43,186 bases of DNA from Halorubrum persicum (GTDB taxonomy: Archaea; Halobacteriota; Halobacteria; Halobacteriales; Haloferacaceae): assembly GCF_002727125.1 (NCBI RefSeq), contig NZ_NHOA01000016.1, positions 1 through 43,186 of the forward strand. The letters run 5' to 3'. The translations under genes and the position numbers were made by a program. Below are positions 1 to 43,186 of this stretch, in pieces (within the stretch, counting starts at the first letter, position 1; each line of letters begins with the position of its first letter). The notes under the pieces were generated by a model that saw only the letters and a program-made list of their open reading frames with translations, was not told the origin of the DNA and ran no database searches.

Positions 1-24
1 AGTTCTAACGGCTACTATAGCTCT

Positions 25-271
25 CTAATCCGCGCTACCCCCAAACCAAACGCCGGCCATATTTAGACGCTGGAAATGTTCGGCCCGTTTCTCAGGTGAG
101 AAATCAGCCAGCATCGAGGGGCTCGACTCAATAACTTCGAGATCTCTCTCGTAGAGCTACCCTACTGATTAGGTTGCTGATGAATTCCTTCCCGCGACGG
201 TGATCGTTCTCAGTTGGAGCGGTACTCTGGTCTAAACCCCGTGTGCTGTCGACGGTCGACTGACACGTCAT
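25..271 (-). pseudogene. possible small frameshifted gene
   Basis: An ATG at 269-271 opens a frame that reads a hydrophilic sequence containing GKEFISNLIS and then runs into a stop. A second frame, open from just after a stop near 158, continues in the same style (LEVIESSPSML, then SPEKRAEHFQRL) and ends at a stop at 25-27. Joined by one frameshift near 160-175 they would give a protein of about 80 residues. The composition looks coding but I do not recognise the family. It would be divergent from the zinc-ribbon gene at 308 and share its A/T-rich promoter region around 268-280. A sequencing error could also explain the shift. Confidence 0.3.
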
Positions 272-307
272 TTTATTATGCCCCAGTATGGGCGGAGGCG
301 AGATTTA

Positions 308-619
308 ATGAGACTCTCGATACGAGTTATCGATCAAGATGGTACCGAACAGATAATTACAGGCATTAAGCGGGATGACTGGGAAAATATGAATGACCCC
401 TGCCCGGAGTGTGGAGACGTTGAGTTTAACCACTTTTCAGTATCTGGTGGTCACTACGGATCACGTGATTCTGCTGTCGTAATGCGTTCTGATTTTTGGG
501 ATGCTGATCAATCTTTATTCACAAGCTGCCGTGAGTGCCGTGAGATTCTCTACAAGCATCCTGCATTCGATCTCCTCTTTTCCTCAGAGGATAGTGAGGG
601 AATTCCTCTAGACTTCTAA
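308..619 (+). CDS. small zinc-ribbon protein of unknown function
   Basis: Predicted acidic protein of 103 residues. It carries two paired cysteine motifs, CPEC near residue 33 and CREC near residue 77, which together would bind one zinc ion, with a stretch of about 40 residues between them. The first residues (MRLSIRVIDQDGTE) look like a beta strand start. I chose ATG 308 because the A/T-rich TTTATTATG at 271-279 would serve as a TATA box for a leaderless transcript from about here; an in-frame ATG at 278 overlaps that box and would add ten residues. The protein may bind nucleic acid or act in protein contact, but nothing in it fixes a function. It stands alone upstream of the decayed HTH gene. 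Confidence 0.6.
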   Translation: MRLSIRVIDQDGTEQIITGIKRDDWENMNDPCPECGDVEFNHFSVSGGHYGSRDSAVVMRSDFWDADQSLFTSCRECREILYKHPAFDLLFSSEDSEGIPLDF

Positions 620-639
620 TCTGTTCTCACTAGGGCTCG

Positions 640-1250
640 AAATCTTCGCACATCCGACTAAGTACCGCCAGCGCTGACTGGAACTGGGCGTAGTTCTCGC
701 ACACATACCGATTGTCTCTGCTCTCGGGGTCACCGGGTACCTCTCGACGTGCTCGATGTCGAGTGACGGGCGTGGCTCGGGGACGACCTGTAGTGATCCA
801 TCCAGCTCGTCCCGTGGCTGTCGATCGAATGCGGTAGGGAGGCTGGACGACTTGAAAAACGCTGTCTAGGCGACGTCCTACTCCCGGTCAGTGAGGAAAG
901 CAGATAGTTATCCGGATTCCGACCAATCGGGTAGCCGCTCGGGTCCATGCGTAGACGGTCTCGATCCACGTGAACGCGAGCGGCCAGTCACCAAACTGTG
1001 GGAAGACAGGTCTCCTCGATCGAAGCAGGACTGACGTCGGCGCTGGCAGCGACGAGGTCGCGAGCTGTGTCTCTTACGCGCATGTCGACGATATTGAGAA
1101 CCCGTCATCATAGTTGACGTATCCTGAGTCTTCGAGACGGTCCACGGCCTGTTGCATCGTCTCGTATGGCATGTGGAGGTGTTGGGCAACAGAGTCACTA
1201 CTCCCGATGGCAAGAACGACCTGCGCCGCCGTGTCGTCAATATATCGCAC
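640..1250 (-). pseudogene. decayed winged-helix regulator gene
   Basis: Reading the minus strand from a GTG at 1248-1250 gives an opening of helix-turn-helix type (VVLAIGSSDSVAQHL, then ETMQQAVDRLEDSGYVNYDD), in which an HTH is followed by a wing. A TATA-like run at 1276-1285 lies 25-35 bp upstream of that GTG. The frame then stops. In the next frame the protein resumes (DMRVRDTARDLVAASADVSP), stops again, and the segment FGDWPLAFTWIETVYAWTR and a further piece (GRNPDNYLLSS) appear in other frames. At least three frameshifts are needed to join them, so this is a dead gene rather than a sequencing slip. What is seen is an HTH plus a C-terminal domain; the target is unknown. It lies directly before the parA locus. 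Confidence 0.6.
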
Positions 1251-1527
1251 ATCTGATGGTTACAAAAATCCAGGGAAAATAAAAACCAACCTAGATGTAT
1301 GGCTGAGTATATTTAGCCACAGGTAGACGAGGCTTCTCTATGATTAATCCGAACCCCCGTAGCGAGAGGTCACTCCTCCTGATGGTCGTGATCCTCGTTG
1401 TGTCGAGGTACTGTTTGAGTGGTCTTCCAGTAAACTGATGCTATCGAGTATGAGATCCGGTCGATGTGAGAGCCCGTTTCCTGATTCTACGTTCCACTCT
1501 TCTACCTAATCTATCTTGGAATATAAT

Positions 1528-1677
1528 ACTATCTATGAATAGTCTAACCAACAAAGATAGTATACTATTCAAACTATTCGCCATAGAGTTAAGTTGAGAG
1601 GCGATGATACTGTTGAATAGTATGAGTGGCCCAGATAGCAAGAATAGCATAGATAGAACGAATAGCCCGAATAGCCC
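1528..1677. promoter_or_regulatory. GAATAG/CTATTC repeat cluster at parA (candidate centromere or operator)
   Basis: The stretch holds an interrupted dyad ACTAT-6 bp-ATAGT at 1528-1543, a perfect palindrome ATAGTATACTAT at 1557-1568, CTATTC at 1574-1579, and GAATAG at 1615-1620, 1642-1647, 1660-1665 and 1669-1674. The last two form a tandem 9-bp direct repeat GAATAGCCC. The downstream repeats lie inside the first codons of parA and spell the Asn-Ser rich N terminus. The same hexamer recurs after the partner gene. Clustered repeats on both sides of a ParA operon are typical of partition sites and of operators for autoregulation by the partner protein. Which role applies here is inference. Confidence 0.55.
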
Positions 1678-2560
1678 GTATGATCCGGTACAGGCCGAGG
1701 GGAACTCTCGAGCTGTTTCGGTTTGTATGTTGAAGGGGGGCGTCGGAAAATCGACGATCGCTGTCAACCTTGCCCGACAGCTGGCCGCACACGACCATGA
1801 TGTGCTCCTCATCGATCTCGATCCGAACGGCCACGCGTCCGTCGGGCTGGGTTTTGACGACCAGTATCACAACACCGAAGAAACCATCGGCGACGTCTTC
1901 TTCGACGATGCTGACCCCACTTCTGTTGTCTACGATACCAGCTACGAGTTCGATATTCTCCCATCCAGCGAGGACTTAGAACAGGTTGAGCGGGAGATCG
2001 TCGTCGGCGACGTGTTCCAACCCTCTGCGCTGCTCAAACGCAAAGTTATTGACCCACTCCTCGGGGACACGTACGATTATATCGTCACAGATTCGCCGGC
2101 ATACCGATCCCGACTCACGGACAACGCTCTCGTGGCAACGGCGAATCTGGTGCTTCCCCTCGCCCCCGGAAACGAGGCGATAGCCGGCTTGGAACGGACC
2201 ATCGAGCGACAGATTTCACCGCTCCGGCAGCATATGGACGTCGACGTCTTGGCGCTAGTTCCAAATATGCTGAGCGGCCGTATTGACCAGCAGACGCAGG
2301 ATCGCCAACTCCTTGAGCGCCTCAATTCACACGATAACCTCCAAGACCGCATCCCGAATTTCGCGCGGATTACGGACTGGGAGGCCGTCGACGCCGGCGA
2401 TCTCAGCCCCTCACCGGGCATCCGTGACCGTACCAGTATTACGAAGGCCTATGGCGAGCGCAAACCGCTGCTGGACTACGACCCCGATTGTGACCAGTTG
2501 CAGTGTTTCGACGAGTTGGCCCACATCGTTGAGGCCGGGGAGGTGGTCCGCCATGTCTGA
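1604..2560 (+). CDS. parA: ParA-family partition ATPase
   Basis: MinD/ParA/Soj P-loop ATPase that should drive segregation of this replicon. The deviant Walker A motif KGGVGKST is near residue 50, followed by the family helix NLARQLA and by LLIDLDPNGHAS (switch I/Walker A' region). A Walker B-like strand YDYIVTDSPAYRS follows near residue 155. The length is 318 residues from ATG 1604 or 312 from ATG 1622; the second is equally plausible because the residues before about 30 are low-complexity and encoded by the repeat cluster. The stop codon overlaps the start of the next gene by 8 bp (ATGTCTGA), so the two are translationally coupled. ParA proteins need a partner that binds centromere repeats; the next gene is the obvious candidate. 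Confidence 0.9.
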   Translation: MILLNSMSGPDSKNSIDRTNSPNSPYDPVQAEGNSRAVSVCMLKGGVGKSTIAVNLARQLAAHDHDVLLIDLDPNGHASVGLGFDDQYHNTEETIGDVFFDDADPTSVVYDTSYEFDILPSSEDLEQVEREIVVGDVFQPSALLKRKVIDPLLGDTYDYIVTDSPAYRSRLTDNALVATANLVLPLAPGNEAIAGLERTIERQISPLRQHMDVDVLALVPNMLSGRIDQQTQDRQLLERLNSHDNLQDRIPNFARITDWEAVDAGDLSPSPGIRDRTSITKAYGERKPLLDYDPDCDQLQCFDELAHIVEAGEVVRHV

Positions 2561-2954
2561 CGACGATCCGTTCGCTGACCTCGGGGAAACACTCGAAGAT
2601 GAACCGGACGACGAACCACAGGATACGGATGACACGTCTGAATCGGGGGGCGACGAGGAGACGCCCTCTCAGGATCCGGTCGAACGACGGAACCCGATGA
2701 CCGATTCAGCGTTCAGTTACGAGGCCGCGAAACAGCGGCCCTTCTACGCTCGAGAGGCTACGATTGAGGACTTCGATTCCTGGCTGAAGTACGAACTGGA
2801 ACGAGAGCTCAACCAGCGTGGCTACCAGAACATCGTTGTTCGGGAGATGACTGATGCCCTCCTGCGAACCGTCGTGGAAGAAGATCTCGTGGACGAGGTG
2901 GCCGAACGATTCGAACAGGCCCGCGAGTCCGCTTCTTCAGAATCGGTAGAATAG
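2553..2954 (+). CDS. small ParA partner, likely centromere-binding protein
   Basis: Protein of 133 residues. The first 50 residues are an acidic, disordered tail rich in Asp, Glu, Ser and Thr. The remainder (from about FSYEAAKQRPFY, through EDFDSWLKYELERELN and VREMTDALLRTVVEEDL) is predicted helical and basic/acidic mixed, of the size expected of a DNA-binding and dimerising domain. Start ATG 2553 overlaps the parA stop, as usual for parA-partner operons. No ParB/Srx motif was recognised, so it is not a classical ParB; a small ribbon-helix-helix or other helical adaptor is more likely. The GAATAG dyads immediately downstream and upstream are its likely binding sites. Function is inferred from position, length and repeats. 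Confidence 0.7.
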   Translation: MSDDDPFADLGETLEDEPDDEPQDTDDTSESGGDEETPSQDPVERRNPMTDSAFSYEAAKQRPFYAREATIEDFDSWLKYELERELNQRGYQNIVVREMTDALLRTVVEEDLVDEVAERFEQARESASSESVE

Positions 2955-3012
2955 CTTACTATTCCAAAATAGAATACTATTCTCCAATACCCCAACAACA
3001 ACCTCAGAATAG
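2949..3012. promoter_or_regulatory. second GAATAG-n4-CTATTC dyad cluster after the par operon
   Basis: GAATAG-CTTA-CTATTC forms a perfect interrupted dyad at 2949-2964, AATAG-AATA-CTATT a second one at 2968-2981, and a GAATAG half-site is at 3007-3012. The first dyad overlaps the last codons and stop of the partner gene. The half-sites match those upstream of parA, so the operon is flanked on both sides by the same element. Confidence 0.55.
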
Positions 3013-3194
3013 TCTAATTTTCCCTCTGAACAGTGGACTCAATTGAGACCGCCGGCTCAGTTTTGGTATAGCGATATATGATTTATCAACCAGCTTTCTT
3101 GGCCATTAGCACTTCTACTACCAAAATTCGGCACTTTGGACGAATACCAGCTTGGTCCTGATTACACTGGTAATCACGACCACTTTGAAGCATC

Positions 3195-3224
3195 CCGACG
3201 CCGTCGGTGAAGCACGAATGCTTC
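3195..3224. repeat. two adjacent inverted repeats before the recombinase remnant
   Basis: CCGACG-C-CGTCGG at 3195-3207 is followed by GAAGCA-CGAA-TGCTTC at 3209-3224. Both are perfect, with 6-bp arms. The stretch 2955-3295 otherwise holds no gene that I can support. They could be a transcription-stop hairpin for the par operon, a recombinase core site, or chance in GC-rich DNA. Confidence 0.35.
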
Positions 3225-3295
3225 AACCGCCTCATGACGGCGCTTCCACCGGGGTAGAGGCACCGAGACCGGGGCCGAAGGATGGTGGAGGGCCG

Positions 3296-4494
3296 ATGGA
3301 TGCCTGATCGCGCGCTTTCGACGCCGCTCGACGACTCGAGCGCTACCTCCAGGACAAGGGGAAAGGCCGCGGTGGGGACGGTGGGAACTATCGACGCAAC
3401 GCAGACCGCGAGCTCGAGCGGTTCGCCGAGTGGGCCGCCGGCGACCGCGGCGACGACTGGACCGGCATCGTTCCCGACGACGTCGACCGTAAGCCGACCT
3501 TCGACGATCCCGACGAAAGCGTGTTCCGGGAGTATGCCCGGCATCTCGGTGGAGATCGGGGACTCAAGCAGAACACCGTCAAAACCTATTACCGTTATAT
3601 CTCTGCGTGGTGTGGCTGGTGTGTCAACGAGGGCTACCTCGAGGCCCACTACGCGCATCGGGCGAGTGCGATGGCGCCGCTGCCGGAGGACGACGGCCGC
3701 AAGCCCGGCGACCAGCAGGCTTGGATGTCCGAACAGCGCGACGCGCTCACTCGTCACGTCGACGAACAGGCCCGCGACGCCATCGAGACGTACACGACAC
3801 TCCCGGAGGATACTGACCCCCTGGACAAACAACGAGCGCGTTACAAAGCGCTGAAGGCGGCTCGTGACCGGGCCCTGGTGTTCGTCTTAGCGTACACCGC
3901 TGTCCGCGTCGGTGAACTCCTCCGGGACCCGAACGACCCGGGTCGGCGCGGCGTCCGCTGGGAGGACCTCGCGCTTGATGACGGGAGTATGGACGTCTAC
4001 CGGAAGAAACAGCAGTGGGACGCCGCGAGTCTTCCCGACCCGGTGATCTCGCCGCTGCGAAGCTACCGCCAGCTGATGGACCCGCCAACGGACCGCTGGG
4101 CGGTGTTTCCGACGTTCGACCAACGGACGCTCGCAGGGCTCGTCCAGGATGAGTTTGCCGAGCGAGGGGAACGCCCGGACTCAATTGACGAACGACGCGA
4201 GGAATACGTCCGAGACTCTTGTTGGCGCTCGACGAGTATATTCAGCCGCCGTCGATCACGACGGACGGCGCCCGGTCGATTCTCCAGCGACTCTCGGGGG
4301 CGGCAGAGATCGACATCGATCACCCGAAACACGACTATCTCGCCCCCCACGGTGGTCGTCGGGGAATGGGTGAGGTTCTCGTCCGAGCATCCGGATACAC
4401 TGTGGCTGCCCGTTACCTCGACAACTCAGAGGAAATGATTCGCGAACGGTACTCGCATATCGAAGGTGGTGAACTTGGTGATGTAGCGACATAA
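3296..4494 (+). pseudogene. broken tyrosine recombinase (XerC/D-type integrase)
   Basis: An N-terminal SAM-like core-binding domain is readable (RRLERYLQDKGKGRGG, then NTVKTYYRYISAWCGWCV), followed by the catalytic domain: first Arg in YTAVRVGELLRDP, then HGGRRGMGEVL (His-x-x-Arg) and the Tyr nucleophile in RERYSHIE. Three lesions are visible. The only start in this frame (ATG 3296) is followed by a stop at 3305-3307. A one-base deletion near 4213-4216 shifts the frame just before LLALDEYIQPP. The tail stops at 4492-4494 where the reading after the stop (ALEE) still looks native. Intact relatives would cut and rejoin DNA to integrate or resolve a replicon. A second, more decayed copy lies inverted at 37430-38050. 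Confidence 0.85.
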
Positions 4495-4650
4495 GCTCTG
4501 GAAGAAGTCGACACCCATGGAAGAACATCCAGAATAGAATAATGAGAAAGTCGTCACAGGTTGTGGCGGTACCAATTTGAATCAAAAGGCGAGGACAACG
4601 CTGATGACTCCAACCCGAAAGGTTAATTGTTGGGTCTACGAGGCGGTGAC

Positions 4651-6099
4651 ATGCCCGAGAAACCGAACCTAATCTTTACGTTCGCTGACCAGCTCCGTCT
4701 CCAGTCGTGTGGGTACAGCGACGGCTACGCGGACGACCCGGAACCGTACACGCCGAATATCGACCGACTCGCCGACGAGTCGGCGGACTTCCGGAACGCT
4801 GTCTCCGGGAGCCCGATATGTGCGCCGTACCGGTCGTCTCTGTTCACGGGGAAGTACGCGAGTTCGACCGGGATGGTGATTAACGAACTCCGGACGATGC
4901 CGGACCCGGACGCTATCGGGCACGTCCTCTCGGAACACGGCTACCGCACCGCGTACATCGGCAAGTGGCACATGTACGGGACCGAAAACATCGACGACGA
5001 CGCACAGGAATTCGTCCCGCCGGGCCCCTACCGTCTCGGGTTCGACGACGAGTGGAAGGCCTACAACATGAACCACGACTACTACGACGGCTACTACTAC
5101 GAGGACGAACCCAACCAACAGGAGGTCGACGGGTACCTGCCGCACACGATGACAGACCACGCGATAGAGTTCCTCGAGCGGGCGAGCAACGATGACCGAC
5201 CGTTCGCGCTTTTCGTCAGTTACGGCCCTCCACACGACCCTTGGACCTGGGACAACTGCCCCGAGACGTTCGCACACTTGTTCCGCGACGAGGAGTTCCC
5301 GGACCCGCCCAACTTCGCGGACGGACACGCCCGCTACTGGCATCCCGAGTGGGACGAGGAGTGGTACAGGACCGAGTGGAAGCCCGACCGGCTCAGACGC
5401 CGACAGGTCTACGCCGCACAGACCGCAAGCCTCGACTGGCAGATCGGGCGTCTCCTGAACACGGTCGACGATCAGGGCGTTCGCGACGAAACCGCATTCG
5501 TGTTCACCTCCGACCACGGCGAAATGTTCGGGTCCCACGGACGGATTGCCAAGAACGTCTTCTACGAGGAGGCAGTCCGCGTTCCGTTCCTGCTTCGACT
5601 CCCCGACGTTGTCGACCCGGGTGTCCGGACTGCCCCGTTGAACACGCCCGACATCGCACCGACGTTGCTCGGCCTGTTCGGACTCCCGGTCCCGGAGTTA
5701 ATGGAAGGAACAGACCTGAGCCACGTCGCCCAGGGCGAAGACGGTCCGGCCCCCGAGGCCGCGTTCATGCAGGGAATGGGGCACACCTACCAGTGGAAGG
5801 ATGGCAACGAGTGGCGCGCAGCCCGCGACGAACGATACACGTATGCCCGGTGGCTCGACGGGCAAGAGTTGCTTTTCGACAACGTCAACGACACCTACCA
5901 GCTCGCGAACCTCGTAGACGACCCGGACCACCGGGACGTCTACGAGCGGTTGTCGTCATTTGTCGACGAGCGGATGACCGAGTTGAACGATCCCTTCGAA
6001 CGGACGACCTGGTATCGGGACCGGTGGGAAACAGACCGCGTCATCGTCCGGTCTGCGACCCGGGAACTCCCCGAAAAGTACCGACCCGATACCGAGTGA
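4651..6099 (+). CDS. arylsulfatase-family sulfatase
   Basis: Predicted type I sulfatase of 482 residues that would hydrolyse a sulfate ester on a carbohydrate or other organic sulfate. The opening PNLIFTFADQLR carries the first metal-binding Asp (Asp13). The formylglycine signature CAPYR spans residues 57-61, with Cys57 to be converted to formylglycine and Arg61 conserved. The second metal site is FTSDHGEMFGSHG, about two thirds along. ATG 4651 was chosen over TTG 4627 because family members begin within a few residues of the PN-hydrophobic strand. No signal peptide is visible, so it may act inside the cell, although substrate could be a sulfated oligosaccharide imported by a neighbouring transporter. 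No formylglycine-generating enzyme is in the window. Which sulfated sugar is cleaved cannot be told. Confidence 0.9.
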   Translation: MPEKPNLIFTFADQLRLQSCGYSDGYADDPEPYTPNIDRLADESADFRNAVSGSPICAPYRSSLFTGKYASSTGMVINELRTMPDPDAIGHVLSEHGYRTAYIGKWHMYGTENIDDDAQEFVPPGPYRLGFDDEWKAYNMNHDYYDGYYYEDEPNQQEVDGYLPHTMTDHAIEFLERASNDDRPFALFVSYGPPHDPWTWDNCPETFAHLFRDEEFPDPPNFADGHARYWHPEWDEEWYRTEWKPDRLRRRQVYAAQTASLDWQIGRLLNTVDDQGVRDETAFVFTSDHGEMFGSHGRIAKNVFYEEAVRVPFLLRLPDVVDPGVRTAPLNTPDIAPTLLGLFGLPVPELMEGTDLSHVAQGEDGPAPEAAFMQGMGHTYQWKDGNEWRAARDERYTYARWLDGQELLFDNVNDTYQLANLVDDPDHRDVYERLSSFVDERMTELNDPFERTTWYRDRWETDRVIVRSATRELPEKYRPDTE

Positions 6100-6294
6100 T
6101 ACGGTCGGGTATCTAATGTCCCAGCAGTTCGACGAGCGATCCGACGGACTCCTGGACTGACTCACAGCAGACCGGGCGAAAGGGGTAGAAAACTGGAAGC
6201 GCGGGGTGATGCGGTCCCGTCACGACGGGCCGAAGGCACTCGGCTGCGGGCGGTAGACTGAATACTGGCCGGGCCGACTGTCCGGCTGGCAAAT

Positions 6295-7407
6295 ATGCGA
6301 CCCAGTCAGTCACACGGTGGGATCGACTATATCGAGTGGGCCATAGACCGGCCGGATTCTGTTCGGTACGACTTCGCGGCCAGCGACCTCGCTAGCGACG
6401 TAACGGACGGCATCCCCGAGGTACTCGCCGATCTCCCGCCCCCGGACTCCGACAGGAGCTTCGAGTCATTCGTGGCCGCTCGCTACGGGCCCGAGGTCTC
6501 GCCGGAGAACGTCCTCGTCACACCGGGTGCCACCGCCGCGAACACGTTGCTCACGGCCGACGCGGTCAGCCGAGCCGGGGCGTCGACGCCGAGGGTAGTC
6601 ACCGAAACACCCGGATACGAACCACTCTCGGCGACTCCTTGGACGTTCCGAGCGAATCTGACATACGTCGAACGGACCCCCGAGACCGGCTACGGAGTCA
6701 CACAGAACGCGCTCCGGGAGGCCCTTGGCGAGACCGTCTGCCTGGTGTCGCTGACGAACCGGCACAATCCGTCGGGCCGGCTACTCTCGCGGGAGAGGCT
6801 CGAATCACTCGGCGCCACCGTTTCGCGTGCCGGAGGACTGCTCCTCGTTGACGAGGTTTACGCGCCGTTCGTCGATCCGCCAGTGACAGGCCCCGGGACG
6901 GCCTTCGGGGGGCCCACTGCTGCAGGCGTCCCCTCAACCGTGGTGACTAACTCGCTCACGAAGTTCTTCGGGCTCGACTCGCTGCGTCTCGGGTGGCTCG
7001 TCGGAGGCCCCGAACTCGTTGATCGCCTTTCGGGGCTGCAACATCACCTGCTCGACGTATCCCGGACGAGTCGTCACTTCGGACGAGTCGCCCTCGACAA
7101 CGCCGGGACACTCGCCGACCGGTCACGTGATCTGCTACGCGAGAACGCCGCCCTGCTGGGCAAGTTCGTTGACGGGACCGAACACTTGGCTGGGGTCGTC
7201 GACCCCGGACACTCGATGGCGTTTCTCCAGTACGGTGACCACGACGGCGACGCAGTCGCAGAGTCAGCTCTCGAGGCGGGAGTGCGAGTCGCACCGGGGC
7301 GGTTCTTTGGTGACCGGTCACGCTTCCGGTTGAGCCTGTCCCGTGACCCCGGCCACACGGCCGAGGGGCTCGAAGTCCTCCGCGAGATACTGGCGTCGCT
7401 CGGGTGA
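6295..7407 (+). CDS. fold-type I PLP-dependent aminotransferase
   Basis: Class I/II aminotransferase of 370 residues, slightly shorter than the usual 390-400. The PLP site is complete: Asn158 in RHNPSG, Asp186 and Tyr189 in VDEVY, the Schiff-base Lys223 in TNSLTKFFG, and Arg231 in LRLGWL for the phosphate. It would move an amino group between an amino acid and a keto acid or keto sugar; the substrate cannot be read from sequence. It follows the sulfatase on the same strand after about 195 bp and ends facing the transporter ATPase. An aminotransferase is unexpected in a glycan locus. Options are an amino-sugar-derived substrate, an alanine or aspartate aminotransferase role, or chance linkage. 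Start ATG 6295 is the first in frame. Confidence 0.85.
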   Translation: MRPSQSHGGIDYIEWAIDRPDSVRYDFAASDLASDVTDGIPEVLADLPPPDSDRSFESFVAARYGPEVSPENVLVTPGATAANTLLTADAVSRAGASTPRVVTETPGYEPLSATPWTFRANLTYVERTPETGYGVTQNALREALGETVCLVSLTNRHNPSGRLLSRERLESLGATVSRAGGLLLVDEVYAPFVDPPVTGPGTAFGGPTAAGVPSTVVTNSLTKFFGLDSLRLGWLVGGPELVDRLSGLQHHLLDVSRTSRHFGRVALDNAGTLADRSRDLLRENAALLGKFVDGTEHLAGVVDPGHSMAFLQYGDHDGDAVAESALEAGVRVAPGRFFGDRSRFRLSLSRDPGHTAEGLEVLREILASLG

Positions 7408-7542
7408 CGACCGGCTGTAATCATCCCGTCAAGTCGATCCGGACTCGGGCAATGCTTGTCGGTCGAGTTTCTATCGGTCCAAGAATCGACGGTGTCGGAG
7501 AGGTTACCCGGACGGTTCGGCTCCACGATCCTGAGCGGCTGA

Positions 7543-8646
<1,104 letters not shown>

Positions 8647-8650
8647 TGTA

Positions 8651-9535
8651 TTAGTCCTCGAATCCGCCCGATATACCTTTGATGAATCGTTCCTGAGAGA
8701 CCGCGAACAGCAGGAGAACAGGAATGACTGCTAGGATGCTGACCGCCATCAACTGATTCAACACGACGCTTCCGCGATTCCCGAAGAACGTCGCCAGTCC
8801 CACGCTGATCGTGTACATCGGGGTGTCCTGCATGAACACGAGTGCGAACAGGAACTCGTTCCACGAGAAGACGAACACGAAGATCGCGGCAGTCGCGATC
8901 CCCGGTTTCGTCAGCGGGAGAATGACGCGCAAGAACACTTTCCACTCCGGGATACCGCCCACGCGAGCGGCCTCTTCGAGATTGTTCGGGAGTGAGTTGA
9001 AGAATCCGTACAACAGGAAGATGGCGAACCCGGTGAACAGCATCGCGTAACAGAGGATCAGGCCGACGTGCGTGTTGACGATCCCGAGGTCCGAGAATAG
9101 AACGAAAAGCGGTAACACGAGCGCTTGGGTCGGGACCATCAACGTGCTCAGGAACAGCATCAGAAACAACCGTGCGCCGGGGATTTCGCGACGGGACAGC
9201 GCGTAAGCCGCGGGCGTCGAGACGACCACGACGAGTACCGTCGCACCGGCAGAGACGATGATCGTGTTGACGAACCAGCCGACCCACATCCCGTTTGCGA
9301 GCGCGTCCAAGTAGGGAACCAGCGATGGACTGTCCGGGATCAGCGTCGGCGGGAACTGTGTCACCGCCTCTCCGGTCTTCAGAGAGGTCGAGACCATCCA
9401 GTAGAACGGGAAGACGACGAGCAGCGTCACCAGTCCGAGTGCGGCGTACAACAGTCCGCGTTCGGTCGTCGTGAGGTCGGATGGGTCCTCGTCTGTGGCC
9501 GGGTCGCGGCCCGAGAAGTATTCTCTAATTGACAT
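8651..9535 (-). CDS. CUT1 sugar ABC transporter permease (MalG type)
   Basis: Inner membrane subunit of 294 residues with about six membrane helices, the first near residue 30 (LLYAALGLVTLLVVFPFYW). The EAA loop that docks on the ATPase reads LEEAARVGGIPEWKVF. The N terminus SLKTGEAVTQFPPTLIP after helix 1 is typical of MalG-like proteins. ATG 9535 was chosen; a GTG at 9544 would add three residues. The start overlaps the end of the upstream permease gene by 11 bp, which implies coupled translation. Together with the 9525-10436 product it forms the sugar channel. Confidence 0.93.
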   Translation of the reverse strand: MSIREYFSGRDPATDEDPSDLTTTERGLLYAALGLVTLLVVFPFYWMVSTSLKTGEAVTQFPPTLIPDSPSLVPYLDALANGMWVGWFVNTIIVSAGATVLVVVVSTPAAYALSRREIPGARLFLMLFLSTLMVPTQALVLPLFVLFSDLGIVNTHVGLILCYAMLFTGFAIFLLYGFFNSLPNNLEEAARVGGIPEWKVFLRVILPLTKPGIATAAIFVFVFSWNEFLFALVFMQDTPMYTISVGLATFFGNRGSVVLNQLMAVSILAVIPVLLLFAVSQERFIKGISGGFED

Positions 9536-10436
9536 TAAACTCACCCTCGACGTAGAAGAACGCAGTCGTTAGCACGAGGACGATCAGGAACTGGATGAAC
9601 CCGATCGCGGCCCCCTCGCCGTAGTTGAAGAAAGCGAAGGTCTGCTTGTAGAAGTACGTCCCGAGTATTTCGGTCGCGTGTCCGGGGCCCCCCTCGGTCA
9701 TGACGAACACCGAAGCGAAGGACTTCACGGCGTTGATGATCCCCAAGACGACAACGATCACGAGCGCTGACCGGGCCATGGGGACGGTTACGTGCCGAAA
9801 CGTCTGCCAGCGAGACTTGCCCTGTACTTTTGCTGCGTCGTAGACCTCGTCGGGGATAGACTGGAGACCCGCCAGGACGATGACCATGTAGTAACCGGTG
9901 CGCTTCCAGATAACCATCAGTAACACGACTGGGAGCGCGAGAACGGGCGAACTCAGCCACCGGATCCTAGAATCGACCACGCCGGTCCCGACGAGGACCG
10001 AGTTCAGGATACCGTTGTTGTTGAATATCCAGACAAAGAGGATTCCTGCGACGACGATGGGGACTATTTGCGGTGTGAAGATGATAGACCGCACCGTCGT
10101 CGAACCCGGCACGTCGACGTTGAGCATGGCGGCGATGATTAGGCCGAGGACGACCGGGACCGTGATCCCGACGACGCCGTAGACGAGAGTGTTCTGTGCC
10201 GCCTGCCAGAACACCGGGTCCGACAGCACGTTCTGGTAATTGGCCAGTCCAACCCACTCGTTGGACCCGCCCAAAGAGAAATTCTGGAAACTGAGCAAGA
10301 ATAGTTCAGCCAGTGGGTAGAGCATGAAGACAGCGTACAGCAATAGTGCGGGGACGACGTACAGGTACAGCTTGAGGCTAATCCGTCCCGAATCGGTCAA
10401 CACGTCGAGTACTCTCTCTCGTATTGTTGCTATCAT
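9525..10436 (-). CDS. CUT1 sugar ABC transporter permease (MalF type)
   Basis: Inner membrane subunit of 303 residues with six predicted helices; the first begins at LYLYVVPALLLYAVFML. The EAA loop reads EVYDAAKVQGKSRWQTF. ATG 10436 was taken as the start because it places the usual short cytoplasmic leader (IATIRERVLDVLTD) before helix 1; a GTG at 10460 would add eight residues. It lies about 66 bp after the binding protein gene and overlaps the next permease gene. Together the pair should pass an oligosaccharide or monosaccharide inward. Confidence 0.93.
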   Translation of the reverse strand: MIATIRERVLDVLTDSGRISLKLYLYVVPALLLYAVFMLYPLAELFLLSFQNFSLGGSNEWVGLANYQNVLSDPVFWQAAQNTLVYGVVGITVPVVLGLIIAAMLNVDVPGSTTVRSIIFTPQIVPIVVAGILFVWIFNNNGILNSVLVGTGVVDSRIRWLSSPVLALPVVLLMVIWKRTGYYMVIVLAGLQSIPDEVYDAAKVQGKSRWQTFRHVTVPMARSALVIVVVLGIINAVKSFASVFVMTEGGPGHATEILGTYFYKQTFAFFNYGEGAAIGFIQFLIVLVLTTAFFYVEGEFNVN

Positions 10437-10502
10437 GCTGGAACCAGTCCTCGTGGGCACGCCGAAACCGGTGCGGTCGATGGCACTGTTCTCAATCTCG
10501 AG

Positions 10503-11825
10503 TTAGAGGACATTATTGTTGATCCGGTCGACGACGTCGTCGAGGACCGACTGTGCGGACTCTTCGCCGTTGAGTGCCGGTGCCATCCCCGAGTACAGTG
10601 CCGAGGAGACGGCGCGGTAGTTCGGGTTGATCGGCGGGGCCGTCCCCTGTTCGAGGGCTGTCTCGAATGAACTGAAGATGTCCTCGTTTTCCTGGGCCGT
10701 CTCGAGGTCGAACCCGGACGACCGGGCCGGGAAGTACCCGTTGTCGAGCGTGACCTGCATCCCGGGGTCAGTGTTGGTCCACTCGACGAAATCCCGGGCT
10801 GCTTCGAGTGCCTCGCCCTCGGCCTGTTTGGTGATAACGATGGAGTTTCCACCGAGGAACGACGTGCGTTCGGCGTTCGAATCCGGAGCCGGCAGCAGTC
10901 CGACACCCAAATTGCCGTTCTCGATCATGTCGGGTTTGTTGTCCCTGGCGTACCCAAGCGCGTATCCACCACTAGTGACTATCGACGCGTCGCCCGAGAT
11001 GAACATGTCGTGTGCGGCTTGCCACTCGGTCGACACGAGATCCGTCGAGTTTCCGCTCTGGTTAAGTTCGGCCCAGAACTCTAGGGTCTCGACACCAGCG
11101 TCGGAGTTGATGACACACTCGGAACCGTCTTCGCTGAACAGATTCGCGCCGTTCGACCACGCGGTCGGCAGGAAGAAGAACCCGCCGAAGGAACTCGCGG
11201 TGCCCACTCTGTCGGAAGTGCTGAGTTGCTCGTTGGCAGCGAGGAAATCGTCCCACGTCGCCGGCGGATTCTCGGGATCCAGTCCCGCCTCCTCGAAGTG
11301 TGCCTTGTTGTAGTAGTACACCGAGAGGTCGATCCAGAACGGCATCGCGTAGGTCGTGTCGTTGTAGGAAACGAAATCCTCCCGGAGCGGTTCGAACACG
11401 TCGTCTCGGTACTCCAGGTCCGACGTGAACGACCCGATGTCCCGGAGCGCACCGAGCTGGGCGAAGTTCGCGATCTGGACGACGTCGAGCCCGATCACCT
11501 CGGGCGCGTCACCCGCACTTATTTGCGAGATGGCAGACTGATAGGCCCCCCCCGAAGTCGTCGGGTTCACCTGCGTCTCGACGCTGTAGTCCTCGCTCTC
11601 GGCACTGTATTCAGTGGCGTAGTCCCCACACCACTCGTATCGGTCGTAGTAGGCTATCTGTGTGCTTCCGCTGGAGCCGTCTCCGGAGCCGTCGTTGCTG
11701 GTCCCGTCGCCATCGTTATCTGACTGCTGGGAACACCCTGCCGTCGCAGCGAGCGCTCCGCTGGTCAGAAGCAAGTACTTGCGCCTGCTCAACTCACTAA
11801 GACTCGCATCTTGTTGTCTTGGCAT
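10503..11825 (-). CDS. extracellular sugar-binding lipoprotein (TAT-exported)
   Basis: Family 1 solute-binding protein of 440 residues that captures the sugar outside the cell. The N terminus has a twin-arginine signal, SRRKYLLLTSGALAA, and a lipobox TAGC with the lipid Cys near residue 34, followed by a Ser/Gly/Asp linker. The body carries typical CUT1 features, such as WDDFLAANEQL and the C-terminal helix ESAQSVLDDVVDRINN. The TATA box at 11848-11857 lies about 27 bp before ATG 11825, which points to a leaderless start here and excludes longer upstream readings. It heads the importer operon and follows the GH127 gene by 86 bp, so arabinose-containing oligosaccharides are a fair guess for the ligand. 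Confidence 0.92.
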   Translation of the reverse strand: MPRQQDASLSELSRRKYLLLTSGALAATAGCSQQSDNDGDGTSNDGSGDGSSGSTQIAYYDRYEWCGDYATEYSAESEDYSVETQVNPTTSGGAYQSAISQISAGDAPEVIGLDVVQIANFAQLGALRDIGSFTSDLEYRDDVFEPLREDFVSYNDTTYAMPFWIDLSVYYYNKAHFEEAGLDPENPPATWDDFLAANEQLSTSDRVGTASSFGGFFFLPTAWSNGANLFSEDGSECVINSDAGVETLEFWAELNQSGNSTDLVSTEWQAAHDMFISGDASIVTSGGYALGYARDNKPDMIENGNLGVGLLPAPDSNAERTSFLGGNSIVITKQAEGEALEAARDFVEWTNTDPGMQVTLDNGYFPARSSGFDLETAQENEDIFSSFETALEQGTAPPINPNYRAVSSALYSGMAPALNGEESAQSVLDDVVDRINNNVL

Positions 11826-11847
11826 GACACTATCATGAATTCGAGAG

Positions 11848-11857
11848 TATATAATAA
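11848..11857 (-). promoter_or_regulatory. TATA box of the first importer operon
   Basis: TTATTATATA on the minus strand, about 27 bp before the ATG at 11825. The spacing implies transcription starting at or very near the start codon. Confidence 0.6.
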
Positions 11858-11911
11858 TTTTTATCGCGGAAATGAAACCGATCTGTTCGAGTGCCTGATC
11901 GCGGCGACGTG

Positions 11912-13882
11912 TCAGTGCGTGCAGTCGCAGGCTCGCATCCACACCCGCATCTCGGTCTCGTCTCTGTTGGCCCAAGCGTAGTACGGGACGGCTGTAACGG
12001 TAACCGTCTCGTTTGCGGGTGAAGTCCGGGAGCGGTAGAGACTCTCGTCGTCGGCCGTCGCCGTCAGCGTCGCCTCACCGCGGACCACGACGGTCCCGCC
12101 TAGGAGGTCCGGGTTGTATTCTGTCGAAAACCTTGCGTCCGCCCGGAGACAGACGTTTTCCAGAGAGTGGTCGTTGTCGACGCCTTCGAGACAGTAGACG
12201 ACCGGCCCGCGCTGGAGAACGACTCTGCCGGCTGCCGCCGTCATCTCTGGGTGGGCTTCGACCTGTCTCACCGGCATCGGGAGGTCCAGAGTCAGCTTGT
12301 CGCCGTCCCTCCACGTGCGCCGGAGTTCGACGTGTCCCCGTTCCACATCTGGTGTGACCGTCTCGCCCTCGACAGCAATCGTCGGATCCGAACACCACGC
12401 CGGGATCCGCGGACGGAGTGTCATCTCTACCGGGGTGTCGGTGTGTACGCTGATCTCAACGGTTCTGTCCCAGGGGTAATCGGTCGTCTGTTCGACCGTA
12501 ACTGTCGACCCCGCGACCGTAGTCCGGACCGAACTTCCCGCGTAGAGTTCGACCGAGAGTTCATCCCCGTCGACCAAATAGAGATACTCGCCCAGCGAGG
12601 CGAGAAGTCGCGCAACGTTGGGCGGACAGCAGGGCGTGTCGTACCACTCCCCGCGTTGGAGGGGGAATCTGACCTTGGAGACGTGTTCGAGCGGGTGCTT
12701 CTCGCCGTCGCTCTCCAGCGGATTGGCGTAGAAAAACCGTGTCCCGTCCAGGGAGATACCGGCGAGCAAGGCATTATACAGCGTTCGTTCCATGAGGTCA
12801 CCGTACTTCCCCTCACCCGTCAACTGCAACATCCTGTGGTTCCACATGACGCTCCCGACGGCGGCACACGTCTCGGCGTAGGCTGTGTCGTTGGGGAGGT
12901 CGTAGTCCGAAGTGAACCCCTCGTTCTCGTGGCTGCTCCCGAGGCCACCGGTCACGTACATCCGCCGTCTCACCGTGTTCGACCAGATCCGCTCGACCGT
13001 CGCCGCCAGGTCGTCGTCTCCGGTCTCCGTCGCCACGTCGGCCATCGCGGCGTACATGTACGTCGCCCGCACCGCGTGGCCGACCGCCGTGGACTGTTCC
13101 CGGACCGGCAGGTGGTCCTGGATGTACTTGCCGTCGTAGGTCCCGTCCTCGTCGAAGAGGAGATCCCGGTACTCCTCGTAGATCTCGTCCGTACACAGCC
13201 TCGCGTCCGGGTTTACCATCTCACGTGCGAACCGGGAGTCCTCGCGTCCTCGCTCGTCGAGGAACGTTCGCGCGAGGTCGAGGTATCGCTGCTGGCCGGT
13301 ACACCGGTAGAGCCTGACCAGAGCGAGTTCAACTTCTTGGTGGCCGGGCGCGCCGCCACCCTCTGCGAAAATGTCGACGACGTGGTCCGCGAACTCCGTC
13401 GCCACGTCCAGTAACCGAGATTCCCCGGTTGCTTCGTGGTGAGCGACCGCGGCCTCAAAGAGATGGCCCGCGCTGTAGAGTTCGTGCATATACGTGAGCC
13501 TCGTCCACCTGTCTTCTGGAGCGTGTAGCGAGAAGTAGGAGTTGAGGTACCCGTCGTCGCGCTGAGCACCTTCCAGCAAGGAGATCACGTAGTTAACTCT
13601 GGATTCGAGGTCGGGATCAGAACGCCGCGACAGCGCGTAACTCGCAGCTTCCAGCCATTTGTACACGTCCGATTCGTCCCGGTACATCCGGTTTTCGAGC
13701 GCGACCTGCTCGTCGCCGGAGATTCCCTTGGCCGCACGCCGAAGATTCTCGAGGCGTCCCGATTCGACGAGCTGTCTGTAGACTGTATCGACCGTCGCGG
13801 TGTCCGTCCTCCGCACGCGCGGCGACCAGAACTCGTCGTCGACCGTCACGTGCTCCGGGTTCGGCGTCTTTTTGCCCGCCAT
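11912..13882 (-). CDS. GH127-type beta-L-arabinofuranosidase
   Basis: Glycoside hydrolase of 656 residues, matching the bacterial enzyme HypBA1 over its length. HypBA1 uses a zinc-bound cysteine as nucleophile, with zinc held by Glu338, Cys340, Cys417 and Cys418. Here the same pattern stands at almost the same numbers: Glu337 and Cys339 in YAETCAA, Cys418 and Cys419 in CCPPNVAR, and the general acid/base Glu321 in HENEGF. An (alpha/alpha)6 barrel is followed by beta-sandwich domains. It should release L-arabinofuranose from beta-linked arabinosides. There is no signal peptide, so substrates would be imported oligosaccharides. A TATA-like GATTTATTT at 13908-13916 lies 30 bp before the ATG. It is co-directional with the importer operon just downstream. 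Confidence 0.92.
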   Translation of the reverse strand: MAGKKTPNPEHVTVDDEFWSPRVRRTDTATVDTVYRQLVESGRLENLRRAAKGISGDEQVALENRMYRDESDVYKWLEAASYALSRRSDPDLESRVNYVISLLEGAQRDDGYLNSYFSLHAPEDRWTRLTYMHELYSAGHLFEAAVAHHEATGESRLLDVATEFADHVVDIFAEGGGAPGHQEVELALVRLYRCTGQQRYLDLARTFLDERGREDSRFAREMVNPDARLCTDEIYEEYRDLLFDEDGTYDGKYIQDHLPVREQSTAVGHAVRATYMYAAMADVATETGDDDLAATVERIWSNTVRRRMYVTGGLGSSHENEGFTSDYDLPNDTAYAETCAAVGSVMWNHRMLQLTGEGKYGDLMERTLYNALLAGISLDGTRFFYANPLESDGEKHPLEHVSKVRFPLQRGEWYDTPCCPPNVARLLASLGEYLYLVDGDELSVELYAGSSVRTTVAGSTVTVEQTTDYPWDRTVEISVHTDTPVEMTLRPRIPAWCSDPTIAVEGETVTPDVERGHVELRRTWRDGDKLTLDLPMPVRQVEAHPEMTAAAGRVVLQRGPVVYCLEGVDNDHSLENVCLRADARFSTEYNPDLLGGTVVVRGEATLTATADDESLYRSRTSPANETVTVTAVPYYAWANRDETEMRVWMRACDCTH

Positions 13883-14087
13883 GACTGCTAATCGGTCTCA
13901 CCCTGATGATTTATTTCTGGGGATCGGCCAGTCGGTCTGTGTACCGGACAGGTCTGTTGCCGTCTGAGATGTCCCCAAACGGCGGGAAATCACCGAAGAC
14001 AGTTCTCCACAGAGACGAGAGGTCGGATAGACACCTCATCCAAGTGACGGGAAAGAATTTGTACCAGTAGGTAGCAAACAGGGTCAT

Positions 14088-15962
14088 ATGCTTCGCGAAA
14101 GCCAGCGACTAGAACCTCGGTCATTTGAACGACTCCCGCTGGGAGCGGTCGAACCCCGCGGCTGGCTCCGGCGGCAACTGGCGATCCAAGCCGACGGGCT
14201 GAGCGGACACATCGACGAGCGGTGGGAAGACCTCGCCGACAACGCGTGGCTAGGGGGGGAGTACGACGGATGGGAGCGAGGGCCCTACTACGCCGACGGA
14301 CTCGTCCCGCTCGCGCACCTGCTCGACGATGACGACCTCCTCGCGAAGGCCCAGCGGTGGGTCGACGGCTTTCTCGACGCACAGGACGAGGACGGCTGGT
14401 TCACGCCCGAGCAGGTGTGGGCACGAGCCGACCCCGACGACCCCTGGTCGCGGTACGTCATCTGCAAGGTCCTACGACAGCACTACGAGGCGACGGGCGA
14501 CGAGCGGGTGTTCGATGCGATCGTCTCGTTCGCCGAATACCTGCTCGAACACCCCGACGACTGGGAGATCAACGACTGGGCCGAGATGCGGTGGATGGAC
14601 CTCGCACTCGAACTCCACTGGCTTTACGAGGAGACTGGCGAGGACTGGGTGCTTGACGTCGTCGACCTCCTGATCGGGAGGGGATTCGACTGGATCGACC
14701 ACTTCTCCGATTTCACATTCGACGGCAAACAGCTAGACGACCCCAAGATGAGTACTCACGTCGTCAACAACGCGATGGGAATAAAGGCCCCCGCGGTTCA
14801 CTATCGCCAGCGCGGGGATAGTGCCTCCAGTCAGGCTGTCTACGACGGGATCCGGAACCTCGATCGCTTCCACGGACAGGTGACTGGTCTGTTCACCGGT
14901 GACGAGCACCTCTCCGGCAAGAACCCCTCCCAGGGAACCGAACTGTGCGCTGTCGTGGAGTACATGTACTCCCTGGAGTATCTCGTCTCGACGCTGGGTG
15001 ACGCCGTTCTCGGCGATCGGCTCGAACGGATTACGTACAACGCACTCCCGGCGACATTCACCCCCGACATGTGGGCTCACCAGTACGACCAGCAGGCCAA
15101 CCAGGTCCTGTGTAACGTCGCGGAACGCTCTTGGACGAACGGTCCGGACGCCAACATCTTCGGACAGGGGCCCAACTTCGGGTGCTGTCACGCCAACTTC
15201 CACCAAGGCTGGCCAAAGTTCGTCGCCAGCATGTGGATGCGCTCGGTCGACGACGGCCTGGCAGCCACCGCGTACGGTCCCAGCGAAGTAACAGTAGAAC
15301 TGGACGACAATACGGATGTTACGGTCGTCGAGGAGACAGACTACCCTTTCGAGGACGCGATCACCTTTCGTGTCGAGGCCGACGAACCGGTCTCGTTCCC
15401 GCTCCACCTTCGGATACCATCGTGGGCCGACAGCGCACACGTCAGTCCCCCCGGCGAGGACGCTCACGAGACGACATCCGGGGAGTACCACGTCGTCGAC
15501 CGCGAGTGGGAGCCTGGTGACGAGGTGGTCCTCTCGATGTCACCGGCGGTCACGACCGAACGCCGCCACCACGGGAGCGTCGTCGTGTTGCGGGGTCCCC
15601 TCGTCTACTCGTATCCTGTCGAGGCGGACGCGCAGGTGATCGAGGGGACCCCGCCGGCAGCCGACTGGGAGTACCACCCCGCGGAGCCCTGGAACTACGG
15701 ACTGGCTATCGACACAGAGGACCTGGAGAGATCGGTCACGGTCGAGATGGGAGCTATCGACGACATCCCGTTTTCCCCCGCTGACCCCCCCGTCGAACTC
15801 ACGGTTGAGGGAGGTCTCGTCCCCGAGTGGTGCCTTGAGGACAACTGGGCGGGCGAGATTCCACACAGTCCGACGCGAACCGAAGGAACCTTGACGGAAC
15901 TCACGCTGGTGCCCTACGGAGCGACAAATCTACGGGTGACCGAATTCCCGCTTCTCATCTGA
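14088..15962 (+). CDS. GH127/DUF1680-related glycosidase, distant
   Basis: Protein of 624 residues from the same superfamily as GH127 but clearly remote. The barrel region has the WEDLADNAWLGGEYDGWERG opening, followed by GWFTPEQVWARADP and WMDLALELHWLYEETGE. The zinc/cysteine pattern is kept: Glu285-x-Cys287 in GTELCAVVEY, and Cys366-Cys367 in FGCCHANFHQGWPKF. The residues around them differ from GH127 (CCHANF instead of CCPPN). A C-terminal beta-sandwich part includes PVSFPLHLRIPSWAD. It would cleave a furanoside or related sugar, substrate unknown. It is divergent from the GH127 gene with about 205 bp between and co-directional with the IclR gene. No signal peptide was seen. The family assignment is good; a specific activity is not claimed. 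Confidence 0.75.
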   Translation: MLRESQRLEPRSFERLPLGAVEPRGWLRRQLAIQADGLSGHIDERWEDLADNAWLGGEYDGWERGPYYADGLVPLAHLLDDDDLLAKAQRWVDGFLDAQDEDGWFTPEQVWARADPDDPWSRYVICKVLRQHYEATGDERVFDAIVSFAEYLLEHPDDWEINDWAEMRWMDLALELHWLYEETGEDWVLDVVDLLIGRGFDWIDHFSDFTFDGKQLDDPKMSTHVVNNAMGIKAPAVHYRQRGDSASSQAVYDGIRNLDRFHGQVTGLFTGDEHLSGKNPSQGTELCAVVEYMYSLEYLVSTLGDAVLGDRLERITYNALPATFTPDMWAHQYDQQANQVLCNVAERSWTNGPDANIFGQGPNFGCCHANFHQGWPKFVASMWMRSVDDGLAATAYGPSEVTVELDDNTDVTVVEETDYPFEDAITFRVEADEPVSFPLHLRIPSWADSAHVSPPGEDAHETTSGEYHVVDREWEPGDEVVLSMSPAVTTERRHHGSVVVLRGPLVYSYPVEADAQVIEGTPPAADWEYHPAEPWNYGLAIDTEDLERSVTVEMGAIDDIPFSPADPPVELTVEGGLVPEWCLEDNWAGEIPHSPTRTEGTLTELTLVPYGATNLRVTEFPLLI

Positions 15963-16017
15963 GCGTCGCGATTTCCTAGCCGGACAGCCGGAGCACCCGT
16001 CGGCCGGTCCGCCCGGT

Positions 16018-16036
16018 CGGGGCCCCGGCACTTATG
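16018..16036 (+). promoter_or_regulatory. palindrome abutting the promoter of the first IclR gene
   Basis: CGGGGCCCCG at 16018-16027 is a perfect 10-bp palindrome and is followed by a TATA-like ACTTATG about 27 bp before the ATG at 16061. The position fits an autoregulatory operator, but GC-rich palindromes of this length also occur by chance. Confidence 0.35.
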
Positions 16037-16060
16037 TTCTGCCCTCCCCCACGTCCGGAC

Positions 16061-16894
16061 ATGGAGACGGACGACGCCCCGGTCATCGAAAGTTCACAAA
16101 AACTGTTCCAGGTCCTCGAACAAGTCATCGAGAAAGAGGGTGGCGGAGTAACCGAGATCGCTGACGAGACATCGCTGGCCAAGAGTACGACCCACCTCCA
16201 CCTGCAGTCGCTGCTCGCGACCGGCTACGTTGTCAAGCGCGACGGCCAGTATTACCCGTCGCTACAGCTGTTCGAGTGGGGTGAGAAGGTCAGAAATGGG
16301 ATCGAGGTGTACGTTAAGGGTCGCGGCGAGGTCGACGAACTGATCACGAACGTCCGAGGAGTCGCAAAACTCGGTGTCCTCGAGGGCGACAGCGTCAGGC
16401 TAGCGTACGTCAAGGAGCGCGCCGACGACGCCACCGAGTCCTCCGCACAGTCTATCTCGACCGAATTCAACGCGGACACCCCCACCGTGATGGATCACAC
16501 CGGGGAGTACCGAAATCTGCTTGGTAAGGAGATGAACATTCACGCCACGGCTATCGGCAAAGCGGTGCTGGCCGAAATGTCCAGAGACACCGTCGAATCA
16601 ATCGTCGACCATCACGGGCTCCCGCAGTACACCGAGAACACGATCACTGACGAGAGCGCGCTGTTCGACGAACTGGATCGCATTCGTGAGCGGGGCTACG
16701 CAATCGACTCCGAAGAGTGGGCCGCGGACATCTCCTGTATCGGCGCAGCGATCACGCGCAAAGACAGGCCTGTCGGCGGAGTGAGTATCAGCGGCCCAAA
16801 TGGATACGTGGACGGCAACCTCGTCGACGAGATCGCACGACGGGTGATCAACACCACGAACATGATCGAGGTGAAGTTGACGCACGGTCGATAG
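16061..16894 (+). CDS. IclR-family transcriptional regulator
   Basis: A winged HTH N-terminal domain (residues about 15-65: VIESSQKLFQVLEQV, then GVTEIADETSLAKSTTHLHL and GYVVKRDGQYYP) is followed by an effector-binding IclR domain. The second domain has the typical HATAIGKAVLAEM and the terminal ISCIGAAITRKDRPVGGVSISGP segments. The length of 277 residues is standard. ATG 16061 was chosen over ATG 16034 because it fits a leaderless start after the A/T-rich 16029-16036. Such regulators bind sugars or sugar acids and control catabolic genes. Neighbouring targets would be the two glycosidases and the importer. A second IclR at 30744 differs in sequence, so the two halves of the locus may be controlled separately. 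Confidence 0.9.
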   Translation: METDDAPVIESSQKLFQVLEQVIEKEGGGVTEIADETSLAKSTTHLHLQSLLATGYVVKRDGQYYPSLQLFEWGEKVRNGIEVYVKGRGEVDELITNVRGVAKLGVLEGDSVRLAYVKERADDATESSAQSISTEFNADTPTVMDHTGEYRNLLGKEMNIHATAIGKAVLAEMSRDTVESIVDHHGLPQYTENTITDESALFDELDRIRERGYAIDSEEWAADISCIGAAITRKDRPVGGVSISGPNGYVDGNLVDEIARRVINTTNMIEVKLTHGR

Positions 16895-17356
16895 CCAGAT
16901 CAACAATTGGGACCGTGACGTGCTGTCGACGCGAGACTGACCGCTCGGAATATAATGGCTGGTTCGACGGCCTGATGCACGAATCTCGACGGCCTCTGCC
17001 ACATCCGTTCAGCAAGGTTGAACACCAACTCCCCCTCAGGAATACGACCGCTTTACCGCCAGATCGAAATATTCCCAAGTCCGCAAATATTTTAATATTT
17101 TTATACTAATCTTGGCCACAATATAATATTTAATATAGAAACCCGAATGAAAAGTTAATATTCGAATTTGAGGGCCTAGTAGAGGCCCAACCTGCCACGG
17201 ACCGTCGCGTGTTCTGGACACAACAATTACATTACTACAGCTGTAACAGTAAGATAATCTCGACGCGACAGCGGTCGACGCCGCCGACTTTTCCGCGAGT
17301 TCCTCTCCCGGAACCGTCGGCAGTTCGATTCGTGATCCTAATTAATATTCAGTCAG
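16895..17356. other. gene-free spacer before the IS
   Basis: No gene is supported here. The stretch from about 17070 to 17160 is extremely A/T rich (runs of AATATT and TTAATATT), unlike the surrounding GC-rich DNA. No origin-type repeat or iteron was recognised. Confidence 0.5.
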
Positions 17357-17365
17357 GCTGAACAC

Positions 17366-18056
17366 GGCGATGTTAACTTAGAGAATGAGGCGTTCGGGTT
17401 TTACGTTCCTATGCCCGAAATCGAACGCCTCGGCGGTCTTAGCAACTGGATTGACTTAGGATTTATCGAGCGAGAACGGACGCCCCACGAGATCGTTAAA
17501 ACTGGTATTCAACTCCATCTTGCTGAATTATAACTTTCGAATACAAGACAGTATATTGAAAGATTGGGAGTCCAACGAAGCCGAACAGCAATTCACAACT
17601 GGATTCAAAAAGCCGATCTACAGCCAGACGACGGTGTGACCCCGAATCGCGTTGCGGTCGATGAGACGGCGATTCAGGTCGATTCAGACCGATTCTGGCT
17701 GTACGCTGCTGTTGATCCTCGAACGAACGAATTTCTCTATGTTGACGTTTTTCCTGTCAAAAATCAACAATTCACGCTGGTTTTTCTCCGCGATCTTAAA
17801 GAGAAACACCACGTTGGCCATGCGCTCTTTCTTGTCGATGCTGCCGGACACCTCACAGCTGCGCTCTCACGAACCTCGCTCCGATTTCAAATCACGCGTC
17901 ATGGAAATCGGAATGCTGTCGAACGTGTCTTCAGAGAAGTAAAACGCAGAATATCTCCGTTTTCAAATACGTTTAAAAATGCGGAGCCGACGGCGGCAGA
18001 ATTATGGCTCCGAGCCTTCGCCGTCTGTTGGAACAGATGCTTAAGTTAACAAGGCC
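17366..18056 (+). mobile_element. IS6-type halobacterial insertion sequence, copy 1
   Basis: The element is 691 bp, bounded by a perfect 9-bp direct repeat GCTGAACAC at 17357-17365 and 18057-18065 (the family makes 8-bp target duplications, so one base is shared by chance). Its ends are GGCGATGTTAACTTA on the left and, reversed, GGCCTTGTTAACTTA on the right. One transposase gene fills it. The intact target repeats mean it came in by simple transposition. Confidence 0.85.
17411..18049 (+). pseudogene. IS6-type transposase with one internal stop codon
   Basis: From ATG 17411 the product reads as a halobacterial IS6-type DDE transposase (MPEIERLGGLSNWIDLG, GIQLHLAEL), then meets a single in-frame TAA at codon 41 (17531-17533), where sister copies read GLSLSNT. 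Reading continues in the same frame with the DNA-binding part (RTAIHNWIQKADLQP) and the catalytic triad: Asp in VAVDETAIQ, Asp in LFLVDAAGHL, and Glu in NAVERVFREVKRR. TCA to TAA would explain the stop. Without suppression the element cannot move on its own. The second half could begin at an internal start, but lacks the N terminus. Confidence 0.85.
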
Positions 18057-18330
18057 GCTGAACACTTGTCGGGCTGGACGACGTGGATCACGAGGATAGT
18101 TCCGAACTCGTACTCTGGTGTATTCGTGCATCTCTCGGCGCCCGATAGAACCCGGGGTTGCTCACTGGCCAGCACCACGAATTAATTAGGTTTGGATAAT
18201 CAACGGTATACGCACCGGAATGTTCGAATGTTGGTTAAACAACTGGGGATTCAGACCTCATGGGGCTAGATGTGGACGGTCTGGAGTTTGAAGAATCCCT
18301 ACCGCTTGGTTTCAGCAAGGTGATTCTGGA

Positions 18331-19197
18331 TCAACTGTCACTGGTTTTAGCGAACATCGGCGGTACCTTCCCCGGTTTGTCGACGTTGTAGCGATCGCCG
18401 ACTGACCCGATTTCGACAACCTTCGGATACGAGAATGTCGTCGCATGACGGGTTAAGCCACTGGGATCTGCTTCCAACCCCTTCCACATGTTCCAGTGGG
18501 TCGGAAACAGCCTAGTGAGTCGCAACTGGTTGGCGGCTTTAATGATGGCATTCTCGTCCATATACCAGTTCTCCGGTTTCGAGGAGTCCGTTTTCGCGTG
18601 ATAAACGTGCCCGATGGAGCCGAACGCGAGAGCCCCAAGATCGATGTCGAACTCTCGGCCGATGTCGTCGAACGTGTGAGTCGGTCGACTGTCCCCTCCA
18701 TGAAAGAATACCTCATCTTTGTGTTCAAACACGTACGACACCGGCTGGTGGGAATCGGGATCGGTAGCACCACGAACGTACACAGAAATGTCACCGATAG
18801 TCAATTTATCATCGGGAACCACACGTCGGTACTGCGTCTGGGGAGGACCTTCCGACTCTTCGGAGAGAGTATCAAGCGCTGCTGGAGGACCATAGAGGTT
18901 CGCGCCCGTGTCCAACAACGGCTCGAACGAAGGCGGATGGAGGTGGTCAGTGTGTTCGTGGGTGGCCAGGACGGCATCACATTTCGTCGCATCGGTTGGA
19001 TCCATCGGAACCGGACACATCCGTATAGCGTAGCGACGATGCTCTCCAGTCCCGAAATAGGGATCGACATACAGCGTCGTCTCGGCTGTGCGGACAACGA
19101 ACCCGTTGCAGCCGAGGAACCAGACAGACATTCCCGAGGGATCTGCGCCCTCGATCTCTTCTCGGACGAACCAGTCAGACCACGTCGAAGTGATCAC
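18331..19197 (-). CDS. UlaG-like metallo-beta-lactamase fold lactonase
   Basis: Metal-dependent hydrolase of about 288 residues. It resembles E. coli UlaG (L-ascorbate-6-phosphate lactonase) from the start: WSDWFVREEIEG and MSVWFLGCNGF match the UlaG segments WGSWLNEEIE and MWWLGCTG. The metal motif HEHTDHLH is at residues 80-87, and later HGGDSRPTH and FPTHWNMWKG supply further ligands. GTG 19197 was chosen because TTTAAGT at 19222-19228 is 28 bp upstream, as in a leaderless start; a TTG at 19230 would add 11 residues. In this setting a sugar lactonase (aldonolactone or aldarolactone to the acid) is the best guess, since the pathway needs one and no other is present. It is divergent from the dehydratase gene at 19324. 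Confidence 0.75.
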   Translation of the reverse strand: MITSTWSDWFVREEIEGADPSGMSVWFLGCNGFVVRTAETTLYVDPYFGTGEHRRYAIRMCPVPMDPTDATKCDAVLATHEHTDHLHPPSFEPLLDTGANLYGPPAALDTLSEESEGPPQTQYRRVVPDDKLTIGDISVYVRGATDPDSHQPVSYVFEHKDEVFFHGGDSRPTHTFDDIGREFDIDLGALAFGSIGHVYHAKTDSSKPENWYMDENAIIKAANQLRLTRLFPTHWNMWKGLEADPSGLTRHATTFSYPKVVEIGSVGDRYNVDKPGKVPPMFAKTSDS

Positions 19198-19293
19198 AAC
19201 AACAGGATGAAGACAAGAACACTTAAACAATCAGGTCAGTTCGTGCGCGGTCGTCGCTAACTAGAGTAGGATCTCGAGCAGCATAACAAGAAG

Positions 19294-19306
19294 CTATTTG
19301 CAATAG
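19294..19306 (+). promoter_or_regulatory. CTATT-TGC-AATAG dyad before the 19324 dehydratase
   Basis: A perfect 5-bp-arm dyad lies 18-30 bp before the start at 19324, where the core promoter should be, in the 126-bp space between this gene and the divergent lactonase gene. It is a candidate operator shared by both. Confidence 0.35.
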
Positions 19307-19323
19307 TTTATTGAACACAGTAT

Positions 19324-20469
19324 ATGCGGATCTCAACCATCGAAGCTATTCCGCTCAAACACTCACTTGAGGACGGTCGTGGATTCGGCGGAACGCGTGG
19401 CGTAACGACAACCCGAACTGCGACGCTGGTCAAGCTCACGACCACCGACGGAACCGTCGGTTGGGGAGAAGCGTTCGCGCCTCCACGGACGGTAGCGACG
19501 CTCGTTGAGGAAGTGTTCCGCGATGCCGTCGTCGGTACCGATCCGATGAACGCCGACACTCTCGCCGATGATGTCTATACTGGTGACATCGTCGGCTATC
19601 ACTTCGGTAGAGAAGGGGTCGTCCAAGCTGCTCTGACTGGCGTGGAGGTAGCGATGTGGGACCTCCGTGGGAAACAGCTCGGAGAACCGGTCCGAAGACT
19701 ACTGGGCGGCCAGAACCGCGAGCAGGTGACCCCGTACGCATCGACGATGTACATAACAGAATGGGGAGAGGATCCGGCCGAACCGATGTCTGCGGCGGCC
19801 GAAGAGGGATTTACCGCGGCGAAGATTAAGATAGGCCGTTCTGTCGACGATGACGTTCACCGCGTCGAGACTGCGCGTGAGATACTCGGCGACGACGCAC
19901 ACCTGATGGTGGATTACAACGGCAATTATACACCGAGTCAGGCGATCGAGTCGATCCATGCTATCGAGCAGTACGATCTCACTTGGGTAGAAGAGCCCGT
20001 TCCGCCGGAGAACCGTGAGGGATACGAGCGTATCCGAACTCGTGTCGACGTTCCACTCGCGGCCGGCGAAGCACACTTCGGACGGTTTGAGTTCACCGAC
20101 CTCGTGACCGACGGGACGGTCGATATAATTCAGCCGAACCTCGGACGCTGTGGCGGGTTAGCCGAAGCACGCTACATCGCACAGGTTGCTACAACCGAAA
20201 ACGTCCAGGTTCGTCCACACGTCTGGAATAGCGGGGTCGGCCTCGCAGCTGCCCTCCAGTTCGCGTCGACGGTACCTTCGTATCCGGAACCATCCGGCCG
20301 GGCAGGCCAACCCGTTCTCTTCGAATTCGATCGGAGCGAGAATCCGCTTCGACACAAGATTTTGACGGAGCCGTTCGATCCGACCGGCGGATCGCTCGAC
20401 GTCCCCGACGAACCCGGTCTAGGAATCGATATCGACGAGGACGCTGTCGACGAGTACCGTGTCGACTAA
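19324..20469 (+). CDS. enolase-superfamily sugar-acid dehydratase (mandelate racemase type)
   Basis: Mandelate racemase/muconate lactonising enzyme fold protein of 381 residues: an N-terminal capping domain and a TIM barrel. Active-site residues in order are Lys167-x-Lys169 (AAKIKIG), metal ligands Asp197 (MVDYNG), Glu223 (WVEEPV) and Glu249 (AAGEAH), and His299 (RPHVWNSG). Three carboxylate ligands with a His acid-base place it with aldonate or aldarate dehydratases. The substrate is probably one sugar acid produced in this locus, for example an arabinonate, galactarate or altronate; sequence alone does not decide. It is read divergently from the UlaG-like gene. The C-terminal tail (DVPDEPGLGIDID) is shared with the other two MR-type enzymes in the window. 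Confidence 0.85.
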   Translation: MRISTIEAIPLKHSLEDGRGFGGTRGVTTTRTATLVKLTTTDGTVGWGEAFAPPRTVATLVEEVFRDAVVGTDPMNADTLADDVYTGDIVGYHFGREGVVQAALTGVEVAMWDLRGKQLGEPVRRLLGGQNREQVTPYASTMYITEWGEDPAEPMSAAAEEGFTAAKIKIGRSVDDDVHRVETAREILGDDAHLMVDYNGNYTPSQAIESIHAIEQYDLTWVEEPVPPENREGYERIRTRVDVPLAAGEAHFGRFEFTDLVTDGTVDIIQPNLGRCGGLAEARYIAQVATTENVQVRPHVWNSGVGLAAALQFASTVPSYPEPSGRAGQPVLFEFDRSENPLRHKILTEPFDPTGGSLDVPDEPGLGIDIDEDAVDEYRVD

Positions 20470-20624
20470 TGCTGCCCATTTGATATCCTTTCTTCGTTGA
20501 AATACAAAGATTCCAGCATGGGACAGCGAAGTCTTAGTCTCGTACTTCCGTGACGATCCGGGATTGCTCTCTCTTCGATACGTTTCGAAATACAATTTTA
20601 CAGTAAAAAACTACTAGCCGACGT

Positions 20625-21767
20625 TCACCCAACGAATGGAGTGAGCTCTTCCTGTTCAGCGACGGGGTGTCGCAACGCGACGCCACTGTTGCCGTCGAAG
20701 AGATGGATGTGTTCCTCCGGGAACCTCATACCGACGGTATCTCCCGACTCGACACGTGTACGCCCGTTAACGGTCCCAATAACGGCCTCGTTCGACTCTC
20801 GATCTCTCGGGATGAGATAGAGGTTGTTCTCCTTACCAAACGGTTCGACCACGTCGACTTCAACGGCGATATCATTCGGTTCCGTAGGCTCTGGAACGAC
20901 GACGACGTCTTCGGGTCGAATCCCAAGGACAATATTAGTCGCCGATTCGAGTTCCATCGCCGTCGATTCCGAGATCTCGTAATCGAAGTCGTCAGTGCTG
21001 AGTGTCTGCGCGTCACGCGAACAGTTGATGAAATTCATCGACGGTTCGCCGATGAATCCTCCGACGAAGATGTTGTTCGGTTCGTAGTAGCACTCCATCG
21101 GTGTCCCGATCTGTTGAAGTTTCCCATTATTCATGATGGCGATGCGGTCACTCATCGTCATTGCCTCGGTCTGATCGTGGGTAACGTAGATGGTTGTTAC
21201 CCCTAGTTCTTCCTGTAACCGCTGGAGTTCGGTCCGCATATCGGCACGGAGTTTGGCGTCGAGGTTGCTGAGAGGCTCGTCCATCAAAAAGACATCAGGA
21301 TCACGGACGATAGCCCGTCCCAACGCGACACGCTGCTGTTGACCTCCTGAGAGATCATCCGGTTTGCGGTCCAACAGTTCGGGGATATCGAGGACATCTC
21401 CGATCTCGTCGACCCGCTTGCGTATCTCATCCGAAGACAGGTCCGTCGACTGCTTAAGCCCGAAACTCATGTTCTCACGAACGCTCATATGTGGATACAG
21501 CGCGTACGACTGGAACACCATCGCGGCGTTTCGCTCCTGGGGGCTCCGGCCTTTTATTGACCTGCCTTCAATACGGAGGTCGCCTTCAGTGATCGTTTCG
21601 AGGCCAGCGACCATGCGGAGAGAAGTCGTCTTCCCGCAGCCGCTGGGACCGACGATGACGAGGAATTCGCCATCGTTGATTTCCATGCTCAATTCCTCTA
21701 CCGCGACGATCTCGCTGTTACCGTCGCGGAACTTCTTCGTTACTTCGTCGAATGTAAGGTTTGCCAT
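20625..21767 (-). CDS. CUT1 sugar ABC transporter ATPase, second importer
   Basis: ATPase of 380 residues in the MalK/UgpC family. Walker A is GPSGCGKTT near residue 38, followed by VFQSYALYPHMSV (Q-loop), LSGGQQQRVALGRA (signature), VFLMDEPLSN (Walker B) and IYVTHDQTEAMT (H-loop). The C-terminal TOBE/OB part includes VGGFIGEPSMNFI and LGIRPEDVVV. It is the last gene of the second importer operon, 14 bp after the permease stop. It is a paralogue of the ATPase at 7543, with differences spread over the C-terminal domain. Confidence 0.95.
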   Translation of the reverse strand: MANLTFDEVTKKFRDGNSEIVAVEELSMEINDGEFLVIVGPSGCGKTTSLRMVAGLETITEGDLRIEGRSIKGRSPQERNAAMVFQSYALYPHMSVRENMSFGLKQSTDLSSDEIRKRVDEIGDVLDIPELLDRKPDDLSGGQQQRVALGRAIVRDPDVFLMDEPLSNLDAKLRADMRTELQRLQEELGVTTIYVTHDQTEAMTMSDRIAIMNNGKLQQIGTPMECYYEPNNIFVGGFIGEPSMNFINCSRDAQTLSTDDFDYEISESTAMELESATNIVLGIRPEDVVVVPEPTEPNDIAVEVDVVEPFGKENNLYLIPRDRESNEAVIGTVNGRTRVESGDTVGMRFPEEHIHLFDGNSGVALRHPVAEQEELTPFVG

Positions 21768-21781
21768 GTTGAACGTACCTC

Positions 21782-22723
21782 TCAGTATTCCACTCCTTTT
21801 GCGAACTGTTCACCGAACGCGATGTAGACGATGAGCGTCGGGATGGCCGTAATAAACGCCCCCGCCATCTGGTTGTTCCAGTTCTGTGAGAACCCGCTGT
21901 TGAGCTCAGCCAACGCGAGCGTGACCGGTGCCCCCGCGCTCGGATCGCTGCCTCCAATCAGAATGAGCGCATACAGAAATTCGTTGTATATCTGTGTGAA
22001 CTGGAAAATAAACACGACCATGAACATTGGATAGGACAGCGGCAGAATGATGTGACGGTAAATCGCGTAAATACCAGCGCCGTCGATCCGCGCGGCCTCC
22101 ACGATATCGTGGTTAAGGGTCAAATAGTAGCCTCTGAACAGAAGCGTCGCAATACTGATCCCATAAGCCGAATGGGTTATGATCAAGATGATCAGGTTCG
22201 TGTGACTGGGATCGGCGAATGGTAATGAAAAGTACCCCAGACTTGTCAATATGCCCTCTAGGTCGACGGTGTTCCAGAACCGGGACAGCGGGAGCAAGAT
22301 ACCCTGTTTTGGGAGGAAGATTGCGAGAATGAACGCCGTCATCAGTGCGACCTGTCCACGCCAGTTGACCATCGAGAGGCCGTATGCGGCGAAACTCCCG
22401 AGAACAGCCGAGAACACCATCGCAGGGATGGTGAAGATCAGACTGTTCCAGAGCGTGGGGCTGAGCGTTTCCCAAGCTACCGCCCACGCGTTGAGAGTGA
22501 CTTGATCCACCGTTGGAGGCGTCAACGGGAGCGTGCTGATGAACGCGCTCTGGGTCTTGAACGCCGTCGTGATCCCGCCCCAGAGTGGGGAAACCCAGAA
22601 GACGGCCAACGCGACCGTAAGTATCGTTGCGATGACGTGCTTGCGTTGGACCTGCTCGAACCGCTCGTTCAGGTCTGTATCGTTCCATCCGACTGCGTTC
22701 TTCACTGTGGTTGTCAGTTTCAT
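21782..22723 (-). CDS. CUT1 sugar ABC transporter permease (MalG type), second importer
   Basis: Membrane protein of 313 residues with about six helices; the first follows KHVIATILTVALAVFWV. The EAA loop reads HDIVEAARIDGAGIYAIY. Its position between the MalF-type permease and the ATPase, and its C-terminal end with AFGEQFAKGVEY, fit MalG-like permeases. Start ATG 22723. The 58-bp gap from the preceding permease holds no promoter I can see, so co-transcription is likely. Confidence 0.93.
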   Translation of the reverse strand: MKLTTTVKNAVGWNDTDLNERFEQVQRKHVIATILTVALAVFWVSPLWGGITTAFKTQSAFISTLPLTPPTVDQVTLNAWAVAWETLSPTLWNSLIFTIPAMVFSAVLGSFAAYGLSMVNWRGQVALMTAFILAIFLPKQGILLPLSRFWNTVDLEGILTSLGYFSLPFADPSHTNLIILIITHSAYGISIATLLFRGYYLTLNHDIVEAARIDGAGIYAIYRHIILPLSYPMFMVVFIFQFTQIYNEFLYALILIGGSDPSAGAPVTLALAELNSGFSQNWNNQMAGAFITAIPTLIVYIAFGEQFAKGVEY

Positions 22724-22781
22724 GCGAGTCCCTCCTCTCGTAGATCAGGTGACAGAGTCGTTCCTGTCTGCTCGTCGTACA

Positions 22782-23750
22782 TTACAGTTCACCACGCTTG
22801 TACTGGTAGTAGAGGTACGGGGTCACGATCATGACCGTACCCACGAAGAGCACGGACCCGATCGCCGCACCGTATGCCCATTGATTCGCTGAGAAGGCGA
22901 CCCGGTACATCATCACGCCGAGGATGTCGGCTGCCGGGCCCGGATTGCTCCCGAAGACGGTGTACAGCCACGCGAACGCTTTCAGTGAGAACACCATGAT
23001 AACCACCGCAATACTCACCGAGGCGGAGCTCAACTGAGGAATGATAACCTTCCAGTAGGTCACGAAGAACCCCGCCCCGTCGACCTTCGCTGCTTCGTAG
23101 TGCTCTTGGGGGATCGTTCGGAGGCTAGCGAGGTAAATTATCATCGCGTAGCCGCCGTATTGCCATATGAGAGCGAACATGACCGCGCCCAGACGTAACG
23201 ACGGGTTCCCCAACCAGTTGAGTGCCAGAGCGTCGAGTCCGAGCAGGTTGAACATCGTGTTTATCGTCCCGATCTCAGGATTGTACATCCACTGCCAGAA
23301 GACACCCGTCACGACGAACGACAGTGCGAAGGGGAGTAGAAACACGGTGCGGAGGATGCTTTGCCATTTCAGGAGGTTATCCACAAGGATCGCAAGCAAG
23401 AGACCGACTAATAGACACAATAATGTGAACACGACCAACAGAAGGATCGTATTCCGAGCTGCGGCGTGGAATGACGGATCCCCGAGCATCCGCGTGTACA
23501 TCTCGAAATCGAAGTTCGAAAGGGCATACTCGGGTCGGACGACCCCCGAGAAGTCAGTCAGAGAGATAACGAAGTTCCAGAAGATTCCCCCATAGACGAA
23601 CAATCCCATCAACAACGTCGGGGGCAACCAGAAGGGCATTGAACGGATAAAATCGCTCCGAAGATACGACCGTATCCTTCCCTCTTTGGAGTGTTCCTCC
23701 GGGCTAGACCCGTTCTCCAGTGTTGATTTGATTTTGTTGATTGCGCTCAT
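22782..23750 (-). CDS. CUT1 sugar ABC transporter permease (MalF type), second importer
   Basis: Membrane protein of 322 residues. A hydrophilic leader of about 35 residues precedes the first helix (MPFWLPPTLLMGLFVYGG), and about six helices follow. The EAA loop reads QEHYEAAKVDGAGFFVTYW. It is the first permease after the binding protein gene, with a 207-bp gap that leaves room for a separate promoter or a processing site. Start ATG 23750. Confidence 0.93.
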   Translation of the reverse strand: MSAINKIKSTLENGSSPEEHSKEGRIRSYLRSDFIRSMPFWLPPTLLMGLFVYGGIFWNFVISLTDFSGVVRPEYALSNFDFEMYTRMLGDPSFHAAARNTILLLVVFTLLCLLVGLLLAILVDNLLKWQSILRTVFLLPFALSFVVTGVFWQWMYNPEIGTINTMFNLLGLDALALNWLGNPSLRLGAVMFALIWQYGGYAMIIYLASLRTIPQEHYEAAKVDGAGFFVTYWKVIIPQLSSASVSIAVVIMVFSLKAFAWLYTVFGSNPGPAADILGVMMYRVAFSANQWAYGAAIGSVLFVGTVMIVTPYLYYQYKRGEL

Positions 23751-23957
23751 CTATCGTTCATGATTAAATCAATTATAATAAACCCATCGGTAACAACTGA
23801 CACGGCAGCTATACCCTCGAAGCTCGAACACGAGTAGCGCTTCATAGAACGTTCAGTTTTGTTTACGCAGGCTCCCTGCTGTGTGAGTCCGGACGGGCGG
23901 CCTTCCGACAAAAGTATGCACTGAACGAAACGGTAGTGGTAGAACCAGCGGATGGAT

Positions 23958-25340
23958 CTACAGCGTCATCGCGTCCATTAATGATTGTGCCGTCGCTTGG
24001 ACGTTGCCCTGATCCCGGAAGCGAGCCATCGCGTTCTTCAGTGACGTCCCCTGCTGTGGGGTGACACCATCACCGTGCGCGAGAGTAAGGATTCCGGTCC
24101 CACTCTGATAGTCGTCCGCCTGATTCTGGAGCAGTTCGCTGAATTCGCTCATGTCGACGTCGGTTCGACATGGGATCGCTCCCTTCGGCTGACAGAAACG
24201 ACGCTGAGCTTCTGCGCTTCCGACCCACTCCATCCACTTGTCTGTCGCATCCGGCGTCGGATTCGGTTTCGGATAGGGGAACCCGTCAGTGTTGATGGTA
24301 TAGACGCCGTCGGTGCCGGGATACGGGGCGTGACCCCAGTCGTCACCGTACTCGTAATTCTCGGCCGCGAAGAGGTTCCCTGCGGCCCAGTCACCTTCCA
24401 TCAGGCTCACTGCATCACCCTGGGGAAGCTTGAGACGGGCAGCGTCGGACCCGACCGAACTCGCGTCCTCGGTGGCGAACCCCATCTGTGTCTGTGTGAC
24501 TTCGAGAGCCTCCTCAACCTCCGACGTGACGTCGTCCCCGTTCTGGAAACCTTCGTAGGCCTCAACACCGTGCAACCCAACGAGATTCGCGTTCCAGAGC
24601 TGGAGGATTGTCCACGGGACGGCCATCGACAATCCAAGTGGAGCGATGTCCAATTCGCCATCGAGTTGTTCGAGGACTTCGACGTACTCGCGTGGGTCCC
24701 CGATACTCGTCATATCGACGCCTGCCTCCTCGACGGAAGCTATGTCCCAGAAGACATTATTGACGCGATGAATATTCAGCGGCATCGCTACATATGGGTT
24801 CTCCTCGTCGCCCGCTCTGGCCGAGAGAAGAGCACCATCTCCGTAGTTCTCCTCTATCTCACCCTCGAAAATATAGCTAATGTCCTTGAGCGCCCCCGCA
24901 TCAACGTAGTCTTGGAGATTAGCACCGGGCCAGTCTTGCCAGGTGCTCGGCGGATCGCCTTCCAGAACTTTTTGCCGGATGACAGCTTGGAGGTTCGTCC
25001 CACCACCGCCCGCAACTGGGTTGTCGTTGATCTCGATGTTGGGATACTTCTCAGTGAACCCCTCTTGAAGCTCCTCCATTCCGATAGCTCCGCCACCGTC
25101 GGTCCACCAGTGCTGTAACTCGAGCGTGGTGGTACCGTCATCACCGTCGCTACTACCGTCATCACCGTCGCTACTACCGCCATCACCGCTACTACCGTCA
25201 TTACCGTCGCTGCCGTCATCACCGCTACTGGTATTACTGTCGCCACCACAGCCAGCGATGGCGATCGAACCCGCTGTACTCCCGAATAGCTTCACGTAGC
25301 TCCGACGTGAAAAGTCAGAGTCACCCGTGTTATCTGTCAT
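23958..25340 (-). CDS. extracellular sugar-binding lipoprotein, second importer
   Basis: Family 1 solute-binding protein of 460 residues. The twin-arginine signal SRRSYVKLFGS is followed by a lipobox IAGC (Cys near residue 31). A long linker of about 40 residues made of Gly, Ser and Asp follows, encoded by tandem repeats of an approximately 21-bp unit between 25130 and 25250. The ligand domain contains LQHWWTDGGGAIGM and WQDWPGANLQDYVD. A TATA box TTTATATGCC at about 25371-25380 (minus strand) is 31-40 bp before ATG 25340, so a very short leader is possible. Its repertoire with the first binding protein suggests different sugars for the two importers. Confidence 0.92.
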   Translation of the reverse strand: MTDNTGDSDFSRRSYVKLFGSTAGSIAIAGCGGDSNTSSGDDGSDGNDGSSGDGGSSDGDDGSSDGDDGTTTLELQHWWTDGGGAIGMEELQEGFTEKYPNIEINDNPVAGGGGTNLQAVIRQKVLEGDPPSTWQDWPGANLQDYVDAGALKDISYIFEGEIEENYGDGALLSARAGDEENPYVAMPLNIHRVNNVFWDIASVEEAGVDMTSIGDPREYVEVLEQLDGELDIAPLGLSMAVPWTILQLWNANLVGLHGVEAYEGFQNGDDVTSEVEEALEVTQTQMGFATEDASSVGSDAARLKLPQGDAVSLMEGDWAAGNLFAAENYEYGDDWGHAPYPGTDGVYTINTDGFPYPKPNPTPDATDKWMEWVGSAEAQRRFCQPKGAIPCRTDVDMSEFSELLQNQADDYQSGTGILTLAHGDGVTPQQGTSLKNAMARFRDQGNVQATAQSLMDAMTL

Positions 25341-25624
25341 GATTTACCACAATAATGTGCGTCTTCCAGAGGCATATAAAGATTATGTTTCCATCAATAA
25401 GTCTGGTCGGCAGCAGTGGTCACATATCATACAAAACCCCCGAAGCCCTTGCCTATTACCGGGAGAGAGGATGCTCCGTCCCGACGAAACGTATCAGACT
25501 GACTCCGATGCATACGTATCTGACTCGCATGGCTGTGGAACCGTGTTAGGCGAACGAAACTCGAACCAGTCGAAGATTGACTTTGAATTTTCTCAGTCGA
25601 CACGACCTTGTCTAGCGCATTTGC

Positions 25625-26482
25625 TCAGTCAGTGTCGGTGGTTTCTGTTGGAGGTGCGTCCCATTCTTCGCCGTTGTCCTGGGGACTGTAGCCGAGTCGC
25701 TCGCGAGCATGGTTGATACCAAACCAGCCGCGGTCGTTGTTACTTACCCCGTTGAAGATGCCGAAGGAGACGTCTTCGTCGCGGAGACAGCATTCGATCA
25801 GGTGGGCGAAGTCCCTACGGGACTGCCACATCCCTTTCATCCGAGCGACCTGTTCATCATACACGTCGCTGCCGCGCTCCGTTTCGCCCTCGTCGACCAT
25901 CCGTTCAGCGTCCCCGTACGGGTGATCGTATGGCGCGTGCCGAACCGAACAAATACGAATCGCATAAAATTGGTCTATCCCATCGTTCTGCTCGGCGTAC
26001 TGGCGACCGATTGCCTCGCCGAAAGCTTTGCTGCTCCCGTAGAAGGAGTCCGGTCGGATCGGATCCTCGTGGGTGAGTTCGAGGTCGAATCCCAGTTCGT
26101 AGATGTCGGGTGCGAACTCCTCCTCGTACATCCCCATGACGTGGTTGGTCGAACCAAAGACGACGGAGTCGACACCCGCATCACGCGCAGCCTCAAGGAT
26201 ATTATACGTTCCGATGACGTTTGGCTCCAAGATATCTGTCCACGTACCATCGACGTACGGATACGCTGCGAGATGAACCACGGCATCGATACCGTCGAAT
26301 GCGGGACGGATCGCGTCGTAGTCCGCGACGTTAGCAACGAAAGTGTCATACTCTCCATATTTGTCATCTTTATCTCGGTCCGATCGGTTGAGATATGTGA
26401 ACTCTAGATCGGCCTCGTCGTGAAGATGATCGATAATAGCCGTGCCACAGCGTCCATATGCTCCTGTCACTAAGACATCCAT
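25625..26482 (-). CDS. extended SDR sugar dehydrogenase (uronate or L-arabinose dehydrogenase type)
   Basis: NAD(P)-dependent short-chain dehydrogenase of 285 residues. The nucleotide motif GAYGRCG is at residues 7-13, the active-site Ser111 precedes TNHVMGMY, and the catalytic pair is Tyr148/Lys152 in YGSSKAFGE. The S-x-N-H-x-x-G-x-Y pattern is shared with uronate dehydrogenases (SSNHTIGFY type) and with the haloarchaeal extended-SDR L-arabinose dehydrogenase class. It would oxidise the sugar C1 to the lactone. ATG 26482 was chosen because the TATA box TTTATATG at 26504-26511 (minus strand) lies about 25 bp upstream; upstream ATGs at 26506 and beyond overlap the promoter. It is the entry step to the dehydratases. 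Confidence 0.8.
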   Translation of the reverse strand: MDVLVTGAYGRCGTAIIDHLHDEADLEFTYLNRSDRDKDDKYGEYDTFVANVADYDAIRPAFDGIDAVVHLAAYPYVDGTWTDILEPNVIGTYNILEAARDAGVDSVVFGSTNHVMGMYEEEFAPDIYELGFDLELTHEDPIRPDSFYGSSKAFGEAIGRQYAEQNDGIDQFYAIRICSVRHAPYDHPYGDAERMVDEGETERGSDVYDEQVARMKGMWQSRRDFAHLIECCLRDEDVSFGIFNGVSNNDRGWFGINHARERLGYSPQDNGEEWDAPPTETTDTD

Positions 26483-26503
26483 ACAGGAAGGATATACCTT
26501 AGA

Positions 26504-26527
26504 CATATAAATCTCCCCCTGAGGGGG
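26504..26527 (-). promoter_or_regulatory. TATA box and perfect dyad of the SDR dehydrogenase promoter
   Basis: TTTATATG at 26504-26511 reads as a TATA box on the minus strand. CCCCC-TGA-GGGGG at 26515-26527 is a perfect inverted repeat directly upstream, over the place where transcription factor B binds. A repressor bound here would block initiation. Confidence 0.5.
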
Positions 26528-26546
26528 CACAGTTGATCCGCTCATC

Positions 26547-27038
26547 TGTTACCCTACGGAGTTTCTGCACCTAGTATACCGACTTCCAACGGTCGTACAG
26601 AGGGCATAAAATGCCACAAGGACATGATGACGGTGGATCACAATCTTCGCAAAACGCGTGTTTCGTATCCCATGAACGTGATAGACAGAGACATACGAGA
26701 ACGACGTGACAGGTCCAGGACAGAATCAGTGTGGATATGACGACCTGCGTCAGGGACTTCGCAGGCATCGGTAAATTCAACTCACAGTTTCAGATTGCTA
26801 CGTGAGAAGATGCCGTTGAAGCCATCAAATTGGTGATGATTTGGGCCACGACATAATCTGTGTCGTCACAGTTGGCGTGGTTTGATACAGAGGGAACACG
26901 GTAGTCCAAGGAGGAGTTCACTACCAGCACCGACAAGAACGTGATTCAATATCCCGCATTTGAGTGCTGATCTGCTATCAACCCAATAACACTTTCTAGT
27001 ATCAAAAATAGTCTTCCCCGGTTCTCTGGGCCGTTCAT
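26547..27038. other. gene-free spacer
   Basis: No supported gene. A 69-residue minus-strand reading at 26571-26780 has one hydrophobic stretch and several cysteines, but no recognisable family, no promoter at the right distance and no conserved neighbours; I do not call it. Confidence 0.4.
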
Positions 27039-28013
27039 TCACTCCGGGGTAACGATCTGGTTTTCGAGGCCGTCGTACCTGTCCGTCTCTTCGATAGTCC
27101 TGACGTTGCGGGCGAGGATATCGGCCCGGCGTTCGTAGTACTTCGGCGTGTATCCAGCCATGTGAGGCGTAATGAGGGCATTTTCAAGATTCCAAAGTGG
27201 ATGGGCCTCCGGCAACGGTTCGGGATCGGTCACATCGAGGGCGGCGCCGCGAATGCCGCCGCTCCCACGGAGAGCCCTCACCAGTGCGTCGGTGTCCACG
27301 ACCCTACCACGGGCCACATTAATCAACACTGACTCTGGCTGCAGGCTGGTCAGTTCCGTGTCTCCGATCAGCCCGCGGGTCGATTCGGTGAGCGGACACG
27401 CGAGAACGAGGTAGTCCGTTTGCGCGAGCGCGGGTTCGAAATCCATAGAGTCGAACCCGACGACTGTGTCCGTCGGTCCCCCTTTCTCGGGACTGTATCG
27501 AACTCCGATGGTGTCGACCCCAAAGCCGTCGAGTCGCTCGATTACTGCCCGTCCGATCGCTCCGAGACCGACGACAGTCACGGTAGACCCTTGTAACTCG
27601 TTGACTTGGAAGTGGCGCCACTCGCGTTGTTGCTGGCGCCGCCACCCCTCGTGGAGACCACGCGCGAACGTGAGTATCCACCCAATAGTCTGTTCGGCCA
27701 TGTTCGGTCCGTGAACGCCGGAGGCATTTGTGAAGGCGACGCCTGCCTCCCGAAGTTTGTCCAGAGGGACGTGGTCATAACCGGCCGAAAGGCCCGCAAA
27801 GAGGCGGAGATTCTCGGCCCGGTCGATCAATTCAGCGTCGATGGCTCGGTCGGTCGTGATCCAGGCGTCGGGAATTTGCTCTAATTCATCCCTGCGCGAC
27901 TCTGCCACCGAGACATCGTACTCGGGGAGTCGCTCGCGAATGGCGTCCGCATAGTCCTGAACAGGCATTCCGTGGACTCCCTGTCGAAGGGCGAGTATCG
28001 TCTTTGCTGTCAT
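27039..28013 (-). CDS. D-2-hydroxyacid dehydrogenase family protein
   Basis: NAD(P)-dependent oxidoreductase of 324 residues. The Rossmann motif GLGAIG is at residues 149-154. The catalytic residues are Arg235 (NVARGRVVD), Glu265 (VTDPEPLPE) and His284 (ITPHMAGY). It would interconvert a 2-keto acid and a D-2-hydroxy acid, for example glyoxylate/glycolate or a keto-deoxy sugar acid. The substrate cannot be read from sequence. It lies 70 bp before the end of the glucarate dehydratase-like gene on the same strand, so it probably belongs to that unit. It may dispose of keto-acid by-products of the pathway. Start ATG 28013. Confidence 0.85.
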   Translation of the reverse strand: MTAKTILALRQGVHGMPVQDYADAIRERLPEYDVSVAESRRDELEQIPDAWITTDRAIDAELIDRAENLRLFAGLSAGYDHVPLDKLREAGVAFTNASGVHGPNMAEQTIGWILTFARGLHEGWRRQQQREWRHFQVNELQGSTVTVVGLGAIGRAVIERLDGFGVDTIGVRYSPEKGGPTDTVVGFDSMDFEPALAQTDYLVLACPLTESTRGLIGDTELTSLQPESVLINVARGRVVDTDALVRALRGSGGIRGAALDVTDPEPLPEAHPLWNLENALITPHMAGYTPKYYERRADILARNVRTIEETDRYDGLENQIVTPE

Positions 28014-28083
28014 CGTATCATGTCCTCATGTTCGCGTAGCGGTGCACTCTTATTAGATTCAGGGATCAAAAACATGTTCACAA

Positions 28084-29313
28084 TTACCATATCGGTTTGT
28101 TGGGCAGCCATTGTTCGGTCGATACCTCAGACATGGCATCGGCGTACTCAGAGGCCATCGATCCGACCGTCGAGTAACCGAGGGTCTCGGAGTTCTCGTA
28201 GCGCTCGTTCATCCGCTCAAGCTCGTCTTCGTCTAGTTCGACTCCGAGGCCGGGGTCATCCGGTACAGCAACGTGCCCGTCTTCGAACTCGATTGGAGCG
28301 TCCTCAATAACATCCTCCGACATGTACGGATAGTGGGTGTCACAGGTGTAGCGGACCGTCGGCATCGCTGCCGCGACGTGTGTCATAGCTGCCATGCTGA
28401 CGCCGAGGTGGGAGTTCGAATGCATTCCGACGCCCAAATCGAACGTGTTGGCGACGCAATCGAGTTCCAGATTTCCGGTGAGGCCGCCCCAGTAATGGTG
28501 ATCGCTCAGGATCACGTCGACGGCATCCGATTCGATGGCTGGGGCGATATCGTCGAATTCGGTAACGAACATGTTGGTCGCGATGGGGTAGTCGATGTTG
28601 CGTTTAAGCCGCGAATGGGCGTGTAGAGATGGAACTGGGTCCTCTAGCCACTGCACCCGGAGGGGCATCTCTCGGAGTTCCCGTGCGAGGCGGGTCGCGG
28701 TCTCGACGCTCCAAGCACCGTTTGGGTCTATCCTGAGCGGCGTCTCCTGTCCAAATTCCTCGGCAAGCAAGCGGAGAGTCTCTAGTTCGGAGTCGGGTTT
28801 GAGGACACCGGCCTTTAGTTTGAGCACCCGGAAGCCGTGTTTATCGACGAATTCACGTGCCATATCGACCATAGCCTCCGAACTCATTACCTCTTGTGGC
28901 GCGATAGCTGCTGACTCGGGGTCAGAGTCGGCGTATTTATAGAATAAATACCCAGTGTACTCGACGCTGTCCCGGATCTTCCCCCCCAGCAGCGAATGGA
29001 CGGGTTGCCCGGTGAGCTTGCCAAGCAGATCGTATATCGCCGTCTCAATAGCGCCAAACACCATCTCGTCTTGGAGTTGCAACCGGAGTGGTCGAGTTTC
29101 ATACGGATTCATCCCCACGACCAGCGACCGCGCGTCCTCAAGCCCTTCGATAACTTCGGAATCACCGTAAGTCTCAGCGACGCCTTGCGTGCCGTCGGCC
29201 GCCGTGACCACGACAATAGTTCTCGCCGCAAGTTCGCTGTGTGCACCCCACGAGTTACGAAGCGGCGGTTCACGATGTGCTACTGGAACGACATCAACGT
29301 CGGCGATTCGCAT
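28084..29313 (-). CDS. glucarate dehydratase-like enolase-superfamily enzyme
   Basis: MR/MLE-type enzyme of 409 residues with the glucarate dehydratase signature. The order is Lys165-x-Lys167 (VLKLKAG), Asp196 (RIDPNGAW), Glu224 (WLEDPV), Asn247 in ATNMF as third metal ligand instead of Glu, Asp271 in SDHHYWGG, and His298 in GMHSNSHLG. The Asn ligand and the final motif are diagnostic of GlucD-type enzymes, which make 5-keto-4-deoxyglucarate from D-glucarate. The N-terminal lid differs from E. coli GudD, so a related aldarate or aldonate is possible. The TATA-like ATTATAC at 29336-29342 (minus strand) is 23-29 bp before ATG 29313. It is the natural partner of the DapA-family enzyme read divergently at 29673. 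Confidence 0.8.
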   Translation of the reverse strand: MRIADVDVVPVAHREPPLRNSWGAHSELAARTIVVVTAADGTQGVAETYGDSEVIEGLEDARSLVVGMNPYETRPLRLQLQDEMVFGAIETAIYDLLGKLTGQPVHSLLGGKIRDSVEYTGYLFYKYADSDPESAAIAPQEVMSSEAMVDMAREFVDKHGFRVLKLKAGVLKPDSELETLRLLAEEFGQETPLRIDPNGAWSVETATRLARELREMPLRVQWLEDPVPSLHAHSRLKRNIDYPIATNMFVTEFDDIAPAIESDAVDVILSDHHYWGGLTGNLELDCVANTFDLGVGMHSNSHLGVSMAAMTHVAAAMPTVRYTCDTHYPYMSEDVIEDAPIEFEDGHVAVPDDPGLGVELDEDELERMNERYENSETLGYSTVGSMASEYADAMSEVSTEQWLPNKPIW

Positions 29314-29672
29314 GAGACTAGATTGAAGTAGAGTTGTATAATGATTGGGGTGGCACTAGTTAAGATCGGGCGTGCGTGAACCTCAGTGTGAAAGTTACTC
29401 GGATTGAGCTCTATAAATGACAATCTACCCCGACACAGACAAACCAAGGCAGCGAAGATCACCGAATAGTTGGTTGGTTGCTTAACTTAATGCTAATAGA
29501 TCTGAATATTGCTAACTGAGCTAAGTAGACGTGATGAATTTGGAGAGTGAAAATCTGATAGTCGGGTGCTCGTGCAGGATAGCAAATACTGGATTAACTC
29601 AAATCGTCACGTATTGGATGACTACTCTTCTTAGTCGGTGGATTTATTTTTGTACCACTATAGATTCCATTC
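29314..29672. promoter_or_regulatory. divergent promoter region between the two pathway genes
   Basis: No gene. It holds ATTATAC at 29336-29342 for the leftward gene. For the rightward gene it holds TTTATTTT at 29643-29650 and directly before it the dyad GACTA-n7-TAGTC at 29620-29636. All other sequence is unassigned. Confidence 0.5.
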
Positions 29673-30626
29673 ATGGTATTGTCAACCAATAAGGTGCAGG
29701 AGCACCTTCGAGGTGTAGCGGCCGGTCTCCTGTCGCCTTTCGATGACGACCTCGAAGTAGAGTACGACAAAATCGGAGCGAATGCGAAGAGTCTCTACAG
29801 TGATGGAATCAGAACCTTTCTTGCAACTGCAAACATCAGCGAATACCACTCCCTCTCACAGGAGGAACGAATCTCAGTTGCTGAATCGGCGATCACGAAT
29901 CTTCCGGAAGATGCCTGCGTGCTCACTGGCGTTGGGGGCAGCACTTCGAACGCTCAAGAACTTATTCGTGGGTATGAATCAGTTGGAGCTGATGCGATGA
30001 TGATTATGCCCCCAGATCATACGTACTTGCATGAGCAGGGCCTTCTGCGATACTACGAGAAACTTGATGCGATTACTGACCGCCCTCTTGTTCCATATGT
30101 ACGTGGTTTCGACCCATCTGTAGAATATCTCAAACAACTCACACAAATTGACGGAGTAGCTGGCATCAAATATGCTCTGAAAGACCCTGTCAAGCTCGGT
30201 CATGCAGTAGATGCTGGTAATGACGATGTTGTCTGGGTGGATGGCCTGGCCGAACCGTTCGCGATTTCATTCTGGGCAGAAGGTGCCGAGGGATTCTCTG
30301 CTGGCGTCAGCAACTTTCGTCCTGAGGTCGGTCTAGAACTGTTCGATGCTCTCTCCGCGGGTAAATGGGAGCGAGCAAGAAAAATACGGAATGCCTGCCT
30401 TCCGTTCCAGAACTTCCGAGATGAGATTGGCAAAAATAATGAGATAGAAGGAGCAATTAGCGTCCCAGCAGTGAAAAAAGGCCTAGACCTATCCGGACTC
30501 CACGGTGGTCAGGTTCGCGAACCAATTCGGCCACTTTCTGCGGCTGATGAAGATCGAGCAGAAAAACTGTACAATCAGCTTGAGAAAGATATTGGACGCC
30601 TCAAAATCACCGGTGCGGTTCAGTGA
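29673..30626 (+). CDS. DapA-family keto-deoxy sugar acid dehydratase/aldolase (KDG dehydratase type)
   Basis: Class I aldolase fold protein of 317 residues. The Schiff-base lysine is Lys166 in GVAGIKYALK and Tyr142 in PYVRG takes the place of the conserved active-site Tyr. The family includes 5-keto-4-deoxyglucarate dehydratase and 2-keto-3-deoxy-L-arabinonate dehydratase, which both give 2-oxoglutarate semialdehyde, and simple aldolases that release pyruvate. Dehydratase activity is favoured because a semialdehyde dehydrogenase gene lies 4 kb downstream. ATG 29673 follows a TATA box (29643-29650) by 23-30 bp, so the transcript is leaderless. It can receive product from either the glucarate-like or arabinonate-type dehydratase. 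The exact substrate is not determined by sequence. Confidence 0.8.
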   Translation: MVLSTNKVQEHLRGVAAGLLSPFDDDLEVEYDKIGANAKSLYSDGIRTFLATANISEYHSLSQEERISVAESAITNLPEDACVLTGVGGSTSNAQELIRGYESVGADAMMIMPPDHTYLHEQGLLRYYEKLDAITDRPLVPYVRGFDPSVEYLKQLTQIDGVAGIKYALKDPVKLGHAVDAGNDDVVWVDGLAEPFAISFWAEGAEGFSAGVSNFRPEVGLELFDALSAGKWERARKIRNACLPFQNFRDEIGKNNEIEGAISVPAVKKGLDLSGLHGGQVREPIRPLSAADEDRAEKLYNQLEKDIGRLKITGAVQ

Positions 30627-30743
30627 GGACAATTCCCACCTACAAAATTGAAGCTAGAGTAGCTTCGATTTGGTTGCCACAGTAGATCAACTGATTGGGA
30701 ATTTTGTCGAAATAAATCCGAACGATTGCCAATATGAGTTTAC

Positions 30744-31517
30744 TTAGGAGAATTTTGTATTGAGCTCAATAATATTTGCAGCTCGCTGGACAGCCTCTGC
30801 CAGTTCGCCGTGGAGTCGTTCGTCGGTAACTCGGCTTGAAGGACCTGTGATGCTAATTGCCCCAAGTACCGTTTCACCGTCTCGAACCGGGGTTGCAATA
30901 CACCGAAGTCCATTTATATTCTCTTCATCATCTATCGCGTAACCGTTCTCTTCGATTCGGTTGAGTTCCTCGTGTAATTCAGTAGGGGATGTGATTGTCT
31001 CGCTTGTTTTGGCCTCGAATTCCATCGATTGAATGATCTCTTCAGTCCGGTCTTCGGGTAAGTATGTGAGGATCGCCTTCCCAAGCGATGTAGAGTACAT
31101 CGGCTGTCGCATACCGACTTGCGAAACTGTTTCGACAGACTGCTCGCCCATCGCTTTATGCAGGTATGAGACTTTTCCATATTCTTCGATACCAAACTGT
31201 ACAATTTCGCCGGTTTCATCGACCAGTTCGTCTACTTGGCTCTTTATCACATCGTAATTCCCAACCTGATTTTTGACGTTCTCCGCCATACTAAGAATTT
31301 GGAGACTCAGGCGATACCCAGCGTCTTTTTTGACGATCAGCTTTCGGTCTTCCAAGGTTCGAAGATGGCTGTGAATAGTGCTTTTAGAGTGATCAAGGTT
31401 TCTCGCGAGATCTGTGACACCACTCTGCCCTTCCTCCTGTAGTACATCGATAATATTGAGAGCGATCTCGACTGATTGTATTCGTCGGCCGCCGTCGGTC
31501 TTGTGTGTGTTTGCCAT
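30744..31517 (-). CDS. second IclR-family transcriptional regulator
   Basis: Protein of 257 residues. The winged HTH covers residues about 10-65 (RRIQSVEIALNIIDVL, GVTDLARNLDHSKSTIHSHLRTL). The effector domain includes STSLGKAILTYLPEDR and RCIATPVRDGETVLGAISITGPSSRV. ATG 31517 is preceded by a TATA box at 31542-31549 (minus strand) and a perfect 17-bp inverted repeat at 31551-31567. The longer reading from a TTG at 31538 would overlap no promoter feature and was not used. The gene is divergent from the dehydratase gene at 31996 across 478 bp. Autoregulation through the dyad is likely. Confidence 0.9.
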   Translation of the reverse strand: MANTHKTDGGRRIQSVEIALNIIDVLQEEGQSGVTDLARNLDHSKSTIHSHLRTLEDRKLIVKKDAGYRLSLQILSMAENVKNQVGNYDVIKSQVDELVDETGEIVQFGIEEYGKVSYLHKAMGEQSVETVSQVGMRQPMYSTSLGKAILTYLPEDRTEEIIQSMEFEAKTSETITSPTELHEELNRIEENGYAIDDEENINGLRCIATPVRDGETVLGAISITGPSSRVTDERLHGELAEAVQRAANIIELNTKFS

Positions 31518-31541
31518 ATAGAATTGATTAAAGACCAACCG

Positions 31542-31567
31542 TATAAAATTGTTCCCGTCTTGGGAAC
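31542..31567 (-). promoter_or_regulatory. IclR gene TATA box with 17-bp perfect dyad
   Basis: ATTTTATA on the minus strand (31542-31549) is directly followed upstream by GTTCCC-GTCTT-GGGAAC at 31551-31567. The dyad would sit over the factor-B element and is the strongest candidate operator in the window. Confidence 0.55.
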
Positions 31568-31957
31568 CTTTAACGTTGGATTTGTATGTCTCATGATTAT
31601 ATTGATACTCGTATTGTCGATCGCTACCGAAATGAGAGGTGATATTGGTCTGAGATAAGCCAAGAATACTCTCCTACTCATTACTGTTCTGTTCTCGGGA
31701 ATCTTCCTTAAACACTGTAATTAGCCTAGAGTAGTTCTATAACTGCATTCTATCAATCATCATATAAATATTTATATATAATAATTTCTAGGATTACATC
31801 AGTATGACTGTAATGACTACCGTGACACGTATTACAACTCTACACTTGTAATGGATCGGTAGAGGGGAATCTGACATTAGTGTTTTAAATTTCAGCTGGT
31901 AATGTGGCTACCGTGCTCGTTTGAATCAGCACAGGTGATAAGTAATGATAGAAATTT
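31568..31957. other. A/T-rich spacer between the second IclR gene and the 31996 dehydratase
   Basis: No gene supported. The segment from about 31730 to 31800 is strongly A/T rich (TATAAATATTTATATATA). No repeats beyond those listed were noticed. Confidence 0.4.
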
Positions 31958-31975
31958 AACCAAATGGTTATATAC
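31958..31975 (+). promoter_or_regulatory. promoter and small dyad before the 31996 dehydratase
   Basis: AACCA-AA-TGGTT at 31958-31969 touches TTATATAC (31968-31975), whose centre is 24 bp before ATG 31996. The arrangement of dyad directly upstream of a TATA box repeats that of other genes in the locus, although the dyad sequence is different. Confidence 0.5.
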
Positions 31976-31995
31976 CTTCGAACATCCGTCCGAGT

Positions 31996-33243
31996 ATGCA
32001 CATTACCGAGATACAGGCGTTCGCGCTCTCATCGCCTATTGATCCGCCACAGGAACGTCACTTCCACGGAGGAACTCGTCGTCTACTGAAACGAGATGTT
32101 GTACTTGTAGTTGTGGAAACTGCCAGTGGACTACGGGGTGCAGCCACCGCAGGTGCAACTAGTTCGTCGATGCGAGAGTATTTTGAGGGCGACTCTCAGG
32201 GAACGTTTGCTGATGTTCTGGAAAATGAAGTCGCTGATGCGTTGGAGGGGGCAGTGGTCGAGGATATTATCGATGCCCATGAATTAATTGAGGAGACAAG
32301 CTTATCAGATCGGTTGATTACAAAGGCTATCTCATCAATTAACGTGGCCCTCTACGATATTCGGGGGAAGGAACTAGGAACTCCCGTCTACGAACTTCTC
32401 CATGATCAATATGAGGACCCGCCAGAGCCGACGACAGAACTGCCACTCTATGCCAGTTCCGGGATGTACATGGATCCGGAAGGTTTCGCTGAGCAAGCGT
32501 GTCTTGTTGAGGAAGCGGGCTTTTTCGGTTATAAATATCGACCTGGGATCGGACCTGATGCGGATCGACAAACGATTGATCTCGTTTCTGATGCGCTCAA
32601 TAAAACGGAGATGATGCTTGACTCTCATACATGGTGGAAATTAGAAGACAGTTACGAGGAGGACACAGTTGATGCCATCGTCACATACGCCCATGAGAAC
32701 GGGGCCTATTGGGTCGAAGAACCGGTTGCACCTGATAACTACAGTGGGTACACGCGGTTAGCTGAAACCGGTGCGGCTTTGGCCGGGGGAGAAAGCGAAC
32801 AATCCCCAGAGGGATTGCTTTCGCTTGGGAAGACTGGTGCTGTTGACTTTCTTCAAGGAGATGTTCGTCATCACCGGGGCTTTACCGGCTGTCAGAGGGC
32901 GGTTGAATTCTGTAGAGGGCGAGATATCAAATTTGTTCCACATAACTTCGGTACGTGGTTAGGCCTACTCGCAAACGCTCATCTCGTTGCGGCTGCTCCT
33001 GAAGTCAGCCTTGTAGAGTACCCAATCTTCGAAAATGACCCACTTGTGGACGCCTCTGGCGACCCCGGGATGTATCAATTCGATCTCGCATTCGATCTGG
33101 TGAAGGGCCAGCCGTCGATGCAAAACGGCCAACTCACTGTTCCTGATGACCCTGGACTTGGAGTCGAAATCGATCTGGACGTTGTTGAGGAATATCCCTT
33201 TATCGAAGGTCCATGGACTGAATTTCATTACAACAGACAATAG
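31996..33243 (+). CDS. enolase-superfamily sugar-acid dehydratase with a Lys-x-Arg motif
   Basis: MR/MLE-type enzyme of 415 residues. The motif usually Lys-x-Lys is Lys180-x-Arg182 (FGYKYRPG). Metal ligands are Asp209, which is followed by His211 (MLDSHTWW), Glu241 (WVEEPV) and Glu266 (AGGES). The second-shell pair is Asp289 (QGDVRHHRG) and His316 (FVPHNFG). The Asp-x-His motif is also found in galactonate, gluconate and mannonate dehydratases, in which the His protonates the leaving group. The substrate is therefore probably an aldonate with different C2/C3 stereochemistry from that of the glucarate-type enzyme. It starts 25-30 bp after a TATA box (leaderless). The C-terminal tail DDPGLGVEID matches the other two. 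Confidence 0.8.
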   Translation: MHITEIQAFALSSPIDPPQERHFHGGTRRLLKRDVVLVVVETASGLRGAATAGATSSSMREYFEGDSQGTFADVLENEVADALEGAVVEDIIDAHELIEETSLSDRLITKAISSINVALYDIRGKELGTPVYELLHDQYEDPPEPTTELPLYASSGMYMDPEGFAEQACLVEEAGFFGYKYRPGIGPDADRQTIDLVSDALNKTEMMLDSHTWWKLEDSYEEDTVDAIVTYAHENGAYWVEEPVAPDNYSGYTRLAETGAALAGGESEQSPEGLLSLGKTGAVDFLQGDVRHHRGFTGCQRAVEFCRGRDIKFVPHNFGTWLGLLANAHLVAAAPEVSLVEYPIFENDPLVDASGDPGMYQFDLAFDLVKGQPSMQNGQLTVPDDPGLGVEIDLDVVEEYPFIEGPWTEFHYNRQ

Positions 33244-33393
33244 TCACTGACACCTCTGCGTTCACTCTCTCAATCAGGGTGGAAGATAGAAGTCTTAGAG
33301 GAAATGAATATATCTCCGCAAGGTGTGTAGAAATCCCACCTGCATTATTCAGTTCTAATAGGTAGGACAGATAGAGGAGGGATTATCTCTCAA

Positions 33394-34470
33394 TTAGTTT
33401 AGTTCATACTCACCGACTTTCCGCTGACGGGACGTCCGAACAGTATCAATAACGCCACGAAGATATCCGACTGTAAAACCGCGTGCACGGTGTTGCCAAT
33501 CATCATCTCCTTGCATTTTCGGCACATGGTCCGGAATGACCGGGCCATCATATCCGACATCATGAAGAGCCCTGATTACAGTAGTAGTTTCGAAGTTCCC
33601 CATGTCGACAAAGGTTTCATGAAATGTTGGGACCGTTCCAATTACATCTCGGAAGTGGATAAAGACAATTTCATCGCGCTCGCCAAACCGTCGGATTACC
33701 TCCGGGATATCTTCGCCCATTTGAGAGAAACACCCCAGACAGAGCTTCAATCCATGGTTATCGCTCGGAACGAGATCCATGGCTTTCTCGAAATTTTCGA
33801 TGTTACGGAACAGTCTCGGGATTCCGCCAAGCGACTCTAATCCGGGTGGATCAGCGGGATGTAGTGCAAGATCTACGCTTGCTTCCTCTGCGACCGGAAG
33901 TGTCTCTTCAAGGAACCGTTGATAGTACTGCCAGAACTCCTCTTCCGTATACTCTCGATTGATACCGGGTGGGAGCTCATCCGGATTGTCGAGCTCATCA
34001 TAATCGAAAGCCGTAGCTTCGGCGCCACCGCGCGTCTGCACAGGGTTGGTTCGCATCGGAACTACACTCCGAGGATTCCACTGATAGCCCAATATCGGAA
34101 TATCAGCCTCTCCAAGATTCCTGATTAGAGTCTTGACCTGTTCAATCGCCTCAGTTGCGCCGTCCCGGTCGAACATAATATCGCCGTACATCGAATACGG
34201 CAACGATTGGATACCCGCAAACGAGAGTCCCGCATCCTCAATATGGCTTCTCGCAGCTTCGAGTTCCGACACGGACGGAATCTGATTTGGACCCACTGCA
34301 ATAGTATCCGTCCCGTCACGATCGTTGAATTCGTCTGGTTCTTCTTCGGTGTCAGCATGGTCTACGAAGATGTCTGTCGCACCTAGTTGTTTGATGTACC
34401 GCAGTCTAGATTTTGCAAGTGATCGGGTTCGAACGCCTACTCGAACACTAGAATTGTTATTTTGACACAC
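33394..34470 (-). CDS. mannonate dehydratase-like protein (UxuA family)
   Basis: TIM-barrel protein of 358 residues. Family segments are HPADPP near residue 205, LCLGCFSQMGEDIPEVI with a metal-binding Cys, FIHFRDV with a metal-binding His, FHETFVDMGNFET, and PDHVPKM. UxuA converts D-mannonate to 2-keto-3-deoxygluconate, in the isomerase route for glucuronate and fructuronate. Some segments differ from bacterial UxuA (for example DMGNFET for the usual DGSVDM), so another aldonate is possible. The start is GTG 34470; the TATA-like TAATTTAG at 34494-34501 (minus strand) is 24-31 bp away, as in a leaderless start. It faces the dehydrogenase gene at 34659 and shares an intergenic region with it. 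Confidence 0.75.
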   Translation of the reverse strand: MCQNNNSSVRVGVRTRSLAKSRLRYIKQLGATDIFVDHADTEEEPDEFNDRDGTDTIAVGPNQIPSVSELEAARSHIEDAGLSFAGIQSLPYSMYGDIMFDRDGATEAIEQVKTLIRNLGEADIPILGYQWNPRSVVPMRTNPVQTRGGAEATAFDYDELDNPDELPPGINREYTEEEFWQYYQRFLEETLPVAEEASVDLALHPADPPGLESLGGIPRLFRNIENFEKAMDLVPSDNHGLKLCLGCFSQMGEDIPEVIRRFGERDEIVFIHFRDVIGTVPTFHETFVDMGNFETTTVIRALHDVGYDGPVIPDHVPKMQGDDDWQHRARGFTVGYLRGVIDTVRTSRQRKVGEYELN

Positions 34471-34493
34471 ACTATCGTGGATCTGTTCTACCT

Positions 34494-34528
34494 ACTAAAT
34501 TATTTCGAACGATTGCCCGTTCAGCAAT
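34494..34528 (-). promoter_or_regulatory. promoter and 17-bp dyad of the mannonate dehydratase-like gene
   Basis: The minus-strand TATA-like TAATTTAG is at 34494-34501. Upstream of it ATTGC-CCGTTCA-GCAAT (34512-34528) is a perfect 5-bp-arm dyad with a total of 17 bp. The 12-mer CGAACGATTGCC that overlaps it (34507-34518) recurs at about 30719, next to the end of the second IclR gene. Confidence 0.45.
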
Positions 34529-34658
34529 TCGATAAGTTGGTGTTCTAGATTAACGGAACTGGTATCCGAGAGTCATCAGTTAGAGCTCTCCCCCGGAAAG
34601 TCAGGTAACAGATGATGAAACCGTAAGAATGGTATAGGAGGATAAAGACCATGTTCAT

Positions 34659-36107
34659 ATGCCGGTTAGTAAGCAAAACTACGTTAACGGAGAGTGGGTC
34701 TCCTCAGACACAGGTGAGACCTTTGATGTCAAGAATCCTGCAAATCCCAGCGAGACAGTCGCGAAATACCAGCAGTCCAGCCGCGACGACGCGGCCGACG
34801 CCGTTGCCGCATCTGTTGCCGCTCAGGATGAGTGGGCGAATACGCCCGGTCCGGAGCGTGGCCGAATCCTCCACCAGGCGGGGACGACCCTTGCCGGGCG
34901 AAAAGACGAACTCACCACCATTCTCGTCGAGGAGGAGGGGAAGGCGCGCCCAGAGGCAGCCGGCGAGGTGCAGCGCGCCATCGACATCTTCCACTACTTC
35001 GCGGGGAAGGCGTCTGACCTTGGGGGCACCGTGAAAGGTGCCAGCGGTCGAGACACAACGCTCTACACACGCAAGGAACCGGTCGGTGTCGCGGCGCTGA
35101 TCACCCCATGGAACTACCCCATCGCCATCCCGGCGTGGAAGCTTGCGCCTGCGCTTGCAGCGGGTAATTCGGCAGTTATCAAGCCAGCCAGCGCTGCTCC
35201 GGGCGTCGTCCTCGCAATCACAGAGGCGTTAGACGAAGCCGGGCTCCCGGACGGCGTGTTCAACGTCGTGACCGGTCCCGGAAGCTCGGTGGGCAACGAG
35301 TTCATCACGAGCGAGGGGACCGATGTGGTTTCCTTCACCGGCAGCGGGCAGGTCGGCGAGATGGTCTACGATCAGGCCACGGACGCCGGCAAGCGGGTCC
35401 AGACCGAGATGGGCGGCAAGAACCCCACGCTGGTCACCGACTCGGCTGACCCCGCGAAAGCCGCCGAGATTGTCGCAACCGGCGGCTTCGGGACTACCGG
35501 GCAGTCATGTACTGCGTGTTCCCGTGCCGTCGTTCACGAGGACGTATACGATGAGTTCGTCGATGAACTCGTCGACGCGGCCGAGGCTATTGACATCGGA
35601 CCGGGGCTCGACCACGAGATGGGCCCGCAGGTCAGCGCCAACGAACTGGAGTCGACGCTGGAGTACATCGATATCGCTCGCGACGAGGGCGCGACGGTTG
35701 CGGCGGGCGGCGGGAAGCCTACCGGTGAGGCGGTTGAGACCGGCCACTTCGTCGAACCGACCGTCCTGACCGATGTTGATAACGACGACACGATCGCGTG
35801 CGAGGAGGTCTTCGGCCCGGTCGTCGCCGTCATCAAGGTCAGCGACTTCGACGAGGGGCTCCACGTCGCCAACGACGTCGAGTACGGACTCTCGGCCAGC
35901 GTCGTCACCGACGACCACACCGAGGCCAAGCAGTTCATCGACAAGGCCGAGGCCGGTGTCGTGAAGGTTAACGAGAAGACAACCGGATTGGAGCTTCACG
36001 TTCCCTTCGGTGGGTTCAAGCGCTCCTCCTCAGAAACGTGGCGCGAGCAAGGCGACGAGGGTTTGGAGTTCTATACCATCGAAAAGACAGTCTACGACAA
36101 CTACTAA
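34659..36107 (+). CDS. 2-oxoglutarate semialdehyde dehydrogenase-like aldehyde dehydrogenase
   Basis: NAD(P)-dependent aldehyde dehydrogenase of 482 residues. Asn152 (TPWNYP), Glu250 (QTEMGGKNP) and the catalytic Cys284 (GQSCTAC) are present, with the nucleotide loop FTGSGQVG at 226-233. Length and segments suit the class that oxidises 2-oxoglutarate semialdehyde to 2-oxoglutarate, which ends the Weimberg and oxidative uronate routes. Succinate semialdehyde or other aldehydes remain possible, so the assignment rests on the neighbouring DapA-family enzyme and dehydratases. Codon use is GC rich, in contrast to the adjacent A/T-rich genes. A GGAGG at about 34635 is 18 bp before ATG 34659, too far for a standard ribosome site. 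Confidence 0.85.
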   Translation: MPVSKQNYVNGEWVSSDTGETFDVKNPANPSETVAKYQQSSRDDAADAVAASVAAQDEWANTPGPERGRILHQAGTTLAGRKDELTTILVEEEGKARPEAAGEVQRAIDIFHYFAGKASDLGGTVKGASGRDTTLYTRKEPVGVAALITPWNYPIAIPAWKLAPALAAGNSAVIKPASAAPGVVLAITEALDEAGLPDGVFNVVTGPGSSVGNEFITSEGTDVVSFTGSGQVGEMVYDQATDAGKRVQTEMGGKNPTLVTDSADPAKAAEIVATGGFGTTGQSCTACSRAVVHEDVYDEFVDELVDAAEAIDIGPGLDHEMGPQVSANELESTLEYIDIARDEGATVAAGGGKPTGEAVETGHFVEPTVLTDVDNDDTIACEEVFGPVVAVIKVSDFDEGLHVANDVEYGLSASVVTDDHTEAKQFIDKAEAGVVKVNEKTTGLELHVPFGGFKRSSSETWREQGDEGLEFYTIEKTVYDNY

Positions 36108-36456
36108 CGGCGGTTGCGTGGCAGTTCAAATTGGGATTGAATGGTGAGATGTGGCGTTTTCTAATAGAGGAAGTCACCCATCAGTTCTGGTGGGGAATGC
36201 TCTCGCATTTGCCCCGTTTTCACCGTGCGGACACGTCGAACGTTTTGAGAAATTCGAAGGAAACTGCTTAAACAATACTGACATCTCGGTCACCGATAGT
36301 GACAAACGAATCTTCCGTACGATGATTTCACAAGGCCGCTGGGCACATACCACCTCAGCGTCCTATCTGCTCTTTGGTGTGACAATCGTTTCATCACACC
36401 TTTATCGAAATATGGAGCCACAGGATATTTATTAGTAGTCTTTGTTATTTACACAC
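36108..36456. other. gene-free spacer with a promoter
   Basis: No gene is supported. The TATA-like ATATTTATTA at 36425-36434 serves the next gene. Two short overlapping plus-strand readings (36038-36271 and 36151-36435) run through the space but show no family features. Confidence 0.4.
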
Positions 36457-37413
36457 ATGGCCCCTAGACTTATATCGGTGACAACATTTCGGATTGCGGA
36501 CACCGACGCAGCGGTGGCCGGGTGCGAGAGTCTCACCTGTAAGCTCGTGGAGGTGGTGACCAATCCCAGCGTTGTTACAGGCCTCATGCTTACCGGACTG
36601 GCAGCGCTGATCGCGCTTTCGTACGTGCGTGATGCGACCGGAAAATGCCGCCGCGAGAAACGACGTGTACTGGACGAACGTGATGCATTCTCGGAGTTTG
36701 CTGATCGCGTGGCAGCGCTCGATCTTGGTTCGGTGCCATCCCTGACCCCGGACTCGGGCGGTCCGGTCAGAAGGTTCCATCGGACGACGGAATCAGGGAA
36801 ACCGGTCAGTATCACGTTACAGCGGGTGATATCAATATACAGGGAGACGGTGATGTCGGTAACGCATTATGAAAGAGAATACGACGAGACGGTATCCGAG
36901 AGCCTTACGGCCGAGCTCGGTCCAGACACGGTAATGTCGCTAGCGGCGAACAAGAACCTCTCGCCACCCGCCCAGAACGCGCTCGTGTCTCGCAGCCGCG
37001 AGGCGGCGGATGCACGTGACTCGCTGGCAGACGCAATCGAGGTGGAATTGGACGCGTTGGCCGACGTTGAGTCGGAGCTGTCCACAATCGATCGGCGTCG
37101 TCGCCGTCTTATATCTCATCTTGATGAGGTCAACGTCGACGAGACTGGTGCAGCCCTCGACATCTGGCACCAGCTTAACGATCTTGAAATCGAGACGGAA
37201 AAGGTGGCTACAGAACGGCAGCGGTCCCTGCGCAACTCGCCGATGCAGATCGATACCGGAATCGTCGATACTGGTGAGATGGCATTTTATGACTATTTAT
37301 ACGGATCCACCGACGGCCCTAGCCACCCCGTCCTGGCACAGATCGCCGATCTGACTGCAGAGATTCGCGACAACCGCGATCACGTCGCCACCCAGATCGC
37401 TAACGGTGACTAA
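36457..37413 (+). CDS. DUF7260-like haloarchaeal protein with one membrane helix
   Basis: Protein of 318 residues. A predicted membrane helix (VVTGLMLTGLAALIALSYV) at about residues 40-60 is followed by a hydrophilic helical region rich in Arg, Asp and Glu, with coiled-coil-like segments (ALADVESELSTIDRRRRRL; LNDLEIETEKVATERQR). The pattern agrees with the haloarchaeal DUF7260 family as far as I can recall; no enzymatic motif is seen. ATG 36457 was chosen over an upstream TTG because the TATA box at 36425-36434 is 23-32 bp before it. It stands between the dehydrogenase and the second recombinase remnant, so it may not belong to the catabolic block. Function unknown. Confidence 0.6.
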   Translation: MAPRLISVTTFRIADTDAAVAGCESLTCKLVEVVTNPSVVTGLMLTGLAALIALSYVRDATGKCRREKRRVLDERDAFSEFADRVAALDLGSVPSLTPDSGGPVRRFHRTTESGKPVSITLQRVISIYRETVMSVTHYEREYDETVSESLTAELGPDTVMSLAANKNLSPPAQNALVSRSREAADARDSLADAIEVELDALADVESELSTIDRRRRRLISHLDEVNVDETGAALDIWHQLNDLEIETEKVATERQRSLRNSPMQIDTGIVDTGEMAFYDYLYGSTDGPSHPVLAQIADLTAEIRDNRDHVATQIANGD

Positions 37414-37429
37414 TGGCACTAGAACCTGT

Positions 37430-38050
37430 AAAATTTCTTTTATTTGAAGGGTCCATCTCTCGAATGTCTTCCGTAGCGACATCGCCGATTTTATTAACCT
37501 TAATATATGGGTGCCGTTCCCACATCTCCCCCAAATTACCGAGATATTGAGCCGCGACGACACCCGAACGCGTGAACGAGGACCTCACTCATCCCACGGC
37601 AGCCGCCGTGTGGAGCAAGGTGATCGTGTTTCGGACGGCCGATGCCAATCTCTGCAGCCTCAAAGCAACGCTGAAGGATTGATCCTGCGCCGTCCGTCAT
37701 GATCGACGGCGGCGAACATCCTTGTCGAGTGCCAACAGGAGGTCCCAAGCATACGCAGCACGTCGCTCGTCAATTGCATCCGACCGCTCTCTGCGGTCGG
37801 CTAGCTATTCCTGCACGAGCCCTGCAAGCGTGCGTTGGTCGAATGACGGGAATACCGGACGGTGTTCGGCCGGTGGTCCCATGAGCTGCTGGTAATCCGC
37901 AGCGGCGCAATTACCGGTTCGAGGAGATCTGCAGCGTCCTACTGTTGTTTTTTCCGATAGACATCGATACTCTCGTCGTCAAACGAGATATTCTCCCAGC
38001 GAACATCACGTCGGCGCGGGTCATCCGGGTTCCGAAGCAACACTTCAACT
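37430..38050 (-). pseudogene. second decayed tyrosine recombinase fragment
   Basis: Minus-strand pieces match the recombinase at 3.3-4.5 kb. LLRNPDDPRRRDVRW and VYRKKQQ (stop follows) correspond to its first catalytic Arg region. LHAP-type segments PKHDHLAPHGGCRG and SEVLVHAFG hold the His-x-x-Arg box, with Cys in place of the usual Arg. YLGNLGEMWERHPYIK keeps the region of the Tyr nucleophile, altered from RYSHIE. DVATE ends the copy. Several frames and stops are needed, so the gene is dead. Its 5' part is cut off by the insertion sequence that ends at 38051. Confidence 0.85.
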
Positions 38051-38051
38051 T

Positions 38052-38623
38052 GTCGTGTTAACTTAAGCATGATTCTACCAGACGGCGTAGGCTTGCAACC
38101 ACCTCTCTGCGGTCGGTGGATCAACGTGGCTGAAACAGTTTGAAAACGAAGGGGTTCATCGTTCTACTTCACTAAATATACATTCGACGGGATTTCTAAA
38201 GCCGTGTTGTTCGACGCGGGAGCTGTAGTTTTCGCGGCGGAGCCCACCGATCAGATCGTCTGCGTCATCGACGAGGAACAGCGTGTCTTCGATATCGTGT
38301 TTCTCAGCCAATTCAGTGAGAAATTCTCGTGCGATCGGGATCGTATATGTCGGAAACAGCCGTGAATGAAGGATTCTATTCGTTTCTGGATCGACGGCAG
38401 CGTACAGCCAGTACTGTTCGTCGTTGATTCGGATCGCTTTCTGATCGACCGCAACGCGATCCGGGCTCTCACCGTCAGCTGGCTGTAGATCGGCTTTCTG
38501 TACCCAGTTGTGAACAGCGACCCGACTTCGATCGACACCCAATTCCTCAAGAAGAATAACTGTATTCGAGAGTGATAAACCAGCAAGATGGTGGCGAATA
38601 CCCTTTTTATAAGCTTGCGGGGT
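38052..38623 (-). pseudogene. C-terminal part of the interrupted IS6-type transposase
   Basis: After the insertion point the minus strand reads HHLAGLSLSNTV, then GVDRSRVAVHNWVQKADLQ, the first Asp in VAVDQKAIR (Glu to Lys after the Asp), the second Asp in FLVDDADDL and Glu in NPVECIFSEVE. The usual end (CLS) lies at about 38060, in another frame. The N-terminal reading frame of this copy continues on the other side of the inserted element. It can no longer make a working transposase. Confidence 0.8.
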
Positions 38624-38631
38624 GTCCGCTC
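38624..38631. repeat. target duplication of the inserted IS, one side
   Basis: GTCCGCTC directly borders the inner element and is repeated at 39330-39337. The 8-bp length is that of IS6-family elements. Confidence 0.8.
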
Positions 38632-39329
38632 CCTCGTGTTCAGATAAGCTGGTTCCATGCGAACGCGAACGATCTGAGCCACTTATTAGCAGTTTCTGCT
38701 CCGGCGTTGCTGAAACAGTTTAAGAAACTGGTAGTTCTCCGTTTTACCTCACGAAAGACACGTTCGACGCTATTCCGATTTCCATGTCGTTCGTATCTGA
38801 AATCGAGGTTGTGTTTGTCACAGGCTCGGTGAAGTGGAACCGCGCCATCAACGAGGAAGATCGCGTCATCTACGTCGTGTCTTTCACAGAGTTCCGCGAA
38901 AAACTGATCTGCGATCACGTTCGTTCTTGTCGGCTCAAGGTTTGTATGGAGTAAATCGTTTGAGTCGGGATCGACGGCGGCGTACAGCCAATATTGTTCA
39001 TCGTCAAGCTGAATCACAGTCTCATCGACCGCAACGTGATTCGGACACCGACCAGATTCCGGCTGTAAATCGGCCTTGTGAACCCAGTTATGAACGGTAG
39101 ATCGAACCCGATCAACACCGAATACCTCAAGAAACGAAACAGTATTCGAAAGAGATAATCCAGCCAGATGGAGCTGAATACTGAGCTTCATCAACAGTTT
39201 CGGTGTTGCTTCTCGCTCCACAAACTCTAAGTTGATCTCGTCTAAACAGCCGCTGAGGCGGTCGTTTTCGGGCATAGATCACTTTGAAAACGCACCGCCT
39301 CAGTTTTCAATCCTTATCTGAACACCGTC
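38632..39329 (-). mobile_element. IS6-type insertion sequence, copy 3, intact
   Basis: The element is 698 bp with 13-bp inverted ends GTGTTCAGATAAG (38636-38648 and the reverse at 39313-39325), set four bases from the ends as defined by the target repeat. The 8-bp duplication GTCCGCTC on both sides proves that it inserted into copy 2, whose gene continues on both sides. It carries one open transposase gene. Confidence 0.9.
38640..39275 (-). CDS. IS6-type DDE transposase
   Basis: Intact gene of 211 residues inside copy 3. The N terminus (MPENDRLSGCLDEINLEF) leads to an HTH part (LAGLSLSNTVSFLEVFGVDR, VHNWVHKADLQ). The catalytic residues are Asp in VAVDETVIQ, Asp in IFLVDGAVPL and Glu in NSVERVFREVKRR. 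This is the only intact transposase in the window and the likely source of the other two. Its stop codon overlaps the inverted end. Confidence 0.92.
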   Translation of the reverse strand: MPENDRLSGCLDEINLEFVEREATPKLLMKLSIQLHLAGLSLSNTVSFLEVFGVDRVRSTVHNWVHKADLQPESGRCPNHVAVDETVIQLDDEQYWLYAAVDPDSNDLLHTNLEPTRTNVIADQFFAELCERHDVDDAIFLVDGAVPLHRACDKHNLDFRYERHGNRNSVERVFREVKRRTTSFLNCFSNAGAETANKWLRSFAFAWNQLI

Positions 39330-39550
39330 GTCCGCTCTCGCTCCACAAATTCCAAGTCGATCCACTCGGTAGACTCGCTGAGGCGGTTAGATTCGGACAT
39401 GGAACATTCGAACCACCGACCGCCCCTTTCTTAACTTAACACCGCGCTGTTTGTCATAAACTAAGCGATTCGTGAGTCTCCTGTATTGACCACAACCGGG
39501 TTGAAATATATCAAGTTCTGATGATTTCAACGGAGTCACAGCAGCACACC

Positions 39551-40357
39551 TCATACGATTCCCAATCCGTTTGCCAGCGCAAGGCTAGCGATGGCTGCTA
39601 ATCCGCCCGATATTACTCCAGCCTTGAGGCTCTGGCGGCGAAGATGACTGCCGAACTTATCGAATCCCTGATCGGAAAGCGTCAGCGGCGTCTCGTCACT
39701 TCCACCGAGCACGGGGGTGCCCTGCTCAAACGTGACTTCCCCACGGACGGCCAACTTTTCGCCGTCAAGGACAGCTCTCGCCTCGAAGTACCCATTGTCC
39801 GGACTTTCACCAACGGCGTCTGCATCGAAGACATCGTCCATATCGGCAATAGGGATGAAAGCCCGGTGTTCGTCTAACTGAATGTATTGCGACATCCAAC
39901 TCAGCTTCGACAGCGGCGTCGATACCTGCCACTCCGGAGACACCGTCGTGACATCGCTGCTGTTGTGGGCCTTGGCCAACCAATCTGTGTCGATACGGAT
40001 TTCGTCTCGCCCGTCGTCGACAGTGAACGTGCCCGACTCCACCCCAGAGGCGTACGTGATCAAATTCGATCTTTCGTCACCGTAATTATGACTCTCGTGC
40101 TCCGTAAGCCGCCACACGTACGCGCCAATCGGATGCTCCTCACCAATCGGCAGGGACTTGCCCAGTGGCGGTGATTTCTTTACCTTCACCGTCCCCTCAA
40201 TAGCGACTGTCTCGCCGCCGACAAGCGTCGGTGGACGTTCCTCATCGGCTGTCGACACTGACCGGTAGAGCATGCTGGCAGTGAACGCTCGGGAACCAAA
40301 CCACAAGCAGCCGGCAAGCAGAACTAATCCGATGGTAGTTCTCACCACCTCGACCAT
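39551..40357 (-). CDS. membrane protein resembling the GIDE domain family
   Basis: Protein of 268 residues. A membrane helix (TTIGLVLLAGCLWFGSRAF) begins near residue 8 and a second (LKAGVISGGLAAIASLALANG) ends the protein. The domain between carries GGETVAIEGTVKVK, PIGAYVWRLTEHE and GEVTFEQGTPVLGG, which resembles the beta-rich GIDE region of MUL1/MULAN-like proteins. No RING or enzymatic motif is visible. A TATA box TGTATATAAA at 40381-40390 (minus strand) is 24-33 bp before ATG 40357, so the transcript is leaderless. It is downstream of the PadR gene, which may control it. Function unknown. Confidence 0.7.
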   Translation of the reverse strand: MVEVVRTTIGLVLLAGCLWFGSRAFTASMLYRSVSTADEERPPTLVGGETVAIEGTVKVKKSPPLGKSLPIGEEHPIGAYVWRLTEHESHNYGDERSNLITYASGVESGTFTVDDGRDEIRIDTDWLAKAHNSSDVTTVSPEWQVSTPLSKLSWMSQYIQLDEHRAFIPIADMDDVFDADAVGESPDNGYFEARAVLDGEKLAVRGEVTFEQGTPVLGGSDETPLTLSDQGFDKFGSHLRRQSLKAGVISGGLAAIASLALANGLGIV

Positions 40358-40429
40358 ACTCTTAGCATCGCGCGAACGTCTTTATATACAACGAGAAGTC
40401 CACCAGAGTAAGTCTGTGTGGCTTGATTC

Positions 40430-40711
40430 TCAGTTGTTGTGGTCAATATAGTCGGCTTCCCATTCAGCCCGAGCCTTGATCTCTCTGGTACCTCGACGGG
40501 TAGTGGTGTACTCGTTGGTTCGTCGATCGCGCTGACTTTTTTCGACAAGTCCCTTCTCAACGAGTGTGTCGAGATTTGGATAGAGCCGACCATGGTGGAT
40601 CTCCTTTTCATAGTAGTCCTCAAGCTCGTCTTTGATCGCGAGCCCATGTGGGTCATCAAGGCCGGCAATTACGTACAGCAGGTCCCGCTGAAAGCCAGTG
40701 AGGTCATACAT
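40430..40711 (-). CDS. PadR-family transcriptional regulator
   Basis: Small winged-helix protein of 93 residues. The segments FQRDLLYVIAGLDDPHGLAIKDELE and HGRLYPNLDTLVEKGLVEK are typical of PadR proteins, and the wing is RTNEYTTTRRG. Members often repress adjacent membrane or stress genes. The likely targets are the GIDE-like gene directly downstream and itself. The start is ATG 40711. The C terminus is short and lacks the long dimer helices of larger members. Confidence 0.88.
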   Translation of the reverse strand: MYDLTGFQRDLLYVIAGLDDPHGLAIKDELEDYYEKEIHHGRLYPNLDTLVEKGLVEKSQRDRRTNEYTTTRRGTREIKARAEWEADYIDHNN

Positions 40712-40845
40712 ATCACAATATTCGTATTCAAGTTTTGAAATACTACTGATCTGGCTTTGTTGAAATCATTCGCAATTGATAGTTTCGCACCCTCAATCGC
40801 TCAGTACAGGTGATGTACGTATCGTACAGTTCAGAGATATATTTC

Positions 40846-41268
40846 TCAGTCGTGGGTTTGTACCGAGTCTGATCTGTTCTTACCCCTTCTAAAGTGGCGA
40901 ACTCCATACTCCGTTCCACCTGCGACAAGAGCCAGTGCGACCACGATGATCCATCCAGTCATATACCAACCGAACGGTGTGGGATCAACGGGAGTTGGAG
41001 TAACAGGTGGGGCAACATACACAGACCATGTTCCATACGCCGAGACAGTGAGTGCCCCTGCAACGATGAAAGACGGGGTGACGAGCCGCTTCGTAATCAG
41101 AAGCAGAGTCGGTATCGCTCCGAGCAACACAGCGCCGATACCGTTGTAGACGAGGAACAAATCAACGCGCGTCGTGAAACCGAACCGTATCCAAAGCATC
41201 CCTGCGATAGAGAGATGCAGAAGACCACCAAACAGAGCGAGGCCAAATAGGCGACCCCGGAAGGGCAT
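40846..41268 (-). CDS. small membrane protein with four helices, unknown
   Basis: Protein of 140 residues with four predicted membrane helices, at about residues 8-26, 38-58, 66-84 and 102-121, and a charged C-terminal tail (HFRRGKNRSDS). No catalytic motif is visible and I do not recognise the family. It starts from ATG 41268, divergent from the histone-fold gene at 41421. Confidence 0.7.
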   Translation of the reverse strand: MPFRGRLFGLALFGGLLHLSIAGMLWIRFGFTTRVDLFLVYNGIGAVLLGAIPTLLLITKRLVTPSFIVAGALTVSAYGTWSVYVAPPVTPTPVDPTPFGWYMTGWIIVVALALVAGGTEYGVRHFRRGKNRSDSVQTHD

Positions 41269-41350
41269 ACCCTAACAGACCACCTCAGCTATCAAGTAAT
41301 CTCCCCTCAAGGAGCGTAATCGAGAACGCAAAAAGAGCGGCTCTAACTCT

Positions 41351-41394
41351 GGAGATCGTCCCGATCTCCGCCTGAGAACTTCGAACCTTTATAT
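41351..41394 (+). promoter_or_regulatory. 8-bp-arm dyad and TATA box before the histone-fold gene
   Basis: GGAGATCG-TCC-CGATCTCC is a perfect inverted repeat at 41351-41369. TTTATATAG at 41386-41394 lies 27-35 bp before ATG 41421. The dyad is between two divergent genes and could be an operator for both or a hairpin in a leader. Confidence 0.5.
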
Positions 41395-41420
41395 AGTGGA
41401 CAGGAGAACTCTGCGATGGA

Positions 41421-41588
41421 ATGTCTGACCTAATCGTCAAAGCAGCCGTGAAGGACGCACTCTCGGATCACAACGTCTCGGCGGATTTCTACGATGCCCT
41501 TAACGAGGAGGTCGCCGAACTGCTCGACGACGCTGCGGAGCGTGCTGAGACCAACGGCCGGAAGACGGTCCAGCCTCGCGACCTGTAG
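41421..41588 (+). CDS. histone-fold-like small protein (55 residues)
   Basis: Too short for most gene callers. The product resembles a single histone-fold chain: an N-terminal helix (SDLIVKAAVKDALSD), a long central helix (SADFYDALNEEVAELLDDAAERA) and an ending GRKTVQPRDL, which is the classic end of the fold in archaeal histones (GRKTVKAEDI). The acid-rich central helix and short length differ from archaeal histones. Proteins of this type (DUF1931-like) are common in haloarchaea. The gene lies 74 bp before xseA and is co-directional. It could modulate the exonuclease or bind DNA; neither is shown. Confidence 0.75.
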   Translation: MSDLIVKAAVKDALSDHNVSADFYDALNEEVAELLDDAAERAETNGRKTVQPRDL

Positions 41589-41662
41589 ACCGGGGTATCA
41601 CAGCAGATCCGTCTTTCGGACGTAGCTTTTTGAGGTTCTTGTCCAAAAGTTACCAGACGTGT

Positions 41663-42715
41663 ATGGCAGAGGCACCGGATACTGAACGGCAGGCAGTCGA
41701 GCCTGAGTCAGGAGACGTCCTCAGTGTGTCACAGCTGAACGACCGGATCGCATCGGTCGTCCAGGACACGCCTGCTCTCAACGGCGTCCGCTGTATCGGG
41801 GAGGTCACCGACCTCCACCAGAACAGTACGGCGCTCTATTTCACTCTCACTGACGGTGACGCCGAGCTCCCCTGTATGATCTGGGCGAACCGCTACCGGG
41901 ATATGGACGCCGATCTTGAAGACGGCACTGAGGTCATCCTTGAGGGAGATATTGATTACTGGGTCGAAGGTGGGAAAATCGATCTCAAACCATGGGAGGT
42001 GATCGTTGTCGGCGACGGTGACCAAGCAGCTGCCGTTGAGCGACTCCGAAGGGAACTCGACGAGCGTGGCTGGTTCGACGACGAGCAGAAACAGCGTCCG
42101 CCGGCGTTCCCGGAGCGGGTCGGTGTCGTAACTTCACTCCGGGGCGACGCTCGCTACGACATCCAGAGCGCGATCCACGAGCAGGACCCCACCGTCGACA
42201 TCTTGGTGAAGGATGCGACCGTCCAGGGGTCAGAGGCACCGACGTCCATCGCGAACGGGATTCACCATCTCGACCGCTCGGAGGACGTCGACGCGATCAT
42301 CGTCGGCCGTGGTGGCGGGAGCGATTCGAACCTTCAGGCGTTCAACACCGAGCGAGTCGCAGAAGCAATCTTCACCGCGAACACGCCGATTGTGACCGCT
42401 ATCGGCCATACTGACGACCGGCTAATCGCGGATCGGGTAGCGGATATGGCCGCGATCACACCCACAGCGGCCGGCGAGTACATCGCGAAGTCTCGGAATG
42501 AGTTCCTCGCCAGCGAAATCGACCCACTTGAACAACAGCTTGAGGCCGCCTACGAGACCTTTGAGCAGGCGCACGAACACGAACAGGAACTGACCGAGGC
42601 CGTTGAGGAGGCGACCGCTCCTGAGGGGCTGTCGCCGGTCTACTACAAAGCCGCAATCGCCGTGCTACTGGTGCTGTTGCTGTTCATCACCGCACTTTGG
42701 CTAGGGGTGATCTAA
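41663..42715 (+). CDS. xseA: exonuclease VII large subunit with a C-terminal membrane helix
   Basis: Protein of 350 residues, much shorter than the bacterial 400-460. The OB-fold domain covers about 20-125 (VLSVSQLNDRI, IGEVTDLHQNSTALYFTL, CMIWANRY). The catalytic domain contains RVGVVTSLRGDARYDI, the conserved GRGGGSDSNLQAFN and AIGHTDDRLIADRVADMAAITPTAAGEYI. Where bacterial XseA has a long coiled coil and C-terminal domain, this protein has only about 50 helical residues and then a hydrophobic helix (AAIAVLLVLLLFITALWLGVI) at the very end. ATG 41663 was chosen; a start at 41630 would add 11 residues. The small-subunit gene starts 3 bp after its stop. Confidence 0.9.
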   Translation: MAEAPDTERQAVEPESGDVLSVSQLNDRIASVVQDTPALNGVRCIGEVTDLHQNSTALYFTLTDGDAELPCMIWANRYRDMDADLEDGTEVILEGDIDYWVEGGKIDLKPWEVIVVGDGDQAAAVERLRRELDERGWFDDEQKQRPPAFPERVGVVTSLRGDARYDIQSAIHEQDPTVDILVKDATVQGSEAPTSIANGIHHLDRSEDVDAIIVGRGGGSDSNLQAFNTERVAEAIFTANTPIVTAIGHTDDRLIADRVADMAAITPTAAGEYIAKSRNEFLASEIDPLEQQLEAAYETFEQAHEHEQELTEAVEEATAPEGLSPVYYKAAIAVLLVLLLFITALWLGVI

Positions 42716-42718
42716 ATA

Positions 42719-42901
42719 ATGGCGAAAGACCCAGAGATCAACCGTCGGGTCGACCAGGTCGAAGAGATCATCGACCAGCTCGATACGGGTGACGTATCAC
42801 TCGAGAAGGGTGAGGAATTACACAAAGAAGGAAAAGCTCTGTTGAACAAAATCCGTGAACAGCTCAACGAGGATGAGGGAACGATACTGGAGATTGAGTA
42901 G
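42719..42901 (+). CDS. xseB: exonuclease VII small subunit
   Basis: Protein of 60 residues with the XseB helices: VDQVEEIIDQLDTGDVSLEK, then GEELHKEGKALLNKIREQL. The segment L-D-x-G-D-V-S-L is the signature of the family. It follows xseA after 3 bp and forms a two-gene operon. In bacteria several small subunits wrap the large subunit's coiled coil; here that coil is short. Confidence 0.88.
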   Translation: MAKDPEINRRVDQVEEIIDQLDTGDVSLEKGEELHKEGKALLNKIREQLNEDEGTILEIE

Positions 42902-43186
42902 TCACTGAGAGGGTCGGGGCAGTCACCTCAACTGATCAAAAGCCTAGCTTGGGTAATTCCGTCTAGACCCTCTAAGACCAGATGCTATTCTAGCGTTTAT
43001 TGAAGTTTAAATTGGGATTATATCGGATTAATCCTAGTTAACTAACGATTTTCACTTAATTCCTCAGAAGTATCGACCACCGTGCGCCAACACACAGTGT
43101 CGGTGGCCAAATCCACACAAATATGATTACCAGATCGGTGACCATCGAAGAGATTGACGATCTATACTCAGTACCTCACAAAGCAC

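Follow-up and report, generated by a model that had tools for sequence, protein, structure and literature searches.

A divergent GH127-like gene beside a canonical one in Halorubrum persicum belongs to a large and uncharacterised clade with a conserved zinc-cysteine core

Results

Gene content of the locus

The stretch of DNA analysed here (hereafter the window) comprises 43,186 bases of the H. persicum genome (G000) and carries two GH127-type genes, a canonical one and the divergent one with which this study is concerned (Table 1). The first-pass annotation had described a distant GH127-like gene paired with a canonical one in opposite directions, and this holds: the neighbour is a full-length canonical GH127 gene, and the two starts diverge from each other, 205 bp apart. 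The canonical protein keeps every HypBA1 active-site position compared, namely H133, H181, H269, E321, E337, C339, Y385, C418 and C419. The ABC sugar importer adjoining the pair is a complete set. A third PF07944 protein is absent from the 3.58-Mb haloarchaeal genome. Since family searches found neither GH51 nor GH43 proteins in it, the two GH127-type genes seem, as far as the searched families go, to be all the arabinofuranosidase-type equipment that it has.

Further along, the region 18331-36107 resembles an oxidative hexuronate pathway and includes a second ABC importer and a second IclR gene. A third protein of the MR/MLE superfamily is distant from solved members (best 5olc, E 7.5e-30). 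An S1-type sulfatase with a CxPxR signature (SPICAPYRSS) lies near the GH127 module. ParA-like, possible integrase-like and transposase-like genes, named by eye, flank the sugar clusters; the integrase-like frame has no Pfam match. The window may be mobile or plasmid-borne.

Table 1 Positions of the genes and features in the window
Feature	Position	Strand	Details
ParA-like, possible integrase-like and transposase-like genes	1604-2560, 3521-4438, 38640-39275		named by eye
S1-type sulfatase	4627-6099		
ABC transporter ATPase, MalK/UgpC type	7543-8646	-	profile match; counterpart in G329
ABC transporter permease	8651-9544	-	Pfam; counterpart in G329
ABC transporter permease	9525-10460	-	Pfam; counterpart in G329
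Sugar ABC transporter substrate-binding lipoprotein	10503-11849	-	SBP_bac_8, SBP_bac_1; exact start uncertain; kept beside the G329 homologue
Canonical GH127, 656 aa	11912-13882	-	PF07944 358 bits, positions 1-376 of 376; PF20736; PF20737
Intergenic region between the two divergently oriented GH127-type genes	13883-14087		205 bp
Divergent GH127-like protein, 624 aa	14088-15962	+	intact frame, ATG to stop
IclR-type regulator	16034-16894	+	71 bp downstream of the divergent gene; ortholog also after the G329 homologue, 47% identity
Galactarolactone cycloisomerase-like MR/MLE protein	19324-20469		
Second ABC importer	20625-25340		
NAD-epimerase/uronate-dehydrogenase-like protein	25625-26545		
Glucarate dehydratase-like protein	28084-29313		
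KdgD-like protein	29673-30626		
Third MR/MLE-superfamily protein	31996-33243		
UxuA-like protein	33394-34470		
2,5-dioxovalerate dehydrogenase	34659-36107		above its NCBIfam cut-off

Domains, fold and the putative zinc site of the divergent protein

A Pfam search of the divergent protein matched PF07944 (GH127 catalytic) at residues 71-378 with 75.8 bits, exceeding the curated cut-off of 24.9, and PF20736 (GH127 middle) at 391-484 with 67.1 bits; PF20737 (GH127 C-terminal) was not found by the same search. The protein thus falls within the PF07944 superfamily, and given these two scores its residue pattern cannot be put down to chance. The Glu-x-Cys plus Cys-Cys pattern originally reported is in place exactly as described, with glutamate at 285 and cysteines at 287, 366 and 367. 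Its surroundings, said to depart from CCPPN, read CCHANFHQGWPKF at residues 366-378 and contain the HQGWPK signature. Judged by eye, the N-terminus has no hydrophobic, secretion-signal-like stretch.

AlphaFold2, given 67 relatives, produced a model with a mean pLDDT of 94.4 and a pTM of 0.95. Every one of the 21 top-ranking PDB structures for this model is a GH127/GH146 enzyme (TM 0.63-0.73, 14-19% identity), and the next fold scores a TM of only 0.37, so that the predicted structure superimposes on the solved GH127/GH146 enzymes. A profile-profile comparison of the divergent clade with 16 canonical GH127 proteins gave a probability of 100% and an E value of 1.8e-39 over 434 columns. In that comparison E285, C287, C366 and C367 align with HypBA1 E338, C340, C417 and C418, and H224 and Y333 with H270 and Y386. 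None of the first four residues varies among the 67 aligned relatives, so that both residue conservation and the predicted fold support a putative zinc site at E285/C287/C366/C367. Likewise unvarying in the 67 are R168, H262, N227, K233, Q332, N338, Q339, N370 and Q373, together with D272-E273, an Asp-Glu pair just before the Glu-x-Cys motif that is also retained by the sister lineages whose motifs read CCQHN or CCVPN.

Active-site elements lost relative to HypBA1

In contrast to the zinc site, the residues that shape the HypBA1 sugar pocket are the ones that have changed. In the profile alignment, the loop with the acid/base Glu322 of HypBA1 (GxxHxGE), invariant in 16 of 16 canonical rows, is a gap in the divergent clade, and so is the segment containing H142 (HELYxxGH); the position of H194 does not hold a histidine. 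Both histidine positions are invariant in canonical GH127 (16/16). PDB 7EXU, the E322Q form of HypBA1 with pNP beta-L-arabinofuranoside, supports E322 as the residue altered in the substrate complex. If the general acid/base has been relocated, D272-E273 would be the obvious candidate. Because the expected glutamate is absent, a different chemistry or an inactive enzyme also has to be allowed for.

Distribution and phylogeny of the clade

A scan of GTDB genomes showed that at least 588 species-genome loci, mostly bacterial, encode relatives, which rules out both a chance pattern and a gene private to H. persicum. The unusual motif is the signature of a large bacterial clade and nothing special to this gene, with the proviso that HQGW was one of the two search patterns, so that its frequency among the matches is biased upward. 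The best 80 of these relatives share 41-56% identity with the divergent protein and come from Bacillota, Chloroflexota, Acidobacteriota, Poribacteria, Verrucomicrobiota, Planctomycetota, Bacteroidota and other phyla. Public annotation calls the relatives only "beta-L-arabinofuranosidase domain-containing" or "glycoside hydrolase family 127". In one open-access literature collection we found no characterised member of the HQGWP clade, and nothing relevant on a haloarchaeal GH127.

Haloarchaea seldom carry the gene: beyond H. persicum, full-length copies occur in just two of roughly 390 genomes in the class, G329 (71% identity) and G249 (57%). A C-terminal fragment with 65% identity in G131, an incomplete genome with runs of N, was left out of the analysis. 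The three haloarchaeal copies group together in a maximum-likelihood tree (support 100/99), as a clade that nests next to Bacillota copies (100/100), and acquisition of the divergent gene from bacteria is the simplest reading. A branch of 2.44 changes per site (100/100) separates the HQGWP clade from GH127 proper, the latter including HypBA1, DagA and the canonical copy of the window, with GH146 sequences outside the tree's sampling. By its acid/base glutamate position, its two histidine positions and its place in the tree, the divergent protein thus lies outside GH127 proper. Its clade, of which it is a new haloarchaeal representative, is large and already catalogued but uncharacterised, and retains the zinc-cysteine core.

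Other non-canonical PF07944 lineages, with CCVPN or CCQHN motifs, were seen at L101 11932-13872, L018 11845-13899 and L019 6001-7914, and are uncharacterised as far as we found.

Pairing with canonical GH127 in other genomes

The block in G329 comprises a substrate-binding protein, two permeases, an ATPase, three canonical GH127 genes, the homologue and an IclR gene, all of which the window matches, at 42-71% identity; beyond these it holds a GH95 gene and two genes for aldo/keto reductases, which the window module lacks. The module is common to at least one haloarchaeon of another family. Among bacterial homologues, a canonical GH127 gene lies within 5 kb at 11 of 80 loci (the best 80 of at least 588), and in several Chloroflexota the divergent and canonical frames overlap, downstream of ABC-permease genes. 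Given how densely canonical GH127 genes occur in 14 of the genomes concerned, about 0.4 paired loci would be expected, giving a Poisson tail of 4e-13, or 2e-7 with related loci collapsed to seven lineages; these estimates are rough, as flanks are often incomplete, most of the paired genomes are among the 14 and the loci are related. The direction is nevertheless clear and points to a recurrent functional pairing across several phyla. The pairing in H. persicum is a recurrent arrangement and not an accident of one genome.

The homologue in G249 is not beside a canonical GH127 gene, which lies about 1.4 Mb away. Its neighbourhood (L106, G249:C1:2930000-2949999) contains five sulfatase matches, two GH51-like proteins and a DUF2961 protein. 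Apart from canonical GH127 and the importer, neighbours of the bacterial homologues are diverse, with GH43 (4/85) and BD-FAE (3/85) the most frequent by Pfam counts; these counts are too varied to fix one substrate. As individual loci, we also observed a canonical GH127 gene after two genes of the HQGWP clade in L045 (3234-9910), and several PF07944 genes in G423, including two close divergent/canonical pairs.

Discussion

Taken together, the evidence tilts towards a cytoplasmic zinc-cysteine retaining exo-glycosidase that acts on a furanosyl-type substrate delivered by the importer and shared with the canonical GH127, in a module of bacterial origin. The absence of a signal-like N-terminus and the adjacent complete ABC importer suggest that an imported oligosaccharide is trimmed in the cytoplasm. 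A short oligosaccharide would enter through that transporter, and both GH127-type enzymes would trim it from the non-reducing end inside the cell. In the divergent enzyme, zinc would be held by Glu285, Cys287, Cys366 and Cys367, with Cys366 or Cys367 as the nucleophile and Asp272 or Glu273 in place of HypBA1 Glu322 as acid/base. The enzyme probably removes a non-reducing-end furanosyl-type sugar, either L-arabinofuranose or a related sugar in another linkage or decoration, after which the canonical GH127 would take a beta-L-arabinofuranosyl unit off the same substrate. A furanosyl sugar as the target is favoured by the fold and the canonical partner. The module as a whole (importer, canonical GH127, divergent gene and IclR) may have been assembled from genes of bacterial origin.

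Given the loss of the acid/base loop and of two active-site histidines, and with no characterised GH127 or DagA enzyme inside the clade, a new specificity, as first proposed from the letters of the DNA, is plausible. A more specific version of our proposal would make the HQGWP clade a separate family of the zinc-cysteine clan, ranging from Chloroflexota to haloarchaea, with an acid/base relocated to Asp272/Glu273, an undescribed specificity and a canonical GH127 partner working on one imported oligosaccharide. We put this version forward tentatively, as possible rather than probable.

Several alternatives have to be weighed against the furanosyl-type exo-glycosidase reading. With the same zinc-cysteine mechanism, the protein might act on a sugar that has nothing to do with arabinofuranose, such as anhydro-galactose, a branched acid sugar or a sulfated unit from algae, while the canonical neighbour acts elsewhere on the same glycan. 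At least three GH127-type specificities provide precedent, namely beta-L-arabinofuranosidase, aceric acid hydrolase and alpha-1,3-(3,6-anhydro)-D-galactosidase (PMC5698469, PMC10850190). The sugar-pocket residues H142, H194 and E322 of HypBA1 are not kept, sulfatase genes lie near the copies in both the H. persicum window and G249, and downstream the window encodes a hexuronate-type pathway. However, the sole algal precedent, the DagA type (ETCAN/CCPPN), falls inside canonical GH127 and so offers no close guide, and the pairing with canonical GH127, like that with GH51-like and DUF2961 proteins in G249, points to pentofuranosides. We regard an unrelated sugar as somewhat unlikely.

Less likely still, the protein could function as a GH127/GH146 enzyme despite its sequence, being a beta-L-arabinofuranosidase that targets a different linkage or aglycone. 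The shared fold and zinc/nucleophile residues, the alignment of H224 and Y333 with HypBA1 H270 and Y386 and the recurrent canonical partner all agree with it, yet the acid/base loop and the two histidine positions that never vary in the canonical proteins are missing, and the separating branch is long. That the protein is a non-hydrolytic or inactive relative (a binding protein, a transferase or a decayed copy) we consider very improbable. The HypBA1 acid/base position does lack its glutamate, but the catalytic-site residues are invariant across many phyla, the reading frame is intact and the replacement Asp-Glu pair never varies; decay would not yield such conservation.

Cysteine glycosidases are few, and their chemistry hinges on two features, the zinc site and the acid/base residue. 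Having the zinc-cysteine core without the known acid/base loop, this clade would reveal how much such chemistry can be reshaped, and hundreds of genomes would carry an annotation for an activity that their protein may lack. The operon with a canonical GH127 gene, found repeatedly, offers a direct route to the substrate.

Comparison with known systems

HypBA1 employs a zinc-bound cysteine as its nucleophile (PMC10850190). With HypBA1 and the other GH127 enzymes Ara127N and BT3674, the divergent protein shares the fold (TM about 0.7), PF07944 and PF20736, the four zinc/nucleophile residues and the H270 and Y386 positions. It differs from them in its low sequence identity (14-19%) and in lacking PF20737, the Glu322 loop, the HELYxxGH segment and the histidine at H194. 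With the GH146 enzymes BT0349 and Bll3HypBA1 it has the clan GH-P fold and the Cys-Cys/zinc arrangement in common, yet the resemblance is weaker (TM 0.63-0.66; E 4e-15 over part of the protein, as against 2e-34 for GH127). GH127 structures match better by both profile and fold, which argues against assigning the protein to GH146. An assignment as aceric acid hydrolase (NCBIfam NF049879) was rejected at 68.7 bits against a curated cut-off of 950.

The DagA alpha-1,3-(3,6-anhydro)-D-galactosidases of Zobellia belong to GH127 (PMC5698469). Like the divergent protein, they are PF07944 proteins without the HypBA1 acid/base glutamate motif; unlike it, they carry the canonical CCPPN, score 320-333 bits for PF07944 as opposed to 76, and are nested in canonical GH127. 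We searched for carrageenan loci with a Zobellia DauB query whose sequence was taken from a PDB alignment. In a Zobellia-like genome that matched DauB at 99%, the three adjoining GH127 genes have ETCAN/CCPPN motifs and fall inside canonical GH127 in the tree. Since DagA-type proteins sit there, we rejected a DagA identity for the divergent gene. The galactarolactone cycloisomerase-like MR/MLE protein of the window is closer to its namesake than to DauB, and the divergent gene does not lie beside dauA-D carrageenan genes.

Database-annotated bacterial relatives of the same clade, from Hymenobacter, Deinococcus, Spirosoma and Parabacteroides, are full length, 35-45% identical and carry CC[T/L]xNxHQGWxK. 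In contrast to the window protein, several of them have a signal-like hydrophobic start, and after the Cys-Cys pair they have Thr or Leu where the window and G329 proteins have His.
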